From NCBI GenBank assembly GCA_023151185.1, contig JAKLJL010000004.1, positions 11,586 through 75,585 on the forward strand: a stretch of 64,000 nt of DNA, read 5' to 3'. The position numbers and the translations under genes are program-made. Under the pieces are notes generated by a model. It was not told the DNA's origin. It did no database searches and worked only from the letters and a program-made list of their open reading frames with translations. How positions within the stretch are numbered: position 1 is the first letter of the stretch; the number at the start of each line of letters is the position of its first letter. The stretch is from Bacteroidota bacterium (GTDB lineage Bacteria > Bacteroidota > JABWAT01). Below, one piece after another: positions 1-64,000 of the stretch.

Positions 1-878
1 TGCATTCCCCGTTTGTAATTGGAATTGAAGGTCGTGCTTTTGGTTTCGGCAGGACCGATCAGCGTTACGTTATACCAGGTCGGTGAGGTTCTGGGGCTGC
101 TGGTTGAACCGGTTGCATCGTTGTCTGATTCAAATCCGTTCGATCCGGAAACATCTGCAATTTCCTTATCCCGGATGCTGAGCAGAAACTGAAGTTTCCC
201 GCTGAACCCGAAATCGGTGTCAAAATCATCATCCAGTCCCTGATAGGCGATCAGGTGTTTGGCATTGACCGTTCCGCCGAACCATTCGAAGGAGTCATCA
301 TTGGCCCAGGAAACCTGAACGTAGTCAATGGTGGTTCCCCGTCCGACACCGCCGAAGGTCAGTCCGTTGATTTCATTGTTCGGGGTGAAGGCAATCCCCG
401 CATATTCAATCCGGACATACTTCAGGACACCGCTGTTATCCTCCGGATCGCTTCCGCCGTAGCTGTCGCCGGGACCTTCGATTGAAGACGTTCCGCCGGC
501 AGGATTGATAGGGGCTTTACCCAGCAGGATAACACCACCCCAGTCACCACGGGCCGGTTCGACTGATGAACCCGGTTTGGCAAACTCTGAAGTGAAAACG
601 ATGGGGGCATATTCTGTTCCTTCTGCGATGACTTTTCCGCCCGGCTTCACGATGAATGAGCCCTGGGTGGCATTCTCACCATAGATAATGGTTCCCGGCT
701 GGATGGTTAACTCGCCGCCGGATTGCACCCGGACAAACCCTTTAAGAAGGTAGGATTTGTCTGACGTCCAGGTAACCTGGCCGGTGATATCGCCCGAAAC
801 TTCGACGATCTGGGGCTGAGCAAAGGCAGTGCCTGCCAGCAGCATCAGACCGGAAAGAACAGATTGCAGTTTTTTCAT
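1..878 (-). CDS. Secreted beta-helix-like surface protein, C-terminus beyond left edge
   Basis: The frame opens at an ATG at 878 and stays free of stops for about 292 codons to the window edge, so the gene is truncated by the window, not by mutation. AGGAG at 887-891 lies 8 nt before the ATG. The first 20 or so residues form a signal peptide ending in TAFA before a Gln. The mature part has GGELTIQPGTIIYG and GDWGGVILLGKAPIN, a style typical of secreted parallel beta-helix proteins of Bacteroidota and relatives that often end in a T9SS sorting domain; that end is not visible here. The gene starts 25 nt after the TonB receptor stop on the same strand, so the two are very likely co-transcribed, and the protein may be a surface partner of that receptor. 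No catalytic motif was recognised and the ligand is unknown. Confidence 0.8.
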   Translation of the reverse strand, partial: MKKLQSVLSGLMLLAGTAFAQPQIVEVSGDITGQVTWTSDKSYLLKGFVRVQSGGELTIQPGTIIYGENATQGSFIVKPGGKVIAEGTEYAPIVFTSEFAKPGSSVEPARGDWGGVILLGKAPINPAGGTSSIEGPGDSYGGSDPEDNSGVLKYVRIEYAGIAFTPNNEINGLTFGGVGRGTTIDYVQVSWANDDSFEWFGGTVNAKHLIAYQGLDDDFDTDFGFSGKLQFLLSIRDKEIADVSGSNGFESDNDATGSTSSPRTSPTWYNVTLIGPAETKSTTFNSNYKRGM

Positions 879-903
879 TTGGATGACTCCTGTTTGGTTA
901 ATC

Positions 904-3660
904 TCAGAACCGGTAAGAGATCCCAGCGGTAACCGTTCGGCCTTTGTTATACCGTTCAGCATCTTTATCCCCGACAGGAGATTTCTGAATCTGAACATAG
1001 TCTTCGGCCAAAAGATCTCTTATTCCAAGCTTCAGATCGAAGCTTTCTGCCAGCAGGATCCCGAAAGAAAGATCCACCTGGTTACGGGGCATTTCAATAA
1101 CATCGCCCAGCCCGGCAAAGCCGACTTTGGCAATTTTCTCGCCGACCCGGTTCCAGGAAACAGAACCCGAAATACCGTCGGTTGTGTTGTCATAGTATAA
1201 ACCGGCATTGAGCACATAGCTGGCCTGTCCCTGCAGCGGCCGGCTCGAAACCTGAAAGCCTGAACCGATTCCTTCAACTTTGGAGTCGATCAGAGACCCG
1301 TTTCCGACAAAGGAAAGGTCTGTCAGGAAATCAAATCCGAGGGTGAGTCCGATGTTTTTCCTGACTTCAAGCTCGGCGCCGAAGTTTTTGGCTTCAGTTG
1401 CGTTATCGAAGGTCCGGATGGGTTCAAAGGAAGAGGCCGATTTGTATACCTGCTCAATGGGGTTTTTAAACTGTTTGTAGAATAAACTAACGGCAATCAG
1501 TTCGCCTGGGCCGGTAAAAAACTCGGCCCGCAGGTCGTAGTTTGTAATGGCAGCTTCTTTCAGCGAAGGATTTCCCTCGACCAGTTCATTGGCCAGGAAG
1601 TCGAAGTACTGGAACGGTGCCAGTTCCCTGAATTCGGGACGGGCCAGAGTCCGGCTGGCAGCGGCCCTCAGGTTAATGTCCTCTGAAAGCAGGTAGGTCA
1701 GAGAAAGAGCCGGCAGAAAGTCCTGATAGTCAGAATTCAGATCAACCGGGTTGCCCAGAATATCGGTGGTTTTCATTTTCTGGGTTGAGCTTTCGTACCG
1801 CAGTCCGGTAACAACCTTCAGGTCTGAAAGCGGTTCAAACTCGGTCATGGCATAGACAGCAGTTACAGTCTGGCCGGCATCATAACTGTCTGAGGCTTTG
1901 GTATCTTCAGAGACGGCAATTCCCTTTGACGGATTCAGGTTAAAATATTTTTCCTGAAAAATGGTTTCGATGGTGCTGCTCAGGATCGAATCGGGAATTC
2001 CGGCAGTGTTTTTAAAAGCAAAGGAACGGGCATCGAACTGACGGTCTTTCCGGTCAATATTAAATCCGGCCTTCAGGTTCGGAAGGCTGGGGTTCTCAAA
2101 AAATTTCAGGGTTGCATTTGACCCGAAGCCCCGGCTTTTATCATCCAGACTTCCATAAAACCGGGACGGATAGGCATTGGTCATATCCAGGCGTTTTTTC
2201 CCTGCCGGATCAACCAGATCATCAAAATAAACGTACCGGCGCAGATCCGGTTCATTCCGGTTTGACTGGGCAAAATTCAGGTTCCAGTTCCAGTTCAGTC
2301 CGCTCAGAACCATGAAACTGTGGCTTCCCATTAACTGGCTCGACAGCAGGTCACGTGAAACATACCGCATCGCAGTAACTTCACGGCTTTGGTTTGAGGA
2401 AAAGTAATCACCTTCGTAAAAAGTTGACTCATCATCCGTATTGACGGAATACATATTTTTCAGGCTGATTTTGTTGGTCTGGTTAAATTTCCAGCTTGTG
2501 TTCAGCATGGCATTCCAGTTTACCGACCGGGTTGAGGTCATCCCGGTGTAATCATACCGAAGGCCTTCAAAGGTGTAAGCTGCCTTTTTGATCACATCAC
2601 GGTTTTCATAAGACTGCCCGTAGCTGGCCGAGGCATTGTACCCGATGATATGGTCTTCACCGAGTTCATACTTATTTCCCATGTTCAGCTTAAAACTGTT
2701 ATTGTTTAACGCTGTCTCCGATTCGGATCCCCAGTTATTGGCGAAAGATTTCGAAATGGCGGCCAGATCGGGAGTGGTGCGGTTCAGTTTGGCATCGGGC
2801 ACTTTAGACGGGAGGCTCCGGGTACCATCATCGAAGCCCAGATAATCAGTTTTTCCGCCCGAATAGGTTCTGAACTTTTTAAACGTGGTCATTGAATTGA
2901 AGCTTGAGGAATATCCGCCGTCAAGGATAAATTTATCCGGGAATTCAATGGTGCTGATTTCGACCAGACCGCCGCTGAAGTCTCCGGGTTTATCGGGAGT
3001 AAAGGATTTTGAGGTGATCATGTTTTCAACCAGACTGGCCGGGAACAGATCATAGGAAAAACTTCTTTTCTCCGGATCGGTACTGGGCAGACTGGCGCCG
3101 TTCAGAAGGGTGTTGTTATACCGTTCACTGACCCCCCGGATGTAGGCATACTTCCCGTCGGCAATGGTAACCCCGGTCATTTTCTTCAGAATTTCAGTTC
3201 CGTCTGAAGAATTGGTTTTCTTGATCATTTCAGCACTGAGTCCGTCAACGATATTGACCGAATTCTTCTGGATTTTCAGCAGGGAAGCCTCGGTGTTTTT
3301 CAGAGCTTCTGCCGTAACCACCACTTCCTCGATTTCGGTAAAGGCCGGCTCGAGAGACAGCGACAGGGTGACGGGTTTATCTGCAGAGATCAGCACATTG
3401 CTGACCGTCATGGTTTTGTAGGAGATGTAGGAGACGGTAACTGAATACGTTCCGGCCGGAATGTTTTTAATGGTATATTTCCCATCCAGATCCGTGGAGG
3501 CACCCAGTGTGGTTCCGGTGATCAGGATATTGGCCCCGATCAGCGGGTCATTGTTTGAATTGTCGGTAATAGTCCCGCGCAGGGTTCCTTTTCCCTGGGC
3601 AAGAGCTCCTGCAGCAAGCAGGAAGACAGAAAGAATCAGAAACAGTCTGGTTTTTAACAT
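904..3660 (-). CDS. TonB-dependent outer-membrane receptor with carboxypeptidase-like N-domain
   Basis: A 918-residue outer-membrane receptor that would import a ligand using TonB-ExbBD energy. Residues 1-21 are a signal peptide ending GALA-Q. Residues about 26-110 form a carboxypeptidase-regulatory-like beta-sandwich (GTLRGTITD, NDPLIGANI, DLDGKYTIKNIPAGTY). Next comes EEVVVTAEAL, a TonB-box-like stretch, then a plug domain (GVTIADGKYAYIRGVSERY, STDPEKRSFSYDLFPASL). The remainder is a long beta-barrel that ends in a terminal Phe (GISYRF), as expected for BAM recognition. AGGGA precedes the ATG. The lead gene of a two-gene operon with the downstream beta-helix protein. No SusD partner is adjacent, so this is not a standard SusCD pair. 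The substrate cannot be read from the sequence. Confidence 0.93.
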   Translation of the reverse strand: MLKTRLFLILSVFLLAAGALAQGKGTLRGTITDNSNNDPLIGANILITGTTLGASTDLDGKYTIKNIPAGTYSVTVSYISYKTMTVSNVLISADKPVTLSLSLEPAFTEIEEVVVTAEALKNTEASLLKIQKNSVNIVDGLSAEMIKKTNSSDGTEILKKMTGVTIADGKYAYIRGVSERYNNTLLNGASLPSTDPEKRSFSYDLFPASLVENMITSKSFTPDKPGDFSGGLVEISTIEFPDKFILDGGYSSSFNSMTTFKKFRTYSGGKTDYLGFDDGTRSLPSKVPDAKLNRTTPDLAAISKSFANNWGSESETALNNNSFKLNMGNKYELGEDHIIGYNASASYGQSYENRDVIKKAAYTFEGLRYDYTGMTSTRSVNWNAMLNTSWKFNQTNKISLKNMYSVNTDDESTFYEGDYFSSNQSREVTAMRYVSRDLLSSQLMGSHSFMVLSGLNWNWNLNFAQSNRNEPDLRRYVYFDDLVDPAGKKRLDMTNAYPSRFYGSLDDKSRGFGSNATLKFFENPSLPNLKAGFNIDRKDRQFDARSFAFKNTAGIPDSILSSTIETIFQEKYFNLNPSKGIAVSEDTKASDSYDAGQTVTAVYAMTEFEPLSDLKVVTGLRYESSTQKMKTTDILGNPVDLNSDYQDFLPALSLTYLLSEDINLRAAASRTLARPEFRELAPFQYFDFLANELVEGNPSLKEAAITNYDLRAEFFTGPGELIAVSLFYKQFKNPIEQVYKSASSFEPIRTFDNATEAKNFGAELEVRKNIGLTLGFDFLTDLSFVGNGSLIDSKVEGIGSGFQVSSRPLQGQASYVLNAGLYYDNTTDGISGSVSWNRVGEKIAKVGFAGLGDVIEMPRNQVDLSFGILLAESFDLKLGIRDLLAEDYVQIQKSPVGDKDAERYNKGRTVTAGISYRF

Positions 3661-3690
3661 GAATTTCCCTTAGTTTACACACACAACACA

Positions 3691-3725
3691 TGACTTCCCC
3701 TCTATCGAAGTCAGGTGCAAAGGTC
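3691..3725 (-). promoter_or_regulatory. Candidate promoter and leader inverted repeat of the TonB receptor
   Basis: TGACTTC (3691-3697) and GAAGTCA (3707-3713) are a perfect 7-bp inverted repeat with a 9-nt spacer. Just upstream for minus-strand transcription is GACCTTTG (complement of 3718-3725), 7 of 8 to the Bacteroidota TAnnTTTG box. With the usual start about 7 nt downstream, the repeat would cover the transcription start and early leader, so it could be an operator or an RNA hairpin. I see no convincing TTG at -33. Function is inferred only from position. Confidence 0.35.
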
Positions 3726-3766
3726 CGGAAGTCAATTAATCTGAACGTGAAGGCGGGATTACCATT

Positions 3767-3793
3767 TTGTGAACAATGCCCGGTTTGTTAACA
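3767..3793. promoter_or_regulatory. Two phased TTGTnAACA motifs between divergent genes
   Basis: TTGTGAACAA (3767-3776) and TTGTTAACA (3785-3793) are near-palindromic, share TTGTnAACA, and start 18 bp apart in the divergent gap between the TonB receptor and arfB. Repeats on about two helical turns are compatible with a dimeric regulator binding one face of the DNA. No regulator family is implied by the sequence and nothing else supports the call. Confidence 0.22.
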
Positions 3794-3832
3794 CTGGCAT
3801 AACAATCCGCCAGACTGCAGGGCCTTTGCCAT

Positions 3833-3863
3833 TTTGAATTTTCGGCCTAATTGGGTACCTTTC
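3833..3863 (+). promoter_or_regulatory. Bacteroidota-type promoter of the arfB operon
   Basis: TTTG at 3833-3836 and TACCTTTC at 3856-3863 (7 of 8 to TAnnTTTG) are separated by 19 nt, a good fit to the housekeeping promoter of Bacteroidota. Transcription would start about 7 nt downstream, near 3870, only one or two bases before the arfB ATG at 3872. The first message may therefore be leaderless or nearly so, in line with the absence of a ribosome-binding site in front of that ATG. Confidence 0.5.
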
Positions 3864-3871
3864 GGGTTTAA

Positions 3872-4297
3872 ATGCGGCTTTCAGAACAGATCCAAAACCA
3901 GATTGAACGGGAACTGACCGTTACCACCAGCCGGTCGCAGGGGGCAGGCGGTCAGAATGTGAACAAGGTTGAAACCCGGGTGACCCTTTCCTGGAACCCG
4001 GCAGAAAGTTCAGCCTTTTCAGCCGATCAGAAAGAGAAACTTTCAGCCCGGATGAAGGTACGGCTGACTGCAGAGGGAATTCTGATGATTTCGTCGCAGC
4101 GGCACCGGTCCCAGATTCAAAACCGGGATGAAGCCCGCAGACGGCTTTTTCATCTGATTGAAAAAGCCCTTCAGCCAGAAAAGCCACGGATTGCTACCGC
4201 ACCGACGGCAGCCTCGGATGCCCGCAGGCTGAAATCCAAACGGAAACAGTCAGAGATCAAAAAAAACCGCCGGTTACCGCCCCGGTCTGATGAGTAG
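3872..4297 (+). CDS. arfB: Peptidyl-tRNA hydrolase ArfB, ribosome rescue factor
   Basis: A 141-residue release-factor-like protein that would hydrolyse peptidyl-tRNA on ribosomes stalled at the end of non-stop messages. GGQ at residues 26-28, inside SQGAGGQNVNK, is the catalytic motif of class-I release factors and ArfB/YaeJ/ICT1. Codon-recognition domains of true release factors are missing. The C-terminal 30 residues are Lys/Arg-rich (RRLKSKRKQSEIKKNRR), the tail that in ArfB enters the empty mRNA channel. Length matches the family (about 140). First gene of a long plus-strand operon; no Shine-Dalgarno is visible and the predicted transcript starts almost at the ATG. The next gene starts 14 nt after its stop. 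Confidence 0.95.
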   Translation: MRLSEQIQNQIERELTVTTSRSQGAGGQNVNKVETRVTLSWNPAESSAFSADQKEKLSARMKVRLTAEGILMISSQRHRSQIQNRDEARRRLFHLIEKALQPEKPRIATAPTAASDARRLKSKRKQSEIKKNRRLPPRSDE

Positions 4298-4310
4298 GGA
4301 GATACAGTCC

Positions 4311-4757
4311 ATGAACCAGTCACATCTGCAGGTTCTCAGAGGAGATCACGAACATTGTCTGGCCCTTGTCGAGGTTCTGAAGTATGCCCGTGAAGAAAAA
4401 GACCTTTCACGCCATATCGAAAAAGTTCAGAATTTCCTGATGAAATGGCAGGATGATCTTGATCAGCATTTTAAAAAAGAGGAATCAGTTCTTCTGCCTG
4501 TTTATGCCCGGTTCGCTGCCATCGATGATCCTGATTTTATCCTGATGTTTTTCCAGCATGTCGAGATCAGAAAAACGGTCTTTCAGCTCAGTGAACGGAT
4601 CGAAGCCGGGCAGCGGGCTGATGATCTGGTGGCCGACCTGGTTCAGCAGATGATGGACCATGTCGAACATGAAGAAACGATTCTTCTTCCCAAAATGGAA
4701 GCCACCATTCCGGAAGATAAACTGCGGTTTATTGCTGAAAACATGAGAAAATGGTGA
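4311..4757 (+). CDS. Hemerythrin-like HHE-domain protein
   Basis: A 148-residue four-helix-bundle protein of the hemerythrin/HHE cation-binding type, which holds a di-iron centre and may sense or buffer oxygen, NO or iron. Candidate ligands in order are H13/H15, H53-x3-E57 (QHFKKEE), H83 (QHVE), and H117 with H120-E121 (DHVEHEE). An in-frame ATG at 4290 would overlap arfB, but AGGGAG at 4296-4301 sits 9 nt before the ATG at 4311, so I start there. There is no extra domain and no signal peptide, so it is cytosolic. It lies 22 nt before a flavin/iron-sulfur dehydrogenase, a setting that suggests a redox or oxidative-stress role. A specific function (for instance RIC-type repair) is not supported. 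Confidence 0.85.
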   Translation: MNQSHLQVLRGDHEHCLALVEVLKYAREEKDLSRHIEKVQNFLMKWQDDLDQHFKKEESVLLPVYARFAAIDDPDFILMFFQHVEIRKTVFQLSERIEAGQRADDLVADLVQQMMDHVEHEETILLPKMEATIPEDKLRFIAENMRKW

Positions 4758-4779
4758 CCTTCCCGGGTCTCCCTCTGCC

Positions 4780-7527
4780 ATGTGGCTGAACGATATCCGA
4801 AACTCCTTCCCCCGGAACCGCTGGTCCAACCGGCTTTCTGACCGGATTGCCCTGTCTCACGATGCCGGTTTTTATTCCCTGATTCCTAAAGTCATTGTCC
4901 ATCCTGAAACGACGGATGATCTCGTACGGCTTTTCCAAATAGCCGGGACCCACAGCCTGCCGGTTACGATCCGTGCGGCGGGAACCAGCCTTTCGGGTCA
5001 GGCTTCCGGCACCGGAATTCTTGCTGATATTTCAGGCGGGTGGAAATCGGTAACCTACCATTCTGACACCCGGACGGTTACGGTCGGACCCGGTGTCATT
5101 GCACATCATGTTAATCTGAAGCTGAAACCTTTCGGACGGAAAATCGGTCCGGATCCAGCTTCGGCTCAGGCGGCCATGATGGGAGGCGTTCTGGCCAACA
5201 ATGCCTCGGGAATGTGCTGCGGTGTAGCTCATAATTCCTACCATTCTCTGGTCCGGTTAAAGGCTGTTCTGCCGGATGGGTTCCGGTTTGATTCGGATTC
5301 TGACGCCTTTCATCCGGTATTCCCGGCCCTGCTGGACATTCAGAACAGGATTTTGGCAGACCCGGTTCTTGTTGATAAAATCCGGCAAAGCTTTCTTCTT
5401 AAAAACACTTTGGGATACAGCCTGAATGCCTTTCTCGATGCCCGGCGCCCGCAGGATATTCTGGCCCGGTTATTCATTGGCTCGGAGGGTACTTTGGGAT
5501 TCATATCCGAAGCAACCCTGAAAACCCTTCCTGACCTTCCTGAAAAACTGACGGCCCTGCTTCTTTTTCCTGATCCGGCTACCGCCTGCAGGCAGATCGG
5601 ACTTCTGACTGATCTGGGCGCGGCGGCTGTTGAACTGATGGATTACAGATCCCTTTGCTGCATCCGGCCCTTTTCCGGTTCCTTCCGGGATCTGCTTTCT
5701 GACCTCCCGGCCGGAACAACGGCCCTGCTGACCGAGTGGGAGGTTGGTTCACCGGAAGAGTTGAACAGACTGAACGAAAAAATCCGGGCAGCACTGAAAA
5801 AACTGCCGGTTAGCCGGGAGGCCGTTTTGGTTACTTTCCCTGATGACCGGGCGGAACTCTGGAAACTGCGCAAAGGGTTGTTTCCCACAGTCGGATCTGC
5901 CCGCAGAAAAGGAACAACCGTCATTATCGAGGACGTGGCTGTTCCGGTGGACCGCCTTGCCGAGGCCGTTGAAGATCTGGAAAAGCTGTTCCAGACCTAT
6001 TCCTATTCAGAGGCCATTCAGTTCGGGCACGCCAAAGATGGAAACCTTCATTTCGTAATTACCCAGAGTTTCAGCTCTTCTGAGGAAACAGACCGGTACC
6101 GGCGTCTGATGGACGATGTTACCCGGCTGGTTTCCCGAAAATTCGGCGGTTCTCTGAAGGCCGAACATGGCACCGGCAGAAACATGGCCCCTTTTCTGGA
6201 ACTGGCCTGGGGTCCTGAAGCTGCCGGAATCATGAGGGAGATCAAGAAGTTGCTCGACCCGGCCGGAATTCTCAATCCGGATGTTCTGATCAGTTCAGAT
6301 CCTGAAATTCACCTCAAAAACCTGAAGCAGCTTCCCGAAACGGATCCCGAGACCGATGCCTGTATGGAATGCGGATTTTGTGAACCGGTCTGTCCTAGCC
6401 GGAATCTGACTCTTACCCCCCGTCAGAGAATTGTCATTCGCCGGTTTACGAAGCAGTTGCCCGAAGCAGATGCCGGTGAACTGACCGAAGACTTTGTCTA
6501 CGGCGGAATTGAAACCTGTGCCGCTGACGGGCTATGTGCAGTCGCCTGCCCGGTCGGGATTGATACAGGAAAACTCATGAAACGGCTCAGGACTGAAGCA
6601 GCCTCCGGTCCAGCTCAGAAAGCCACCGGACTTCTGGCCCGAAACTTTAAACTGGCAGAAACCGGTACACAGGCTGCTGCTGCCGCCCGTCCCTTTGTTA
6701 ATCTGGTCGCTGAAGCAGTCAATTTTTACCGGCCGGGAAGCCTTCCGAAATTACCGGTTAACCTGAAACCGGCCGTAAAACTGCCGGCAGAAACCCGGGA
6801 TGATGCCGATGCCGTTTACTTTCAGTCCTGTATTTCCAGAACTATGGGGGGGTATCCGGATGAAAAATCACTCGGCGGGATAATCGAAGAAGTGTGTTTG
6901 CGTGCCGGGGTCATTCTCTCGGTTCCGGACACCCGGGGCTCGTGCTGCGGAACGCCCTTTTCCTCTAAGGGTTACCCGGATGCGGCATCAGCCGTTTTTG
7001 CAGAAACCATTAACCGGCTGTACCATTTTACCCATTCCGGGAAAATCCCGGTTCTGGTGGATACAAGTCCCTGCACCCAGACTTTCCTGAACCCCGGTTT
7101 CCCCATGAGTCCGGAAACAGAGAACCAATACACCTGCCTGACTTTTCTGGATTCGGTCACCTTTCTTGCCCGGACCGTTTTACCCCGGCTTACTGTTTTC
7201 CGGAAGGTTGAATCGGCCTGGTTTCACCCGGCCTGCTCGGTGGTGAAAGCCGGTTTGCTGCCCGATTTAATTGCCATTGCCGGACAGACCTGCCACGACG
7301 GCCGGTTTCCTGAACCTTCTGGATGCTGCGGGATGGCAGGCGACCGGGGGTTATGGCATCCCGAACTCCCCGAAAATGCAATGGAAAAAGAAATTGCCCA
7401 GTTTAAAGAAAATCCGGCAGCCCGGTATTTTAGCTCCTCCCGGACTTGTGAATCCGGACTGGATCATCACTCCGGATTTCCATTCCGTTCTCTCTGGCAT
7501 CTGGCAGATGAGGTCAGCAGGCCATGA
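4780..7527 (+). CDS. FAD-linked oxidase fused to Fe-S oxidoreductase (D-lactate dehydrogenase type)
   Basis: A 915-residue fusion. Residues about 35-510 are a PCMH-type FAD domain with the GlcD/D-lactate dehydrogenase C-domain (AAGTSLSGQ for FAD binding, FIGSEGTLGF, AEHGTGRN). Two 4Fe-4S motifs follow, CMECGFCEPVCP from residue 528 and CAADGLCAVACP from residue 580. The C-terminal third carries cysteine-rich CCG-type repeats (GSCCGTPFSSKG, SGCCGMAGD) like GlpC/LldE/heterodisulfide reductase subunits. Such proteins oxidise D-2-hydroxyacids (D-lactate, glycolate, 2-hydroxyglutarate) and pass electrons to the respiratory chain at the membrane surface. All cofactor motifs look intact. The substrate is not decided by sequence; D-lactate is the commonest for this length. 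Its TGA overlaps the next ATG. Confidence 0.9.
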   Translation: MWLNDIRNSFPRNRWSNRLSDRIALSHDAGFYSLIPKVIVHPETTDDLVRLFQIAGTHSLPVTIRAAGTSLSGQASGTGILADISGGWKSVTYHSDTRTVTVGPGVIAHHVNLKLKPFGRKIGPDPASAQAAMMGGVLANNASGMCCGVAHNSYHSLVRLKAVLPDGFRFDSDSDAFHPVFPALLDIQNRILADPVLVDKIRQSFLLKNTLGYSLNAFLDARRPQDILARLFIGSEGTLGFISEATLKTLPDLPEKLTALLLFPDPATACRQIGLLTDLGAAAVELMDYRSLCCIRPFSGSFRDLLSDLPAGTTALLTEWEVGSPEELNRLNEKIRAALKKLPVSREAVLVTFPDDRAELWKLRKGLFPTVGSARRKGTTVIIEDVAVPVDRLAEAVEDLEKLFQTYSYSEAIQFGHAKDGNLHFVITQSFSSSEETDRYRRLMDDVTRLVSRKFGGSLKAEHGTGRNMAPFLELAWGPEAAGIMREIKKLLDPAGILNPDVLISSDPEIHLKNLKQLPETDPETDACMECGFCEPVCPSRNLTLTPRQRIVIRRFTKQLPEADAGELTEDFVYGGIETCAADGLCAVACPVGIDTGKLMKRLRTEAASGPAQKATGLLARNFKLAETGTQAAAAARPFVNLVAEAVNFYRPGSLPKLPVNLKPAVKLPAETRDDADAVYFQSCISRTMGGYPDEKSLGGIIEEVCLRAGVILSVPDTRGSCCGTPFSSKGYPDAASAVFAETINRLYHFTHSGKIPVLVDTSPCTQTFLNPGFPMSPETENQYTCLTFLDSVTFLARTVLPRLTVFRKVESAWFHPACSVVKAGLLPDLIAIAGQTCHDGRFPEPSGCCGMAGDRGLWHPELPENAMEKEIAQFKENPAARYFSSSRTCESGLDHHSGFPFRSLWHLADEVSRP

Positions 7528-9077
7528 GTAAATCCCGTCTTTCCAGGCTGAGCCTCTCGGTTCAGACCAATTTTCTGACACAGGGCCTCACCATGATTCT
7601 GGCAGTTGCTGCCCTTCCTGTCTACATTCAGGGTCTGGGTGAAGCCGGTTACGGAATCTATTCTTTTCTTCTGATCTTAATCGGCTACCTGTCTTTTCTG
7701 GATCTCGGGCTGAATGCAGGCGCCGTTCGGTTTGTCGCCGAAGCAGTGGCAGCCGGCGACCGTGAAAAAGTCAGGAAAGTGATCGGGACCATCAGCCGGG
7801 TGTACCTGTTTACGGCCGGCGCAGGATCTCTGACTCTGTTTCTGGGTTCCGGTTTCATTGCCCGGCATTTCCTCAATGAAATACCCGAAGACCTGATCCC
7901 GGAAGCAATCTGGTTCTTCCGGTTGGGGGCCATGGCCTTTTTCCTGAACCTCTACAGCATTTTCCTTGGCGGACTTCAGACGGCCGTGCAGAAACAGTAT
8001 CTCTCCAACTCCATCCGGTTTACCGGCGACAGCCTCAGACTTCTGTCCGGTATGGTTCTGATTCTTTCGGGATACGGACTGGTGCCGGTAATTTTGTCCA
8101 ACATTTTTATTAATCTTGCCGTGGTGATCCTGCTGCTGAAATCCGCAAAAAAGGAACTCGGCCGGTTTTCCTTGTTCCGTCCTTTCGACCGGACTGTTCT
8201 CACCGAAATTTTTTCCTATTCGGGTGTGGTTCTTGCCGGAACTCTGGTTGCCCTTGCCGGAACTCAGGCAAACCAGATCCTGATCGGCTATCTGCTTCCC
8301 GTCGCCATGATTGCATTTTACTCAGGAGCCTACGACACCACAACCAAACTGTATTTCATCCCTAAAAACCTCTCTACACCACTGTTTCCGCTTTGGCTTG
8401 AAATGAAAACCCGGGGTGAGATCGGGAAAATTGAACTTTTGCTCTTCAGGGCTCTGAAATTCATTGGTCTGGCCGTCATTCTCCTTCTGGTACCGCTGGC
8501 ACTGGGAACCAGGAGTCTGCTAACGGTCTGGATCGGTTCTTCATTCTCTGATGGGGCTTCCCTTACCTTCCTACTGCTCCTGCCCGGAATTCTGGTCAGT
8601 TCTCTCGGGTATATTTTCATCCCGCTGGCCTATGTTTTTGACCTTCAGAAAAAGGCCCTTGTCTTCCAGTCGGTTCAGGCGGTTCTGAATGTGGTGCTTT
8701 GTCTCCTGCTGATTCCGGTTTATGGGGTAGCCGGTGCCGCTGCTGCCTTTTCCCTGACGCAGATTCTGACCGTTCCGGTGATGGGATGGGTCCTCATCCG
8801 GGAATCTGTCAGCCTCGGGCAACTCCCGGTTTTTCTGACCGATTTTCTGAAGATTTCTGTGGCTGGACTGGTTTCAGCCGGGGTGTTTATAGTGATGGGG
8901 AATTTTTCCCTATCCGGTTGGCCAGAGGTTATTTTCCGGTTTTCAACTGCATTGGCCGTTTCGGGAGTGTTTTCTTACTTTTTTGTCCTGGATGCTACAG
9001 ACCGGCAGTTTATCAGCCGGTACACACCGCTCAGGCTTCCGGGCGGATCAAAACCAGCCGGGGAGAATCCTGAATGA
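7524..9077 (+). CDS. Wzx-like polysaccharide flippase (MOP superfamily)
   Basis: A 517-residue integral membrane protein with about 12-14 hydrophobic segments and a Wzx/RfbX-like N-terminus (QTNFLTQGLTMILAVAALP, LGEAGYGIYSFLL, DLGLNAGAVRFVAE). Members of the multidrug/oligosaccharide-lipid/polysaccharide (MOP) exporters move lipid-linked sugar units across the inner membrane. It starts on the ATGA overlap with the dehydrogenase stop and ends on an ATGA overlap with a glycosyltransferase, so translation is probably coupled. The glycosyltransferases next door support an O-antigen, capsule or exopolysaccharide unit as substrate. The C-terminus is a short hydrophilic Pro/Gly-rich tail. The polymerase (Wzy) and the initiating sugar-phosphate transferase are not in this window. 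Confidence 0.88.
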   Translation: MSKSRLSRLSLSVQTNFLTQGLTMILAVAALPVYIQGLGEAGYGIYSFLLILIGYLSFLDLGLNAGAVRFVAEAVAAGDREKVRKVIGTISRVYLFTAGAGSLTLFLGSGFIARHFLNEIPEDLIPEAIWFFRLGAMAFFLNLYSIFLGGLQTAVQKQYLSNSIRFTGDSLRLLSGMVLILSGYGLVPVILSNIFINLAVVILLLKSAKKELGRFSLFRPFDRTVLTEIFSYSGVVLAGTLVALAGTQANQILIGYLLPVAMIAFYSGAYDTTTKLYFIPKNLSTPLFPLWLEMKTRGEIGKIELLLFRALKFIGLAVILLLVPLALGTRSLLTVWIGSSFSDGASLTFLLLLPGILVSSLGYIFIPLAYVFDLQKKALVFQSVQAVLNVVLCLLLIPVYGVAGAAAAFSLTQILTVPVMGWVLIRESVSLGQLPVFLTDFLKISVAGLVSAGVFIVMGNFSLSGWPEVIFRFSTALAVSGVFSYFFVLDATDRQFISRYTPLRLPGGSKPAGENPE

Positions 9078-10105
9078 AGCTGCTCGCCATTACCTTTGGC
9101 AGCCGGGATCATGCCAGTTCAAGAACCCGGGTCTACCTGTACCGTCCCGGGTGGGAACGGGCTGGCATATCGGTCCGGGTTTTACCGGAACGGCCGGTTT
9201 CAGGATCCGGTTTTTTTTCACCGGTCTATTCCGCGGTCTACAAAAGACTGCACCGGATCCGGCGGGTAGTTGCACTGGCGGCCGGCCGGTGGGAGGTTAT
9301 TTTCGTTCACCGGGTTTTCCTTTCCCCGATCGAAAGACGCATTGTTTCCTTCCGGAAGATTCCGGTGATATTTGATTTTGATGATGCCATTTTCCTTCAG
9401 GATGCCCGCAGCCGGGCTGCCACTCTGGCGATGATCCGGCTGGCAAAGCACGTCACGGTCAGTGCACCCGGGCTGGAAGCCTTCACCCGCCGTGAAAATC
9501 CGGACTGCACCGTCATTACAACTCCGGCTGATACCGCCATGTTCTTCCCTGCCGAACCCGGACCTGTAAAGGAAACGGTTACCATTGGCTGGACGGGCTC
9601 ACCCTCCACCTTCCCCTACCTTAAGAAGTTGTTTCCGGTGCTGAAATCGGTCGCAGGCCAGTGCCCCGAAGTCCGGTTTCTCTTTGTCGGAACCGGGACC
9701 ACTGACTCTCCTGTCCCCGGTCTGACCCGTAATGTATCCTGGAGTGAAGCCGGAGAACCGGAACTCCTCAGGCAGATGGATATTGGAATTATGCCGCTGC
9801 CGGACGATGAATGGACACGGTTTAAAGGTGGATATAAGTTATTTTTGTATTTCTCAACCGGGATTCCGGCCGTGGCATCACCGGTCGGAATCAACCGGGA
9901 AGTTATTTTGCCGGGTGAAACCGGATATCTTGCGGACACCGATAAGGACTGGCAGGACGCTCTCATCCGGCTGATCCGGGACCCGGAAGAAAGAAAAACA
10001 CTTGGAAAAAATGCCCTCAGCCAGGCAAAGGCACTTTACTCGCTGGATGCCTGTACACAACAGGTGATAACTATACTGGAAACTCTGTATGACCACCGCC
10101 GATGA
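9074..10105 (+). CDS. GT-B glycosyltransferase (family 4-like)
   Basis: A 343-residue cytoplasmic glycosyltransferase of the GT-B fold. The N-terminal half has SSRTRVYLYRPGWERAG and IFDFDDAIF, the latter typical of a clade of family-4-like enzymes of surface-glycan clusters. The C-terminal half has the nucleotide-sugar domain: TIGWTGSPSTFPYL, FLFVGTG, and a KLFLYFSTGIPAVASPVG segment in place of the usual E-x7-E. It would add a sugar to the lipid-linked unit exported by the upstream flippase. Translationally coupled to the flippase by a 4-nt overlap and overlapping the following methyltransferase by 17 nt. Donor and acceptor sugars cannot be inferred. Confidence 0.85.
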   Translation: MKLLAITFGSRDHASSRTRVYLYRPGWERAGISVRVLPERPVSGSGFFSPVYSAVYKRLHRIRRVVALAAGRWEVIFVHRVFLSPIERRIVSFRKIPVIFDFDDAIFLQDARSRAATLAMIRLAKHVTVSAPGLEAFTRRENPDCTVITTPADTAMFFPAEPGPVKETVTIGWTGSPSTFPYLKKLFPVLKSVAGQCPEVRFLFVGTGTTDSPVPGLTRNVSWSEAGEPELLRQMDIGIMPLPDDEWTRFKGGYKLFLYFSTGIPAVASPVGINREVILPGETGYLADTDKDWQDALIRLIRDPEERKTLGKNALSQAKALYSLDACTQQVITILETLYDHRR

Positions 10106-10712
10106 ACTGAAAGCCCTCGTCAGAAGCCGGACACCGGGAATTATTGAACTGGGCTGCGGTCCGAACAAAAAACCCGGAATTATCGGAATTGATCAGTTCC
10201 CGCTGCCGGGGGTAGATTTTGTTACCGATCTGGAACACGGACTTCCGTTTCTGGAATCGGGCTCAGCAGATGTGATCATTTCGAGGCATGTTCTGGAACA
10301 TATCGAAAATTTTCAGTTTCTGATGGAAGAAATTCACCGGGTTCTGAAACCGGGCGGAAAGAAGGAAGTGATCGTTCCGCATTTTTCAAGTCCGCAGTTT
10401 TACTCTGACTTCACCCACCGGCGCTTTTTCGGTCTCTACTCCTTCGATTATTTTTCAGATCCCGGAAAAACCGGTATGAAACGTAAAGTCCCGTCCTTTT
10501 ATTCCACACTCCGGTTTCGGATCGTCCGCCGGAAGCTGGTCTTCAAATCACACGCACCGGTCAGAAACTGGATCCGCCAGATTTTTACCCGGCTGTTTAA
10601 CCTGTCGGCTGGTATGCAGGAATTTTACGAGGAAAACCTTTGCTATCTGATTCCCTGCCAGGAAATCGAGTTCACCCTGATTCCGGAAAAATCTGCCGAT
10701 GACCCAGCCTGA
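10089..10712 (+). CDS. SAM-dependent methyltransferase of the glycan cluster
   Basis: A 207-residue class-I methyltransferase of the Methyltransf_11 type. Motif I is IIELGCGPNKKPG, followed by an acidic GIDQF loop. Motif II/III regions are SADVIISRHVLEHI and HRVLKPGGKKEVIVP, and the last carries the post-III signature LKPGG. The C-terminal part (YSDFTHRRFFG, YSFDYFSD) resembles methyltransferases found in polysaccharide clusters. The placement between two glycosyltransferases, overlapping both (17 nt upstream, 14 nt downstream), points to methylation of a sugar or a lipid-linked intermediate, but the acceptor is unknown. Confidence 0.83.
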   Translation: MTTADELKALVRSRTPGIIELGCGPNKKPGIIGIDQFPLPGVDFVTDLEHGLPFLESGSADVIISRHVLEHIENFQFLMEEIHRVLKPGGKKEVIVPHFSSPQFYSDFTHRRFFGLYSFDYFSDPGKTGMKRKVPSFYSTLRFRIVRRKLVFKSHAPVRNWIRQIFTRLFNLSAGMQEFYEENLCYLIPCQEIEFTLIPEKSADDPA

Positions 10713-11787
10713 TAACCGGCAGGTTCTGCTCTATATTTACCCGGCCGGATCCTCTTTTGTGACAAAAGATATCACCATGCTCAGGGACAGGTTTACCGTT
10801 CTCACTCCCGGACACACCTGGGAAAACAAGCGGCTTTTACCCCTGACGGCCCTGATGCAGCTCTGCTTCCTGATCACCCGCGGGCAGAAAGCCGCCGGAA
10901 TCTTCGTCATGTTCGGCGGATACTGGTCTTTACTTCCGGCCCTGTACGGAAAGCTGCGGGGAATTCCGGTCTGGATCATTCCCGGAGGAACTGAATGTGT
11001 TTCATTTCCGGATTTAAATTACGGAAGTTTGCGAAAACCCCTTCAGAAACGGGTTATCGGGTGGTCCTTCCGGCTGGCAACCCGCCTGCTTCCGGTAGAT
11101 GAGTCTCTGGTAGAGTCTGAATACCGGTTTTACCGGCCGGAACTTTACCAAAGACAAGGAATCCGGCACTTTTTCCCGGATCTGAAAACCCCAGTTACAG
11201 TCATTCATAACGGATTTGATCCCGGCCAGTTCAACCCGGGAGATACCCCGAAACAGCCGGGAACCGTCATCACGGTGGCCGGTGCTGCCTCCCCGATGCG
11301 GGTGAAGCTGAAAGGGCTTGACTATCTGACTGAGGCAGCAAGACTGCTTCCCGAACTCTCCTTTACACTGGTTGGGGTGGAACGGCATCTGCTTGCCGGT
11401 TTTGAGCCCATCCCTGCAAATGTCCGTATTTATGGTCACCTCACCCGGGAAGAATTTTCAGTTCTTCTGTACCGGTCAGAAGTGGTCGTCCAGCCGTCTC
11501 TTTCAGAAGGGTTTCCGAATGCGTTGTGTGAAGGGATGCTGGCCCGGTGCTTTCCGGTCTGTTCGCCGGTTGGCGGTATGCCGGGAATTATCGGAGAAAC
11601 CGGATTCCTGATTCAAACTCCCGACGCCGGAAATCTGGCATCGGTTCTGAAAAAAGTTTTTTCTTTGCCGCCCGGTCAGCTTGCCCTGAAACAGGAAGAA
11701 GCCCGGGACCGGATCAGGTCCCTGTTTCCCGTCAGTCGCCGGAAGGATGCTTTTGAACAGGTTATTCTGGAGGATACTACCGGATGA
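10699..11787 (+). CDS. GT-B glycosyltransferase, family 4
   Basis: A 362-residue retaining glycosyltransferase of the GT4 type. The N-domain contains WIIPGGTECVSFP; an acceptor-to-donor linker region has VIHNGFDPGQFNPG. In the C-domain, SLSEGFPNALCEGML supplies the E-x7-E motif that contacts the nucleotide sugar, followed by CSPVGGMPGIIGETGFL. This is the classic architecture of EPS or LPS glycosyltransferases. It overlaps the methyltransferase by 14 nt and the following lipoprotein gene by 4 nt, so it belongs to the same transcript. A low-complexity or membrane segment is not evident; a peripheral inner-membrane location is inferred. Confidence 0.88.
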   Translation: MTQPDNRQVLLYIYPAGSSFVTKDITMLRDRFTVLTPGHTWENKRLLPLTALMQLCFLITRGQKAAGIFVMFGGYWSLLPALYGKLRGIPVWIIPGGTECVSFPDLNYGSLRKPLQKRVIGWSFRLATRLLPVDESLVESEYRFYRPELYQRQGIRHFFPDLKTPVTVIHNGFDPGQFNPGDTPKQPGTVITVAGAASPMRVKLKGLDYLTEAARLLPELSFTLVGVERHLLAGFEPIPANVRIYGHLTREEFSVLLYRSEVVVQPSLSEGFPNALCEGMLARCFPVCSPVGGMPGIIGETGFLIQTPDAGNLASVLKKVFSLPPGQLALKQEEARDRIRSLFPVSRRKDAFEQVILEDTTG

Positions 11788-13226
11788 ACCCGAAATCAGT
11801 TCTTCCGTCAGGGAGAAGAGGAGCCGTCAGGTTCTTTCTGATTCTTCTTGCCGGCATGTCAATTCTGAGCTGTAAGCGCCATATCGGCTATCAGCAGTTT
11901 CCGCCGGGGAAAATTCAGGTGATTCTGGATTCGGCTGTTTTCGTCCGGGCAGGGCTCCCGGGGTTTCACCCGTCAAGTGCCGTGATCTCACTCCGGGACT
12001 CTTCCGGAAATCTGGCTGCTGAAAACCTGCAGACGATTCTGTTCAGGAACGGGGCAACCTGGTATTCCCTCCCGGTTGAACTGCCCCCCGGAACTTACCG
12101 GCTCACCCGGTGTGTCATTGCCCCGGCAGCCGCAGACACTTCCGGTAATGGGGAACGGTCACTGGTCATCCTTCCGGATAAAAATCCGGTTCTTTTGCAT
12201 ACCCGGCAGGTTTTATCAGTCTACCCGGGAAAATCCAGATCGGATGCACTTTATATCATCCCGCTGAACCACGCCATCCCCAACCTGAAGAAGGTTAAAA
12301 CCCGGATATTTGCCCGTTTCGATGACCCGCTGATGGATTCTGCTTACTACGTTCCGGTTCCGCTTCAACTGAATACCGGCTCCGGAAAGGTCAGCCTGTT
12401 TTTTTCTTCGGGACTTCATCCTGTTCAGACACTGATGGTGAACCGGGCAGACTCACTGTTCACCATTTCACTGACTGATCCGGTATATGATTCAGTAAAA
12501 ACGATTGTCCCGTTGTCCAGACTGGCTGCCAGTTTCACCTCACCGCTGATCCTTCCTGCCCATCCCAGAAAACATGAGCATAAAACCAGTCTCGCCCGGT
12601 TTTCGTTCAACGGCAATATGAATCCGGAAACGGGGAGTAAACTGGTTCCGGTAAATCATGGCACCTCATTTTACAAAGACCGGTTCGGACGGCAGAACTC
12701 TGCACTCTGGCTGAATGGATCCGGGTTTCTTTCGTACGGCGACATTCTGAATGAAGTCCGGATTCCGGCTACGGTTTCTGTTTGGGTCAGGTTGTTTAAA
12801 AGCCCGCGGGATCGTATCGGCATTCTCTTTCACACCGATTATCAGATGCCGCAGTTCAGATGGGAGGGAATTTCCCTGTCCGTACAGAATGAAACCCTTG
12901 TTGCCGGGTATGGAGACGGAAACGGTCTGGGCAGGCAATACCGCCGAACTGTATCCACCGCTTCACAGTTGCCTGTCTTTGAATGGTTCCACCTGACTGT
13001 TGTTCTGAAAGCAGATAACCGGCACCAGATATATCTTAACGGTGTGCCGGTGAAGGTCACCTACTCTGGTACCGGAAGCCGGCTGAGTCACAGCAGTCTG
13101 CCGCTGATCATTGGCTACAATCTTAACGGCCAGCTCGATGATCTCGGGTTTTTCAACTATGCCCTTTCCCAATCTGCAGTGGATTCCCTGTATCGTTCAG
13201 AAAAAGCAGACCCCCGGCAGAAATAA
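11784..13226 (+). CDS. LamG-domain lipoprotein at the end of the glycan operon
   Basis: A 480-residue exported lipoprotein: a basic N-terminus, a hydrophobic stretch and a lipobox-like SILSC with the lipidated Cys near residue 30. Residues about 40-130 resemble a DUF4382-like beta domain with a carboxylated style (GKIQVILDSAVF, LPPGTYRLTRCVI). Residues about 270-470 form a concanavalin/LamG jelly roll (ARFSFNGNMNPETGS, FPATVSVWV-like strands, FEWFHLTVVL, GQLDDLGFFNYALS), a fold that binds sugars or surface ligands. It starts on the ATGA of the preceding glycosyltransferase. I infer a surface protein that may contact or anchor the polysaccharide made by the cluster. The operon seems to end here, 114 nt before the next gene. 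Confidence 0.75.
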   Translation: MNPKSVLPSGRRGAVRFFLILLAGMSILSCKRHIGYQQFPPGKIQVILDSAVFVRAGLPGFHPSSAVISLRDSSGNLAAENLQTILFRNGATWYSLPVELPPGTYRLTRCVIAPAAADTSGNGERSLVILPDKNPVLLHTRQVLSVYPGKSRSDALYIIPLNHAIPNLKKVKTRIFARFDDPLMDSAYYVPVPLQLNTGSGKVSLFFSSGLHPVQTLMVNRADSLFTISLTDPVYDSVKTIVPLSRLAASFTSPLILPAHPRKHEHKTSLARFSFNGNMNPETGSKLVPVNHGTSFYKDRFGRQNSALWLNGSGFLSYGDILNEVRIPATVSVWVRLFKSPRDRIGILFHTDYQMPQFRWEGISLSVQNETLVAGYGDGNGLGRQYRRTVSTASQLPVFEWFHLTVVLKADNRHQIYLNGVPVKVTYSGTGSRLSHSSLPLIIGYNLNGQLDDLGFFNYALSQSAVDSLYRSEKADPRQK

Positions 13227-13306
13227 TCTGGCTAAACAGCAAAAGAGTCAAAAAATCATCAGTGGCGAAAACTCCTCACAGCGGTGATTTACTGCATCTG
13301 ATTCGC

Positions 13307-13314
13307 TAACTTTA
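13307..13314 (+). promoter_or_regulatory. Possible -7 box of the AsmA-family gene
   Basis: TAACTTTA matches TAnnTTTG at 7 of 8 positions and lies 26 nt before the ATG. The upstream region lacks a clear TTG at the right distance, so this is a weak call. The rest of the 114-nt gap has no stem-loop that I could find. Confidence 0.3.
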
Positions 13315-13340
13315 CAGAAACTAATTCTTTCGGGGTTCCC

Positions 13341-15935
13341 ATGTCTAAACCGGTAAAATGGACACTGATTTTCCTCTCAGTTCCCGTTGCACTTTTCCTT
13401 CTGCTAGCCATTGCAGTTAAACTGATTATAACCGAGGATTTGATAATTTCAAAAGCCGCACCTGTACTTGAGCAGCAGCTTCACCGGAAAGTGACCATTG
13501 GCGGGGCCGGTGTTGAAGTTTTCCCTTCGCTTGCAGTCGTAATCCGGAATGTTTCGGTTGCCGATGACCCGGCTTTTTCTGACCAACCGTTTCTGGCCTT
13601 CACTGAATTCAGGCTGGGAGTCAGGTGGCTGCCCCTTCTGACCCGTTCAGTCGAAATCTCTGAGGCCGGTATCGACGGACTTTCAGTTTCGGTGATTAAA
13701 AATCCGGACGGCAAATTTAACTTTGACTCCATGATTCCGGCCGCAGATTCTTCTGCAGCCTCACCGGATTCAACAGCAGGATCCGGTGAGCTTCCGGTTC
13801 AGTCCATTGCCCTGAATGATATTTTCCTGACCGGATTCAACCTCACATTCGAAGACTTCCGGGACCGGTCCTCTGTATCCGTTAAAGATCTCAATTATCA
13901 TCTTTCTGTCGGGTACACCACCGACTCTCTGGATCTTGCCCAGTCACTCGAAATCGGGGGAATTTCTTATTCTTCCCCGCTTGGCGAACTGCTGAAAAAC
14001 CTTCCTGTATCATTGAACCAAAATCTCTCCCTTTCCATTGCTGAAGGAAACCTGAAGCTCAGGGAAACCGATCTGAAGGTGGGCAATCTGGCAGTGAGCC
14101 TTACCGGGTCGGTGCTGCACCTGAAAGATTCAGTCAGGACTCTGGATCTTGCACTTTCAAGCGGTGAAACAGACCTGAAGCAGTTTCTGAGTCTGGTTCC
14201 GGCCGATATCGTGAAAGACATCACCAAAATTGAAACCAAAGGAACCTTTTCCTTTTCTGCCACTGCAAAAGGAAATCTGGGCGGCGGAGCCATTCCGGCA
14301 GTTTCCTATTCTTTCAGCCTTGCAGACGGATCAGTTCAGTATGCCGGATTCCCTGCGGCTCTATCGGGTCTTACGGTGGACGTTACCGGAACTGAAAATT
14401 CAGTGGATCTGAAAACACTTTCCGCCTCGGTGAAAAACTCTTCCTTTTCTGTTCAGGCCCGGGTAACCGATTTTAAAAACCCCGAAGTCGGGATGAACGC
14501 AAAAGCCAATCTGGTTCTGGATGATGTAAAATCCTTCTATCCGTTGGGGGATTCCATGTCTGTGGGAGGCAGTATTTCGGCAGATATTGCCATTAGCGGA
14601 CCGGCCCTGACTCCGGGGAAACTTAAAGGCTCCGGTCTGGTCACGTTTTCAGACCTGAATTTTTCCAAAAAAGGGACCCTGCCAGGCGGAATTCAAAGCA
14701 TCAACGGCTCCTTCGAAATCAATAATGACAGGGCAGAACTTAAAAAGCTGAAAATCAGTATCGGGACATCAGATCTGGAACTGAACGGGAAAGTTGAAAA
14801 TTACCTCGGTTTTATTTTAAATCCGGATTCCTCCCGTCTGGTTCCGTCGTTCACGGCTTCCTTGAGTTCACAAAACTTCAATGCTGCCGATGTCCTCGAT
14901 ATGTCTGCCCAACCCCAGCCCGAAAAGGAGCAGCCGGATACGGTTAAGTTAAAAGTTCCGCAGCTTCCCAGGGTCGAAGGCCGGTTCCTGGCCACAATCG
15001 GCAAATTCACCTTCACCGATATCGTGGCAACCGGAATTACCGCACAGGCCGACATCCGGGATCAGGTGATTACCCTGAGCAACACCCGGGCAGGCATCGT
15101 TGGCGGAACGGTTAAGCTGGATGGTAAGGTCAGCCTTGATCCGGTGAAAGGTGTTCTGTTTGATCTTAATACTGACGTTTCGAAACTTCAGGCTGCCGAC
15201 ATGTTCAGAATGTTCCCCTCTATCGAGAAAATGGTCAATATGGCAGCTTATCTGAAAGGGGATGTGTCGGTGAATGCTGTTTTCAGGGGGACTCTCTCCG
15301 ATTCACTGACTTTGGTTACACAAACCCTGTACGGCCTGGGTTCTGTTGCGCTGGGTGCGGGATCCCTTTCCGGACATCCCATCCAAAACGGACTGGCAAC
15401 TTATCTGGGGGCTACCGACTGGCAAACCCTTTCGGTTTCAGGCTGGACGGCAGGGATGGAGATTAAGGAAGGAAAATTGTACCTCGACAACCTGAAAGCC
15501 TCGGCAGGAGAAACAGAAATATCGGGTGACGGATGGCAGGCACTCGATCAGACAATCGGGTATGAACTGACACTTGCGCTGCCAAAATCCCTGACGGGGA
15601 AACTGGAATCCACGACTTATGGAAAAGTGGCTTCGGCTTATATGACCGATAAACAGGGCCGGGTGATTACTGACCTGAATGTGGGTGGTACCTTCACCAG
15701 CCCAACCATCAAACCGGATCCTTCCCGTTCAGCCGGACGTGCAAAAGATGCGGTCGTGAATCAGGTTAAACAGGAAGTCAGCCAGAAAGCGGAAGAGGTT
15801 AAGTCAGAAGTTCAGTCAAAAGTTAACGAAGAAGCTGAAAAACTGAAGGCCGAGGCCGAGAAAAAGAAAAAGGAAGCCGAACAGAAGGCTGTTGAAGAGG
15901 CTAAAAAGAAACTGAAAATCAAGTGGCCACTGTAA
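13341..15935 (+). CDS. AsmA-family envelope protein with Lys/Glu-rich tail
   Basis: An 864-residue inner-membrane-anchored periplasmic protein of the AsmA/TamB-like superfamily, thought to form a hydrophobic groove that carries lipids between membranes or to help outer-membrane assembly. One transmembrane helix is at residues about 8-30 (TLIFLSVPVALFLLLAIAVKL). It is followed by the AsmA N-domain (LEQQLHRKVTIGGAGVEVFP, IRNVSVADDPAF, KNPDGKFNFD). The body repeats beta-rich segments up to a conserved C-terminal AsmA stretch (GGTVKLDGKVSLDP, LKGDVSVNAVF). The last 75 residues are a charged coiled-coil-like tail with repeated Lys/Glu/Ala, which is not a standard part of the family. CGGGGT precedes the ATG, a weak ribosome site. 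It is separate from the glycan operon. Confidence 0.88.
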   Translation: MSKPVKWTLIFLSVPVALFLLLAIAVKLIITEDLIISKAAPVLEQQLHRKVTIGGAGVEVFPSLAVVIRNVSVADDPAFSDQPFLAFTEFRLGVRWLPLLTRSVEISEAGIDGLSVSVIKNPDGKFNFDSMIPAADSSAASPDSTAGSGELPVQSIALNDIFLTGFNLTFEDFRDRSSVSVKDLNYHLSVGYTTDSLDLAQSLEIGGISYSSPLGELLKNLPVSLNQNLSLSIAEGNLKLRETDLKVGNLAVSLTGSVLHLKDSVRTLDLALSSGETDLKQFLSLVPADIVKDITKIETKGTFSFSATAKGNLGGGAIPAVSYSFSLADGSVQYAGFPAALSGLTVDVTGTENSVDLKTLSASVKNSSFSVQARVTDFKNPEVGMNAKANLVLDDVKSFYPLGDSMSVGGSISADIAISGPALTPGKLKGSGLVTFSDLNFSKKGTLPGGIQSINGSFEINNDRAELKKLKISIGTSDLELNGKVENYLGFILNPDSSRLVPSFTASLSSQNFNAADVLDMSAQPQPEKEQPDTVKLKVPQLPRVEGRFLATIGKFTFTDIVATGITAQADIRDQVITLSNTRAGIVGGTVKLDGKVSLDPVKGVLFDLNTDVSKLQAADMFRMFPSIEKMVNMAAYLKGDVSVNAVFRGTLSDSLTLVTQTLYGLGSVALGAGSLSGHPIQNGLATYLGATDWQTLSVSGWTAGMEIKEGKLYLDNLKASAGETEISGDGWQALDQTIGYELTLALPKSLTGKLESTTYGKVASAYMTDKQGRVITDLNVGGTFTSPTIKPDPSRSAGRAKDAVVNQVKQEVSQKAEEVKSEVQSKVNEEAEKLKAEAEKKKKEAEQKAVEEAKKKLKIKWPL

Positions 15936-15994
15936 AACCACGGATTATTCGGCTTAGTTAACAACCACAGTACCGCTGCTTGGTGATTTTTTTC

Positions 15995-16615
15995 TCAGTC
16001 AACCGGCAGAGAGTACCCAAAGGAAACAGTTGGGATGAAATAAGTATCCCAGATCTTATGCCGGTCATTATCGTAAAACCTTTCACCGATTTTGACCGGC
16101 TGGTTTGTCCCTCCCTGGGGGCTTTTCAGATAATATAAGGCTCCGATACGTGGCGTAACGTAAAATCCCTTCGAAAAAAAGTAGACGTACCCAAGTTCAA
16201 CTCCTACCAAATCGGAATAAAGTGGCTTTGAAATCCGGCTTTCTTTTTCTATAACCGTTTGCTTTTTATTGTGATACATCACCCGGGTAAAAAATCCGGC
16301 ATCCGTTTTCCCGTTCCAGAAATAAGAATAGTGAAGTGAAAGGATGTAGTCCACACGAAGGTCAAATCCGGTTGGTTTTCCACTGAAAAAGGCAGCCGGG
16401 GCGTTAAAGTGCTGTCTTCCCAGTTCAATACTATGTGGACCTTTACGCAGCCCAAAGTAGTGGGTAAATCCGCCGGTAAAAATCAGCAAACCCAGATCTG
16501 TTTCAGAAAAAAGTTTCAGCCTTGGGGTGCTGGTCTTTACTGAGTCTGGATTTTGCCCAAAGACAGTATAGGTAAGCAGTACTGTTAGGATGGTAATGAG
16601 GGAACGGCTCTTCAT
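15995..16615 (-). CDS. Secreted protein of unknown function, probable outer-membrane barrel
   Basis: A 206-residue exported protein that I do not recognise. The ATG at 16615 is chosen because AAGGAG at 16623-16628 lies 7 nt upstream; a longer frame would add ten residues before it. Residues 1-20 are a signal peptide ending TVFG-Q. The mature part alternates aromatic and polar residues (LGLLIFTGGFTHYFGLRKG, DYILSLHYSYFWNG, VGVELGYVYFFSKGFY) as in small outer-membrane beta-barrels. It stands alone, convergent with the AsmA gene, and 95 nt downstream of the cysteine-desulfurase-like gene on the same strand. A transport or structural role is only a guess. Confidence 0.7.
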   Translation of the reverse strand: MKSRSLITILTVLLTYTVFGQNPDSVKTSTPRLKLFSETDLGLLIFTGGFTHYFGLRKGPHSIELGRQHFNAPAAFFSGKPTGFDLRVDYILSLHYSYFWNGKTDAGFFTRVMYHNKKQTVIEKESRISKPLYSDLVGVELGYVYFFSKGFYVTPRIGALYYLKSPQGGTNQPVKIGERFYDNDRHKIWDTYFIPTVSFGYSLPVD

Positions 16616-16710
16616 GCGAATTCTCCTTGTTTTGATTTTTAACAAAGATATTCACAGATAAACCGGTGGAGACAGGACATTTGTCCGAAACAGAACCGGA
16701 CAGTTTGGAG

Positions 16711-18075
16711 TCAAATGGTAAATTCGTAATAACTGGTCCTGCAAAGATCAGTATCCTGCTTTTCCGTATAATTTCCCCGCCACTGCCTGGCTGCGATAAC
16801 CGAAAGTGCTTCGGCAAGAACTTCAATTTCTTCACGGGTATTGTAAAGTCCGATCGTAGCCCGGATGGCACCAGGAATTTTTGCTGCTTCCCCTTTTACC
16901 AACTGGTCCCTGAGCAAAGCCGACTCTTCGGGTGTTACCTTCAGAAGATGATGCAGCAGCGGATGGGCACAGAAACAGCCGTTCCGGGTTGCAATGGCAT
17001 ACTCATAATTGAGGATTGTTGCCGCCAGCTCATGGTAAACACCGTCTATCGTAAAGGTCAGCACACCCGATTTGGTTGCAGCCGTTTTCGGTCCGTACAA
17101 AGTCAGACCGGGAATGGCCGTCAGCTTCCCGATTGCAAAATCAGTCAGTTCCCGTTCATGTTCCCTCACGTGATCCATTCCGATATCCTTCAGATAATGA
17201 AGGGCTGCCCCAACAGCAATGGCACCGGCAATATTCGGTGTACCGCCCTGATGCCGGTCAGGTGACTTGTCAAAAAATACATCCTCAGCCGTCACATATT
17301 TCACAGTCCCGCCACCGGGCATATAAGGTGGCGCAGCATCAAACACTTTTTTCGGGCCGAATAAAAACCCGGAACCCATCGGGGCATAGGCTTTATGACC
17401 GGCTGCAGCCAGAAAATCAATATGCTCAGGATGGTCATTCGGCCTCACATCAATACTATTATGAGCCAGTAACTGTGCCGCATCAACCAGAATATAAGCC
17501 CCGTGTTCATGTGCAAGCCGGGCAATTTTATGAATTTCAGGATAGTAGCCGGTCACATTGGAACACCCGGTAACCGCTACCAGCTTCACATGATAAGCTC
17601 TGAGTTTTCGCTCCAGGTCGGCGTAATCCAGGGTTCCGTCTTCCGTCGCACCAACATGAACCACCTTTCCTCTGGCCCGGTGAGGCAGGTCATTCGAATG
17701 ATGTTCGAGCAGAGTGGTCAGGGTCACACCCGAAAGATGTTCAACCATGTGCCCGGCCATATCCAGAGCCATTGTGGTATTCTGGGTATACATAATGCAG
17801 TTTTCGGACGGATCCCCATGAATAAAATCCAGTATGATTTCAGAAACCTGGTCAAACAGATCGGTCGACATGATACTCAGGTGATGGTGGCCCCGGTGCA
17901 CATTGGCATAATAGGAAGATAAAAATTTCTGGTATTTCTCAATTACCGGCTGCGGGGCATGGGTTGAAGCCCCATGATCCATATAAATGAGAGGTTGCGG
18001 GTCAGGTTTTCCTATAACGGGAAAGGTCAGTCCGGTCACCGGAAAGTCACTCCGGATTTTTGCAGAATCAAACAT
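16711..18075 (-). CDS. Class-V aminotransferase, cysteine desulfurase (SufS/Csd-like)
   Basis: A 454-residue PLP enzyme of fold type I, class V. K228 in AAAGHKAYAPMG is the expected Schiff-base lysine, and LVDAAQL supplies the PLP-contacting Asp. The mobile-loop region RNGCFCAHP holds C367 and C369; C369 aligns with the catalytic Cys of group-II cysteine desulfurases (R-x-G-x-x-C-A). It would take sulfur from cysteine for Fe-S or other sulfur transfer, or act as a selenocysteine lyase-like or related C-S enzyme. Several insertions (HRGHHHLSIMST, MPGGGTVKYV) match the SufS-like branch. It overlaps the upstream hypothetical gene by 8 nt, so the two are translated together. No SufBCD genes are in the window, so a general housekeeping Suf role is unproven. 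Confidence 0.85.
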   Translation of the reverse strand: MFDSAKIRSDFPVTGLTFPVIGKPDPQPLIYMDHGASTHAPQPVIEKYQKFLSSYYANVHRGHHHLSIMSTDLFDQVSEIILDFIHGDPSENCIMYTQNTTMALDMAGHMVEHLSGVTLTTLLEHHSNDLPHRARGKVVHVGATEDGTLDYADLERKLRAYHVKLVAVTGCSNVTGYYPEIHKIARLAHEHGAYILVDAAQLLAHNSIDVRPNDHPEHIDFLAAAGHKAYAPMGSGFLFGPKKVFDAAPPYMPGGGTVKYVTAEDVFFDKSPDRHQGGTPNIAGAIAVGAALHYLKDIGMDHVREHERELTDFAIGKLTAIPGLTLYGPKTAATKSGVLTFTIDGVYHELAATILNYEYAIATRNGCFCAHPLLHHLLKVTPEESALLRDQLVKGEAAKIPGAIRATIGLYNTREEIEVLAEALSVIAARQWRGNYTEKQDTDLCRTSYYEFTI

Positions 18076-18838
18076 CGTCGTCTCTGTCAGGGAAAAATAG
18101 TACGTCGTTCATCGTTGTCTGGATAAAATCAAGCAGATCCGTTCCAGGGGCACCCGGTTCCAGTTTTTTCAGTTCCTGCTCCAGTTTCCGGCGGTACCGG
18201 CTGGTCTGCGCTTCCTTCACCTCCGGATTCGCAAGATGAAGGTTCCAGTAAAAAATACAGAAGTTCTCGATCAGCCGCCGGGTCACTTCCCGGGTCACCC
18301 CGGCCTCCTCACAAAGCTGAAGTGAAAAAGCATACAACGGGAAGGACGGCGTGTAAGCCAGTGTCTGCCCGTTTTTCATCCGGTACCTGAATGAAGGAAT
18401 CCGGATCTTGAAATTCAGTTCATCAATAAAAGCAAATTCGTACATCGCCTGGTAAAACAACCGGTTTAGGATCAGACGGGCTTCCTCAGGGGCATAATCC
18501 GGCATTTCCCGGCCTTCTGGACCGGTCATGCCAAGTACCTGATCAGAAGCTTCAAGAATCTGTTCCTCTGACCGGGAGGCGCCAATAACGACCATCGCCT
18601 GAAACAGATCCGAAAAAAAATGAAAGGACTCCGAGTCGGATGGAAAAGGAAGGGAAGGCTTGTCCTGAAAATAATAGGGAACCGCACCCTCAATAAAAGA
18701 GGAAAGTGCATCCAGATAGGCCCCGGCATGCCGGTCCTGAAGACGGACAATCAGTCCCTGCTCCATAGTCGGACTGTGTGGCAGTGTCAGATGCCGGATT
18801 TCGAGTGGTCTTGCTCGCCTGGCCAGTTTACGGCGCAT
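18068..18838 (-). CDS. Unknown cytosolic protein coupled to the cysteine desulfurase
   Basis: A protein of about 256 residues that I do not recognise. It has no signal peptide or membrane segment and looks largely helical (YLDALSSFIEGAVPYYF, EEARLILNRLFYQAMYEF, FCIFYWNLHLANPEVKEA) with an acidic C-terminus (FFPDRDDDV). The frame continues 27 codons further up to a GTG at 18919, but the ATG at 18838 has a modest AGG 8 nt upstream, whereas the GTG lies about 26 nt from the strong AGGAGG in this region; the start is therefore uncertain. Its stop overlaps the start of the class-V aminotransferase by 8 nt, which suggests that both act in one pathway. It is divergent from an Rrf2-type regulator that could control it. 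Confidence 0.7.
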   Translation of the reverse strand: MRRKLARRARPLEIRHLTLPHSPTMEQGLIVRLQDRHAGAYLDALSSFIEGAVPYYFQDKPSLPFPSDSESFHFFSDLFQAMVVIGASRSEEQILEASDQVLGMTGPEGREMPDYAPEEARLILNRLFYQAMYEFAFIDELNFKIRIPSFRYRMKNGQTLAYTPSFPLYAFSLQLCEEAGVTREVTRRLIENFCIFYWNLHLANPEVKEAQTSRYRRKLEQELKKLEPGAPGTDLLDFIQTTMNDVLFFPDRDDDV

Positions 18839-18953
18839 TCCCAATACCTGTTTTTTTGTGCAAGATACAACCGGATTCAGGGAAATAAAATCAACCCCGC
18901 CCGCCAAAACAAACGGCACCCGCAGCTCAACCCCGAAAAAAAAACCTCCTCCC

Positions 18954-19012
18954 TTGACAACTCCGGTTTCCTGATTTTATCTTTGTAAACACAATATGTA
19001 CAATATATAGTT
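18954..19012 (+). promoter_or_regulatory. Promoter and operator of the Rrf2-type regulator
   Basis: TTG at 18954-18956 (within TTGACA) and TATCTTTG at 18978-18985 fit the Bacteroidota promoter exactly at the -7 box, with 21 nt between. The start would be near 18991. The next 20 nt (18993-19012) form an AT-rich element that reads AATATATAGT at its end, and the ATG follows directly at 19013. A similar element stands before the downstream outer-membrane protein gene (15 of 20 positions identical). Binding by the regulator over its own start site would give autorepression; that is inference. Confidence 0.6.
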
Positions 19013-19435
19013 ATGGCCTATTCACTTTCGTTTTCAAAGTCTATTCTGGTTCTGATTTTTATCTCGGATAAAACCCGACGGGGTGAGACTGAGTTTATTT
19101 CGACGAAAATCATGAGTGACCTGCTCAGTATCCCCAAACCAACCCTTTCAGTGATTCTCTCAAACCTGATGCGGGCAGGAATTTTGTATACCAAAGAGGG
19201 GGCAGGCGGTGGCTTCAGAATGGCAAAGTCAGAAGACCAGATTACCCTGCTCGACATTCTTCTGGCCATCGAAAATGAAAAACCGCTGTTCCAGACCGAA
19301 TTTGGAATGAAAGCTTCGGGCGATCGCCCAGACAGGGCCAGAGTGTTGGTATCCCAAACTCTGAAAAACGCTGAGTCTCTGATGAAAGATGAACTTAAAA
19401 AAACAACCCTGAAAACTCTGCTGGGGTCAATGTAA
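19013..19435 (+). CDS. Rrf2-family transcriptional regulator without Fe-S cysteines
   Basis: A 140-residue winged-helix regulator of the Rrf2 family. The N-terminal LSFSKSILVLIFIS and the recognition region SDLLSIPKPTLSVILSNLMRAGIL, with the wing YTKEGAGGGFRMAKS, are characteristic; GAGGGF corresponds to the G-x-x-GGF motif. The family usually carries three cysteines for a [2Fe-2S] cluster (IscR, NsrR), but this protein has no cysteine at all, so it must sense something else, as CymR-like or SaiR-like members do. It has a near-consensus promoter and an operator-like repeat directly before its ATG. It sits between a divergent cysteine-desulfurase pair and an outer-membrane protein gene that shares the repeat, which are the obvious candidate targets. 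Confidence 0.85.
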   Translation: MAYSLSFSKSILVLIFISDKTRRGETEFISTKIMSDLLSIPKPTLSVILSNLMRAGILYTKEGAGGGFRMAKSEDQITLLDILLAIENEKPLFQTEFGMKASGDRPDRARVLVSQTLKNAESLMKDELKKTTLKTLLGSM

Positions 19436-19454
19436 AATTTTTTATCCATAACAA

Positions 19455-19474
19455 CATATACATAATATATAGTA
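19455..19474 (+). promoter_or_regulatory. Second copy of the candidate Rrf2 operator
   Basis: This 20-nt element matches the one at 18993-19012 at 15 positions, with the 10-nt core AATATATAGT identical. It lies 25 nt before the ATG of the outer-membrane protein gene and overlaps where a promoter should be. I see no good TAnnTTTG box near it, so the promoter itself is unresolved. Identity in an AT-rich string is weaker evidence than in a mixed sequence. Confidence 0.5.
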
Positions 19475-19498
19475 TATTAACCAAAAAAAGGAAAAACA

Positions 19499-20098
19499 AT
19501 GAAAACACCTCTCATCTGCACCCTCCTGCTGGCTTCCGGTTTACTCACCGGCGGGGTTCAGCAGTCTGCCGCTCAAACCTTCACCGAAAAGTCAGTCTGG
19601 TCTGCCGAAACCGATCCGGCCACCTTTCTTTTCTCCGGATTCGCAGTTCACCTGCGGGTCAAGCCGTCTTTCTCTGAAAACTGGGTTCTCGGTGCAGGAA
19701 CTTATGCCATGGATCTGCCTTCCCTGATGGTCGATCTGAACTCTGAAAATAAGGGAAAGGGCTGGAAAGTCAGGATCGACGGGGCCTTTTCACTTTTCAG
19801 TGAATATTATTTCCGGGAAGCCAATACCGGCAGCTTTATCGGAGTCCAGGCCGGATTTCAGAATTACCGCCTGACAAACAAGCAGACCGGATCGAAGGGA
19901 GTTTCATATAATCTGCTGGTCCTGATGCCTTCTGCCGGGTATACCTGGAGACCCTGGGACGGCTCCTTCTATCTGAAACCCTGGCTGGGGCTCGGGTGGG
20001 TCCCCAAACTGTCCGGCCGGACTACTCTGGGAACTCAGCAGTATGATCTTGCTCCGGTAACGGCGTTTGCAACTCTTCACACCGGATTTACCTTCTGA
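19499..20098 (+). CDS. Outer-membrane beta-barrel protein, possible Rrf2 target
   Basis: A 199-residue exported protein with a signal peptide ending QSAAQ and a mature part of alternating hydrophobic/polar strands with aromatic girdles (WVLGAGTYAMDLPSLM, SLFSEYYFREANTGSFIGV, FYLKPWLGLGWVPKL). The last residues are HTGFTF with a terminal Phe, the BAM-recognition signature. AAGGA stands 9 nt before the ATG. It lies 63 nt downstream of the Rrf2 gene and shares the candidate operator, so it is likely repressed or co-controlled by that regulator. I recognise the fold class but not the family; no substrate can be given. Confidence 0.75.
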   Translation: MKTPLICTLLLASGLLTGGVQQSAAQTFTEKSVWSAETDPATFLFSGFAVHLRVKPSFSENWVLGAGTYAMDLPSLMVDLNSENKGKGWKVRIDGAFSLFSEYYFREANTGSFIGVQAGFQNYRLTNKQTGSKGVSYNLLVLMPSAGYTWRPWDGSFYLKPWLGLGWVPKLSGRTTLGTQQYDLAPVTAFATLHTGFTF

Positions 20099-20243
20099 AA
20101 CCGGTCCGGCAGCGGTCAGCCAAAGCGGTTTCATCTCTGCCCAGGATGACTTGATCCACCCAAAGTGTGTAACAAGTCGTAACAGATTGACTTCTGCCGG
20201 ATTTATTTTCAGATTTCTGATGTTTTGAGCTCAAACCAAAAAC

Positions 20244-21329
20244 ATGATGACTAAATTATTTACCCTGATCCTGATCAACCTGACAGCAGCTTCTGCCTGT
20301 TCGTCACAGGAACCCGTTATGAACACGAAAAAACACCACACCGCAACCGGTTTCAGAAATACCGACTCCCTCATGGTCGACAAATCCTTCAAGGATCTCG
20401 TTTCCTGGATGTGGAACCGGCAGACGCCTGACCCGAAACCGTTTCCTGTCCTGAGCCCGGACTCGACTTTTCTGAGATCCAACCAGACCCTGCCAACCCT
20501 GACCTGGATCGGGCATTCCACTTTTCTGATCCAGATCGACGGCGTCAATATTCTGACGGATCCCCATTTTTCTGACCGGGCCTCTCCGGTTTCCTTTGCA
20601 GGGCCCAGACGGTACACCCGGCCGGCATTGACCATCGAAAGCCTTCCCAGAATCGATGTGGTCCTGATCTCGCACGATCATTACGATCATCTGGATCTGC
20701 CCTCCGTTGTGGAGTTGTTCTCACGCCAGCCGGATAGCCCGCCTGTTTTTCTGACCGGACTCAAGGTTAAGGCCCGTCTGGAAGATGAAGGCATAACCAC
20801 GGCTCAGGAATATGACTGGTGGGAATCGGTTTCTCTGGCCGGATTTACCTTTCACTGCGTACCGGTTCAGCATTTTTCGGGCCGGAGCCTTACTGACCGG
20901 AACTCGACCCTGTGGTGCGGCTGGGTTGCCGAGCGGAACGGATATAAAATTTTCTTTGCCGGCGACACGGGGTATTCCGAAGACTTTAAACTGATTCACT
21001 CCCGCTTGGGTGACATGGACCTGTCCTTCCTCCCGATCGGAGCTTATGATCCCCGGTGGTTTATGAAATCACACCATGTGGCACCCGAAGAAGCAGTTCA
21101 GATTCATCAGGATGTTCACTCCCGTCAGTCCGTCGGGATGCACTGGGGAACCTTTATCCTGACGGATGAACCGGTGGATGAGCCTCCGGTCCGGCTTCGG
21201 AAAATGATGCTGGAAAAGGGCCTGGATCCGGAAAGTTTTGTTGCCTTTCAGCACGGGGAAACCCGGATACTGACCCTGCCGGTTCCTGAAAAACAAACGG
21301 CAACCGCCGAATCTGCGGTGACAGAATGA
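20244..21329 (+). CDS. MBL-fold metallohydrolase lipoprotein (UlaG/NAPE-PLD-like)
   Basis: A 361-residue exported metallo-beta-lactamase-fold protein. The N-terminus has a hydrophobic stretch and ASACSS, which may be a lipidation site. Metal ligands are clear: HDHYDHLD (HxHxDH motif), a distal His in VQHFSGRS, Asp in FFAGDTGYS, and His in MHWGTF. The sequence WIGHSTFLIQIDGVNILTDPHF and SPVSFAGPRRYTRPAL are typical of the UlaG/NAPE-phospholipase D-like branch, acting on phosphodiesters or lactones. The active-site residues all appear intact. It is followed with a 4-nt overlap by a second lipoprotein esterase, so both may process a lipid or phosphodiester at the envelope. The substrate is not determinable. 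Confidence 0.85.
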   Translation: MMTKLFTLILINLTAASACSSQEPVMNTKKHHTATGFRNTDSLMVDKSFKDLVSWMWNRQTPDPKPFPVLSPDSTFLRSNQTLPTLTWIGHSTFLIQIDGVNILTDPHFSDRASPVSFAGPRRYTRPALTIESLPRIDVVLISHDHYDHLDLPSVVELFSRQPDSPPVFLTGLKVKARLEDEGITTAQEYDWWESVSLAGFTFHCVPVQHFSGRSLTDRNSTLWCGWVAERNGYKIFFAGDTGYSEDFKLIHSRLGDMDLSFLPIGAYDPRWFMKSHHVAPEEAVQIHQDVHSRQSVGMHWGTFILTDEPVDEPPVRLRKMMLEKGLDPESFVAFQHGETRILTLPVPEKQTATAESAVTE

Positions 21330-22012
21330 AAGCCGGCCGGTTACTTGCCGGAGGCATGATTCTGCTGCTCGCCTCCTGCCGGCCGGAACCGGCACCCAAA
21401 CCCGGTTCTGCAGGAACCAACGATTCCATCCCGGAAAAACCAAAAATTCTGTGTCTGGGGACATCCCTGACAGCAGCCTTTGGGTTGAAGCCGGAAGAAG
21501 GCTGGGTTGCCCTCATCAGAAAGAAGACGGACAGCCTCGGATACCCCTTTGGCGTTGTGATGGCCGGTGTTTCGGGTGAAACCACTTCCGGACTGCGGTC
21601 CCGGCTGGGATGGATGCTCCAGGGTGACATCCGGGTGGTTATTCTCGAATCGGGTGCCAATGACGGTCTGAGGGGAACTGAACTGAGCCTGACCCGGAAG
21701 AATCTGGCAGCCATTGCCGATACCCTGCGAAGCTGCTATCCGGAAGTAAAAATTATTCTGGCCGGTATGGCTGTCCCGCCCAACATGGGTCCGGCTTATA
21801 CAAAGGAATTTGCAGCAATCTTTCCCAGGCTGGCCAGTGAGAAAAATCTGACCCTGATTCCGTTTTTGCTTGAAGGAGTCGGCGGGAACCCCGCACTGAA
21901 TCTGCCGGATGGAATCCACCCGAATCCTGAAGGACAAAAAAGAGTTGCCGAAACGGTCTGGAAGGCATTGAAACCGGTATTGGACTCCGGAAACGGAACT
22001 CCCCTGAAATGA
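21326..22012 (+). CDS. SGNH/GDSL-type esterase lipoprotein
   Basis: A 228-residue lipoprotein hydrolase related to TesA/arylesterase. The lipobox is LLLASC with the lipidated Cys near residue 18. Catalytic blocks: LGTSLTAAFG (Ser nucleophile, Thr in place of the usual Asp of GDS), GVSGETTSG (oxyanion Gly), ESGANDGLRG (the Asn of block III) and DGIHPNPEG (Asp-His dyad). GTSLT instead of GDSL is common among envelope arylesterases of this phylum. It starts on the ATGA of the preceding metallohydrolase. A rho-independent terminator stands 4 nt after its stop. Thioesterase, lysophospholipase or acyl-ester activity are equally likely. Confidence 0.88.
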   Translation: MKAGRLLAGGMILLLASCRPEPAPKPGSAGTNDSIPEKPKILCLGTSLTAAFGLKPEEGWVALIRKKTDSLGYPFGVVMAGVSGETTSGLRSRLGWMLQGDIRVVILESGANDGLRGTELSLTRKNLAAIADTLRSCYPEVKIILAGMAVPPNMGPAYTKEFAAIFPRLASEKNLTLIPFLLEGVGGNPALNLPDGIHPNPEGQKRVAETVWKALKPVLDSGNGTPLK

Positions 22013-22015
22013 CCG

Positions 22016-22040
22016 AAACCACCGGCGTTCCGGTGGTTTT
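22016..22040. terminator. Bidirectional rho-independent terminator
   Basis: CCACCGG (22019-22025) pairs with CCGGTGG (22030-22036) around a 4-nt loop, with A's before and T's after, extending the stem to AAACC/GGTTT. It stands between the ends of the convergent SGNH esterase and argS genes and has a U-run in both directions, so it can stop both. Confidence 0.9.
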
Positions 22041-22050
22041 CTGAGTAGGA

Positions 22051-23688
22051 CTACATTCTTTCGGGAGCAGTAATCCCCAGAATATCAAATCCGTTTTTAA
22101 GGACGGTTTTGGTTGCAGCACACAGGGCAAGGCGGGCATTTCCCAGATCTTTCCCAACACCGATCACATAGTTGGAATGGTAGAATTTGTGGAACTGAGC
22201 CGCCAGTTCATTCAGGTACACGATCAGACGGTGAGGTTCGTAATGAGTTGCAGTCAGGTAAACTGTTTCAGGAAACTGAAGAAGTAACCGCATCAGATCC
22301 AGCTCATCCGGATTCCCCAGCGGTGCCAGGCTGGTTTCAGCAGTCCAGGTAAGTTCACCCGCATCTTCAGCCTTCCGGATGATTGAGGCGATACGGGCAT
22401 GTGCATACTGCAAATAAAAAACCGGGTTTTCATCGGTTTCCTTTTTCGCCAGATCCAGATCGAAATTCAGATGGGCCCCCATCGACCGCATCAGGAAGAA
22501 GAACCTGACCACATCAGCCCCGGCTTCGTCAGTCAGCCAGTCCAGTGTTATGAAATTGGCCTTCCGGGTCGACATTTTTACAATCTCCCCGGCCTGTGTA
22601 ACCGTAACAAACTGGTGAATCAGAACCGTAATCATTTCCGGATCATAGCCCAGAATCTTCAGCGCCAGAAGAACATCGGGGTAGGTTGCAATATGATCAG
22701 AGCCGAATATATCCACAACCTGATCGAATCCCCGTTTAAACTTCTGAATGTGGTAGGCAATATCCGGCAGCCGGTAAGTTGGTTCACCGGTGCTTTTTAC
22801 CAGAACCTTATCCTGTTCGTTTCCGAAATCAGTGGTTTTAAACCAAACAGCACCATCCTTATCATAGATGACCCCTTTTTCTCTGAGAAGGGCAAGGGCC
22901 CCGTCGACATGGCCGTTTTCATACAGTGAGTTCTCGTTGTAATAAACATCATGATGAATGCCCAGACGGCGGCAGGAGTTTTTGATATCTTCAAAAATAA
23001 CCGACTCGGCTTTGTCTTTGAACAGGGTTACATCGTCGAGTGTTTTCAGGGAAGCTCCATGTTCCCGGATCAGGTCACGGGCAATGTCCCGGATGTACTC
23101 TCCCTGATAGTAATCTTCAGGAAACGGATTGGAGTCACCCAGTTCCTCCAGATACCGAAGCCGGACGGAGTCACCCAGAACCCGCATTTGACGCCCGGCG
23201 TTATTGAAATAATACTCCCGGACAACCTCATACCCCAGCCATTCCATCAGATTGGCAATCGTATCACCGAGAACTGCCTGGCGTCCGTGGCCAATCGTCA
23301 GAGGTCCGGTCGGGTTGGCCGACACAAATTCGACCATTACCCGTTTTCCCCGGCCTGTTTCATGACGGCCGTAGGTTTGCCCCTGTTTCAGCAGGTCTGA
23401 AACGCCGGTCAGGTACCAGGCTGGCTTAAACTTGAAATTAATAAACCCGGGACCGGCAATTTCAGGCTTCCCGACCAGAGTCTCCGGAAGCTGAAGATGC
23501 TCCAGAATCTGCCGGGCAACAGCCTGCGGATTGGCTTTCTGGCGTTTGGCAAGGGTAAAAGCCACATTGGTGGAAAGATCACCGTGGTCCTGATTTTTGG
23601 GAATCTCGAAATACAGATCTTCGGCGGAATAGCTCAGTCCGGCAGAGGACAAGGCCTTTTCCAGATGGGATTTCAGAAAAGTTTTCAT
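22051..23688 (-). CDS. argS: Arginine-tRNA ligase
   Basis: A 545-residue class-I aminoacyl-tRNA synthetase that charges tRNA-Arg. Signatures in order: an N-terminal Add1 tRNA-contact domain (residues 1-85), ANPTGPLTIGHGR as the HIGH motif, YYFNNAGRQM, and VKMSTRKANF as the KMSK-equivalent. The C-terminal anticodon-binding domain has the usual QYAHARI and HKFYHSNYV. Length is in the ArgS range. It ends an operon with rsfS, 3 nt downstream of the rsfS stop. A terminator lies just after its stop. No Shine-Dalgarno oddity was seen. Confidence 0.97.
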   Translation of the reverse strand: MKTFLKSHLEKALSSAGLSYSAEDLYFEIPKNQDHGDLSTNVAFTLAKRQKANPQAVARQILEHLQLPETLVGKPEIAGPGFINFKFKPAWYLTGVSDLLKQGQTYGRHETGRGKRVMVEFVSANPTGPLTIGHGRQAVLGDTIANLMEWLGYEVVREYYFNNAGRQMRVLGDSVRLRYLEELGDSNPFPEDYYQGEYIRDIARDLIREHGASLKTLDDVTLFKDKAESVIFEDIKNSCRRLGIHHDVYYNENSLYENGHVDGALALLREKGVIYDKDGAVWFKTTDFGNEQDKVLVKSTGEPTYRLPDIAYHIQKFKRGFDQVVDIFGSDHIATYPDVLLALKILGYDPEMITVLIHQFVTVTQAGEIVKMSTRKANFITLDWLTDEAGADVVRFFFLMRSMGAHLNFDLDLAKKETDENPVFYLQYAHARIASIIRKAEDAGELTWTAETSLAPLGNPDELDLMRLLLQFPETVYLTATHYEPHRLIVYLNELAAQFHKFYHSNYVIGVGKDLGNARLALCAATKTVLKNGFDILGITAPERM

Positions 23689-23691
23689 GGA

Positions 23692-24123
23692 TTAATCGGC
23701 CTGGGAAGGGGTAAAAACAAGACCTTTGGGCGTATCTGTCACGGTTTCATACGGCGCATCGCCCCAAAGCCGGTCCAAACCGTAAAACTCACGGGCATCT
23801 TTATGAAAAACATGGATGACTACATCGACATAATCCAGCAATACCCATTTCAGATTCTGAAGACCTTCTACGTGCCAGACTTTCCAGCCGTTCTGGAACA
23901 GGCCAACTTCGACCGCATCGGCAATGGCCTTAACCTGAACATCCGATTCGGCAGTTGCCAGAACAAAATAATCAGCCATATCCGTCAGCCCTTTCAGGCT
24001 GATAATCTTAACATCAAGGCCCTTTTTATTCAGAACAGCCGTTGCAGCAAGAACTGCATACTTTTTGGCTTCTTCCTGAGTCTGGGTTTTTTTAACTTTC
24101 TTTACGGTTGGTGTTTCACTCAT
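23692..24123 (-). CDS. rsfS: Ribosome silencing factor RsfS
   Basis: A 143-residue RsfS/Iojap protein that binds ribosomal protein uL14 and blocks joining of the 30S and 50S subunits in poor nutrient conditions. Landmarks are ADYFVLATAESDVQVKAIADAV, W-x-VWHVEGLQNLKWVLLDYVDVVIHVF, with the canonical WVLLDYVDVVVH-type core and FYGLDRLWGDA at the end. The first 18 residues are a Lys-rich extension not normally present. Its ATGA overlaps the stop of the LytR_C gene by 4 nt and it precedes argS by 3 nt. Confidence 0.95.
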   Translation of the reverse strand: MSETPTVKKVKKTQTQEEAKKYAVLAATAVLNKKGLDVKIISLKGLTDMADYFVLATAESDVQVKAIADAVEVGLFQNGWKVWHVEGLQNLKWVLLDYVDVVIHVFHKDAREFYGLDRLWGDAPYETVTDTPKGLVFTPSQAD

Positions 24124-24626
24124 TTTTTACTGAAGGGTGTTAAATTTTTAAAGTCTTTTCCGATGACGAGAGTCAGATCGGCGTAATATTCATAACTGAT
24201 CTGGGACAGTACCCGTGCGGGGATAATTCCCAGAACTTCGGCAAGTTTATTGGCTGCTGCTTTATCTCCGACCCGGTCCAGAACCACCGAATGTTCAGCA
24301 TTGAACGAGGAGTAATTGCCCTTTTCAACCACGTCAAATCCCTGCTGCCGAAGGTAAGAAATAATCTGATCGGTTATTTTCGGCACCCCGTTTCCATTGA
24401 GTACCTGGACCTGGATAACCAGTTTCGGATCAATTTTCTCCGGGTCCAGACGGGAGGGATCAGACGGCGGATTCGAAAACCGGATGATCAGGGAGACAAC
24501 AAAAAACAGGCAGAGCAAAATAGCCAGACCAAGGGTGGCGTTTACAATCCAGGGTTTCTTGGGTTCCGGAAAAAAATCCGGCTTCGGAAGTTCGGGTTGA
24601 GGCTGCGGGTCCTGGTAATCAGACAT
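24120..24626 (-). CDS. Membrane-anchored LytR C-terminal-domain protein
   Basis: A 168-residue protein with a proline-rich cytosolic N-terminus, one transmembrane helix at residues about 28-48 (NATLGLAILLCLFFVVSLII) and a periplasmic LytR_C domain (VIQVQVLNGNGVPKITDQI, LRQQGFDVVEKGNY, YADLTLVIGKDF). The domain accompanies LytR-CpsA-Psr enzymes but the catalytic part is absent here, so it cannot transfer glycans by itself. It starts 6 nt after the end of the secreted protein gene upstream and overlaps rsfS by 4 nt. A link between cell wall and the rsfS-argS pair is suggested only by operon position. Confidence 0.85.
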   Translation of the reverse strand: MSDYQDPQPQPELPKPDFFPEPKKPWIVNATLGLAILLCLFFVVSLIIRFSNPPSDPSRLDPEKIDPKLVIQVQVLNGNGVPKITDQIISYLRQQGFDVVEKGNYSSFNAEHSVVLDRVGDKAAANKLAEVLGIIPARVLSQISYEYYADLTLVIGKDFKNLTPFSKK

Positions 24627-24631
24627 TCAGG

Positions 24632-25132
24632 TCAGTAACCGTAATACCGGCTCCAGACATCATATTCAGAGTATCCGCCAAACCGGGAAGTGTACGGATT
24701 ACGGAACAGTGAATAACCGCCGGGAACCTGACTGAAGGCAAAAGTGAACAGCATATTGTCGGCCGGGCGGTACTGAAGCATCAGATTCTGAAGGTAAACC
24801 TGAGCACTTTTCTGCTGGGGTCCGAAAGTTTGGGTACCAAACGGGTCATGAGCAACGCCCACATCCATCCGCATGATCACCGGTGCCTGAAAATGGTAAA
24901 GAATCGTATTGGTATACAATCCTTCGGTCAGGTTTTGTCCCCCACCGAATGAAGAAACACCAAACGAATAACTGTGATGCATCTCCAACCGGTTCATATC
25001 AATCAGGTTCATCATGCTTTGTGCAGGCTTGAAAACAGACGGCCCGGTCATAGCAGGCGGGTTGTTCACACGCTGCCCGAGACCTGCCTGAACAGAGACA
25101 ACCAGCAAAAAAAGAATAAGTCGGAGTTTCAT
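24632..25132 (-). CDS. Short secreted protein of unknown function
   Basis: A 166-residue exported protein. The ATG at 25132 is preferred because the longer frame to 25168 begins at TTG; no strong ribosome site decides the matter. A signal peptide ends near GLGQ. The mature sequence has many Met, Phe, Tyr and Gly (NLIDMNRLEMHHSYSFGVSS, FGGGQNLTEGLY, VYLQNLMLQYRPADNMLFTF) and ends SRYYGY, suggestive of a small outer-membrane or secreted beta protein. It lies in the same transcription direction as the sigma/anti-sigma pair and LytR_C, with 47-nt and 5-nt gaps. Function unknown. Confidence 0.7.
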   Translation of the reverse strand: MKLRLILFLLVVSVQAGLGQRVNNPPAMTGPSVFKPAQSMMNLIDMNRLEMHHSYSFGVSSFGGGQNLTEGLYTNTILYHFQAPVIMRMDVGVAHDPFGTQTFGPQQKSAQVYLQNLMLQYRPADNMLFTFAFSQVPGGYSLFRNPYTSRFGGYSEYDVWSRYYGY

Positions 25133-25179
25133 ACGCAGTAAGTTAACAGTTTCCTGCCGGATTTTCAAGCCGGATGGGG

Positions 25180-26550
25180 TTATTCGTGATCAAGAGCCGT
25201 TGCTGAATCTCCCGGAGTTTTGGTTTTTACAGCCGGCCGCTGAGCGGACCCGGTTCCCAGCCCGACAACCTGAACCCGGTTTCCCGATCCGGCATCCTGA
25301 CGGTTTGAACTGCCGGGCATCAGTGCACCGGTTTCTGAAAGATAGGTACTGAAGGCCTTATCTTTTCTGGCCCGGGCCAAAAGGTCGTCTGAAGGACGAA
25401 GCCCGTTTCTGAGGGCATACAGCAACTGATTGGCTTCAATTATGGACAGTTTACTTTCAGATCCGGTAAGTCCGGCAATCTGAACCCGGCTTTCTGCAGG
25501 CATAGCCGGAGAAAAAACCGGGCGCCGGGTTTCGACCACCGCATACCGGGGTTCCGGCTGGGTCAGAAAACTTTCGGGGACAACTCTCGACAACCGGGGA
25601 ACGGTCAGGCGCAGGCTTCTGACGGTAAAGGCATCGACCGGTATCAGGGCATATTCTTCCCGGGAGGAATCCGAAAGGTGAACCACGTCAGATTTTTCGG
25701 GCAGAGAAATCAGCAGTGAGGTTCTGGCTGCCTGTGCGGACCGGTTTCCGAACCGGGTTTGCAGGGCTTCAATCTGACCTGCCAGATTCTGTTCAGAAAA
25801 TCTGGACAGAGAGGTCTGTAACTGATCTTTCAGTGAAAAAACGGAAGGATGAATCAGTAACCGGCCTTTGGAGTCAATCAATAAACCGGCCGTTAACCGA
25901 CCGGCAAAAACCCGGAGTTCACGGGTCAGCTCTTCCGGCGGACGGGAGGTGAGAAACCGGGAAATTTCTGCGGAAAATTCTGACCGGATGGAATCTTCGG
26001 ACGGATCTGCGGCTGAAACCAGCAGCCCGGGGATTCCGGCATCATTTCTTACAATCCGGACAAATTCAGTCCGGGCTGCATCAACCGGAACGGATTCCTG
26101 TTGAAGGAATCCAAGCATTTCGGAAGGCTCGGGCGCAGAGATCAGGGTCTGAACGGTTTCCTTCGCCGGAAGGGCCGTCAGCAGAGGAGCCGACGGTAAT
26201 TCCGGATCCCCGGAAAGAAGAACTGAATAGACAAGAACTGCACCTGCGCCCGAAGCCAGAACCCCGGCAAGTGCCAGACGGCCGGTATTCCACCGGGGTT
26301 TCACCGGCTGACGATCAATTTTTTCCATCAGCCCGGCATAGAAATACGGATTTGCCGGGATTTCCTTTTTAAGTTCGGCGCCGGCTTCCTGAAGAAGTGA
26401 CCGGTGAAAACCAACATACTCCCGGCATCCGGAACAGTCATTCAGGTGCCTGCTGACTTCACCGGCCGACTTTTCATCCAGCCGGTGATCCAAAAAAAGA
26501 TCCAGCCGGGATGAAAAAAGATTACAGGGCTTCATTTTCGTGTTCTGCAT
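25180..26550 (-). CDS. Large anti-sigma factor with zinc-finger N-domain
   Basis: A 456-residue membrane protein. Residues about 8-46 have an anti-sigma zinc-finger-like pattern (a Cys at residue 9, then HLNDCSGCREY with H-x3-C-x2-C) that would hold the partner sigma. A transmembrane helix is at residues about 91-113 (LALAGVLASGAGAVLVYSVLL). The periplasmic part is 330 residues, far longer than in minimal anti-sigma factors, and includes two similar RVQ-IAGL and RVQ-VVGL stretches near the C-terminus. It overlaps the sigma gene by 29 nt, so synthesis is coupled. It would keep the ECF sigma inactive until an envelope signal. A longer periplasmic domain may be the sensor; its trigger is unknown. 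A second ATG five codons on is also possible. Confidence 0.85.
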   Translation of the reverse strand: MQNTKMKPCNLFSSRLDLFLDHRLDEKSAGEVSRHLNDCSGCREYVGFHRSLLQEAGAELKKEIPANPYFYAGLMEKIDRQPVKPRWNTGRLALAGVLASGAGAVLVYSVLLSGDPELPSAPLLTALPAKETVQTLISAPEPSEMLGFLQQESVPVDAARTEFVRIVRNDAGIPGLLVSAADPSEDSIRSEFSAEISRFLTSRPPEELTRELRVFAGRLTAGLLIDSKGRLLIHPSVFSLKDQLQTSLSRFSEQNLAGQIEALQTRFGNRSAQAARTSLLISLPEKSDVVHLSDSSREEYALIPVDAFTVRSLRLTVPRLSRVVPESFLTQPEPRYAVVETRRPVFSPAMPAESRVQIAGLTGSESKLSIIEANQLLYALRNGLRPSDDLLARARKDKAFSTYLSETGALMPGSSNRQDAGSGNRVQVVGLGTGSAQRPAVKTKTPGDSATALDHE

Positions 26551-27193
26551 CGTTAAGTGAATCCTGACTGAAAAAGGGCTGGATCACTTCCTTCAGTGCC
26601 AGCCGGGCCCGGTTTAACCGCGATTTAACCGTCCCAAGTTCAATATTGAGCACTTCGGCAATGTCTTCATAACTCATATCCTCGAAGTCACGGAGCACGA
26701 TGATTGCCCGGTGTTTTTCAGAGATTTTCGACAAACCCCAGCGAACCAGTTCAACCCGTTCTTTTTTCAGCAGAGCCTTGTCGGCCGATGGATTCAGTGC
26801 CACCGGATCAAGTTCCATTTTTTCAAGACTGAAAAACCGACGGATTTTTCTTCTGCGGATCTCGTCGCGGCAGTGATTTACCGCGATCCGGTAAATCCAG
26901 GTCCCCAGATTGGACCGGTGCTCAAACCGGTTGATTGAGGTATAAACTTTAATAAAAATTTCCTGGACAAGGTCATCCAGCAGTTCCGGATCCCCTAAAA
27001 TGGAATAGACCAGCCCTCTGACCTTCTCCTGATACTGACGGACCAGTTTTTGAAAGGCCTTCCGGTCACCTGACTGACAGGCAACTGCAAGCTCATAATC
27101 GGGACTGTTTTCATAACTGACAGGTTCATCCAAAACTGCGGCCCGGACATCCATAGGTAACTCCTTCAGATCCTGATCTTGTTCATTTTTCAT
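26522..27193 (-). CDS. ECF-type RNA polymerase sigma factor
   Basis: A 223-residue sigma-70 family protein of the ECF group (RpoE-like). Region 2 spans residues about 50-110 (AFQKLVRQYQEKVRGLVYSILGD, DLVQEIFIKVY, GTWIYRIAVNHCRDEIRRRK) and region 4 residues about 150-205 (ISEKHRAIIVLRDFEDMSYEDIAE and VKSRLNRARLALKE). It lacks region 1.1 and 3, as ECF sigmas do. A 40-residue N-terminal extension is acidic. It is first of a minus-strand gene series: anti-sigma, secreted protein, LytR_C protein, rsfS, argS. A perfect TAnnTTTG box precedes it with a GGAAAC string further up. Confidence 0.93.
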   Translation of the reverse strand: MKNEQDQDLKELPMDVRAAVLDEPVSYENSPDYELAVACQSGDRKAFQKLVRQYQEKVRGLVYSILGDPELLDDLVQEIFIKVYTSINRFEHRSNLGTWIYRIAVNHCRDEIRRRKIRRFFSLEKMELDPVALNPSADKALLKKERVELVRWGLSKISEKHRAIIVLRDFEDMSYEDIAEVLNIELGTVKSRLNRARLALKEVIQPFFSQDSLNDAEHENEAL

Positions 27194-27257
27194 GTTTTTG
27201 TCGCATTCAGTCAGTCAAGGTTCCGTCTGGTATACCGGATTTTCACAACCCGGGTTT

Positions 27258-27288
27258 CAAAGATAGACAAGCGGACAGGATAGTTTCC
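27258..27288 (-). promoter_or_regulatory. Candidate promoter of the ECF sigma operon
   Basis: On the minus strand, TATCTTTG (complement of 27258-27265) is a perfect TAnnTTTG box, giving a leader of about 58 nt. No TTG is found at -33. Instead GGAAAC (complement of 27283-27288) with GTC 14 nt later resembles ECF -35/-10 elements, which would allow autoregulation. The two readings compete; only the -7 box is well supported. Confidence 0.4.
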
Positions 27289-27315
27289 TTCAGAAAGCGG
27301 GCAGGGATCCTTTTT

Positions 27316-27927
27316 TTACCCCGCAACGGGGAGCACCGGATTCACTGCAATACCCGAAATCATGACCCCCCGCCGTTTCAGGGATTTAATTTCGAATCCG
27401 GCCTGTACAAGATCAAGCTCAGTCCGGCGGTTCAGGTGGCAGCCGGCTGCCAGAGAAACCCAAACCGGATGAAACCAGGATGCCAGTTTTCTTGCCACCC
27501 GGCCTTCCGGCTCAACATGTTCAAAAAACCGGAGTTCCGCACCGGGTTTCAGGATCCGCCGGACCTCTGAAAGCACTTTTTCAGGACTCGACACCGAACA
27601 CAGGGTCAGGAACAGGACGGCAGCATCGGCTGAAGCCGAATCCACCTCGGGCAGGTGTTCAGCTTCCCGAAGGTGGTGAATGACCTGCGGGCCGCCAGAC
27701 TTCCGCCGGGCAAGAGCAAGGAGTTTTTTCATTCCGGGATTCGGGTCGGCCCCGATCACCACCCGGACTTCCGGCGGGTAGTGAGCCAGATTCAGTCCGT
27801 GCCCGATGCCGGGTTCAAGAACTGTACCCTGCAATCCGGAAAGCGTATTCTTCCGGAAGCGGTTAAATTTAAGAGACACCAGCCATTCAAGCCGGGGATA
27901 CAGATGAGTCCGGTAAAAATTTTTCAT
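27316..27927 (-). CDS. SAM-dependent methyltransferase (class I)
   Basis: A 203-residue methyltransferase. Motif I is TVLEPGIGHGLNLAHY, motif II region VVIGADPNPGM, a later SADAAVLFLTLCSV strand, and RRILKPGAELRFFEHV as the post-III signature. The C-terminal CHLNRRTELDLVQAGFEI and the last segment are like the METTL7-type of small methyltransferases that act on lipids or thiols. It has no signal. The start ATG at 27927 gives the usual MKNFYRTHLYPRLEW opening. It is 32 nt downstream of the epimerase gene on the same strand, likely co-transcribed. Substrate unknown. Confidence 0.8.
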   Translation of the reverse strand: MKNFYRTHLYPRLEWLVSLKFNRFRKNTLSGLQGTVLEPGIGHGLNLAHYPPEVRVVIGADPNPGMKKLLALARRKSGGPQVIHHLREAEHLPEVDSASADAAVLFLTLCSVSSPEKVLSEVRRILKPGAELRFFEHVEPEGRVARKLASWFHPVWVSLAAGCHLNRRTELDLVQAGFEIKSLKRRGVMISGIAVNPVLPVAG

Positions 27928-27959
27928 TGGGATTGGATGCGCACTTCGGTTCAGAAATG

Positions 27960-28877
27960 TCAGCGGCTGAGTAAATCCCGCAAGGCTGGTTCAAGTTCGG
28001 GGTAACGGAACTGAAACCCGGTTCTGAGAAGTTTTCCGGGCATCACACGCTGCCCTGTGGTCAGGACTTCCGCAACCTCTCCTTTCAGAATCCGGAGCAG
28101 AAAACCCGGAACCGGAAACCAGGACGGCCGGTTCAGTACCCCGCCAAGCGTCCGGCAGAATTCCGCCATGGTGACCGGAACCGGTGCCGTTGCATTAACT
28201 GCACCGGACAGATCCGGATTTTCCAGGGCCTCTACCAGAATTGCCGCTTCATCCTGCAGATGGATCCACGAAAAATACTGGGTACCGGGCAAAACAGGTC
28301 CGCCGGTATAAAGAAGAAAAGGCAGCTTCATTTCCTTTAAGGCCCCTTCTGACGGATCCAGAACAATACCGGTTCGGACAACCACCGTCCGGGTGCCGGA
28401 TTGAACTGCTCTGAGGGATTCGGCTTCCCATTCGATGCCGACCCGGGCCAGAAAATCGGATCCTGCCGGACTGATTTCGGTTAAAATCCGGTCATCACAG
28501 GGACCATAAATGCCGATGGCGGAACCTGAAACAAACACGCCCGGGGGCTTTTCAAGCTTTCTAAATGCCTCAGTCAACGCACGGGTACCCGTAACCCGGC
28601 TGTTCCGGATTTCCTTTTTATAGGCAGCCGTCCACCGACGGCCGGCTACTGATGCCCCGGCCAGATGAATGACGCCGGTAACACCTTCCAGTTCTGATCG
28701 CCAGAGTTCCGGCCTCTCAGGGTTCCAGGTTACCCAGTGATCTGCCCACGGGACCGATTCCCGGGCCTGATCTGAATCCCGGCTGAAGACTACGACCCGG
28801 TATTGCTTTTCTTTCAGCAGCCGGGTTACTGCTTTTCCGATCAACCCGGTTGCACCGGTTACCACAACTGTTTTCAT
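27960..28877 (-). CDS. NAD-dependent epimerase of the TIGR01777 (YfcH/SDR39U1) family
   Basis: A 305-residue atypical short-chain dehydrogenase. GATGLIGKAVTRLL is the Rossmann Gly motif; VIHLAGASVAGRRW and YKKEIRNSRVTGTRAL are diagnostic of the SDR39U1/YfcH group, whose members lack the canonical Tyr-x3-Lys and bind NADP without a firmly known substrate. Other family landmarks are FVSGSAIGIYGPCDDRILTE and FSWIHLQDEA. The C-terminal DUF1731 part is seen as GEVAEVLTTGQRVMPGKLL. AAGGA lies 5 nt before the ATG. It leads a two-gene unit with the methyltransferase. Confidence 0.9.
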   Translation of the reverse strand: MKTVVVTGATGLIGKAVTRLLKEKQYRVVVFSRDSDQARESVPWADHWVTWNPERPELWRSELEGVTGVIHLAGASVAGRRWTAAYKKEIRNSRVTGTRALTEAFRKLEKPPGVFVSGSAIGIYGPCDDRILTEISPAGSDFLARVGIEWEAESLRAVQSGTRTVVVRTGIVLDPSEGALKEMKLPFLLYTGGPVLPGTQYFSWIHLQDEAAILVEALENPDLSGAVNATAPVPVTMAEFCRTLGGVLNRPSWFPVPGFLLRILKGEVAEVLTTGQRVMPGKLLRTGFQFRYPELEPALRDLLSR

Positions 28878-29064
28878 TTCTTTCCTTCTGACTCCGGCTC
28901 CTGCTGATGAATCCCGCCCGGGTCACCGGATTAAACACAAAACCTGCTAAATCCTGTTCCGGATTGAGGGGGATCACGGATTTGGCCTTAAACCCGGAAA
29001 ACCTGCCCTGCATCACAGGATGAACTTCCCGTTAAAAGCATCTTCGTTAAAAAAGGCAGTAAAA

Positions 29065-29211
29065 ATGAAAAATCTGATTCAGTCTCTTTTGTTATTTCTC
29101 TTCTCGGCAGCATTACTTGTTTTTTCGGATACCCTTAACCCGAAACCTGCGGGAGGCACCGACAACCCTGACCTTCAGAAACTCAGAGGTTCGGTTATTC
29201 AGGAACCGTAA
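29065..29211 (+). CDS. Possible small secreted peptide
   Basis: A 48-codon frame with ATG at 29065; an earlier in-frame ATG at 29020 would add 15 residues. The first 22 residues look like a signal peptide (MKNLIQSLLLFLFSAALLVF), the rest is a short polar peptide ending RGSVIQEP. AAGGC 10 nt upstream is a weak ribosome site. Its last 13 nt overlap the end of the convergent outer-membrane protein gene. The export-like start speaks for a real gene, the small size and overlap against. Confidence 0.35.
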   Translation: MKNLIQSLLLFLFSAALLVFSDTLNPKPAGGTDNPDLQKLRGSVIQEP

Positions 29212-29999
29212 ACCACTCTCAGAATTCCCAACCGCCAGGTCATGCCCTGAGCTGTATTCCTCCGGCTGATCAGCCCGTCTGCACTTCCGAACAGGCTCCA
29301 GGCCTCCGCAACCTGAGCTTTTATCTGAAGAGAGACCAGACCGTAGCCGGTTCCGTTTGCCGAACCGGTCAAGGGTGAATCGGTTGCACGGATCAGGCCG
29401 AGAGGCCATTTCCACCGGTTCCAGAGCCTGACCGACCATTTGGCCCGGTCGTATCCCAGCCCGGCCCCGGCAAGCAATTCGTGATTTTTTGGGTCTTCCC
29501 TGAAATTGGCACCGGCCTCAAACAGAATGGAAGCTTCCGGTAAACCGGCAGGATGCCAGGTCCCCGAGCCCAGAGCCAGTTTCTGGATTTCACCCCAGCC
29601 TGCGGGGACCGGATTATCCAGACGCCCGGTATCCCCAACCGGAACCCGAAGGACCAGAGAACCGGCCAGCATCAGATTTATTGCGGGACGGATTCCGAAT
29701 GAAACAGAAAAAAATCCGTCACCTGTCCCGATGGTTTTTTCGGGACCGTACCCCAGACTATTCCAGACGGTCCATCCTGCAGACATCCGGGTTGTTTCTG
29801 AAAGCACCCAGGCACCGCCGGCCGAGAGTGACCGGGAAATGACTTCGGGAACTGAATAGGAATTTCCACGGTAATCCCATGCTGTCTCTGAAGAAAACCC
29901 CGAAACTTCGGCAGACAGGGATAGCGTTCCTGGCGATCCCAGTGTTCCGCCATCCGGCAGAAATACTAAAAATTGAAGCAGAAGAACTCCGGCACTCAT
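29199..29999 (-). CDS. Exported outer-membrane beta-barrel-like protein
   Basis: A 266-residue protein with a short hydrophobic start (MSAGVLLLQFLVFLPDGG) and then barrel-like alternation (LSAEVSGFSSETAWDYRG, TRMSAGWTVWNSLGYG, GFFSVSFGIRPAINLM, KWSVRLWNRWKWPLG). I do not recognise the family; similar sequences are described as transporters or meta-pathway phenol-degradation-like barrels, but the similarity is only in style. It begins directly after the queE stop with no spacer, so translation is coupled to queE. The terminal sequence LGILRVVYGS lacks an aromatic last residue. An inner-leaflet or periplasmic protein cannot be excluded. Confidence 0.7.
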   Translation of the reverse strand: MSAGVLLLQFLVFLPDGGTLGSPGTLSLSAEVSGFSSETAWDYRGNSYSVPEVISRSLSAGGAWVLSETTRMSAGWTVWNSLGYGPEKTIGTGDGFFSVSFGIRPAINLMLAGSLVLRVPVGDTGRLDNPVPAGWGEIQKLALGSGTWHPAGLPEASILFEAGANFREDPKNHELLAGAGLGYDRAKWSVRLWNRWKWPLGLIRATDSPLTGSANGTGYGLVSLQIKAQVAEAWSLFGSADGLISRRNTAQGMTWRLGILRVVYGS

Positions 30000-30641
30000 T
30001 TAAACACCCTTTTCAGAACCGGGCCATAAAAACTTGTGAAGCTGAACCTGAAACCGGACCGGAAGACCGGAGTCAATTACCCATTTTGCCAGCAGGGCCG
30101 GTTCTACTTCCTTCCAGATCGGCGAAAACAGAACCGTCCATCTGAGCAGATTCAGTTCGGTCACCTTTTCAACCGACCAGTCGAAATCGGCCCGGCTGCC
30201 GATGACAAACTTAAGTTCATCCCAGGGCTGCAGGTCACCGACAAGCGTGTAGTCATTATTTTTCATCATCCCGGAGGACGGCGTTTTAAAATCCACAATT
30301 TTCCGGACCCGGGCCGGTACTTCCCGGATGGGCAGACTTCCGGATGTTTCGAGCAGCACTTCATATCCTTCATCCAGCAACCGCTGCATGAGACTCACTG
30401 AGCCGGACTGAAGCAGAGGCTCACCGCCGGTCAGTTCAACCAGTTTACAGGGAAATGCTCTGATCTGGGTCAGAATCGCCTCCAGGCCCTGATCTTCTCC
30501 TTCATAAAAAGCATATTCCGTGTCGCAATAGGTGCATCTGAGATGGCATTCAGTGAGACGGATAAAAATACACGGCCTTCCGGCATGGGTACTTTCACCC
30601 TGAACGGAGTAATAAATTTCATTGATTTTCAGTGTTTGCAT
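30000..30641 (-). CDS. queE: 7-carboxy-7-deazaguanine synthase (radical SAM)
   Basis: A 213-residue radical-SAM enzyme that rearranges 6-carboxytetrahydropterin to 7-carboxy-7-deazaguanine in the queuosine pathway. The cluster motif is CHLRCTYC (C-x3-C-x2-C), preceded by EIYYSVQGEST and FIRLTECH, which are QueE signatures. VELTGGEPLLQ is the SAM-binding GGE motif and LLETSGSLPIR follows. QueC, QueD and QueF are not in the window. Its stop abuts the ATG of the outer-membrane protein. A gap of 76 nt separates it from the GH2 gene upstream. Confidence 0.95.
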   Translation of the reverse strand: MQTLKINEIYYSVQGESTHAGRPCIFIRLTECHLRCTYCDTEYAFYEGEDQGLEAILTQIRAFPCKLVELTGGEPLLQSGSVSLMQRLLDEGYEVLLETSGSLPIREVPARVRKIVDFKTPSSGMMKNNDYTLVGDLQPWDELKFVIGSRADFDWSVEKVTELNLLRWTVLFSPIWKEVEPALLAKWVIDSGLPVRFQVQLHKFLWPGSEKGV

Positions 30642-30717
30642 GCTGTTTTTTCCTGAGTACCCCGGACCAATTCCCCGGATCTGATCCGGATATTCCTCTT
30701 CCGGCGGGGATATTCCG

Positions 30718-33540
30718 TTACTCTCTTATCAATTTTTTCAGATCATCCCGGCTCAGAGTGGCAGACGGCGTAAACTCCGGTCCGGACAGATACCTCATCA
30801 GGCTGGATTTCAACTGACGGGCTGCGGGGCGGTTTTCAAGATCCCGGGTCAGGTCAAACGAACAGATCATCAGTTTCCCGTTACCGGCTTTTGCTTCGAT
30901 CAGGTAACCCAGCGGGGTGTTCAGAGTGTACGTGTCAATTGCCCGGATGACCGGCTGAACAGACGGCTGAAGGGCAGAAAGCGACATCGGCCAGCCATTC
31001 ATCACCAGATCCCACCACTGCCAGTCTGAGTGAAAGGCCGTTGGGAACGTTCGGAAGGCCGGATGATCCGGATCCACCAGAATCCCGAGTGTATGGGCCT
31101 TCTGAGGCCATTTAAAGGTTGAGTTCCAGAAAACCGGTGTGAAACAACTATCCCTGAAATTCACCAGTGACCGCCGGTCTGCCAGCAGTAACACCGTTTC
31201 CCCGTTCTGCAAGGCCTCCAGTGCCTGATTCAATTCGGTTCCCTTAAAGACGGCAACCTTCGGTTTTGCGGAAACCGGCTCTGCTTTGGGATAAATCCAG
31301 CAGGACCACGAATTCCGGATTAAAGTTCCCGGAACCGAAATCACCAGTTCAGCCTGTACTGCATCCGTAACCGATCCGGTTGAGATCTGAACAGAGCCGA
31401 AGCTGGTCAATCCGCCGGCCGGAACTGTTGTTACGGGCAGTTTTCCCGTTCCGATTTGCTTCCCGGTCCGGGTTGTAAAAGTCCACTCCGGCTGAATTTC
31501 CTTCAGGGTCTGATCCGAATAATTGGCAATTTCAGCACCGAATGAGAAAGTTTCTCCAGCTGTCCAGACCCGTTTGGGCAGGCGGGCCAGCGGAACAACC
31601 GGTCCGCAGTATTCCCGGTGAATTTCGGGAGAAACCAGCCCTTTCGATTCTCCGAAATCATTCAGAATACCCACGATGGAAATCCACTGATTCTGATAAT
31701 CTGCCAGGCCCAGAAGCTGGAATCCGCCAAAACCCGGTGTCCGGAACGCCGATTCGATTTCCTCTTTGTACAACAGGGCAGCAAGTTTGCCAGATGCCAG
31801 CGAAAAAGACCCGGCAAGCGGGAAAAGTCCGTTTTCTTTCAGCATTTTCTCGATACGTTCGCCGTTGGTATTTCTGAGTGTTCCGTTAAATTTTGCATTG
31901 TCTTCCATCCGGGGAAAACTGGCCCACTGCCCGATTTCATGGGCAATCAGCGGCGCTTTAACGTCTTTCAGCCCCGCCCGGTAATCATGGGTTGTCGCCG
32001 GCTGGGTCCGGTTGAACCGGCTGGCAGAAATTACATCCCCGCCGCCCCAGGTAATCCCGACAATGGGGTTGAAAAACGGCCAGTCGGGTGACGGATCATT
32101 TCCCCATGCCGAAATGTAAAAATCGTCGGTGCAGGTCAGGCTCAGCGGATTCGACGTGCAGGCGACCAGATGGCGGGGATCCCGCTGCCTGGCCTGCCCG
32201 GTCAGCCGGCGGGTTTCGACATTGTGGGTAAAGGCCTCATTGTTCAGCGACAGCATCCCAAAGGACGGATGGTTCCCGTACGTATCCAGAATCCGGTTCA
32301 GTTCAGCGTAGGGAATGCCGCACAACTCGGGCTGAAGAATCAGACCGGTCTCATCAGCAGCCTCAAATGCCGCTTCAGGCGGGCACCAGGTATGGAACCG
32401 GACATGGTTCAGGCCATACTCCCGGTAAATCCGGAACTGCTTCAGCCAGGAGGCCTTGTCCATAAAGGTATACCCGGTCAGCGGAAACATATTGCAATCG
32501 ACTGTTCCTCTTAAGAAAACCGGAATTCCGTTCAGGGTAATCTGGCGGCCGTTGGTGCCGATTTCCCGCATCCCAAAGGTGAGGATTCTTTCTTCTGTCT
32601 CTGTGCCATTCCGGCGGATTACGGTCCGGAGTTCATATAACCCGGGCGAAAACTCTGACCAGTATCTGACCGGTTCGGGGACGGAAAGTGTTCCTGAAAG
32701 TGAGTCTGAAGTGACCGGAAAGGACCGGGAGAGAAGCCAGGCCTCCTCCCCCTTTTTCCGGAGGGAGACGGTAACCACCGTTTCTGATCCCCCGGGTTTT
32801 CCGGCAAATCCGGCCCGGAACGTGATTTGGTTTTTCCGGATATCGGGGTAAACCTGAACAGACTGAATGCAGAAGTCTGCCGGTTGTGACTGAAGTTCAA
32901 TTTTGCCGATAATACCATTCCAGAGCATCCCGATGGAGGTTACCACATGATGTCCGTACTGGCTGTACCGGCTGTCATCCGGATTTACCAGAACCGTCAG
33001 CCGGTGAACCCCGGGAACCGCATTTCCGGTGATAAAAAGAGAATGCGGATGGCCGTATCCATACTCACTGCTGACCGGAACACCATCCCAGAATGCCTGA
33101 CTGGCACCCTGGAGCCGTTCGAGAAACAGAGTCAGACGGCGGCCCCGCCAGGATTCAGGAACCGTCACCTCACGCTGAACCCAGAAAGCACCGTCATACC
33201 GCAGCCGTCGTTCAAGTCCGGATGTCAGTACCGGAGATTCCTGCAACAGGGACCCGATACCGGCTTCGTCGGTGGTTCCCGGAAGGTGAATCTCATCCTT
33301 CACCCGGAACGGCAGATTCCGGAAGTAAAGCCGGTTCAGCAGGGCAACCGAATCGTTTGATGGAAGACGGCGGGCATACCATTTTTCAGAAATTCCGATT
33401 TTAACCGGCCAATCCCTGTAATTGCCGTCTAAGGTAATGCGCCACTGCCCGTCAAGCGGAAGCGTCTCCTGAGCTGATGCCGAAAGTGGAAAAAGGAATA
33501 AAGGAAGAGCCTGAAACAGGCGGAGTCTGAGGGTGGTCAT
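30718..33540 (-). CDS. Secreted glycoside hydrolase family 2
   Basis: A 940-residue exported GH2 enzyme (beta-galactosidase/glucuronidase/mannosidase group). A signal peptide ends ASAQ near residue 24. The N-terminal jelly roll and immunoglobulin-like domains are seen in FWVQREVTVPESWRGRRL and VYPDIRKNQITFRAG. The TIM barrel has FLRGTVDCNMFPLTGY and HVRFHTWCPPEAAFEAADE. E435 in LNNEAF is the expected acid/base and E535 in AHEIGQW the nucleophile; both are present. A C-terminal part of about 280 residues has Ig-like strands and a GATase1-like fold region. AGGA is 7 nt before the ATG. Substrate is not defined; the long beta-sandwich tail fits polymer side-chain cleavage. Confidence 0.9.
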   Translation of the reverse strand: MTTLRLRLFQALPLFLFPLSASAQETLPLDGQWRITLDGNYRDWPVKIGISEKWYARRLPSNDSVALLNRLYFRNLPFRVKDEIHLPGTTDEAGIGSLLQESPVLTSGLERRLRYDGAFWVQREVTVPESWRGRRLTLFLERLQGASQAFWDGVPVSSEYGYGHPHSLFITGNAVPGVHRLTVLVNPDDSRYSQYGHHVVTSIGMLWNGIIGKIELQSQPADFCIQSVQVYPDIRKNQITFRAGFAGKPGGSETVVTVSLRKKGEEAWLLSRSFPVTSDSLSGTLSVPEPVRYWSEFSPGLYELRTVIRRNGTETEERILTFGMREIGTNGRQITLNGIPVFLRGTVDCNMFPLTGYTFMDKASWLKQFRIYREYGLNHVRFHTWCPPEAAFEAADETGLILQPELCGIPYAELNRILDTYGNHPSFGMLSLNNEAFTHNVETRRLTGQARQRDPRHLVACTSNPLSLTCTDDFYISAWGNDPSPDWPFFNPIVGITWGGGDVISASRFNRTQPATTHDYRAGLKDVKAPLIAHEIGQWASFPRMEDNAKFNGTLRNTNGERIEKMLKENGLFPLAGSFSLASGKLAALLYKEEIESAFRTPGFGGFQLLGLADYQNQWISIVGILNDFGESKGLVSPEIHREYCGPVVPLARLPKRVWTAGETFSFGAEIANYSDQTLKEIQPEWTFTTRTGKQIGTGKLPVTTVPAGGLTSFGSVQISTGSVTDAVQAELVISVPGTLIRNSWSCWIYPKAEPVSAKPKVAVFKGTELNQALEALQNGETVLLLADRRSLVNFRDSCFTPVFWNSTFKWPQKAHTLGILVDPDHPAFRTFPTAFHSDWQWWDLVMNGWPMSLSALQPSVQPVIRAIDTYTLNTPLGYLIEAKAGNGKLMICSFDLTRDLENRPAARQLKSSLMRYLSGPEFTPSATLSRDDLKKLIRE

Positions 33541-33575
33541 GGCGGAGTCCTTGATTGCGATTCAAAGGCGGAACT

Positions 33576-33618
33576 AAAAAAACAGACCCGTTTACCCCCT
33601 CCGGGGTGGAAACCGGTC
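33576..33618 (-). terminator. Terminator after holB
   Basis: On the minus strand, a stem with GACC at one foot and GGTC at the other encloses CCCC-GGA-GGGG, followed by a run of seven T's (complement of 33576-33582). It starts 9 nt after the holB stop, so it ends the ilvE-holB unit. The 35 nt that remain before the GH2 ATG leave little room for a separate promoter. Confidence 0.65.
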
Positions 33619-33626
33619 AATGGAAT

Positions 33627-34703
33627 TTACTTTTTTTCCCGCATCAGTTTTCTGAACTGAATGGCCAGATTCAGCAGGGTCAGGCCGGTATGCACATTCC
33701 GCTGCAGCCGGTACATGGCTTCATCAACCGCCTGAAGACAGACCGAAAGATCCAGCCGGGAATAGTCCTGATACAGTTTATCAAACCGGGCTGCCAGATC
33801 TGGACGGGTAACCGAACCGGGAGCACCCGATTTAACCCTCAGAACATCCTGAAAAAACCAGGTCAATGCCGTCAGACAGGCCAGAATACCGTCTTTTCCC
33901 GATTTTTCCCAAACCTGATACTGGTCGTAAATGCCGGGCAGATTTCCCTGATACACCGATGTGAGATAGGGCGCCAGTTCAGAATAAAAATCCACCGCAT
34001 CCGTTTCGGCAAACCGGAGGGCAGCCCCAAGCTGTCCCTGGCACATGACCGCCCAGGCCTTGGCTTTTGCAGCCGGAATTCCCTGTTTTTCGAGGAAGGA
34101 CTGAATATCAGCCGGCTGAACAGGATCCAGATTTAACCGCTGGCATCTGGAGAGAATGGTCTGAAGCATGGATCCGGTATCCGAAGAACATAAAATGAAG
34201 TAGGTTCCTGCCGGGGGTTCTTCGAGTGTTTTCAGGAAGGCATTGGCAGCTTCTTTTCTGAACCGGTCGGCCCCGAGAAAAATAACGACCTGCCGGTTGC
34301 CTTCGAACGCCGGGCGGGTCACCAGCTTATTTACATCCCGGACGGAGGAAATGAGGATATCGGCTGTTTCAGGAACGTCAACGGGGACGAACGGCTGATC
34401 ACTGAATCCTTTCAGAACTGCCCGGTACTCATCGGTTGTAGCCGATGCGGTAGACGGAAAGAAAATGTGCAGGTCAGGATGGGTGAGGTGGTGAAATTTC
34501 TGGCAGGCCGGGCAGGCACCGCAGGGGGCATCCTCCTTGCCGCAGAGAATGGCCTGAGCAACCCACAGGGCTGCAGCCTGGAGCAACCCGTCTTCACGGC
34601 CGGTGATCAGCAGTGACTGGGGGGTTCTTCCGTTTTGGAAAGCAGTCCGGACGGCACCGGTAAACCGGGACTGCCCGGGTAAATCGGCCGGCCGGATCAG
34701 CAT
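33627..34703 (-). CDS. holB: DNA polymerase III delta-prime subunit
   Basis: A 358-residue AAA-type subunit of the clamp loader. The degenerate Walker A (SLLITGREDGLLQAAAL) is typical of delta-prime, which does not hydrolyse ATP. CGKEDAPCGACPACQKF is the four-cysteine zinc module. NAFLKTLEEPPAGTYFIL and LQTILSRCQRLNLDP are the sensor and arginine-finger-like signatures (SRC). The C-terminal collar domain is helical (FDKLYQDYSRLDLSVCLQAVDEAMYRL). It begins one base after ilvE ends on the same strand, so they share a transcript. Confidence 0.93.
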   Translation of the reverse strand: MLIRPADLPGQSRFTGAVRTAFQNGRTPQSLLITGREDGLLQAAALWVAQAILCGKEDAPCGACPACQKFHHLTHPDLHIFFPSTASATTDEYRAVLKGFSDQPFVPVDVPETADILISSVRDVNKLVTRPAFEGNRQVVIFLGADRFRKEAANAFLKTLEEPPAGTYFILCSSDTGSMLQTILSRCQRLNLDPVQPADIQSFLEKQGIPAAKAKAWAVMCQGQLGAALRFAETDAVDFYSELAPYLTSVYQGNLPGIYDQYQVWEKSGKDGILACLTALTWFFQDVLRVKSGAPGSVTRPDLAARFDKLYQDYSRLDLSVCLQAVDEAMYRLQRNVHTGLTLLNLAIQFRKLMREKK

Positions 34704-34704
34704 A

Positions 34705-35613
34705 TCAGAAAAACGTCAGCAGGTTGTACGGATCATTTCCCCTGCGGGTGATATCGAAGAATTTTTCCTGGATTTTCAGGGTAACCGGAAAAGATCCGTT
34801 GCCAACTTTGACTTTATCCACACTTCGGATCGGAGTCACCTCGATGGCCGTTCCGGTGTAGAAAATTTCGTCTGCGGTGTGGATAAAGCCTCTCGGAATG
34901 GAGGTTTCGACGACTTTGTATCCCAGATCGGCAGCAATGCGGAGGACAATATTGCGGGTGATCCCGATCAGGATGGAGGATCCGATACCGGGGGTGTACA
35001 GCGTGTCACCTTTTACGAAAAACAGGTTGGCGCCCGATCCTTCAGAAACCATCTGGTGCTGGTCGAGCATAATGGCATCTGCATACCCGTTCTGGATGGC
35101 ATCAATTTTGGCAAGCTGGGCGTTCAGGTACCCGCCACCGGCTTTGGACAGCCCGGGAACCGTATTCGAGGTGATGCGGGTCCAGCTTGAAACGTGCACA
35201 TCCACGCCGTTTTTCAGGGACTCTTCACCGAGGTAGGCCCCCCATTCCCAAACTGCAATCAGGGCATCGACCGGGCAGGTCAGCGGATTGACACCCAGTT
35301 CACCAAACCCCCGGTACAGCAGCGGGCGGATGTAACAGGCCTTCAGGTTATTGGACCGGATGGTTTCAATGGCGGCCCGGTTGAGTTCTTCGACAGAATA
35401 GGGGGAATCGGTCCGGTAAATTTTTGCAGAATGGACCAGGCGTTCCATGTGTTCGGTCAGGGCCAGTACAGCCGGACCTTTTTCAGTATTATAACTGCGG
35501 ATTCCTTCAAAAAAGGAGGAACCATAATGCAGCACATGAGAGAGAACGTGAATCCGGGCTTCGTTCCAGGGGACTAATTTTCCGTTCATCCAGATGGTAT
35601 TCAGTTCTTTCAT
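34705..35613 (-). CDS. ilvE: Branched-chain amino acid aminotransferase
   Basis: A 302-residue fold-type-IV PLP enzyme that makes or breaks down Leu, Ile and Val by transfer with 2-oxoglutarate. MNGKLVPWNEARIHVLSHV, HYGSSFFEGIRSY, the lysine region AKIDAIQNGYADAIMLD and SEGSGANLFFV with EIFYTGTAIEVTPI are IlvE signatures. Length matches. AAGGTG 5 nt before the ATG is a good ribosome site. It heads the ilvE-holB unit; upstream is the degenerate intergenic region. D-amino acid aminotransferase or aminodeoxychorismate lyase are less likely because of the TGTAIEV motif. Confidence 0.94.
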   Translation of the reverse strand: MKELNTIWMNGKLVPWNEARIHVLSHVLHYGSSFFEGIRSYNTEKGPAVLALTEHMERLVHSAKIYRTDSPYSVEELNRAAIETIRSNNLKACYIRPLLYRGFGELGVNPLTCPVDALIAVWEWGAYLGEESLKNGVDVHVSSWTRITSNTVPGLSKAGGGYLNAQLAKIDAIQNGYADAIMLDQHQMVSEGSGANLFFVKGDTLYTPGIGSSILIGITRNIVLRIAADLGYKVVETSIPRGFIHTADEIFYTGTAIEVTPIRSVDKVKVGNGSFPVTLKIQEKFFDITRRGNDPYNLLTFF

Positions 35614-35850
35614 GGCAGCACCTTGTTTTTAAAAGCTAATTGAGCGAGGAAGTTAAACAGGTGTCAATTTTACCCGAAAAATGCCAAAGATTCAAGCCGG
35701 AGACCGGGAAAAAAGGACCCGGGACGGAAATAAAAGCAGGAAACCCGGCCGGGCCCGGCAGATTTCCCGGGACCCGTCTGCCGGGAGTCAGCGGGTGGGG
35801 GTTGGGGTGCTCCTGAATACAGGCAGGATATATAGACAAATTAAACCAGG

Positions 35851-36176
35851 TATAAGCCGAGGCATACGGGTTCAACGGGTCGGGTGACAGGAGCCGCCTG
35901 GTTTGGGGGTTCCGTCGATGGACGGATTTCCGCTATGCTTCAACAGTCAGTCTGGCTTTGTAATTATAGAGATCCAAATCGGCGTCACATTTTCCGACAG
36001 TGGCCGAAATTTCGGTTTTACCTCACCCAGCCCGGTATAGGTGAAGTTACAAACAATAAGCCCACTTTTTTAGAGTAAACCGCATCTCCAAACGGAGAGT
36101 ATTCATATAATTCTACCTTCCGGTTGGTTACTCCTGTTGCTGCATTTAAAACTACTTTTGTAGTGCCAAGGATTGA
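35851..36176 (-). pseudogene. Decayed RHS-repeat core fragment
   Basis: Read on the minus strand, three frames each give a recognisable piece of an RHS core in the right order. First comes GTTKVVLNAATG, then ELYEYSPFGDAVYSKKVG. A frameshift follows, then FTYTG, another shift to DLDLYNYKARL, and then RLLSPDPLNPYASAY. Stop codons lie between the pieces. The 51 nt from 35851 differ from the living RHS gene (37660-37720 region) at only about 6 positions. After YASAY the sequence changes, so the DPxG end and any toxin are lost. The 700-nt stretch 35614-36326 holds nothing else that codes; the rest of it shows no RNA gene or stem that I can call. Confidence 0.8.
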
Positions 36177-36185
36177 ATTGAACCT

Positions 36186-36218
36186 GCGGTCACTGAGCGA
36201 AGCCGAATTGTCGAAATA
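36186..36218. repeat. Extragenic CACTGAGC-type repeat element
   Basis: The sequence reads CGGTCACTGAGCGAAGC on the plus strand and ends GTCGAAAT. It resembles the short extragenic repeats containing TTCGNC...CTCAGTGACC that are scattered in many genomes of several phyla. Only one copy is seen in this window. It lies at the point where the RHS relic loses homology. Membership in a family is from general familiarity, not from a search. Confidence 0.4.
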
Positions 36219-36326
36219 GGGTCTTTCAGAATGAAATATTCATTTGGAGTAAAAACTAGTTTTTTATTTACTCATTTAGCAGTTGAATAAAATGTGACTT
36301 TAGAAAAAAATGCATTAATGACTGTT

Positions 36327-36809
36327 TTACTTAAAATCTGTTTTCAGGTTCAGAATGACTCCCAAAAATAAAAACAAATTGGAACACCTGCCATTGTTGA
36401 AAGTATTATTTTCATAAATGATAATTTTCTCCATTTTAAATCTTTCAACGTAAATAACGAACTTACAGCAATGTAATTTGTCAACAAAAGAATATTTTAA
36501 AACACTAAAGGCTTCCCCATTTAAGTCCTCCATTGTTTCCTCTTCATTTAGAAAATCCCCAACTGTGTCCCTTGTTGCAACGCCTGAGATTGAGTATTTA
36601 ATTGATTTATCAACTCTATAACTTTCAATATTAATGAACAATGTATCGGAATTAATTTCAGTAATTTCAATATTCTGAATTAAGGAATCGTTCTTAAATT
36701 GATAGAACTTTTGTGTTGAAAAAATACCATTCGCTAAAATATTAATCGAAAAAATAAAATTATAAACTAAAAATACGAATGAAGGTAAAACAATAAATGA
36801 TGGCTTCAT
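36327..36809 (-). CDS. AT-rich small exported protein, candidate immunity to the RHS toxin
   Basis: A 160-residue protein I cannot assign to a family. Residues 1-28 are a hydrophobic N-terminus that looks like a signal peptide or anchor (SFIVLPSFVFLVYNFIFSI), so the protein would act outside the cytosol. The rest is rich in Asn, Ile, Lys and Phe, with two adjacent Cys (HCCKF) and one more near the end. Base use is unlike the window: in one 60-nt line (36421-36480) I count 15 G/C. It starts 13 nt after the RHS stop on the same strand with AAAGAG before the ATG. That order, toxin then small gene with foreign composition, and the export signal match the needed place of a peptidoglycan-enzyme immunity protein. 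The role is inferred. Confidence 0.6.
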   Translation of the reverse strand: MKPSFIVLPSFVFLVYNFIFSINILANGIFSTQKFYQFKNDSLIQNIEITEINSDTLFINIESYRVDKSIKYSISGVATRDTVGDFLNEEETMEDLNGEAFSVLKYSFVDKLHCCKFVIYVERFKMEKIIIYENNTFNNGRCSNLFLFLGVILNLKTDFK

Positions 36810-36822
36810 TATATTCTCTTTC

Positions 36823-39800
36823 TTATTTTGGCCAATAATAGTTTACGACGTTAGTTTTTTTATAATAACTATCAAGAGTTTTAACTTGATTTGATTGGTT
36901 TCCACCATATAAACTGATAAATCCTTCTTTAGCTCCAGGCCCAATGTAAAAACCAACATGATATTGTCCATCTTTCAATGTTAGAGTAATGCAACCATAC
37001 CTTGGCTCAGTTAAAACAGTTCCCCAAGTGGCCCACGATTCGGCTCTACCGCTTCTTGTACCCGAATACCCTGCATTTGTCATGACCCAATTTGCAAAAG
37101 CTGAACACCAACCCCAGTTTAGAGTTCCAGGAAGCCCAGATAGTTCTGTTGCATCAAAATATTCGATAATTCTTGGTGAATTTTCATATTCGCCACTTGT
37201 AGATAAGATCTCTTTAACACCACTTTCTTTGAGTGCAATTTTCATCCAATCCGATGCATTGACCTCATTACTTTTCTCACTAACAACTTGTGTACTTTGT
37301 AAATCAGGCAACCCGGCTACGGGTAATTGTTGGGTCCTGTGCTCAGGGAAAACCAACCTTAACGTGTGGAGTGCCGGGGTTGAAATTATGTACTCTGGAA
37401 CTATTTCGCCATTATAAGACCTCATCAGTCTATCATGAGCTGCCAGCATATCTTTATGAATTCCAAATGGAGTTGTGTTTTCACCTCTTGCCCGGGCACC
37501 ATATGTCGCATTGGATGGGGCCCAATACATTTCCCAATTTAATTGCCACTGCAAAAAGTAATCTAATCGACAATCATTATCAATTTGCTGCTGATTTGTG
37601 AGTGTTGAATTCATCCCGCTTGGATCCACAAGAGAGATTGGGTTATTCCCCACATAAATATAAGGCGAGGCATACTGGTTCAAGGGGTCGGGAGACAGGA
37701 AGCGCCTGGTCTGAGGATCATACAACCTAGCTTTGTAATTCATAAGACCCAGATCGGCATCCCATTCCTGCCCGGTGTAGGTAAAATCGGTTTGTGCAGT
37801 CCCAACAAGTTTTGAATACAGAACCTCACCAAATGCTGCATACTCATACACGCCAACCGTTGCTCCCGTTTGGCCATTGTAAACCACACGCACTGACCCG
37901 AGGTGGTCTTTCTGCATAAAATAGTCGACTGAGCTCTGCCGGAGGGCAAGAACTCCGTTAAGGCCATAAATATAGTGTTTGATGGTCTCCGTTCCGTTCA
38001 CACCGGTTTTTTCCCGGATCTCAAGAGGCGTACCGTCTGCTGAATTCAGGTAGAGGCGGTATTTGGTGGTACTCCCGGTGGTCGTTTCCTTCAGCACTCT
38101 TGCGCCTGAACTTTCATAGGAAAGCTGGACCGTTGAAAGGGTAATTCCACCCGATTTCTTAACAGCAGTTCCTAAAAGATTGGAATAGGCATCGAATGTG
38201 TATTCATCCACCACAGCAGGAGAGCCTTCCCCGTCATCGTAACTGCTTGTTTTTAAAAAGCCCGAATTGTCGAAGGTATTAGTCCATGAGGTTAGTGAAT
38301 TGCTGTTACTGAATGTGGATAATCTGGAATTACCGCTTTGATAGAAGTAGACCAGCGGGTCTGCACCCTTTGATGCGTTCAGGATATTACTGTTCAAATC
38401 GTAAATTGCCGTTAGCCCACTACCAACCCCCAGGTCTCCCTGTGCAAGATACGAATTGGAGGATACATAGTCAGCAGCAGTTAACTGGCCGAGCTTATCG
38501 TAGGCATACCGGACTGTATAATTGCCCGGTGTACCGGTTACAGACAATCCTGAATAGGAAAAGGCGACAGATGCTATTTTACCATCCTTATAGCCCAGAT
38601 TGTCCCCATATCTTCCGGTAGTGTAAGTAAGGGCTTCATTGAAATACCCCCCGGAGATTCCGGTCAGCCAGCCCGGAGAGTTGTAATTGTATCCAACAGC
38701 TTTATTAACACCATACGTTGCCTGGTTTTCCTGTGAGAGCTGGCCCGTTAACATATTATAGGTATATAGGGCATAATAATCTGCATCCGATGGTGTCCCG
38801 ACGGTTTTCAGTCTTCCAAATTCATCATAAGAATAATCTACCTGGTGCCCGGATGGGTAGGTTATCCGGGTAATCTGGTTCAACAGGTTATAGGTATAAC
38901 CTGTCTGGTAAGTTACCGTTGTAGAATACCGGGTCACTTTTTCCTTTTTTGTTACCAGCCGGTTAAGACTGTCATACCCATACTGCTCATCGACTTCTGC
39001 CAGTACATCCGTATTGGTATTGAGCAGTTTTCTGTAAAGCAGTCCTCTTACACCCAAAACCCAGGTTGTACCATTCCAATCGTAATCATAGAAGGATTTA
39101 ATTTTCCATTTTGAAGAACTTACCGGGAAATTGGCGTTATCAGCCTGGAGAATTACTGTATTCCAGTCCAGGGAATCCACAATCCCTTCTTCAACAATTC
39201 TGTTCAAAACATCATACTTAAAGTACTTAACCTGATCCAATACCCCACTGTAATTTTCACCGGAAGCCTGAAGAATAAACCGGAGGCGGCCAAGTTCGTC
39301 ATAAGCAATTCGCCCGGTACCCTTTTCCTTGGTTGTTGAAGAAACCAGGAGGCCACGGTTATCATAGGAGTAGGTTTCAATATACGAATCTGCAGGAGTC
39401 CCCTGGGTTGGGGGTGTAAAATAGTTGGGCGTAAAGACTTTGGTTACCTGACCTTTTGCATTATACTCATATTTTGTTTGCTGAAACTCGCCATCAATGT
39501 AATTTACACTGCCTGTTATATCAAATCTTCTTAACCCTGAATGGGAGGCCACAGTGTAGGAAATATATAAATCCAGCCCGGGAGTTGCCTGGTAACTACC
39601 CGTAAATGTGCCGCCCCCGGTTGTTTTGGAGACCTGTTTTGTATAAATATCCCCACCTCCTGGTGTTGTCCCGATTTTAAATTCGCCGGAGTAAGTATCA
39701 TTTTCATCAGCGGTACCCACCACGTTAAATGAGACCGTCCAGGAGATGGTCTGATTCCGGTAATTATGAATTATTTTACTACCGGTTTCCGCACTGGTAA

Positions 39801-42800
39801 GGTTAGACGCAAAAGTATATCCGCTTGTAAATTCTTTTAGCGGCCCGACTTTGTCGCCGATTTTTTTCCCTGAAAAATCAAAAGCCGAATACGTATAAAT
39901 TCCATCTTCTGGTTTATAGGCCGCACTGATCAGATACTTTGTCTCATCATCGCCATTAAACTGAACAATATTGGCATCATCCTGATATTTCATTTCAGGG
40001 CGGTCACCATTTCCTACCTGAAACTCTGTTCCGGGAAGACCTGCTTTTAATGCCCTAGAAAAGGGGGATTGCTCATAGACGGTTCTGAAATAGGGATACC
40101 CACCATCGGATGGATTTGAACTGAGAACAGTCCCGGAGATGGTATTATTTACCCAATTGTAGGTCGCATAATCAGTTTTGTAACCAAACGGAACTAATGA
40201 ACCCGTATAAAGTGCCGGTTTGGGTTGAATGGCTGGCCGGTTTGCGCTATCATAGATTGGTCCTGATACCACCAGAGACCCCCCGTTGTCAACCTGGGTC
40301 TGAATCAGGTTACCCGAGGCATTGTAATATTTCATTGCGGCAACCGGTTTAGACACCAGTAGCAGGTTATCTATTGAGGCTACCGTTCCCGCAGTCAAGG
40401 TGATCTTTAGAGTCCCTGAAATTGAAGACGGAGCCAGATAGTTCAGCGTTAATCTGCCATCTGCAAAGAATAGCAATTTATTAGAAATAACCTGGAGATA
40501 CCATTCTTTACCGGCGGTTACCATTGAAGCGGTTGACACCACCGTGCCGGAACTGTTTTGAATCAAAGACCAGGTTCCGTTATTTAAACGGACAGAGTAA
40601 TCTCCAACCGCCAGCTTAACATCATAGGCGGCAGATTCCCGGTTTAGCCAGAACCTGATTCCGGCATTTGAAATTGTGGATGGCGTGTAGGTTACATCGC
40701 CCGCCACTGTAGCCGAATTGTGGTAGAGAGTCCCGGATTTCCGGGAAAAATTCATCAGTGCCCAGTCGGTATTGTCATAATTAAAATTATAAAAACTACC
40801 CCCGTTTTGTGCAGAAACAGTCAAAGCAGAGTGGGGATCCCCAGATGAATAGGATGTCGAACCAGCCTTTTTCAAGGTATTGAACCCAGTTGTAAAACCT
40901 CCAATCAGCCCGTTGGGATCGGTCCCGGAAAACGCGTCCAGAAAATTGTTGTAATAAAGAAAGGAGGTCTCCTGATTGTTCCCAAGCACCGCAACCGGCA
41001 GTGTTAGCACCGAATCCAGAACGGTAACGGATGAGACGGAGTAAAAGGGCATAAAGCGAATATCATCAACAACAACCGAAGCCGTTGTATGATCATTGTA
41101 AACATATGCCCTGAGGCGAAGCGGGGAGGTAACGCCTCCTCTGATTGCACCCAGATCGGCAACCACTGAAAAATATTTCCATTTGCCTGATGTATTGGTA
41201 ATGGGAGCAGAAAAAAGACCCGCTGCAGGATAAACGGTATTGTTATCTCCGTCTGCTTTAGAATGCAGAACAAGTGCAGCACTTCCATCGGTATATCCGG
41301 TCTCTGTTTTTACCCAACAGGAAAAAATATATTTACCATTTTGATCACTTGGCAGGAAGTCGCGTGTTGGGCCAAAAATTCTACCGGTTGTTTTTTTGGC
41401 AAGTTTGACCGCATACTTTCCGGTGTGGCCGTTTAAAACCAGATCATTTATCCCGGTGCCATAAAGTCCCCAGAAGTCATTTTCTGCAGAACCTGATGCC
41501 GAAACGCCTGAATCAAATCCAGCATAAGAAGCATCCCGGCCCACGCCGGAAGGCAAGCCTAATGTATTACGTGAGGCATTTGTAAAAGAAGCTACGGGGT
41601 ATTCTTTATCAGGGGTATACTGGGTTGAAATAAATTTTTCCTCGATATTTTTTGTTTCAGAGACCTGTCCTGAAGGGGTAATACCCGTTATCTCACGTGT
41701 TTTCTGCCAATAAACTGAGCTTGGTTCGGCTGCTCCTTCCCAACCGGAGAATTCAGGCATCTGATCTTCGCCACCGATAAACCGGTAGGTCTTCCAGGGG
41801 TACATTAGCCCAGTACCAGTGTTTGCCAAAAGGGTAATTTGGGCCCTGGTGTATTTTTCTCCATTTTTGTTAACCTGTAATACCGGAAGGTTTAGAAGAT
41901 TAATATTCCATGAAGCTGAATATGCCGGATATGAATAAGACAGGGTCGTTGATAAAATGGACTGATCTGAATTGATCAGTTCTGTTTTCTTTAACCGGAA
42001 AAGAGGACGACCGGTAGACTGTTCCGCAGTATCCCAATAATATTTGGTTACAATTTCTGCTGACCCCTTTTTCGTCTTTTGCTGATTCATGTAAACAAAA
42101 TCAACTTTTTTACCAAAAACTTCCGGCTGGTTCACCGTGTAATAATTGGTTACCGATTCAAGAAGACGGTTGTTGCTGTCATAAATTTCAGTTTTTAGTG
42201 GCCGTCCCAACAAAAGATCATAGTATTGGTAGCCGCCATTCCATTCTGATTTGGGTAGTGGAAAAGACGACAGGTAGTGGACATCATTCCGCCCGGTGTG
42301 GAAGTAGTGAATGGTTTTTCCACCAGTCGGGGGTATTACCGTCGTCTTGTAAAAATAGCCCTGCTGGTAGCTGGAGTTAAAACCACCTTTTTCCGGATCA
42401 AATTCATATGACCAGGTAATTTGTTTGTACCCGTCGCTGATCGTTACGGCACTTGCAACAATGGCGGTATAACTACCCGTCATTTGGTACTTCCCGGCCC
42501 GGTCAAAGGTATAGGAATCATTAAGCACAGTGGTACCGGTTTGAAACACCTTCCCCAAAGATTTAAAAAAGTTGCCTACAACCTGAACCTGAATGAGTGA
42601 GTTATCCTTAATGAAAACAATATTCCCCCGCTTACGGTTTGGCAAATTTTCATTTGGAAAACTTGCTTCCGGACTGTCGGTTAGATTATAGGCAAAGAAG
42701 TTGTCAAAACCTAAAGTTGGATATTTAACAGGGATTGTCCAAGACGGTTCGCTAAAATCCAGGTCAAAGGGATACTCACTTACTTCACCAATTAAAGGCC

Positions 42801-45294
42801 AGTTCATTCCACCATCGGTACGATACACTTTTTGGAAATTCACCAAAAAACCTTGTCCGGCTGCAAATGCATAGGTATCAGCCAGAATTGTAGAAGTCGA
42901 ATCAACAAAGGATGATGTGGCGTAATTCCATTGCCTTTTATGAAAATAATTATTTGCGTCAACCCAGAATAGTTTAAACAGGGGGCCAGGCTGAATGCTG
43001 AAAAAATGTGGAAAAAATTCCGACATTGCAACTGTAAAGGTAGCCCCAGTTTTTACAAAAACTTCGCAAATCTTTCCCTCATTTGCTGTAAAGACCACCA
43101 TTCCGTCCCGGAAAACGAATTTCCGGCCTGAATAACTGTTATAAGAACTGGACACATTAATTTCTTCCTGGTGAATCACATTATCTTTATCCGCATAGGT
43201 GTAGAAATAGATATGATCATTTCCGGGAAAGCCATAGACTGACGCAGTAGTACTATTTTCAATTAGAAATGGGGTTCCTTCATTAACATTGTGGTAGGCT
43301 GTTGTCGTATTCTGCTTCCAGGAGCCACTGTTGTCCCGGTAGAAATAAATAATTTTATCCGGTGCATTATTATTTACCTGATAGATTCCAAACCCATTCG
43401 GTGAGTTGGCAAGAATCTCATAATTCTGTATCCAGTCAGAGCCGGTTCGGTAATAGGTGTTGTAGGCGAATGCCGCATTATTATCGGCCCTGAACTTGGT
43501 CCACTGGTTATTCTTTAACTCAAAAATGATTGTTTTTCCGGTATTCTCACCGACTAAAGCAAACCAGTCATCTCCCTTTGCAATTTTTAAATGATTATTA
43601 TTGTTTTCCCAATGTTCGGTGTAATCGACCTGATCTTGCTCCCCAATTATAAGATCCTGATCACCTCCCTGGTTATAAAAATCCTGAACAGACCAAAGCC
43701 CATTTGAGTTTTTTGTTATAAAAATTACCCTTTTCTGTTTAATTGACCAAAAATAATTGTAAACGATGGCATAATAGTTTTTCCCTGCAAACAGTGAAAT
43801 GTTATAAATCTGATCATCCCCAAAATCTGTATGCCAATGTCGGTCAATTAACCCGGTAAATTCGGTTGTTAAAACAGTAGTGAAATATCCGTTAACTTTT
43901 TCGCACAGGTTCAGGCATAATTTCCCACCGGCGCTTTCCTGCTTTTTAACATAAAGAACGCTGTTTTCTCCTTCAATCATATCATATTCATCAGTTGGAT
44001 AAGATGCCGGGGGGAACCGATGTTCGTTTTCTGCATTATTTATAATTTGACCAGAGGAAAACGTTTTTGTTGTGTAGGTGAAGGTCGTTATTTCACCCAA
44101 AGGAGTGGTAATTGTTTTTAAGTTACAGAAATCAGCCAGATTAGAAACGGTTCCATAGCTAAATACTGTTGAAGGGTTTGTCTCATTAAAATAATTTGCT
44201 TCGCTTAAGCCAACCAAGACTCTTTTGATTTTTGCCCCAGTCCCGATAAAGTCATAGCTACAGGAAATGGTCTTTCGTTTTACTGAATTATTTGAAAACA
44301 CCTCGAATTTTGAGATATATCTCGGATTTGAAGGCTCCTGATAAAAATACACCGGCAAATCCCCGGGTTGATTGAGTTTAAGTTCGTTACTGGTTTTATC
44401 CCCATAAGTTATCAACAACCGGTTATCCCTGTTGTCTTTTATTTCTGAAAGGTTTTGATATCTGGTGAACAAATTTCCTGTACTTTGCCCGATTTGTTTT
44501 TCCTGAATCTCGTAGGAAAATGTGGTTTGGTTCCCAAATAAATCCCGAATTGTGTAGAGGGACCACTGAATTGCTACCTGTCTCTGAATCCGGGTGCTTC
44601 CGTTGAACACTTGAGCTGTCGGAATAAACTGATCATTGGTTGTGACAACCCATACAATTGAATTTCCCTTGCTCTTTTTATTCTCCCCGTCCGTATAATA
44701 ACCATTTACATGACAATCCATATAATAGCCATCCACTCCTCCGAACGTAAAAATGACCCCCTGATCACCCACAACCTCCCACTTATCAATCAATTCGTCG
44801 TAAAAGTAGGTAATCCTAAAAGCGGTCCCCTTCTTTGTTATTAAAGAGAGTTTTTTATTAACTGGATCATCGGCTACAACCTGAAGGGCGTAACTATTCC
44901 CCCCAATTTCCAGAAAATAGTCGTCATCTGCCATCACAGCAGTTCCTTTTGTGTCCCGGCGTACCGAATTAATTGTATATGACCAGCCAACACCAAGTAC
45001 ACCTGTCGGATTTTCCAAATTATCCCGGTTCGCAACTCCATCTATCGAGGAGTGACTTCTGTAATTAATTGCAAAGGAAATTCCTGAGTTACCCTTTCCT
45101 TCAGTTTCGGCTATCGGGTATGAAAAACTGACCTGGCCGGTAAACATATCAACTGAGTTAACTCTGCTTCCTTCAAGACTGCCCTCACTGCTAAAACGGG
45201 CATTTGAAGAGGGGCCCACCAGTGCAACTTGCCCAAAAACGCTCATAGGCAAACATAAAAGCACTGCACTTTTTAAAACAGAAAGATAAGACAT
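36823..45294 (-). CDS. Secreted RHS-repeat toxin with C-terminal TIGR02594/NlpC-P60-like amidase
   Basis: A 2,823-residue protein. Residues 1-21 are a Sec signal ending SVFG-Q. An N-terminal part with VDMFTGQVSFSYPIAETEG and GVGWSYTINSVRRD resembles the SpvB/TcB-like start of RHS proteins. The middle holds a long beta-rich region and a CBM4/9-like sandwich (about residues 1270-1410). Then come YD repeats (YSYDNRGLL, YSYDEFGRL, YAYDKLGQL) and the RHS core (KDHLGSVRVVYN, YEYAAFGEVLYS, ARLYDPQTRRFLSPD, YIYVGNNPISLVDPSG). DPSG is residues 2557-2560, the usual self-cleavage border. The variable tip, residues 2561-2823, has ALKESGVKEI, WCSAFANWV with C2730, HVGFYIG with H2779, and YGGNQSNQV, which I recognise as TIGR02594, NlpC/P60-like peptidoglycan hydrolases. 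Cys and His are both intact. TCTGGAGA is 9 nt before the ATG. There is no T6SS PAAR region and no T9SS sorting domain. Confidence 0.88.
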   Translation of the reverse strand: MSYLSVLKSAVLLCLPMSVFGQVALVGPSSNARFSSEGSLEGSRVNSVDMFTGQVSFSYPIAETEGKGNSGISFAINYRSHSSIDGVANRDNLENPTGVLGVGWSYTINSVRRDTKGTAVMADDDYFLEIGGNSYALQVVADDPVNKKLSLITKKGTAFRITYFYDELIDKWEVVGDQGVIFTFGGVDGYYMDCHVNGYYTDGENKKSKGNSIVWVVTTNDQFIPTAQVFNGSTRIQRQVAIQWSLYTIRDLFGNQTTFSYEIQEKQIGQSTGNLFTRYQNLSEIKDNRDNRLLITYGDKTSNELKLNQPGDLPVYFYQEPSNPRYISKFEVFSNNSVKRKTISCSYDFIGTGAKIKRVLVGLSEANYFNETNPSTVFSYGTVSNLADFCNLKTITTPLGEITTFTYTTKTFSSGQIINNAENEHRFPPASYPTDEYDMIEGENSVLYVKKQESAGGKLCLNLCEKVNGYFTTVLTTEFTGLIDRHWHTDFGDDQIYNISLFAGKNYYAIVYNYFWSIKQKRVIFITKNSNGLWSVQDFYNQGGDQDLIIGEQDQVDYTEHWENNNNHLKIAKGDDWFALVGENTGKTIIFELKNNQWTKFRADNNAAFAYNTYYRTGSDWIQNYEILANSPNGFGIYQVNNNAPDKIIYFYRDNSGSWKQNTTTAYHNVNEGTPFLIENSTTASVYGFPGNDHIYFYTYADKDNVIHQEEINVSSSYNSYSGRKFVFRDGMVVFTANEGKICEVFVKTGATFTVAMSEFFPHFFSIQPGPLFKLFWVDANNYFHKRQWNYATSSFVDSTSTILADTYAFAAGQGFLVNFQKVYRTDGGMNWPLIGEVSEYPFDLDFSEPSWTIPVKYPTLGFDNFFAYNLTDSPEASFPNENLPNRKRGNIVFIKDNSLIQVQVVGNFFKSLGKVFQTGTTVLNDSYTFDRAGKYQMTGSYTAIVASAVTISDGYKQITWSYEFDPEKGGFNSSYQQGYFYKTTVIPPTGGKTIHYFHTGRNDVHYLSSFPLPKSEWNGGYQYYDLLLGRPLKTEIYDSNNRLLESVTNYYTVNQPEVFGKKVDFVYMNQQKTKKGSAEIVTKYYWDTAEQSTGRPLFRLKKTELINSDQSILSTTLSYSYPAYSASWNINLLNLPVLQVNKNGEKYTRAQITLLANTGTGLMYPWKTYRFIGGEDQMPEFSGWEGAAEPSSVYWQKTREITGITPSGQVSETKNIEEKFISTQYTPDKEYPVASFTNASRNTLGLPSGVGRDASYAGFDSGVSASGSAENDFWGLYGTGINDLVLNGHTGKYAVKLAKKTTGRIFGPTRDFLPSDQNGKYIFSCWVKTETGYTDGSAALVLHSKADGDNNTVYPAAGLFSAPITNTSGKWKYFSVVADLGAIRGGVTSPLRLRAYVYNDHTTASVVVDDIRFMPFYSVSSVTVLDSVLTLPVAVLGNNQETSFLYYNNFLDAFSGTDPNGLIGGFTTGFNTLKKAGSTSYSSGDPHSALTVSAQNGGSFYNFNYDNTDWALMNFSRKSGTLYHNSATVAGDVTYTPSTISNAGIRFWLNRESAAYDVKLAVGDYSVRLNNGTWSLIQNSSGTVVSTASMVTAGKEWYLQVISNKLLFFADGRLTLNYLAPSSISGTLKITLTAGTVASIDNLLLVSKPVAAMKYYNASGNLIQTQVDNGGSLVVSGPIYDSANRPAIQPKPALYTGSLVPFGYKTDYATYNWVNNTISGTVLSSNPSDGGYPYFRTVYEQSPFSRALKAGLPGTEFQVGNGDRPEMKYQDDANIVQFNGDDETKYLISAAYKPEDGIYTYSAFDFSGKKIGDKVGPLKEFTSGYTFASNLTSAETGSKIIHNYRNQTISWTVSFNVVGTADENDTYSGEFKIGTTPGGGDIYTKQVSKTTGGGTFTGSYQATPGLDLYISYTVASHSGLRRFDITGSVNYIDGEFQQTKYEYNAKGQVTKVFTPNYFTPPTQGTPADSYIETYSYDNRGLLVSSTTKEKGTGRIAYDELGRLRFILQASGENYSGVLDQVKYFKYDVLNRIVEEGIVDSLDWNTVILQADNANFPVSSSKWKIKSFYDYDWNGTTWVLGVRGLLYRKLLNTNTDVLAEVDEQYGYDSLNRLVTKKEKVTRYSTTVTYQTGYTYNLLNQITRITYPSGHQVDYSYDEFGRLKTVGTPSDADYYALYTYNMLTGQLSQENQATYGVNKAVGYNYNSPGWLTGISGGYFNEALTYTTGRYGDNLGYKDGKIASVAFSYSGLSVTGTPGNYTVRYAYDKLGQLTAADYVSSNSYLAQGDLGVGSGLTAIYDLNSNILNASKGADPLVYFYQSGNSRLSTFSNSNSLTSWTNTFDNSGFLKTSSYDDGEGSPAVVDEYTFDAYSNLLGTAVKKSGGITLSTVQLSYESSGARVLKETTTGSTTKYRLYLNSADGTPLEIREKTGVNGTETIKHYIYGLNGVLALRQSSVDYFMQKDHLGSVRVVYNGQTGATVGVYEYAAFGEVLYSKLVGTAQTDFTYTGQEWDADLGLMNYKARLYDPQTRRFLSPDPLNQYASPYIYVGNNPISLVDPSGMNSTLTNQQQIDNDCRLDYFLQWQLNWEMYWAPSNATYGARARGENTTPFGIHKDMLAAHDRLMRSYNGEIVPEYIISTPALHTLRLVFPEHRTQQLPVAGLPDLQSTQVVSEKSNEVNASDWMKIALKESGVKEILSTSGEYENSPRIIEYFDATELSGLPGTLNWGWCSAFANWVMTNAGYSGTRSGRAESWATWGTVLTEPRYGCITLTLKDGQYHVGFYIGPGAKEGFISLYGGNQSNQVKTLDSYYKKTNVVNYYWPK

Positions 45295-45506
45295 GGTAAA
45301 ATTCTCCAGAGGATAATTAAATTCGTTCTTAATATTGTAATACTATTCAAATAACTATTTCAATAATAAGAATATCATAACCTTAAATCAAGCTAACAAA
45401 AGCGTATAATTCATTTCTAATGAATAAACGGTGGTCTTTACTTTGTGCTTATCGACTACGATCCCGACATTGCGCCGTTGCCAGGACACCCTTCCCTTCA
45501 AAAACC

Positions 45507-45545
45507 AAAAAGGGCTGTCACCGTTTCCCGGGCAGCCCTTTTTTT
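45507..45545 (-). terminator. Strong terminator after the SusA-like amylase
   Basis: AAAAAGGGCTG (45507-45517) is fully complementary to CAGCCCTTTTT (45533-45543) around a 15-nt loop, with a T-run on either strand. It lies 25 nt after the amylase stop on the minus strand and also 200 nt upstream of the RHS gene, so it isolates the RHS promoter from amylase transcription. Confidence 0.88.
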
Positions 45546-45569
45546 GAAAAACCGGAGGTTAACACCGGG

Positions 45570-47426
45570 TTATTTGACCACGAACACCCGTGCGGTATAT
45601 CCCGGAATTGAAACTTCCCCGGCGGGAGAGAACGGAATCACCTCACCGGTCAGGGCATCAGTCAGGGAAATTGCCCCTCTGAGGTGCGGGGCAACCTGGC
45701 TCAGTTTCAGAGTTCTGGAAAACCGGTTATTGTTGGCCGAAACGAGAATCCGGTCCTGATCCTGATGCCGGATATACGTATAGACATTATCTTCCGGGCG
45801 GAAGTGAACCATTCCGCCATCCGTCAGGGCCGGGTGATCCTTTCTGAGCTGAATCAGAGTCCTGGTCAGGTTGTAAAAACAGGTTTCCGTTTCCGTCCGT
45901 CCGGCAGCCGTGAAAACACTCCGCTTATCTCCGGCCCAGCCGCCGGGCATTTCAGCCCGGATGTCGCCGTGTTCCTGTCCGCCAATAAACCCAAGTTCAG
46001 TTCCGTAATAAATCTGCGGAATCCCCCTGAGGGTCATCAGGACCGTTATCCCCATTTTAGCCTGGTCTTCCTTCTCGCCGGTCTGGTACATAACCCTGGG
46101 CAGATCATGGTTATCCAGAAAAGTCAGCAAAAGTGCCGGATTCCCATACAGGAAATCCTGAGTCAGGGTTTCATACAGCCGGTTGAACGATTTCTCTCCG
46201 CCGAAAATCTCCTTGGTTGCCCCGTACAGTCCAAAATCGGTTACCGACGGCATGTGGGTATTTAACCGGGCTACCGGAGAGTCTTTCTGATACAGGGAGA
46301 CGTAAACCGGATCTTCAATCCAGACTTCACCGACAATGTTAAACGATGGATATTCGGTCAGCACCGACTGCACCCATTTGGCCTGATACTCCTGAAAAAC
46401 ATACGGGAAAGTATCCTCACGGATTCCGTCAATCCCCAGATACTCAATCCACCAGAGAGTATTCTGAATCAGGTAAGTGGCCAGAAACGGATTTCTCTGA
46501 TTCATATCGGGCATATCGAAGACAAACCAGCCCTGACGTTCACGGGCTACCGAGGCAGAATCCTGATAGAGATCGGTCAGATTCGATTTGATGTGGCGGG
46601 TCAGGACGTACTGATCCGGCGTTCCGTTGATCCAGTCAGGAAACGGATAGTTCTTTACCCAGGGGTGATTAATCCCGATATGATTATTGACGTGGTCCAG
46701 GATGATTTTGAGGCCTTTTTTTCTGGCTTCATCAACCAGTTTGCGGTACAGTTCATTGGTTCCGAACCGGGGATCCACCTTATACAGATCAGTGGCCGAA
46801 TAGCCATGGTACGAAATGTTCCCGTTGTTTTCGATCAGCGGATTGATCCAGACCGCCGTGACGCCAAGGTCCTTCATGTAATCGAGGTTATTAAGGATTC
46901 CCTGTATATCTCCCCCATGACGGGAAAGTCCGTCTTTGCGGTTCAGTTCATTTTTATATCCGGCCACGACATCATTCGACGGGTCACCATTGGCAAACCG
47001 GTCGGGGGTGATCAGATAGACAATATCCTTCTGGCTGAATCCGGCATATTTCCCCTCACCGCTTTCCCGCTGGCGGAATTCATAGGCGGTTTCCAGCTTA
47101 TTCCCATCCTTCAGGGTAAGAGTCAGGGTATAGGTTCCCGGCTGGGTTTCAGGCGAAACCGTCACATCCACAAAAACATAGCCTTTCGACTGAGTCGGGG
47201 TAACCGCCGTCACCTTCAGGAAGGGTGAGTTCCATACGGCTGAAGCCACATCCAGATCCCGGCCGTAAACCATAAGCTGGACCGGACTCCATTTCATCCC
47301 GACCCACCAGTTCGGCGGTTCGATGCGGTCAACCCGGGCCTGAGAAAAAGCCGGGGCGGCGTTCACTAACAACAGGGATCCCAGCAGGAACCCCATAAGC
47401 AGACGGGAACGGTTAAACAGGGTCAT
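45570..47426 (-). CDS. GH13 amylase/neopullulanase, SusA-like
   Basis: A 618-residue exported alpha-glucan hydrolase. The signal peptide ends PAFSQ near residue 29. Residues about 30-125 are the N-terminal beta domain of cyclomaltodextrinase/neopullulanase-type enzymes (NWWVGMKWSPVQLMVYGRDL). The barrel has VIYLITPDRF-like DIVYLITPDRFANGDPSND, ILDHVNNHIG, D338 in GIREDTF (nucleophile), E367 in GEVWIED (acid/base) and D441 in LDNHDLPR; all three catalytic residues are present. The end has a C-terminal beta sandwich. The typical substrates are maltodextrins, cyclodextrins and pullulan in the periplasm. It is 30 nt after the M14 gene; no SusC/SusD genes are near. Confidence 0.93.
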   Translation of the reverse strand: MTLFNRSRLLMGFLLGSLLLVNAAPAFSQARVDRIEPPNWWVGMKWSPVQLMVYGRDLDVASAVWNSPFLKVTAVTPTQSKGYVFVDVTVSPETQPGTYTLTLTLKDGNKLETAYEFRQRESGEGKYAGFSQKDIVYLITPDRFANGDPSNDVVAGYKNELNRKDGLSRHGGDIQGILNNLDYMKDLGVTAVWINPLIENNGNISYHGYSATDLYKVDPRFGTNELYRKLVDEARKKGLKIILDHVNNHIGINHPWVKNYPFPDWINGTPDQYVLTRHIKSNLTDLYQDSASVARERQGWFVFDMPDMNQRNPFLATYLIQNTLWWIEYLGIDGIREDTFPYVFQEYQAKWVQSVLTEYPSFNIVGEVWIEDPVYVSLYQKDSPVARLNTHMPSVTDFGLYGATKEIFGGEKSFNRLYETLTQDFLYGNPALLLTFLDNHDLPRVMYQTGEKEDQAKMGITVLMTLRGIPQIYYGTELGFIGGQEHGDIRAEMPGGWAGDKRSVFTAAGRTETETCFYNLTRTLIQLRKDHPALTDGGMVHFRPEDNVYTYIRHQDQDRILVSANNNRFSRTLKLSQVAPHLRGAISLTDALTGEVIPFSPAGEVSIPGYTARVFVVK

Positions 47427-47456
47427 AAGACACTTCAGATTAGTGAGACAAAAAAG

Positions 47457-48581
47457 TTAAAGCTGCGGAAGAACACTGAGAACCGGAATGACCACCGAGG
47501 CCCCAAGCTGAACAGACCGGTCAGGAGACCAGCCTTCAAGTTCGTTCGGGAAATTGTGGTTATCGATAAACGGCATTTCAACCGTGGCAGAAAGACAGTT
47601 GAACCGCTGGCCCACCCAGTTGGAGGCAATGGTCAGATTCGCCTCGCCCGGCTTGTCCTTCTCATAGCCAAACACATCCTGCATTTCGGGATTGACGGAA
47701 ATCCATTTCTTCAGAAAGGCAGATTCAAGTGAGGCCAGTTTTTCGGAATAGGCAGGGATTCCCTCGCAGCAGGACAGGAAATTGTAGGGGATGGCTTCGT
47801 CGCCGTGAATATCCAGGAATAAATCGACACCGGTTTCTTCCATTTTCTTGCGGACCCAGAAAACTTCGGGACTTCTTTCGGTTGACGGTGTTTCCCATTC
47901 CCGGTTCAGATTGGCACCGGCTGCATTGCTTCTGAGGTTGCCGTGGATGGCACCATCCGGATTCATATTCGGAACCAGGTAAAAGACCGCTTCATGCAGC
48001 AATTTTTTCACTACCGCATCGTGCGGATCGGATAATTTGTTGATCAGCCCTTCCATGAACCATTCGGCCATGGACTCACCGGGATGCTGGCGGGCAATGA
48101 CCCAGATTTTTTTCTTATGGTCATCGGGCTCGCCAAAAGTTACCAGATTGATGTCCCGGCCTTCGACTGTAGACCCAATATCCGAAACGGTACACTGGGC
48201 CGACTCCTGGGCGAAACTGATCAGGTCGAGATGCCGGTCCCAGGAATAGGGGGCAAAATAGGCAAAAAAGACGGAATCCAGTTCGGGTGTAAACTGAATT
48301 TCGAGTGCTTTTCCGTTAAAATGAGTCGGAACCCGGAACCAGTTTTCCCGGTCGTAGGACGCACACGCCTTATAAGGTCCCCATCCTTCAGGATAGGAGG
48401 AATCCCCGGCATTGACGATGGAAATTCCGCACCGGATTCCCCGGACGCCCTGAAGACGGAAGTGGAACCACTGAAAAAAATCGGAGTTGGTGTCCTTCCG
48501 GATTGCCAGACGGATATCGGAAGAATGGTCAAGGGAAAGAACTTCAATATTTCCACTGTCGAATTGTGTACTGATCTTCAT
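47457..48581 (-). CDS. M14-family zinc carboxypeptidase
   Basis: A 374-residue cytosolic M14 peptidase. AAGGA lies 7 nt before the ATG at 48581, so I take it over the ATG 18 codons upstream. An N-terminal beta domain (residues 1-120) precedes the peptidase. Zinc ligands are in ARQHPGES (His, Glu) and LDIHGDE (His), and LNREWETP and SATVEMPF give the substrate-carboxylate and catalytic Glu regions. The N-domain plus M14 set-up is that of the M14-like subfamily of cytosolic carboxypeptidases (AGBL-like, ~375 aa in bacteria). There is no signal peptide. It shares the minus strand with the amylase (30-nt gap), which may reflect joint transcription only. Confidence 0.9.
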   Translation of the reverse strand: MKISTQFDSGNIEVLSLDHSSDIRLAIRKDTNSDFFQWFHFRLQGVRGIRCGISIVNAGDSSYPEGWGPYKACASYDRENWFRVPTHFNGKALEIQFTPELDSVFFAYFAPYSWDRHLDLISFAQESAQCTVSDIGSTVEGRDINLVTFGEPDDHKKKIWVIARQHPGESMAEWFMEGLINKLSDPHDAVVKKLLHEAVFYLVPNMNPDGAIHGNLRSNAAGANLNREWETPSTERSPEVFWVRKKMEETGVDLFLDIHGDEAIPYNFLSCCEGIPAYSEKLASLESAFLKKWISVNPEMQDVFGYEKDKPGEANLTIASNWVGQRFNCLSATVEMPFIDNHNFPNELEGWSPDRSVQLGASVVIPVLSVLPQL

Positions 48582-48741
48582 GGGGTCGTCCTTTTTTGAT
48601 TGCTGGAAGCAGTAAAAATACTGAAAATAAGCCATCGGGGGCAGAGAATCAGAAATTTTTATCCGAATTTTAATGGATCAGACTAACCGTTGCCGGGCCA
48701 GTTCCCCGATTCCCAACCTGCTGCCCGGTGTGTGCAGGTGT

Positions 48742-51700
48742 TCAGCTTTTAACTTCAGTTACCGCCTGCACAGGAACCGAGACCCAAACAGTGGTACCCC
48801 TTCCCGGTTGGCTTTCCACCCGGATGGTTCCCCCCATCTGCCTGACCGAATTATAGGTCTCGAAAAGACCAAGTCCGGTTCCTTTTCCCGGCGGTTTGGT
48901 CGTAAAAAAGGGATCAAATATTTTTTTCTGATTCTGTTCGGATATACCGGTACCGTTATCGGCCACAGAGAACTGAAGCTGACCCGGTTCTGACCGGGCT
49001 GTTACGGTAATTTTACCGCCGTCACCGGTCAGCATTCCCTGGATGCCAGCCTCCTCAACCGCTTCGGCGGCATTCGTCAGGATGTTGTACAGAACAATTT
49101 TGATGGACTGACCGTGGACCATATCTTTTTCTTTCAGTTCAGACTGCAGGGAAATGCGGATGGACGGCCACCGGGCCCCGACTACTGACAGAATGGCCCT
49201 GAGCTGATCCTCGGCAGAAACTGACCGGTCAAATTCTTCGCTTACCGAGAACCAGGACATTTTCTCAACAATCAAACGAATCCGGCGGACGCCTTCAAAG
49301 ATGGATTTAAAGGAGCTGAGGGCTGGTTTCAGGTGCTCTTTTTCCGGTTCATCCAGCGCCTGGGTAACAGTCATTTCGGCCATTTCAGCATTGAGCTGAA
49401 TGATCGTGAGCGGATTGTTGATTTCGTGGGCCAGTCCGGAGGTCAGTTCACCCATTGCGGCCATTTTCTCGGACTGAACCAGCATGGCCGTTTTCACGGC
49501 AACCTGGTTTTCAAGTTCCCGGTTCCGGGATTTCAATTGTTCGGTGCGGTACCTGACAACAAAGACCACCAACCCGGTCAGGGCAGCCAGATAAACCAGA
49601 AATGCCCACCAGGTCCGGTAATATGGCGGAAGTACTCTGAAGGTAAAGGAGGAAGCCTCACTGATCCGCCCGTCGGGATCCATGGCCTGAACCATAAAGG
49701 TATAGAGTCCTTCCCGCAGGCCCGAGTAATCCCGGATTTCTTCAGGAGACCAGGAAGACCAGACCGGTTCCCCCGTCCGGGTGCAGCTAACCCGGTACCG
49801 GACACCGGTCCGGTAGTTATAAACCGGTGAGGTGTAAACAAACCGGAGGCGGAATTCGCCAAACCGGAGTTCCGGGATGTCACCGGTGTAATATCTGCCC
49901 GCCAGAACCGAATCCTGATTCAGAATCACCTGACTGACCGTGGGCTGATACGAAATTCCCCGCATTCCGCCCACCTGCCCCGGCCTGAAATGCACCAGAT
50001 AATCATCAATTGCCATCCAGACTGATCCATCGGGGTCGCTGATGAGGGAAACAAAGTTTTTATCCCACGGGTTCATCAGGTTTACCGGTGCCGTTACCAG
50101 CTTGCCGGCTGGTGAGACCGTCAGAACGACTGAATCATACTGGCGTCCGTTGGTCGTTTTAATCCACAGGCGGCTTTGTCCGTCGGGGATGAGGGCATAA
50201 ATTCTTCGGAACGATTCGGGAAGCTGGGAATTGAATTCCGCAACAGGGGTAAATTCAGCCCCCTGAAGTCTGAATAGTCCTTCAGAAGAGCCGCACCAGA
50301 CTTCATCGCCGGTTACCGCCGGCAGTAAAAACAACCCTTTCCGGCCGTTTGCTTCAAGCTGGAACCGGCGGGGTTTGGAAAATGCAGACCTGAGACCTGC
50401 TTCATCATCAGCAGTCTCCACACAGAAAAGTCCGTCAGAATCGGTACCGAGCCAGATTTTATCCCGGGTTACAGCCATTCCGGTGATCAAATACGGGAAG
50501 GCAGAAATGGGGCCCGCATCCACCCACCGGCCGTTTTGTTTCTTCAAAATCCCGGCCCCGTAAAACCGTTCGTGATAAACGATCAGATCCGGAACGCCGG
50601 GAACGGCTGCAAAAAGATCAACCCCGCGGTCCATGACCGGTTTCAGGGACTTTCCGTCAAAGGAAACCGTCGAATTGGCCATCCCGGCAAGGACTTCACC
50701 GCCCGATTTGAAAATGGCGTGAATGACCTCCGGGTTCGGACTGATTTTTTTTGCTTTCGGAAGCCGGTCGGGGGTATTGGTATCCGTCTCGTCAAGTTCA
50801 AAAAGTCCGTGCGAGGTGCCGACAATTTTCTTCCCGTTCAGGGATTCGACCAGTTGGATGTTGCCCGAAAGGCCCGACGTCCGGTCATAAATGATAACCG
50901 GCAGGCCAAAGGAGATGCGGCTGATTCCGCTTTCATGCCCGATCCAGAGTCCGTTTTCCTTATCCAGATAGCTGAACAGGCCGAAGCTGTCAGTCAGGCC
51001 GTTGGCTTCATTGTAAATCTGGCGGATTTTTCCGTCAGAATCCGTAATCAAAACTCCGTTGAAAAAAGTGACCAGGGCAAATAAACCGGATTCCAGACGG
51101 CTGATGTCATAAATTCCGGCAGATTTCAAGAGTTTCTGATCGGGAGAGTCTATCAGAGTTGCTTTGCCGCCAGTGTACCTGAAAATGCCGTCGAACCGGG
51201 AAAAAATCAGTAGGCTGCCGCCGGGTCCGGGATGAATTCCGTTCACCTTCAGGTCCTTAAAAACCTCAGTCCCTTTCAAAAAAACCAGAGAATCGCCTTC
51301 GAGAGTATAGATTCCCAGACCCGCAATCCGGAAATAGGGCTTATCCCCGATAAGGGACAGAACATCGAACCGGTCTGCAGTGCCGGGTCTCTGAAAGACG
51401 GTAACGGACTTCCCGTCGTACCGGAAGAGATATTTGAAGGACCGGAAGTAAACGAAATTGCCGGAAATCCTGACTTCCCAGACTTCTTTGAAATCCCGGA
51501 AGTTTTCGGGAACGAGATCCATCAGGCTGTGATACTGCATCCGGCCGGAGGCATCGGGAAGAAGATAGCCGATTTCACCATAGGAACCCACAAAGATTTT
51601 ATCCTGGCTGTCGATATCAATCCAGAACGGCGTCAGGTTTTCTTTAATGGGGATAAGTGTCCAGGTATGACCGTCATATTCCAGAACCCCGTTTTCGTTG

Positions 51701-51867
51701 GCGAGATACATAATACCCCGGCTGTTCTGGGCAATGCACCAGTTCTGCCGTCCGGAAACGTACTGTGAAAACCGGATATTCTGAATGTACGGTTTCCCGG
51801 TCTGAACCCATGCCGGTGACGGATCTGCCTGAAGCTGAAGAAGAAGGAGAAAAAGTAGAAACTGCAT
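48742..51867 (-). CDS. Beta-propeller sensor histidine kinase (HTCS-like, no regulator domain)
   Basis: A 1,041-residue membrane sensor. A signal peptide opens the protein. Residues about 30-680 are Reg_prop-type repeats (NSRGIMYLANENGVLEYDG, GLWIGHESGISR, IWLGTDSDGLFCV) that fold as propellers, followed by a Y_Y_Y domain (FRLRFVYTSPVY, SWSPEEIRDYSGLREGLYTFMV). One transmembrane helix is near residue 765 (WWAFLVYLAALTGLVVFVV). The HisKA box has H814 in GLAHEINNPL and the ATPase has NILTNAAEAV, DNGTGIS and GKGTGLGL. Unlike classical hybrids there is no receiver or DNA-binding domain, so a separate response regulator is needed; none is in the window. Propeller sensors often detect glycans, and amylase genes lie on both sides. 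Confidence 0.93.
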   Translation of the reverse strand: MQFLLFLLLLQLQADPSPAWVQTGKPYIQNIRFSQYVSGRQNWCIAQNSRGIMYLANENGVLEYDGHTWTLIPIKENLTPFWIDIDSQDKIFVGSYGEIGYLLPDASGRMQYHSLMDLVPENFRDFKEVWEVRISGNFVYFRSFKYLFRYDGKSVTVFQRPGTADRFDVLSLIGDKPYFRIAGLGIYTLEGDSLVFLKGTEVFKDLKVNGIHPGPGGSLLIFSRFDGIFRYTGGKATLIDSPDQKLLKSAGIYDISRLESGLFALVTFFNGVLITDSDGKIRQIYNEANGLTDSFGLFSYLDKENGLWIGHESGISRISFGLPVIIYDRTSGLSGNIQLVESLNGKKIVGTSHGLFELDETDTNTPDRLPKAKKISPNPEVIHAIFKSGGEVLAGMANSTVSFDGKSLKPVMDRGVDLFAAVPGVPDLIVYHERFYGAGILKKQNGRWVDAGPISAFPYLITGMAVTRDKIWLGTDSDGLFCVETADDEAGLRSAFSKPRRFQLEANGRKGLFLLPAVTGDEVWCGSSEGLFRLQGAEFTPVAEFNSQLPESFRRIYALIPDGQSRLWIKTTNGRQYDSVVLTVSPAGKLVTAPVNLMNPWDKNFVSLISDPDGSVWMAIDDYLVHFRPGQVGGMRGISYQPTVSQVILNQDSVLAGRYYTGDIPELRFGEFRLRFVYTSPVYNYRTGVRYRVSCTRTGEPVWSSWSPEEIRDYSGLREGLYTFMVQAMDPDGRISEASSFTFRVLPPYYRTWWAFLVYLAALTGLVVFVVRYRTEQLKSRNRELENQVAVKTAMLVQSEKMAAMGELTSGLAHEINNPLTIIQLNAEMAEMTVTQALDEPEKEHLKPALSSFKSIFEGVRRIRLIVEKMSWFSVSEEFDRSVSAEDQLRAILSVVGARWPSIRISLQSELKEKDMVHGQSIKIVLYNILTNAAEAVEEAGIQGMLTGDGGKITVTARSEPGQLQFSVADNGTGISEQNQKKIFDPFFTTKPPGKGTGLGLFETYNSVRQMGGTIRVESQPGRGTTVWVSVPVQAVTEVKS

Positions 51868-51933
51868 TGATCTTAAATTACAATTGTGCAGAGTTAAAAA
51901 AAAGAAGTCTCCGGTTTTTAACGGGTTTAAACA

Positions 51934-51962
51934 AAAAAACCAGGCTTTCGGCCTGGTTTTTT
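51934..51962 (-). terminator. Terminator after the giant surface protein
   Basis: CCAGGC (51940-51945) pairs with GCCTGG (51951-51956) around TTTCG, flanked by six A's and six T's, a textbook intrinsic terminator that works on either strand. On the minus strand it follows the stop of the 2,056-residue gene by 3 nt, so it separates that gene from the sensor kinase that starts at 51867. Confidence 0.9.
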
Positions 51963-51965
51963 AAG

Positions 51966-54900
51966 TTAACGGATCAACTGCATTTTTTTAACTGCCGTTC
52001 CGGATGAAGACGTCACCCGGTACCAATACAATCCGGTTGCAGCCATCTCACCCGAGTCTGTTGTCCCGTTCCAGGTCACCGAATACCGGCCGGCAGTCTG
52101 GAATCCGGCGAGCAGGGTTTTAATTCTCTGCCCGGTTACCGAAAAAATCACAACTTCTGCTGAACCGTCTTCCGGAAGGTCAAGAGTAAACCGGGTTCCC
52201 GGGTTGAACGGATTCGGATAATTCTGCCCGAGGGCAAATTTTTCAGGAACCGGCTGGTAGTCGAGTACCGAAATCAACCCGAACTGATGTTCTTCACCAC
52301 TTAAATCGACCGATTTGATTGAATAGGTCACCTGTACCGGTTCTCTGGACGAAAATTCATCGGCCATCCGGTATTCGGTCCGGCTGGAAGACCCGGATTG
52401 GGCCGGACGGAGCAAAGCCTGATTAACCAGGACAGGGGGTTCACTTCCCAATGACCTGAAGACAAAAAACCCGGCATTGTTGGCTTCGGACTCCGTTGTC
52501 CAGGAAATTGAAATTTTCTTCCCGTGCTGAACTGCCGAGAAGGAGCTGAGTTCAACCGGCAGGGAATTATCCGCCTTGTCGCTGCCGGCGGTAAAGTCAC
52601 TGAATCCGGTCAAACCGGACCGCCGGATAACGGGTGAGGCATTGGATCCGGTCGCGGCCACATGGGTGCCAGCAAGAGTCCAGGGGGAGGAGGAATCGGT
52701 CCGTTTCAGCAGCCTGAGCTGGGTATAATCGGTTACTCCGTTGAAATTTTCACCCGTCAGAGCCAGATCATAGGTTCCGCCCGAAAGGCCGTTTCCGGCC
52801 GTTATTGTCCAGTATCCGGTATTGGCTGTTGCGTTGATCACATAGCCGCCGTCACTGACTGGCAGACCGTTCATTCCGGCAGAATGACTGACGAAGGCAG
52901 CCGTGACCGTACCGGCTGTGGTCGGTGCAGAGGTGAAACTGAGATCCACCTGGGTGTTGGCAGTTACGATCCCGATCGGGAAAATGCGGTTCGATGCGGT
53001 TGCCGTTCCAAACCATCTGCGGAATTTCCCGAAAATCCGGCCGGAGGAATGCACCAGCGTTCCGGTAACCGATCCCGAAGTCCCCAGAATCAGGACATTG
53101 GATCCGGTTGATATATTTCCGGATGTCATTGTCAGGGTACCTGAAACCGACGGATTTCCCGACAGGGTAAACCCATCACTGTCATCCAGTTCCAGGTTTT
53201 CGAACAGTCCAGAACCCATGATGGCGGCAGCAGCAGTATTTCCCTGCATCAGAATCTGACCGGGTCCGGTTTGGGTTCCGTTAATTGAAACATCCCCTTT
53301 AACCGTTACCGAATTGGATCCGGTATTCAGAACACTGCCGGCACCGATCGTCAGGTCATTTTCAAGGGTCAGACCAGCCAGCAGGGTTACGCCGCCGGCA
53401 GAAACGTTGGTCACCGAGAAATTATTAAGGGCGGTTATCCCAACCGGAATTGAAATTCCGGATGCCGAGCCGCCTGCAATCAGGGTAGAGGTTGTCCCGG
53501 CAGACAGGTTGGCCGTTGTTCCGGCAAGCGGGTTCCGGATTTCAAGCGACTGGGAACCTACGGTTAAAGATCCATCGGTCAGAGTTAAAATCCCGGCGAC
53601 AACTGTTGATCCGTTCAGGGCAGCACCGGCTGCATCATTCAGTTCCAGATTCCCAAGCGTGACTCCGCCAACTGAGTGAGTTGCACCGCCGGTGAGCAGA
53701 ATTTTACCCGATCCGGTATGTACACCCAACGTTCCGGTGACATCTCCGTTGACAGTCAGGGTATTGGAGTTATCATCCAGGGTTCCCGAAGTCAGGGTCA
53801 GGTCACCCGTCAGGGTTTTGGGGGTGGCGGCTGCAAGTGTGATGGAGGAACCGTTCTGAACTGTCACGTTTGCGGGTCCTGAAGAAGAAGGCCACTCGCC
53901 GGATGTCGTTGTATAACTTCCGCCGTTGTTATAGGTGAGCGAACCTGATGCGCCGTAGGCTGCATTTGACGCCGAGCCGACACTGGTTTCAACAAATCCG
54001 TTGGCGTTGATCTGAAGTGTTCCGTTCACGGTAAAAGTCCCGTACCTGGCCATAATTCCCCGGTCAAGGGCCAGAATGGAACCTGGATTCACCGTGATGG
54101 TATAAAATTTTCTTCCGAGTGTGGCTCCGGTAACTGACCGGGTTCCTCCAACCGACGCCAGAGCACCGGATACAACCAGCGAAAGGTCATTTCCGCCACC
54201 AACATCCACACCGGTAATGGTTCCGCTGCCGTTGACCAGAAGCTGGGAATTTGAACCGGACAGGGTCAGGGAATGCGCTGAAGACGATTGAAAATCACCG
54301 CCATCAAGGGTTAACGTTCCTTCGACATCAATATTGGCCTGAAGCACCCGGGTTCCGGATTCCAGAGTCAGATTGTAAAACGAAGACGCAGAGCTGATGT
54401 TTCCGGCATCCCGGAAGGCAACCGTGCTGGTCCCTTTGGTAAAGGAGCCCACAGACCAGTTTCCGAAAGTTGAAATCGTACCGGAGTTTGCCGTCAGGTT
54501 CGTGAAAGCCGGAGCAGAAGACCCGTCGATCCTGGCTGAACCGGAGAATACAACCGTACCGGTTGACGGAGTGAAGGTCCCGTTATTGGTAAACCGGGCG
54601 CCATCCGAAAAAGTCAGTTGGCTGGAGGACAGGTCCAGACTTCCGCCAGAAATGACCAGAGACCCGACCGAGGCATTGACATCCAGTGTGACTGCATGGG
54701 AAATGCTGACTGAATTTCCGGAAGAGGGAATCGAACCTCCCGACCAGGTAGAGGCCGAGTTCCAGTTTCCGCCGGAAACGGAGGTGTAGTATTTTTCTGC
54801 TGCTGTATAATAGGCAGAAAACCCGGAAAGCCCGGAGTAACTGACCTGATTGTTCAGGACATCCAGGCTCAGGGTGCCGCCGGTTTGTTCTGACCAGGTG

Positions 54901-57900
54901 GTGCCGTCTGCCGAGTTATACAGGACCAGGTTGCTTTCGAGCAGATAGTTCAGTTCGTTGGTCTGATCGTAATTCAGAGTCAGAGAAGTTCCGGTATTGT
55001 TCCCAAGGCTGACAAAATAGTACCGCTTCAGGGAAGCAGCGCCGGAAACTGACCGTTCTGTGTGATACCGGCGGATCTGAACAGCACCCGGATCGGAGGA
55101 AGTTGTGAGCAATAACCCCAGTCCGCCGCCGTTATAATTGGTCAGGGTCACACCCGGAGTTGCTGAAAAGGAGATATATCCGGTTCCGGAGCCGTTAGAG
55201 TTCAGGACTGTTGCACCGGGAGATTCGGAAAGGCTTGCAGCAGATGTCAGCGTCAGGATATTATTTCCGTTCAGATCCAGATTTCCGGCCGTCACTGTCA
55301 GGGCAGAGGTCACCGTGAGGTCAGAAGCAAGAGAAAGCAGGCCGGATGACGTCCGGTTCAGGGTCAGGCTGCCCAGCGAGTTTGAGCCCGGCGTGAAGGC
55401 CACAGTTCCGGCAGACCCGGTTCCGGTCACCGATAAACTTCCGGCACCGCTGACCGAAGTCACGGTTCCCGAGGTTCTGGACATCACTCCGGAAACCGAC
55501 AGGGTATTGGACCCAAGTGCCAGTTCACCGGCAGTCAGGATCAGGGTTCCGGTTACAGCAAGGTTGGTTCCGAGGGTTATTTTTCCGCCGGAAGTTCTGT
55601 TGACGGTCAGGGAATTGAGGGTTTCTGATCCGGTTGTAAACCGGATTGTTCCCGCATCACCGGTCCCTGCTACCGATACTGTGGAGGAAGCAGATCCGGT
55701 GATGGTTCCGGATCCTGAAATTCCGCCAGCCGAGACCGTCAGGGTATTTCCGTTAAGGGTCAGCACATCTGATGAGGAGTTGAAGGCCAGGGCATTTCCG
55801 CCGGACGGGGCGGTCGCAGTCAGATTGGTTCCTGAGGCCAGAGTCAGGTTGGTGACATTGCCGGCACCGCCGATCAGGACGTAAGGAATGGTAACTGTTC
55901 CGGATCCGGTCTTCGTCAGGGTCTGAACCCCCTGTTTCCTGAAAAAGATAGCCCTGTTGTTGGGTGTAAGAGACCCTGAGCTGCCGATGGTGACATCATT
56001 GAAGGTGTAGAAATCACCGCCCGAAGACGCCGAAAGTGTCAGGGTGCCGTCAATCTGGGAAGTCCCCAGCACGGTCAGTCCGGCGGTCATGGCCGTTACA
56101 TTCAGGCTCAGGGTTGACCCGGCATCGACCGTCAGGTTCCCGGCCATCTGGCGGGCGGTTCCTGTTCCGCCGTTCCCGAGATCCAGTGTGGTCGAGTTAC
56201 TGATCTGAACATGGTACGGATATCCGGCACCTGTTGCAGCCGACCACTCGGTTGCCCGGCCGTAGGTCGTTCCCGTGTTGTATTTGAGTACCGATCCGGA
56301 GGCAAACGTGGGGGCATTCGTGGCAACATATCCGCCGTTATTGATCTGCAGCGTGCCGTAAACTGTACTCAGTGAAATCCCGAAATTCAGTCCGGAAGTC
56401 AGCAGGACGGTTATGCCTGAACCGAAGGCAAGAGTCCGGCTATTGGTTGAGGTTACGGTTTTGGTTCCGGTCACCGCCAGGGTTCCGGTTGTCCCGCCAA
56501 TGGTTCTTTCCGTCCCGCCCGTTGAACTTCCGGCAAGAAGGTTGCCGCCATTACCCGAAAGCGTGAGGGTGTGCCCGTTCAGATCCATCTGACCGTCATT
56601 TAAAATCTGCAGGACATCGCCTGTGGTCCCGGCAAGAGTTAAATCAGTTCCTAAAATCAGATTCCCTGACGGCTTATTGACAATCAGATAAGCCAGACTG
56701 ACAGCAGCCGTATTGGTTAAAGTCTGCCCGGAAGTTCCGGTAAAAAAGACTGCCCGGGAATTGGCGTTGAACGTACTGCCGGCAGCAAAAGTTAGATTCC
56801 CTGCTGAAACGAGGTCACCGCCGGAATTGGTTGAGAGGGTCAGCGTTCCCGATACCGAAAGATCTCCGGTCACCGTCAGCGTATTGGTCATTGTCTGAAG
56901 GCTGACGGCCGAACCCGATGCAATGGTCAGATTCCCGCCGGTAGAAAACGCCGTTGATCCGGATCCCAGATTCAGGGTCGTGGATCCGGTTACCACGACA
57001 TGATAAGGCGACGTCGTGTTCCATTCTGAGTTGCGGGAGTAAGCCCCTCCGGTATTGTAGGTCAGGGTGGACCCGGATGAATAAACCGGGGCGGTATTGG
57101 TATAGCCGCCGGCATTGATCTCGAAGGTACCTGTTACGGTAAAGGTCCCGTTATTGGTCAGACCGTTTGTGGTCTTAAGAGTTGAACCTGAGTTCACCGT
57201 CAGATTTCCTGATCCTGAAATGGTTCCCCCGTTGATGATGGCATCCTGATCGAGGGCTACCACATGACCGATTGAAACTGTCCCAATCGAAGTGGCTGTT
57301 GGCGGAACCTGATTGGCATTCCAGGTGGAAGAAGAACTCCAGTTTCCGTTCTGAACGGTTGACCAGGCTTGTACCGTGTAGGAATAGTTGGAACCGGCAG
57401 CATTTTGTCCGGCCTGATTGTAAATATTCAGGGAAACGAAGTCGGCGGTTGAATGGGTTGGGGTTAGATTGGGGGTGGTCAAAATATAGAAATCAACTGT
57501 TCCGGACTGGCGGGCGGGAATTACAGCAGTCCCTTGATGGCTCCCGTCCAGTGAAGAAATCTGAACAAAAGAAGAACTGGTCCACCCATCTGTTGTATAT
57601 CTGAGGTAAAGCAACTCCCCCGAATTCAATGCTCCGGCCATGGTAACGGTGACTGTAACCTGCTGCCCGGCATAAACAGAGGACGGTGACTGCGATACAG
57701 ATGAAATCGCCGTGGGATTGTAACTGGTTTCCAGCAGGGATAAATCATTCGAAGATCCACTGTTTTCACCAATGATCAGTGTGTAGTAGTTGAACTGGGT
57801 AACGTTGAAATTTATGTCACTTGCACCGTTATAAACTGCACCTCCCGAAAGAACAGTATTTACTGCCAGAGGGGTTGAATTGTTTGCAGTCCATTTAGGA

Positions 57901-58136
57901 GAGTAATTATCAGAAGCATTATTAAACAAAAGGGTTCCGGTCCCGGTGCTTCTTGATGACTGAATTCTGAAAAACCGATGGCTGCCCCGGTCAGTCAAAG
58001 TCCCGATGTTATTGTTAAAGCCTCCGTTTGCTGCGAAATCTCCTTCAACAAATACGGGTTGTGAAAAAACCGGAATCGTAATGAGAAATACCAAAAGCAG
58101 TGTGATTCCTTTTGGCAAAAACTGGTTTATCTTCAT
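51966..58136 (-). CDS. Giant repetitive surface protein with T9SS sorting domain
   Basis: A 2,056-residue secreted protein. Residues 1-25 are a signal peptide ending PVFSQ. The bulk is Ser/Thr/Gly/Asn-rich beta-helix-like repeats (GNLTVDAGSTLSL, VTGTLILTAGEL, GSLTVGSQSLEI), as in haemagglutinin-type adhesins. About three longer modules of 130-150 residues recur near residues 338, 596 and 1371 (EINAGGYTN, QINNGGYVA, QINANGFVE). Residues about 1900-1975 form a fibronectin-like segment (LPVELSSFSAVQHGKKISISW, FVFRSLGSEPP). The end has YPNPFNPGTRFTL and VTGQRIKTL with KKMQLIR, a type A T9SS signal. AAAGGAG lies 8 nt before the ATG and overlaps the region after the def stop. Adhesion or matrix binding is likely, not shown. 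There is no obvious enzyme domain. Confidence 0.9.
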   Translation of the reverse strand: MKINQFLPKGITLLLVFLITIPVFSQPVFVEGDFAANGGFNNNIGTLTDRGSHRFFRIQSSRSTGTGTLLFNNASDNYSPKWTANNSTPLAVNTVLSGGAVYNGASDINFNVTQFNYYTLIIGENSGSSNDLSLLETSYNPTAISSVSQSPSSVYAGQQVTVTVTMAGALNSGELLYLRYTTDGWTSSSFVQISSLDGSHQGTAVIPARQSGTVDFYILTTPNLTPTHSTADFVSLNIYNQAGQNAAGSNYSYTVQAWSTVQNGNWSSSSTWNANQVPPTATSIGTVSIGHVVALDQDAIINGGTISGSGNLTVNSGSTLKTTNGLTNNGTFTVTGTFEINAGGYTNTAPVYSSGSTLTYNTGGAYSRNSEWNTTSPYHVVVTGSTTLNLGSGSTAFSTGGNLTIASGSAVSLQTMTNTLTVTGDLSVSGTLTLSTNSGGDLVSAGNLTFAAGSTFNANSRAVFFTGTSGQTLTNTAAVSLAYLIVNKPSGNLILGTDLTLAGTTGDVLQILNDGQMDLNGHTLTLSGNGGNLLAGSSTGGTERTIGGTTGTLAVTGTKTVTSTNSRTLAFGSGITVLLTSGLNFGISLSTVYGTLQINNGGYVATNAPTFASGSVLKYNTGTTYGRATEWSAATGAGYPYHVQISNSTTLDLGNGGTGTARQMAGNLTVDAGSTLSLNVTAMTAGLTVLGTSQIDGTLTLSASSGGDFYTFNDVTIGSSGSLTPNNRAIFFRKQGVQTLTKTGSGTVTIPYVLIGGAGNVTNLTLASGTNLTATAPSGGNALAFNSSSDVLTLNGNTLTVSAGGISGSGTITGSASSTVSVAGTGDAGTIRFTTGSETLNSLTVNRTSGGKITLGTNLAVTGTLILTAGELALGSNTLSVSGVMSRTSGTVTSVSGAGSLSVTGTGSAGTVAFTPGSNSLGSLTLNRTSSGLLSLASDLTVTSALTVTAGNLDLNGNNILTLTSAASLSESPGATVLNSNGSGTGYISFSATPGVTLTNYNGGGLGLLLTTSSDPGAVQIRRYHTERSVSGAASLKRYYFVSLGNNTGTSLTLNYDQTNELNYLLESNLVLYNSADGTTWSEQTGGTLSLDVLNNQVSYSGLSGFSAYYTAAEKYYTSVSGGNWNSASTWSGGSIPSSGNSVSISHAVTLDVNASVGSLVISGGSLDLSSSQLTFSDGARFTNNGTFTPSTGTVVFSGSARIDGSSAPAFTNLTANSGTISTFGNWSVGSFTKGTSTVAFRDAGNISSASSFYNLTLESGTRVLQANIDVEGTLTLDGGDFQSSSAHSLTLSGSNSQLLVNGSGTITGVDVGGGNDLSLVVSGALASVGGTRSVTGATLGRKFYTITVNPGSILALDRGIMARYGTFTVNGTLQINANGFVETSVGSASNAAYGASGSLTYNNGGSYTTTSGEWPSSSGPANVTVQNGSSITLAAATPKTLTGDLTLTSGTLDDNSNTLTVNGDVTGTLGVHTGSGKILLTGGATHSVGGVTLGNLELNDAAGAALNGSTVVAGILTLTDGSLTVGSQSLEIRNPLAGTTANLSAGTTSTLIAGGSASGISIPVGITALNNFSVTNVSAGGVTLLAGLTLENDLTIGAGSVLNTGSNSVTVKGDVSINGTQTGPGQILMQGNTAAAAIMGSGLFENLELDDSDGFTLSGNPSVSGTLTMTSGNISTGSNVLILGTSGSVTGTLVHSSGRIFGKFRRWFGTATASNRIFPIGIVTANTQVDLSFTSAPTTAGTVTAAFVSHSAGMNGLPVSDGGYVINATANTGYWTITAGNGLSGGTYDLALTGENFNGVTDYTQLRLLKRTDSSSPWTLAGTHVAATGSNASPVIRRSGLTGFSDFTAGSDKADNSLPVELSSFSAVQHGKKISISWTTESEANNAGFFVFRSLGSEPPVLVNQALLRPAQSGSSSRTEYRMADEFSSREPVQVTYSIKSVDLSGEEHQFGLISVLDYQPVPEKFALGQNYPNPFNPGTRFTLDLPEDGSAEVVIFSVTGQRIKTLLAGFQTAGRYSVTWNGTTDSGEMAATGLYWYRVTSSSGTAVKKMQLIR

Positions 58137-58149
58137 CCAGCAAACTCCT

Positions 58150-58704
58150 TTAGTCTATAACCGGAAGCTGAGGCAACTGCTCAGAATACCGGTCCCATTC
58201 TTTTTCAAAAAATAAGTATTTCAGATTCTCCATCCGCTCAGGAAACAGAGTCCCGAACAGGTGGTCGGTCTCGTGCTGAATCACGACCGATTTAAATCCT
58301 TCAGCGATAAAGTCCAGGTCATCCCCATTCTGATCCTGTGCCTGAACCTGAATGCGGGTAAACCGGGGAACAGCACCCCGTAACCCGGGTACAGACAGAC
58401 ACCCTTCCCAACCCAGCCGTTTCTCCTGAGTCAGCGGGGTGATAACCGGATTCACCAGGACAAGAAGCGGAATTTCATTTGCCTGCGGATACCGGGGATT
58501 TCCCTTAACTTCAATCACCGACACCTGAAGCGGCACATGAACCTGAGGTGCAGCCAGGCCGGCACCGGAGTATTCTTCCATTGTTTCGATCATATCCCTG
58601 ATCAGAGACTGGAAGCCAGGGGTTCCGAATTGTTCGGGTTCTACCCGGTCTGCAACCCGTTTTAACACCGGATGGCCCATCCGGGCAACTTTTAAAATTG
58701 ACAC
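58150..58704 (-). CDS. def: Peptide deformylase
   Basis: A 184-residue iron/zinc deformylase that removes formyl groups from nascent proteins. The three metal motifs are clear: GAGLAAPQ, EGCLSVPG and QHETDHLFG. I start at the GTG at 58704 (SILKVARMGHPVLKRVA follows), because the frame upstream to 58782 would overlap the start of the divergent glycosylase gene and adds a stretch unlike the family. AGAGG stands close to the GTG, with a spacing of only 4-5 nt. Its stop is 13 nt before the giant surface protein, which means that the two are probably on one transcript. Confidence 0.95.
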   Translation of the reverse strand: MSILKVARMGHPVLKRVADRVEPEQFGTPGFQSLIRDMIETMEEYSGAGLAAPQVHVPLQVSVIEVKGNPRYPQANEIPLLVLVNPVITPLTQEKRLGWEGCLSVPGLRGAVPRFTRIQVQAQDQNGDDLDFIAEGFKSVVIQHETDHLFGTLFPERMENLKYLFFEKEWDRYSEQLPQLPVID

Positions 58705-58743
58705 ATGTCCTCTATTTTTACCAGGGCTGAAAAACCAGAATCG

Positions 58744-58777
58744 CAAAAATAAAACAATTGGATGAAATCCGGTACAA
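58744..58777 (-). promoter_or_regulatory. Candidate promoter of def and the giant surface gene
   Basis: On the minus strand TATTTTTG (complement of 58744-58751) is a perfect TAnnTTTG box and TTG (complement of 58775-58777) lies 23 nt upstream, two more than usual. A start near 58737 would give a leader of about 33 nt to the GTG of def. Confidence 0.4.
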
Positions 58778-58780
58778 TTC

Positions 58781-59407
58781 ATGACGTCGATTAAGATTCA
58801 GACTCCCTTTTTTGTGAGGACCGCCACATTGGATATTGCACGGGAGCTCCTCGGGAAACGCCTGGTAACCCGGATTGACGGGCTCCTGACCAGTGCCATT
58901 CTGACTGAAACTGAAGCTTACCTTGGGGTAAAAGACCGGGCTTCCCATGCCTGGAACGGCAGAAAAACAGCCCGCACAGAGGTCATGTACCAGACCGGCG
59001 GTATCGCCTATGTTTATTTCTGTTACGGGATGCACCACATGGTGAACGTGGTTACCGGTCCGGAAGGATCACCTCACGCGGTTCTCCTGCGGGCAGGGAT
59101 TCCGGATCAGGGACTCCATCACCAGCTTCACCGCCGGGGGAAAACCAAACCGGATAAAACCCTTCTTGGCGGACCCGGATCTCTCTGCAAAGCCCTGGGA
59201 ATTACCCGTGACCAGAACCGGGAGCCACTTTCAGGTGACCGGATCTGGCTAGAAGATACCGGACTTATCTTTCAGGATCCGGCGATTCTCACCGGCCCCC
59301 GGATCGGTGTGGAGTATGCCGGTGAAGATGCCCTCCTGCCTTACCGATTCAGACTTCATCCCGATAGTCTATCCCGGCTCTTTCCATCCGGTAAAACTAC
59401 AGGCTGA
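58781..59407 (+). CDS. mpg: DNA-3-methyladenine glycosylase (AAG/MPG type)
   Basis: A 208-residue base-excision-repair enzyme of the mammalian AAG family, which flips and excises alkylated or deaminated purines. LLGKRLVTRIDG, LTETEAYLGVKDRASHAWNG (catalytic Glu in TETEAY), RTEVMYQTGGIAYVYFCYG and MHHMVNVVT are family signatures, as is VLLRAGIP. Length is that of bacterial members. It is divergent from def in a 76-nt gap. No strong ribosome site is seen. Its 3' end is 53 nt from the convergent amylase stop. Confidence 0.94.
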   Translation: MTSIKIQTPFFVRTATLDIARELLGKRLVTRIDGLLTSAILTETEAYLGVKDRASHAWNGRKTARTEVMYQTGGIAYVYFCYGMHHMVNVVTGPEGSPHAVLLRAGIPDQGLHHQLHRRGKTKPDKTLLGGPGSLCKALGITRDQNREPLSGDRIWLEDTGLIFQDPAILTGPRIGVEYAGEDALLPYRFRLHPDSLSRLFPSGKTTG

Positions 59408-59460
59408 ATTTTACCGGAAAATGAAGGCAGCATTATGGTATCCGGCAGGGCACCTGTTTC

Positions 59461-62400
59461 CTATTTCAGCAGTGTCATTTTTACTACGCCGGTTTTCCGG
59501 GTGGTTTCCAGTTTAAGGAAATACACACCCGACGGCAGGGTCTTTCCGGAAAAATTCAGTGTGTGCCATCCGGCCGGCTTCAGTTCATTCCTGAGCAAAA
59601 CAGCAACTTCCTGTCCCAGAACATTAACGATTTTCAGTGTAACGGTTCCTGCCTCAGGAAGTCCGAATCTTACCCGGGTGTCAGGATTGAACGGATTCGG
59701 GTAATTTTGACTGAGGATCACTTCGGCCGGCAGTTCAGTCTCTGAAACCCCGGTTCCGCTGTGGCCGATTCCCTTCAGCGCCACCTTGACCACCGGCAGA
59801 TTGACTGCTGCTGTATGGATGTAAAGTGTATCGGTAATCATCGTTTCACCCGGAACCGTAAAGGAAACAGTCAGATCCAGAGAATCCAGCGGCGGAATGT
59901 TTCCAGGCTCTCCCGGCGTAATGATAAATGCCTTTGAATTGTGGTTCAGCGAAATGACCGGCAGAATATCCGTTGAGGTATTTTTCAGTTTCACCTTCCC
60001 GGTGACGGTTTCACCGCCTGATCCTTCCAGAACCAGCGATAACGGACTAACGGAAATAGTTGGCTTGATGACGTAAATACAGTCATCACTGAAACTTCCG
60101 GTTTTCAGGGAATAGGCACACGAGGCAAACGGTCCGCCGGTAAGTTTGGAAAAGTCGGGGTTGAATCCAAGATTTTTATAGGAATCGGCAGTACCCGTTG
60201 CAGTTCCCGGTATCGTCACATTCGAAAAATATCCGTTGGCAGACAGAATAAATCCGAACGCCGAGAATTCATCCAGATTTTGACCCAGAGCTGACCGGGC
60301 AATGGCGAGTTCCAGGCCCTTTTTCTTAAGCCCGGCGTTGTTTACCGCATACCGGAAACTGTTATCCGGAAAAACAGGACTTCCCTTCGGACCGGTGACC
60401 GTTGCAGATCCATCCAGCGGTGCACCATTTGCAGCAGTGGCAATGACCGCCCCGCCGGTTGATCCCTGAGGTCCATAACGGGCCAGAGTGACCACTGATT
60501 TCTGGGAAACGGCCAGCAGAGACAGAGCAAAATCTACTTCAAACCCCATTTTATAATTCTCGGATTTCGAATCCAGAGTCGAGTCGCCGATCTGCAGGTA
60601 ATGTCCCGATCCCTTCACGTTCCCCAGCGGAGTTCCGGGCGGTGCACCGGCAACCTGATCAAATCCGAACATCAGACCCAGTCCGTCCCCGTTGGGGTTC
60701 GACGGGTCAAGTACACATTCCAGACCGAGATAGACCGAATCTTCGGTTGCACCCAGGTACAGGACAGTAAAATCCTTGCCGGGACCAAACCCTGAGTTGG
60801 TATTTTGCTTGGTCGCTACCAGTTTGTAAAACGATTCAGACAGGTCACCATCCACCCGGAAGGACACAATGACCGGCTTCGGCTCAACGGTAAACGTCAC
60901 CGTTTTGGCATTATCTGCCGGGATCTGGTCGCCGGGCAGCGATACGGAGGCCGTTGCCTGATAAGTCCCGGGGGTCATGTTCTTAAATGCCGGAAATGTC
61001 ACGGCGGCAAAATCCTGTCCGCCGGCAGAACCGATCACAAGATCTTTCCTGAAAACTTCAGCACCGTCTTTTTTAATCTGGAAGGTAACCGGAATAGAGG
61101 TTTTCCGGAAGGTGGACTGGTTTTCAATGGTGAGCACTGCCTGGGCAGAGTCGCCTTCAATAAAGGATTTGTTCAGTCCCTTCAGTTCAAAAACAGCGGC
61201 ATTGGTGACGAAAGGCGACGGATAGTCGGTTGGAACCCAGATGTGGTAACTGTTCTTTTTGGTTTTGACTAAAACCCGGTTGTCGGCATAGACCTGAAGC
61301 GTATCCGGTGAATTCCCTGTCACGTCATACAGTTTCCGGTTTCCCCAGTCAAACGCCGAAACCCAGACGCCGATGTCATACTGATCAGAATTATTCAGGG
61401 CAAAGAGAACTCCGGTTTTACCGCCGGAACCATACCGCCGCATGACATAAACCCGTTTCGGATCTTCGGAAGCATTCCCCGGCCAGAAAGGTGCAAATCC
61501 GTCGGTGCGTGCAGTCAGAACCTCGTGCGCCCCCGAAACAAAACTCTTCCGGATGGCCAGCAGTTTATTGATTTCATCCCGCAGACCATACCAGTAATAG
61601 TCCCGGTACCAGACGGTTGCATACCCCGGGTGGGTCATCAGGTGGGCATAGGCAAGAACTTTTCCGCCAATAACCGGAGAGTGTCCGTCGCCGGATACCT
61701 TATTTTCAAAATCCAGCCGGTCGAAATCATGGTTGTCGACAAACGTGACCACCCGGTCCCCCGGCGCACCCTGGTTCACCAATCCCCGGGTATTGAAATT
61801 CCGGACGTCGTAATTCGGGCCCGCATCCGAGAATTCCTTATACCCGAACCGCATGTTGAAATCAAAGACCGAGGCCTGCTTCTGGGTTCCCGACATTTTG
61901 CCCAGCCAGTCTTTCAGGCGGCCCGTATCCCCGTCATACAATTCCCCGACCGAAAACTTTCCTTTCATGGCACCGGAATCCAGCCACCGTTTCAGATAAT
62001 TCCAGTGAATCCCTTTAACGAAATCGAACCGGAATCCGTCCAGATTCAGCCGGTTGGTCAGCCAGTTACCCCAGACGATCAGACTGTCACCAGCCGGAAG
62101 CGGATTCCCATCCCAGTCGTGAAGTGCCACATCGTAGGCGAACGTATTCTTGTAAAACTCGAAATACCCCCACTGTGATCCGAAAATATCGGACGTGTTA
62201 TCCGGATTGATGGCTCCGTTCGGGTAGACGTACTGGCCGCCGTTCCCCGGCGTACTTGAAAACCGGCCGGAGCCGTTCTTCAGGGAAAAGGCGGTAAAGG
62301 AAACCCGTTTCGGCGGGGTGAAGGAACTGTCATTCTGGGTGTATAGGGAACCATCCCAACCCACATACCGGCCATCGACCAGTGAAAAGGGGAAGTAACC

Positions 62401-62832
62401 GATGAACGGATTCTGCTCAGGGGATCCGCCGGACCGGTGATTCAGAACAATATCCATGTATACTTCAACACCATTGGCATGGAGCTGGTCAATGGCATTT
62501 TTCAACTGGGTAAAGGTCCCGTACCGGGTGGGGATAAAGGCGCCAAACCCCGAAGTCTGGTCACCGCCCCGGCTGTCAAATTCCCCCAGGTCAAAGTAAT
62601 CGTAGGGAGTGTATCCCACATCCGACCGGCCGGCATTTCCTTTCGAGGGCGGTGGAAACCAAACCGATTTGATTCCTGCCCGGGCAAGCTGAGGTGCCCG
62701 CATGGCCAGTGAATCATACCAGGTACCGCCGGGATAGGTGTTCCAGTAAAATCCCTGCAGCAAGGTCGGATCCTGTGCCTTTACCAGCAGGGGGGAAAGG
62801 AAAAACGCCAGAAGAATCAGTTGTTTTTTCAT
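59461..62832 (-). CDS. T9SS-secreted multidomain alpha-amylase (GH13)
   Basis: A 1,123-residue secreted amylase. The signal peptide ends VKAQ at residue 20. The GH13 barrel follows with LQGFYWNTYPGGTWYDSL, MDIVLNHRSGG, D270 in LDGFRFDF (nucleophile), E297 in SVGELYDG (acid/base) and D369 in VDNHDFDR; all are intact. The HxxR-type starch-contact segments are typical of alpha-amylases of subfamily 5. After the C-domain (about residue 500) come CARDB-like Ig strands (IENQSTFRKTSIPVTFQI), a DOMON/CBM9-like sandwich (residues 655-880), an abnormal-spindle-like Ig segment, and a type A sorting domain (QNYPNPFNPDTRVRF, VLGQEVAVLL). It would be released or anchored at the surface to attack starch. 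Confidence 0.94.
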   Translation of the reverse strand: MKKQLILLAFFLSPLLVKAQDPTLLQGFYWNTYPGGTWYDSLAMRAPQLARAGIKSVWFPPPSKGNAGRSDVGYTPYDYFDLGEFDSRGGDQTSGFGAFIPTRYGTFTQLKNAIDQLHANGVEVYMDIVLNHRSGGSPEQNPFIGYFPFSLVDGRYVGWDGSLYTQNDSSFTPPKRVSFTAFSLKNGSGRFSSTPGNGGQYVYPNGAINPDNTSDIFGSQWGYFEFYKNTFAYDVALHDWDGNPLPAGDSLIVWGNWLTNRLNLDGFRFDFVKGIHWNYLKRWLDSGAMKGKFSVGELYDGDTGRLKDWLGKMSGTQKQASVFDFNMRFGYKEFSDAGPNYDVRNFNTRGLVNQGAPGDRVVTFVDNHDFDRLDFENKVSGDGHSPVIGGKVLAYAHLMTHPGYATVWYRDYYWYGLRDEINKLLAIRKSFVSGAHEVLTARTDGFAPFWPGNASEDPKRVYVMRRYGSGGKTGVLFALNNSDQYDIGVWVSAFDWGNRKLYDVTGNSPDTLQVYADNRVLVKTKKNSYHIWVPTDYPSPFVTNAAVFELKGLNKSFIEGDSAQAVLTIENQSTFRKTSIPVTFQIKKDGAEVFRKDLVIGSAGGQDFAAVTFPAFKNMTPGTYQATASVSLPGDQIPADNAKTVTFTVEPKPVIVSFRVDGDLSESFYKLVATKQNTNSGFGPGKDFTVLYLGATEDSVYLGLECVLDPSNPNGDGLGLMFGFDQVAGAPPGTPLGNVKGSGHYLQIGDSTLDSKSENYKMGFEVDFALSLLAVSQKSVVTLARYGPQGSTGGAVIATAANGAPLDGSATVTGPKGSPVFPDNSFRYAVNNAGLKKKGLELAIARSALGQNLDEFSAFGFILSANGYFSNVTIPGTATGTADSYKNLGFNPDFSKLTGGPFASCAYSLKTGSFSDDCIYVIKPTISVSPLSLVLEGSGGETVTGKVKLKNTSTDILPVISLNHNSKAFIITPGEPGNIPPLDSLDLTVSFTVPGETMITDTLYIHTAAVNLPVVKVALKGIGHSGTGVSETELPAEVILSQNYPNPFNPDTRVRFGLPEAGTVTLKIVNVLGQEVAVLLRNELKPAGWHTLNFSGKTLPSGVYFLKLETTRKTGVVKMTLLK

Positions 62833-62856
62833 ATCATCACCAGATGTCAGGAGATG

Positions 62857-62864
62857 TAAAGATA
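62857..62864 (-). promoter_or_regulatory. Possible -7 box of the secreted amylase
   Basis: On the minus strand TATCTTTA (complement of 62857-62864) matches TAnnTTTG at 7 of 8. A start near 62850 leaves a leader of about 18 nt. No clean TTG is at -33 and no Shine-Dalgarno is seen. Confidence 0.35.
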
Positions 62865-63004
62865 CAACTTATGCCGGAAAGTTGGGAATAAAAGGAGAAA
62901 ACCAGCCGGCCGGCTGAAGGAAAGGAAACGGCAGGGCAATGGGCACCTTTATACAGCCAACCAGTCCCGGCGGTAACTTATTTTTACATAAAAAGACATT
63001 TTGG

Positions 63005-63036
63005 TTGCTTATTTGAGTCCGGGTTTCGCATATTTG
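63005..63036 (+). promoter_or_regulatory. Candidate promoter of the Rof-like gene
   Basis: TTG at 63005-63007 and CATATTTG at 63029-63036 (7 of 8 to TAnnTTTG) are 21 nt apart. A start near 63043 would leave a 17-nt leader without a Shine-Dalgarno. The stretch 62833-63059 holds no gene. Confidence 0.45.
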
Positions 63037-63059
63037 ATCAGAACGCTTAGGATTGACTG

Positions 63060-63314
63060 ATGACATTAACTCTGGACTATACACCCATCAGCTGCAGCTG
63101 GCACGACCGCCTGATTCAGGCCTGTGAACGGAGGGAATCTCTGCTTCTTGAGATTTCTGTCGGGGATCACCACCGGGAATTCCGGTTTATCCCGGTTGAT
63201 ATTTTTACCCGGGACTCTGCCGAATGGCTGAAGTCAGATCAGGGAGAATTGATCCGGCTTGACCGGATTGTATCGGTAAACGGAGAACCTCTGGCAGGCG
63301 TCTGCCAGATTTAA
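63060..63314 (+). CDS. rof: Rof-like Rho-binding antiterminator
   Basis: An 84-residue protein of the Rof/YaeO family, which binds the RNA-binding domain of Rho and weakens Rho-dependent termination. The N-terminal YTPISCSWHDRLIQACERR and the C-terminal VDIFTRDSAEWLKS followed by ELIRLDRIVSVNGE match the family core. Rof is best known from Gammaproteobacteria, but proteins of this size and motif order occur elsewhere. It is a single gene with a Bacteroidota-type promoter candidate. It could instead be a general Sm-like-fold protein without Rho binding. Confidence 0.82.
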   Translation: MTLTLDYTPISCSWHDRLIQACERRESLLLEISVGDHHREFRFIPVDIFTRDSAEWLKSDQGELIRLDRIVSVNGEPLAGVCQI

Positions 63315-63323
63315 CCGGCAAAA

Positions 63324-64000
63324 TTACTGATCAGTACACTGGGTCCTGGTAAACACCAGATCCGGAATGTCTGTTAAAACCAGGATCAACTGGTCTTCTG
63401 TTAATCCTGACTGAATGGCCCCGCTTAGCTGTTTTTTCTGCTGACTCTTCTTACTTCGCAGTAGAAAACCCAGATTTTTAATCTGTTTCCCTGCAGCTAT
63501 TACGGGACTGCATCCGCCTGAATTTGGTCCCTCTGCCGTCAGTACCCACCTGTTGCTTTTAATCCAGACCGGCGGATTTTGTGAATTCCCCCAATCGATC
63601 AGTTTTCGGCTTATTGAACTGTCAAGAGCATCCGGGAAGGCCATCCGGCAGAATAGTCCCCTTCTTTCCAGATAGTCCAGCATCTGTTCGGGATACCGGA
63701 TCAGGTCCATCGAATCCAGAATTTCTTTTCTTTCTACAGCAGAAAATTGAGCCTCGATCAGAGTATCCGCCCAGGGTGTCACCGTCAGCGACGGAAAGGA
63801 AACCACAGTACAGGTTTCCTCCAGTGTGTACTCGGTTTCCAGAAGATCTGCCCCGGTTTTGTAAAAAACAGCGTAGGGGCGATCCAGAAATGAGGAAAAC
63901 CGCAGAATCCGGTTAATCACCTCCCGGCCGGTTGGCTTCCCGGCATTTTGCGGGTAGGTCTCGGGTGAAAGTCCTGCAGAACCATCCGTCAGATCCCGGT
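63324..64000 (-). CDS. Unrecognised protein, N-terminus beyond right edge
   Basis: The frame that ends at 63324 is open to the right edge. A GTG at 63920 is the last possible start in the window, but the codons upstream of it (for example SAGLSPETYPQNAGKPTG) read without a stop to base 64000, so the real start is probably outside. The visible 225 residues contain VIAAGKQIKNLGFLLRSKKSQQ and several Trp/Cys (LFCRMAF, GGCSPV), with no transmembrane segment. I recognise no domain. It is convergent with the rof gene, whose stop is 9 nt away. Confidence 0.65.
   Translation of the reverse strand, partial: RDLTDGSAGLSPETYPQNAGKPTGREVINRILRFSSFLDRPYAVFYKTGADLLETEYTLEETCTVVSFPSLTVTPWADTLIEAQFSAVERKEILDSMDLIRYPEQMLDYLERRGLFCRMAFPDALDSSISRKLIDWGNSQNPPVWIKSNRWVLTAEGPNSGGCSPVIAAGKQIKNLGFLLRSKKSQQKKQLSGAIQSGLTEDQLILVLTDIPDLVFTRTQCTDQ

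What the first reader, a model, noticed from the sequence alone, without database searches (positions are those of the whole stretch)
18954..19474. Two matching AT-rich operators define a small Rrf2 regulon
Elements at 18993-19012 and 19455-19474 agree at 15 of 20 positions with an identical AATATATAGT core. One lies over the predicted transcription start of the Rrf2 gene, the other before the outer-membrane protein gene. The first is also in the divergent gap leading to the unknown protein and cysteine desulfurase.
Basis: partly seen in the sequence, partly recalled or inferred. Interest (0 to 1): 0.58.

Follow-up and report, generated by a model that had tools for sequence, protein, structure and literature searches.

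The report
Mobile two-gene cassette with matched operators
A small gene switch and the outer-membrane protein gene beside it each carry the same 25-letter control site; the pair looks acquired from other bacteria, and the site is found again at the same gene in every relative that has the switch, so this is probably a real self-contained control circuit rather than a chance match.

Summary
Each element is the right part of a 25-bp imperfect palindrome, (A/T)AC-N3-ATAT-N5-ATAT-N3-GT(A/T), at 18988-19012 (abutting the rrf2 start codon) and 19450-19474 (before the outer-membrane protein, OMP, gene). It recurs at rrf2 and before the next gene in all seven orthologous loci found (13 of 16 regions, window included, match exactly; three have 1-2 mismatches). 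In the 3.74-Mb host genome only these two sites match exactly; family genomes without this rrf2 carry about 0.17 sites each; OMP relatives without it have none. The rrf2-OMP pair is missing between the same flanking genes in three related genomes, so it was probably acquired. Operator 1 covers about -2 to +23 of a TAnnTTTG-type promoter: autorepression by occlusion is the likely mechanism (inferred). The unknown protein and cysteine desulfurase are native neighbours with their own promoter, probably outside the regulon. The Rrf2 has no cysteine, so it is neither an Fe-S nor a thiol sensor; its signal is unknown.

The parts
18988..19012 (+). Operator 1, 25-bp imperfect palindrome AACACAATATGTACAATATATAGTT; 7 of 12 pairs symmetric; abuts the rrf2 start codon
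   Evidence: same place in 7 of 8 orthologous loci (gap 0 or -1 bp), 21 bp away in L030
19450..19474 (+). Operator 2, AACAACATATACATAATATATAGTA, 24 bp before the OMP start codon
   Evidence: a site before the gene after rrf2 in 8 of 8 loci (L030 with 2 mismatches, L049 with 1)
18954..18985 (+). rrf2 promoter: TTGACA 18954-18959 and Bacteroidota-type -7 box TATCTTTG 18978-18985, 2 bp before operator 1; start of transcription inferred near 18990
   Evidence: box position -12 to -5 from PMC9723704 (passages)
19013..19435 (+). Rrf2-family regulator, 140 aa, no cysteine
   Evidence: PF02082 2.1e-20; 0 Cys in 8 of 8 orthologues; clade support 100/99
19438..19443 (+). T-tract ending 6 bp before operator 2
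   Evidence: A T-tract of 6 or more ends 5-6 bp before 9 of 10 downstream operators; role unknown
19499..20098 (+). Outer-membrane beta-barrel protein, 199 aa, target gene
   Evidence: Homologues in all 8 loci; eight-stranded model pLDDT 70.5; best fold match OprF barrel, E 3e-4
18839..20168 (+). Approximate extent of the acquired rrf2-OMP cassette
   Evidence: rrf2 and OMP absent between the same flanking genes in L067, L068, L069; 20169-20225 is 79% and 75% identical to the MBL promoter region of the two congeners. Left edge uncertain
18068..18838 (-). Conserved unknown protein (start corrected from 18919), native flanking gene, probably not in the regulon
   Evidence: Homology to congeners covers the protein from about residue 27; TATCTT box shared with them
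16711..18075 (-). SufS-like cysteine desulfurase, native flanking gene, probably not in the regulon
   Evidence: 85-86% identical in congeners without rrf2; TIGR01979 5.8e-94, below that model's cut-off

Best explanation
An acquired, self-contained regulon. The cysteine-free Rrf2 protein binds, as a dimer, 25-bp palindromes at its own promoter and before the OMP gene (in relatives also before a methyltransferase gene). Bound at about -2 to +23 of the rrf2 promoter it blocks RNA polymerase, so rrf2 represses itself; bound in the rrf2-OMP gap it blocks an internal promoter or the elongating polymerase. A signal that the protein senses without cysteines, probably a small molecule bound non-covalently, releases it and raises OMP. 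Shown: the sites, their conservation, their rarity, their linkage to this regulator, and the absence of the pair from the same place in relatives. Inferred: transfer, binding, repression, start of transcription, internal promoter, signal.
For: The 12-base pattern fits 13 of 16 regions at rrf2 and before the next gene exactly, the other three with 1, 1 and 2 mismatches; shuffles of each region reached the observed fit in 0 of 1000 for 12 of 16 regions and in 1, 1, 4 and 6 of 1000 for the rest. Five of the loci (L029, L030, L046, L048, L049) were read only after the 14-base pattern had been written down. Positions left free in the pattern also favour symmetric bases: T at -9 in 14 and A at +9 in 15 of 19 sites, A at -8 in 16 and T at +8 in 14. 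Genome-wide, 15 of 17 exact sites in 8 rrf2 genomes lie in the module or in a decayed second copy; the other two lie inside open frames. Family genomes without this rrf2: 17 sites in 98. Twenty loci of other Rrf2 genes: none within 2 mismatches. Nine OMP-family loci without this rrf2: none within 2 mismatches. Gene order after rrf2 varies (MT, DoxX, OMP) while the sites stay.
Against: No binding or expression data. The 19-site matrix was picked by the pattern, so its fixed positions are circular. Site symmetry is only 7 of 12 pairs at both window sites. L030 fits less well and its site lies 21 bp from the start codon. Site 2 of the window lacks the TTTG of the -7 box seen at site 1, so an internal promoter is weakly supported. 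Activation instead of repression is not excluded by sequence, though an operator over the start of transcription argues against it.
Confidence: 0.78

Rival explanations
1. The elements are only AT-rich promoter sequence, such as -10 regions, conserved for RNA polymerase and not for a regulator.
For: TATAGT inside operator 1 scores as a -10 hexamer, and both sites are AT-rich.
Against: Two-fold symmetry at fixed spacing, also at positions not in the search pattern; near absence elsewhere in the genome and in 98 family genomes; absence at OMP relatives without this rrf2; a separate TAnnTTTG or TAnnTTTA box lies 2 bp upstream of operator 1 and of 6 of the 8 other rrf2-side sites, the decayed copy included.
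Confidence: 0.08
2. The sites, or at least site 2, are bound by the host's own four-cysteine Rrf2 protein (contig C20) rather than, or besides, the cassette Rrf2.
For: That gene has its own palindrome TTTACATAATATATATTATATA, identical in three genomes and one base off in a fourth. In the host genome only two places match it within 3 of 22: its own promoter and window 19457-19478 at site 2; the reversed-pattern control gives none.
Against: Site 1 is 6 mismatches away. A random filling of the operator pattern with local base composition reaches 3 or fewer mismatches in 4.25% of 20,000 trials, and a foreign site (L029_2) reaches 4. The 25-bp pattern itself is absent at the C20 gene.
Confidence: 0.1
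3. The first operator also controls the divergent unknown protein and cysteine desulfurase.
For: It lies in the divergent gap. In one search a weak promoter match reads leftward from 19002 to 18974.
Against: The pair is conserved without rrf2 in three related genomes. A TATCTT box shared with two congeners puts the pair's start of transcription about 130 bp from the operator (inference). Upstream genes differ in L027 and L028.
Confidence: 0.08

Closest known systems
SifR / YwnA clade of Rrf2 repressors (PMC9218516: section 4 and passages read; PDB 1xd7)
   Same: Best solved relative by profile is YwnA, 8.2e-12. SifR is a dimer that represses through a near-palindromic operator and has no Fe-S cluster.
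   Different: SifR/YwnA carry one conserved cysteine, which in SifR senses quinones; here 0 cysteines in 8 of 8. SifR operator is TGTAA-N9-TTACA; here ATAT-N5-ATAT with outer AAC and GTT.
NsrR of Streptomyces coelicolor (PMC9338935 passages; PMC4432287 and PMC4861436 starts of abstracts in a listing)
   Same: Rrf2 family; a very small regulon that includes its own gene (nsrR, hmpA1, hmpA2); operator fragment of 23 bp.
   Different: NsrR has three cluster-binding cysteines and answers nitric oxide; there is no cysteine here.
IscR and CymR
   Same: Rrf2 superfamily; weak NCBIfam hits (2.5e-5, 2.3e-4).
   Different: Scores far below the curated cut-offs; no cysteine ligands; no Fe-S or cysteine-metabolism genes among the conserved targets.
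Rrf2 similarity clusters 5 and 20 (mycobacterial, cyanobacterial; PMC9218516 section 4)
   Same: Described as lacking conserved Cys and His.
   Different: Those are said to keep Tyr/Trp at key places; here no Trp in any of 8. Relation between them not tested.

Membership tests
Rrf2 family (PF02082) | Match to the family profile above the curated cut-off | tested here: met
   73.7 bits against 30; but below the TIGR00738 superfamily cut-off, 66 against 73.3
Rrf2 family (PF02082) | Wing with GxxGG motif | tested here: met
   EGxxGG, with G63, G66, G67 and R69 invariant in 8 sequences
Rrf2 family (PF02082) | Palindromic operator at its own promoter | tested here: met
   Sequence only; binding itself not testable here
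Fe-S Rrf2 regulators (IscR, NsrR, RirA) | Cysteine cluster ligands | tested here: not met
   0 cysteines in 8 of 8
SifR/YwnA monothiol group | One conserved cysteine at the N-cap of helix 5 | tested here: not met
   0 cysteines in 8 of 8; definition from PMC9218516 section 4
SifR/YwnA monothiol group | TGTAA-N9-TTACA operator (SifR) | tested here: not met
   Composition of the 19 sites differs; SifR operator from passages
Rrf2 clusters 5 and 20 (Cys/His-free) | Sequence membership of those clusters | not tested
   Their sequences were not at hand

The most novel reading that the evidence does not exclude
A cysteine-free Rrf2 clade that travels between Bacteroidota lineages as a complete switch, regulator plus operators plus envelope genes, and senses a non-redox ligand, a mode not described for the characterised Rrf2 proteins in the papers read; the host's own Fe-S-type Rrf2 may also read the site before OMP.
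Probability: 0.3. Interest if true: 0.58.

Novelty: new variant of a known kind. Interest (0 to 1): 0.42.

Why it matters
Characterised Rrf2 proteins in the papers read sense through Fe-S clusters or cysteine thiols. This clade has no cysteine yet keeps a sharp operator and a fixed target gene, so it offers a simple system to ask what else the Rrf2 fold can sense. It also gives a clean case of a regulator that appears to move with its own operators, and a 25-bp motif that can be used to find further members.

Tried and rejected
Rejected: the 10-base core as evidence (expected 1.24). Rejected: cysteine desulfurase as target, by comparison with three related genomes. Plasmid carriage of this clade: not seen; 91 plasmid records match, all under 60% identity, the top one at 27.7%. 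Wider regulon in the host genome: not seen; the third near match (51770-51794) is inside a 1041-aa frame, and the 2-mismatch hits were not followed one by one. A solved-structure profile search for the OMP gave nothing useful (best E 0.39). The Rrf2 model was weak (pLDDT 64.8) and was not used. The similarity of site 2 to the C20 operator was tested against a null and found only mildly unusual. Paper searches for an Rrf2 palindrome in Bacteroidetes, for Rrf2 with Flavobacterium/DoxX/methyltransferase, and searches listed no paper whose title or abstract start names this clade; most subscription papers are not held.

Left out of counts: the weak third candidate in L048 (827-851, 2 mismatches) is not among the 19 sites. 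L047 is a second fetch of L029, and L001, L021, L022, L031, L032 of the window; each place was counted once. The 19 sites were selected by the pattern. Two of the 17 control sites got no locus and were not checked for coding frames.

Full report
Observation. A consensus with 15 fixed and 5 two-fold positions fits both without mismatch and nothing else in the window at up to 3 mismatches; 100 shuffles contain none. The 10-base core alone is not significant.

What the element is. In the 3.74-Mb genome the strict form (AAC...GTT) occurs once exactly (operator 1) and twice more at one mismatch, namely operator 2 and a place inside a 1041-aa frame. The form with A/T ends matches only the two operators exactly.

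Relatives. One scan of genome contigs with the Rrf2 protein found two relatives: Flavobacterium sp. ZT3R18 (73% identity, L027) and a Paludibacter MAG (67%, L028). At E 1e-18 or better, whole-genome searches found it in 3 of 394 genomes of the phylum, 3 of 397 of the family of G288 and 2 of 79 of the family of G046, overlapping sets that give six genomes including the window's own. It is thus rare and scattered. The eight proteins form one clade (100/99) against 12 other Rrf2 proteins, with the window, Flavobacterium and Paludibacter together (97/99). The OMP tree has little support.

Conservation of the site. In all eight loci a site lies at rrf2 and another before the next gene. With the 12-base pattern, 13 of 16 regions match exactly and the others with 1, 1 and 2 mismatches; shuffles of each region reached the observed fit in 0 of 1000 for 12 regions and in 1, 1, 4 and 6 of 1000 for the other four. 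The pattern was shaped with the window, L027 and L028 in view and written down in its 14-base form before the other five loci were read; in those five, 7 of 10 regions match the 12-base form exactly. L029 and L049 have a third site. The rrf2 site ends at the start codon (gap 0 or -1 bp) in 7 of 8 loci and 21 bp before it in L030. Among 19 collected sites (18 from the eight loci, one from a decayed copy) the positions left free in the search also lean to symmetry: T -9 (14 of 19) with A +9 (15), A -8 (16) with T +8 (14).

Specificity controls. In the eight genomes that have this rrf2, 17 exact sites were found: 14 in the module, one before a decayed second copy of rrf2 in the Paludibacter genome (L070), two inside open frames elsewhere; G046 had none because its two sites carry mismatches. 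In 98 other genomes of the family of G288 the same pattern has 17 sites in 15 genomes, of which 13 of the 15 that could be inspected lie in open frames of 172 aa or more. Twenty loci of other Rrf2 genes have no site within 2 mismatches. Nine loci of OMP relatives, from genomes of the same 394 in which one search found no such rrf2, have none within 2 mismatches. The site therefore goes with the regulator, not with the OMP family or with base composition.

Anatomy. A TATCTTTG box lies 2 bp before operator 1; a TAnnTTTG or TAnnTTTA box lies 2 bp before the rrf2 site in 7 of 9 rrf2-side sites (the decayed copy included), directly before it in L049, and within the site in L030. In Flavobacterium psychrophilum this box spans -12 to -5 (PMC9723704, passages), which would place the start of transcription near 18990 and operator 1 at about -2 to +23 (inference). 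That is the position of a repressor that blocks RNA polymerase. A T-tract of six or more ends 5-6 bp before 9 of 10 downstream operators; it may belong to an internal promoter, but this is open.

Target genes. The constant partner is an outer-membrane protein of about 200 aa, modelled as an eight-stranded barrel (pLDDT 70.5) with OprF's barrel as best match (E 3e-4). Relatives add a SAM methyltransferase and in two genomes a DoxX-like protein. At this place the window keeps only rrf2 and OMP.

Acquisition and boundary. In two congeners and one further family member the flanking genes, unknown protein plus desulfurase on one side and MBL-fold hydrolase plus GDSL lipase on the other, stand next to each other without rrf2 or OMP. 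The MBL promoter region of the window matches that of the two congeners from 20169 on (79 and 75% over 57 bp). So the cassette was most simply gained by transfer; loss in the relatives is less likely given the scattered distribution (inference). The G+C of the two genes (45.6 and 53.5%) does not mark them clearly as foreign. The unknown protein's homology to the congeners starts near residue 27 (17 in one alignment), giving a probable start at 18838, and a TATCTT box shared with them lies at 18867-18862. Operator 1 is about 130 bp from the start of transcription so inferred.

Signal. None of the eight proteins has a cysteine or tryptophan; three have one histidine. This excludes the known cysteine-based modes. 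The profile's best solved relative is YwnA, whose group is defined by one cysteine (PMC9218516 section 4). I propose a non-covalently bound small molecule, with low confidence; nothing here identifies it.

Cross-talk. The host's own four-cysteine Rrf2 gene has a different conserved palindrome. Site 2 resembles it (3 mismatches of 22) and is the only other such place in the genome, but a null model gives this in 4.25% of trials. It is a lead, not a result.

Verdict. Real operators, a small regulon of rrf2 and OMP well supported by comparison, sites longer and more symmetric than described, probably acquired as a unit; desulfurase probably not included. Binding and repression remain to be shown.

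Noticed in passing
G000:C20:33319-33340 (L105), orthologous places in L106, L107, L109: A four-cysteine (CVAGFPECHREDPC) Rrf2 gene has an AT-rich palindrome TTTACATAATATATATTATATA about 85-91 bp upstream, identical in three genomes and one base off in a fourth; probably its own operator.
   Followed up: partly
window 19457-19478: Site 2 matches that other Rrf2 palindrome at 19 of 22 positions, the only second place in the genome.
   Followed up: yes
window 19438-19443 and the same place in relatives: A T-tract of 6 or more ends 5-6 bp before 9 of 10 downstream operators, mostly right after the rrf2 stop codon; unexplained.
   Followed up: partly
L070 2619-4408: Second, decayed copy of the module in the Paludibacter MAG: broken rrf2, methyltransferase remnant, OMP paralogue, operator kept.
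   Followed up: partly
L028 6249-9666: Several copies of the OMP gene in the Paludibacter module; two are nearly identical.
   Followed up: no
window 36001-46000: A stretch of low G+C (38-46%) in a window otherwise mostly near 50-54%, possibly foreign.
   Followed up: no
L116 (G002:C31:7752-7773): A one-mismatch copy of the C20 Rrf2 palindrome lies between two open frames in a congener, away from its rrf2 gene.
   Followed up: no

Follow-up and report, generated by a model that had tools for sequence, protein, structure and literature searches.

RHS toxins are best understood as cargo of the type VI secretion system (T6SS), and the locus described here raises the question of what a very long RHS protein with a Sec-type N-terminus does together with the small, AT-rich gene directly behind it. 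In the window, the whole 64,000-nucleotide stretch of DNA that was analysed, these two genes very probably constitute a polymorphic-toxin cassette, in which a Sec-exported RHS protein carries a wall-hydrolase tip and an exported partner protein blocks that tip. The features of the locus are collected in Table 1.

Table 1. Features of the RHS cassette and its surroundings, with positions in the window.
Feature	Position	Strand	Basis
Decayed RHS core end without tip, several stops	35846-36242	-	tblastn/blastn to window core and to the core end L049 of a relative
Partner gene, 160 aa, predicted cognate immunity	36327-36809	-	belongs to a family encoded just behind TIGR02594 toxin genes
Predicted signal peptide of partner, residues 1-26, MKPSFIVLPSFVFLVYNFIFSINILA followed by NG	36732-36809	-	crude hydropathy rule
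RHS polymorphic toxin gene, 2,823 aa	36823-45294	-	ORF; Rhs_assc_core and RHS/YD repeats over cut-off
TIGR02594 cell-wall-hydrolase-like tip, residues 2683-2821	36832-37248	-	101.2 bits; pLDDT 81-98; viral hydrolase folds
Codon N2799 (GGNQ), presumed third catalytic residue	36898-36900	-	invariant, 61 sequences
Codon H2779	36958-36960	-	invariant, 61 sequences
Codon C2730, presumed nucleophile	37105-37107	-	invariant, 61 sequences
Linker from border to enzyme domain, residues 2561-2682	37249-37614	-	no Pfam/NCBIfam match; pLDDT 40-68
Rhs-associated core end, residues 2485-2561	37612-37842	-	TIGR03696 (NCBIfam Rhs_assc_core), 74.7 bits, cut-off 32.5
DPSG border, residues 2557-2560	37615-37626	-	DNA identity with relative stops here
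RHS repeat, residues 2135-2169	38788-38892	-	PF05593, 54 bits
Predicted signal peptide of RHS protein, MSYLSVLKSAVLLCLPMSVFG followed by Q	45229-45294	-	sequence reading; similar N-termini in full-length family RHS proteins

The anatomy of the locus is that of an RHS polymorphic toxin, with an Rhs_assc_core standing ahead of a C-terminal toxin domain. A preliminary description of this DNA had reported an RHS frame of 2,823 residues, a DPSG motif at residues 2557-2560 with a 263-residue variable end behind it, and an AT-rich partner gene 13 nt downstream; all positions proved exact, and the distance was confirmed from the open reading frames. The G+C content is 43% in the core, 38% in the tip domain and 27.5% in the partner gene, against 50% for the window. 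The same description had given the RHS protein a plain signal peptide and no PAAR or other T6SS part, and both statements hold: the N-terminus reads as Sec-type, and scans with Pfam and NCBIfam returned no PAAR. Rhs_assc_core occurs at seven places in this genome of 3.74 Mb, and relatives carry more.

The identity of the tip is indicated chiefly by its profile family. The tip matches the NCBIfam model TIGR02594 with 101.2 bits (E 5e-29, curated cut-off 70.55) over model positions 2-132 of 132, far above chance, and this is the sole TIGR02594 match in the whole genome. The motif order that had been read from the letters, ALKESGVKEI, WCSAFANW (C2730), HVGFYIG (H2779) and YGGNQSNQV, is exact, and the placement of the tip among TIGR02594-type wall enzymes agrees with both the profile and the viral hydrolase folds described below. 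Of the three profiles named for checking it, TIGR02594 matched, Pfam CHAP (PF05257) remained sub-threshold (14.3 bits, gathering cut-off 26) and nothing matched Pfam NlpC/P60 at E 0.1; the related proteins L122 and L079 do exceed the CHAP cut-off. In an alignment of the tip with 60 relatives, obtained from a scan of GTDB species genomes, C2730, H2779 and N2799 are present without exception (n=61).

Structure prediction points in the same direction. In the AlphaFold model of the tip, the first 120 residues form an uncertain linker with pLDDT block means of 40-68, and the block means within the domain are 81-98. The Cys-His pair on which the preliminary description relied is retained in the confident domain, where the cysteine opens a helix (tip residues 169-180) and the histidine lies at the start of a strand (tip residues 217-226), a placement that in the model is as expected of papain-like wall hydrolases. 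A search of viral folds yielded nine matches with E ≤ 1e-3, the best being phage tail lysozymes, a Peptidase C51 protein, PlyB-like endolysins and proteins with CHAP and TIGR02594 domains. The corresponding search of solved structures gave nothing at E ≤ 1e-3, probably because the disordered 120-residue linker hampered it; comparison of the tip with the PDB returned a weak similarity to LytE (E 0.02), and profile A2 found no match there. Given the null result among solved structures and the sub-threshold CHAP score, the fold assignment is drawn from the profile family and the viral models. A C-terminal tail ending in ...TR is common to TIGR02594 proteins of several phyla (L122, L135, L145, L149, L155, L163 and L168); the tip of the window lacks it.

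The domain by itself is no proof of a toxin, since many members of TIGR02594 are not toxins but enzymes that stand alone or belong to phages. One could suppose that the tip works on the wall of its own producer, in remodelling or in opening a passage for the large secreted RHS protein, with the partner acting as a regulator, and the occurrence of TIGR02594 domains in stand-alone proteins with peptidoglycan-binding repeats lends this some plausibility. The position of the domain tells against it, since it sits exactly at the RHS variable end, a site at which the tips and partners of relatives are unrelated ones. An orphan core end in genome G002 of the same genus (L049) encodes a protein 76% identical to the core end of the window; at the DNA level, counted in 30-nt bins, the two are 70-90% identical over the last 180 nt before the border and 16-30% identical past it, where L049 continues into a different 260-aa tip and then a different membrane-protein gene of 26% G+C. 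The swapped tip and partner that had been proposed as a comparison among relatives thus exists within the genus, with a conserved core and an exchange at a fixed border. The RHS gene is also absent from this site in two relatives: G001 and G002, both of the same genus, keep the amylase and M14 peptidase genes that flank the locus (80-83%), and no RHS gene follows the amylase gene in either. Together with the recurrence of the partner family beside such tips in other taxa, described next, these observations make a role on the producer's own wall improbable and favour a toxin cassette.

The partner protein itself offered few handles. Its N-terminus, claimed earlier to be an export signal, passes the crude hydropathy rule and reads as a signal peptide or anchor. 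It has no match in Pfam or NCBIfam, nine other partner proteins gave nothing usable in Pfam, and plasmid searches found no relative of it. A single-sequence search of 395 genomes returned only a channel-like protein in G139, a chance-like match; the single-sequence model was poor (mean pLDDT 50) and was discarded as a fold-search query for that reason.

More informative was the setting of other TIGR02594 tips. Fusions of an RHS core to TIGR02594 also occur in Flavihumibacter and Prevotella histicola, and in Flavihumibacter (L163) the gene for a 167-aa lipoprotein lies 11 nt downstream of the fusion. Relatives that carry the toxin without the small gene had been named as a point against the pairing; L163, the sole other RHS-fused tip with readable downstream DNA, has such a gene, and its exported product is a distant relative of the window's partner. 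In Campylobacter (L165) and Helicobacter cinaedi (L126), TIGR02594 frames overlap genes for signal-peptide proteins of 133 and 165 aa by 4 nt. All three partners are mutually related: with the Flavihumibacter protein as query, phmmer gave 2.7e-4 and 0.026.

A profile was built from these three proteins, all of them partners directly behind TIGR02594 tips, with the window's partner excluded. Across 395 Bacteroidota genomes it found five places at E ≤ 0.01, the window's partner among them with E 0.0017; the two best places were lipoproteins with no toxin beside them (L176 and L177). Run on local open reading frames, the same profile placed P0002 at rank 27 of 5,001, which is suggestive at most. 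A five-member profile, comprising the three proteins and the lipoproteins L176 and L177 from the same 395-genome search and again excluding the window's partner, recovered that partner with 28 bits (E 7.6e-7 against 8,478 local open reading frames), and its 27.8 bits compare with a maximum of 12.3 among 5,000 shuffles. The membership of the partner in this family is based on the 395-genome search with the three-member profile and on the five-member profile. On visual inspection, each of the six members has a lipobox or a signal peptide; a name for the family was found in neither Pfam nor NCBIfam, and its matches to the PDB are weak (E 0.06). Membership of a toxin-linked family is the strongest indication that the partner is a cognate immunity protein, which is its best reading, as the preliminary description had predicted, and both the adjacency and the exported, toxin-linked family support that prediction. 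On grounds of linkage and family, the locus therefore pairs a toxin gene with an adjacent candidate immunity gene, and the family appears to be an undescribed group of exported immunity proteins tied to TIGR02594 tips in Bacteroidota and Campylobacterota. The two lipoproteins L176 (G071) and L177 (G217), which have no TIGR02594 gene beside them and so speak against the cassette reading, are possibly orphan immunity genes.

The same export signals bear on where the tip would act. A target other than bacterial peptidoglycan, for instance a protein, a glutathionylspermidine-type substrate or something eukaryotic, might be considered, since the GspSA amidase has a CHAP-like fold and has been matched by part of a TIGR02594 T6SS effector (PMC13340143), and since the tip is without a solved-structure match. 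We give this little credence: the top viral folds are tail lysozymes and endolysins, and the partner, like every other family member seen, is exported, which places the action in the envelope.

The DNA directly behind the cassette points to an earlier tip exchange. In Enterobacterial-type Rhs modules, the core is conserved as far as a fixed border, beyond which tip and immunity are swapped together, and displaced orphan tips and old core ends remain downstream. The present locus resembles them in its fixed core border, in the joint exchange of tip and immunity and in the old core end downstream, and differs in that no PAAR domain or T6SS association was seen and its toxin domain would act in the envelope. 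The remnant at 35846-36242 is as expected if an older end was displaced by insertion of a new tip/immunity pair. That the cassette is itself a decayed or silent leftover, its frame intact and its expression or delivery lost, would suit this remnant and the broken pieces within RHS arrays of relatives, and is nevertheless very improbable in view of 2,823 codons without a stop, the retention of every catalytic residue and the purine stretch AAGAAAGAGA ahead of the partner ATG.

Predicted export of RHS proteins and of their partners recurs in the lineage. All full-length RHS proteins examined (L050, L051, L054, L056, L057, L058 and L060) have Sec-type N-termini, most of them ending in ...AQVG(A/S)PG. 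The crude export rule is passed by 13 of 17 RHS partner genes, compared with 41-47% of neighbouring genes (p 0.003-0.02), and by 11 of 15 once homologous pairs are removed (p 0.01-0.05); the excess is suggestive. Because that large a share of local genes passes the rule, an exported partner was rejected as sole evidence of immunity. The two clear non-exported partners beside intact tips are at L051 (border 8491, HH motif) and L063 (border 2785), and both tips read as nucleases by inspection rather than by a family match.

The route across the outer membrane was sought among known systems. The genome encodes the type IX secretion system (T9SS) component SprA, and no T9SS C-terminal sorting domain was found in the RHS protein with Pfam or NCBIfam. 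T9SS tails do occur elsewhere in the window: a 1123-aa alpha-amylase (59461-62832, minus strand) carries one over the cut-off, and a 2056-aa protein (51966-58136, minus strand) has a sub-threshold match, as well as a match to FlgD_ig. Searches for T6SS genes did not find TssB (PF05591) in the genome, with a control that did match; TssC (PF17541) gave no match in the genome, nor in its control. Neither mark of a T6SS Rhs effector was thus detected in these scans: no T6SS in the genome, and no PAAR or further T6SS component within the RHS protein.

From these elements, a mechanism can be proposed. The RHS protein would leave the cytoplasm through Sec, and its shell, by analogy with other RHS proteins, probably cages the tip and self-cleaves at the DPSG border. 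The released tip, a putative Cys-His-Asn peptidoglycan hydrolase of the TIGR02594/CHAP-like group, would reach the periplasm of a competitor, or of a sister that lacks immunity, and cleave the peptides of the wall there. The 160-aa partner, also predicted to be exported, would neutralise the tip by blocking it in the producer's own periplasm.

Such a cassette is a known kind of weapon, and several described systems share parts of it. In the catalogue of Zhang et al. (2012), Tox-NLPC/P60 is a class of RHS toxins recorded in Bacteroidetes, for which no immunity protein is listed (PMC3482391); the window shares with this class a papain-like Cys-His enzyme, predicted to cut the wall, at the RHS C-terminus, and adds a candidate exported immunity family. 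TIGR02594 enzymes also serve as T6SS effectors. In Stenotrophomonas rhizophila, the effector V5/Tae5 is antibacterial and has two immunity proteins with signal peptides, and a V5 and V2b double mutant is strongly impaired in killing Escherichia coli (PMC13340143); a TIGR02594 effector V5/Tae5 is likewise known in S. maltophilia (PMC13055248). The enzyme family is thus the same, and there an antibacterial effector, whereas the Stenotrophomonas protein is delivered by a T6SS with VgrG and the RHS protein of the window carries a Sec signal but no PAAR, with T6SS markers not detected. The TANFOR toxins of Bacteroidetes combine a Sec signal, a C-terminal toxin and an adjacent immunity gene in T9SS hosts (PMC7073777); the present locus has all of these in common with them, as well as an export route that is unproven, and differs in its scaffold, which is RHS and gave no TANFOR match in the Pfam and NCBIfam scans.

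The novelty lies in the apparently undescribed family of exported, predicted immunity proteins and, in addition, in RHS proteins that clearly have Sec-type N-termini although no T6SS was detected in their lineage. The family would supply the immunity protein for a toxin class left blank in the 2012 catalogue, and it allows candidate orphan immunity genes such as L176 and L177 to be recognised. With Sec-type N-termini on all full-length RHS proteins seen, and with most tip partners being exported or membrane proteins, the lineage is a clear test case for RHS toxin delivery in Bacteroidota without a detected T6SS. A broader view, tentative and on present evidence rather unlikely, is that in this lineage, which has a T9SS, Sec-exported RHS proteins are contact weapons that use an undescribed outer-membrane route and reach mainly the target periplasm, so that envelope-acting tips and exported immunities dominate, and that the partner family goes with this one tip in several phyla, whether its carrier is an RHS protein or not.

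Further arrangements of tips and small genes were observed among relatives. Orphan RHS core ends form tandem arrays at L060 (G003:C21), L063 (G003:C13) and L051 (G000:C1), each core end with a different tip and an AT-rich small gene, and at L060 a single frame of 388 aa spans one tip together with its signal-peptide partner. At L054 (G000:C22) and L058 (G002:C21), the RHS tips carry a DCSG/DCAG...H motif and are probably another papain-like wall hydrolase; the start of their signal-peptide partner overlaps the stop of the tip by 13-16 nt. At L079 (G209) and L081 (G265), lipoproteins of 371-436 aa are encoded 2-14 nt behind the genes for large CHAP/TIGR02594 proteins; these lipoproteins appear to be another partner type for the TIGR02594 toxin domain, unrelated to the first.
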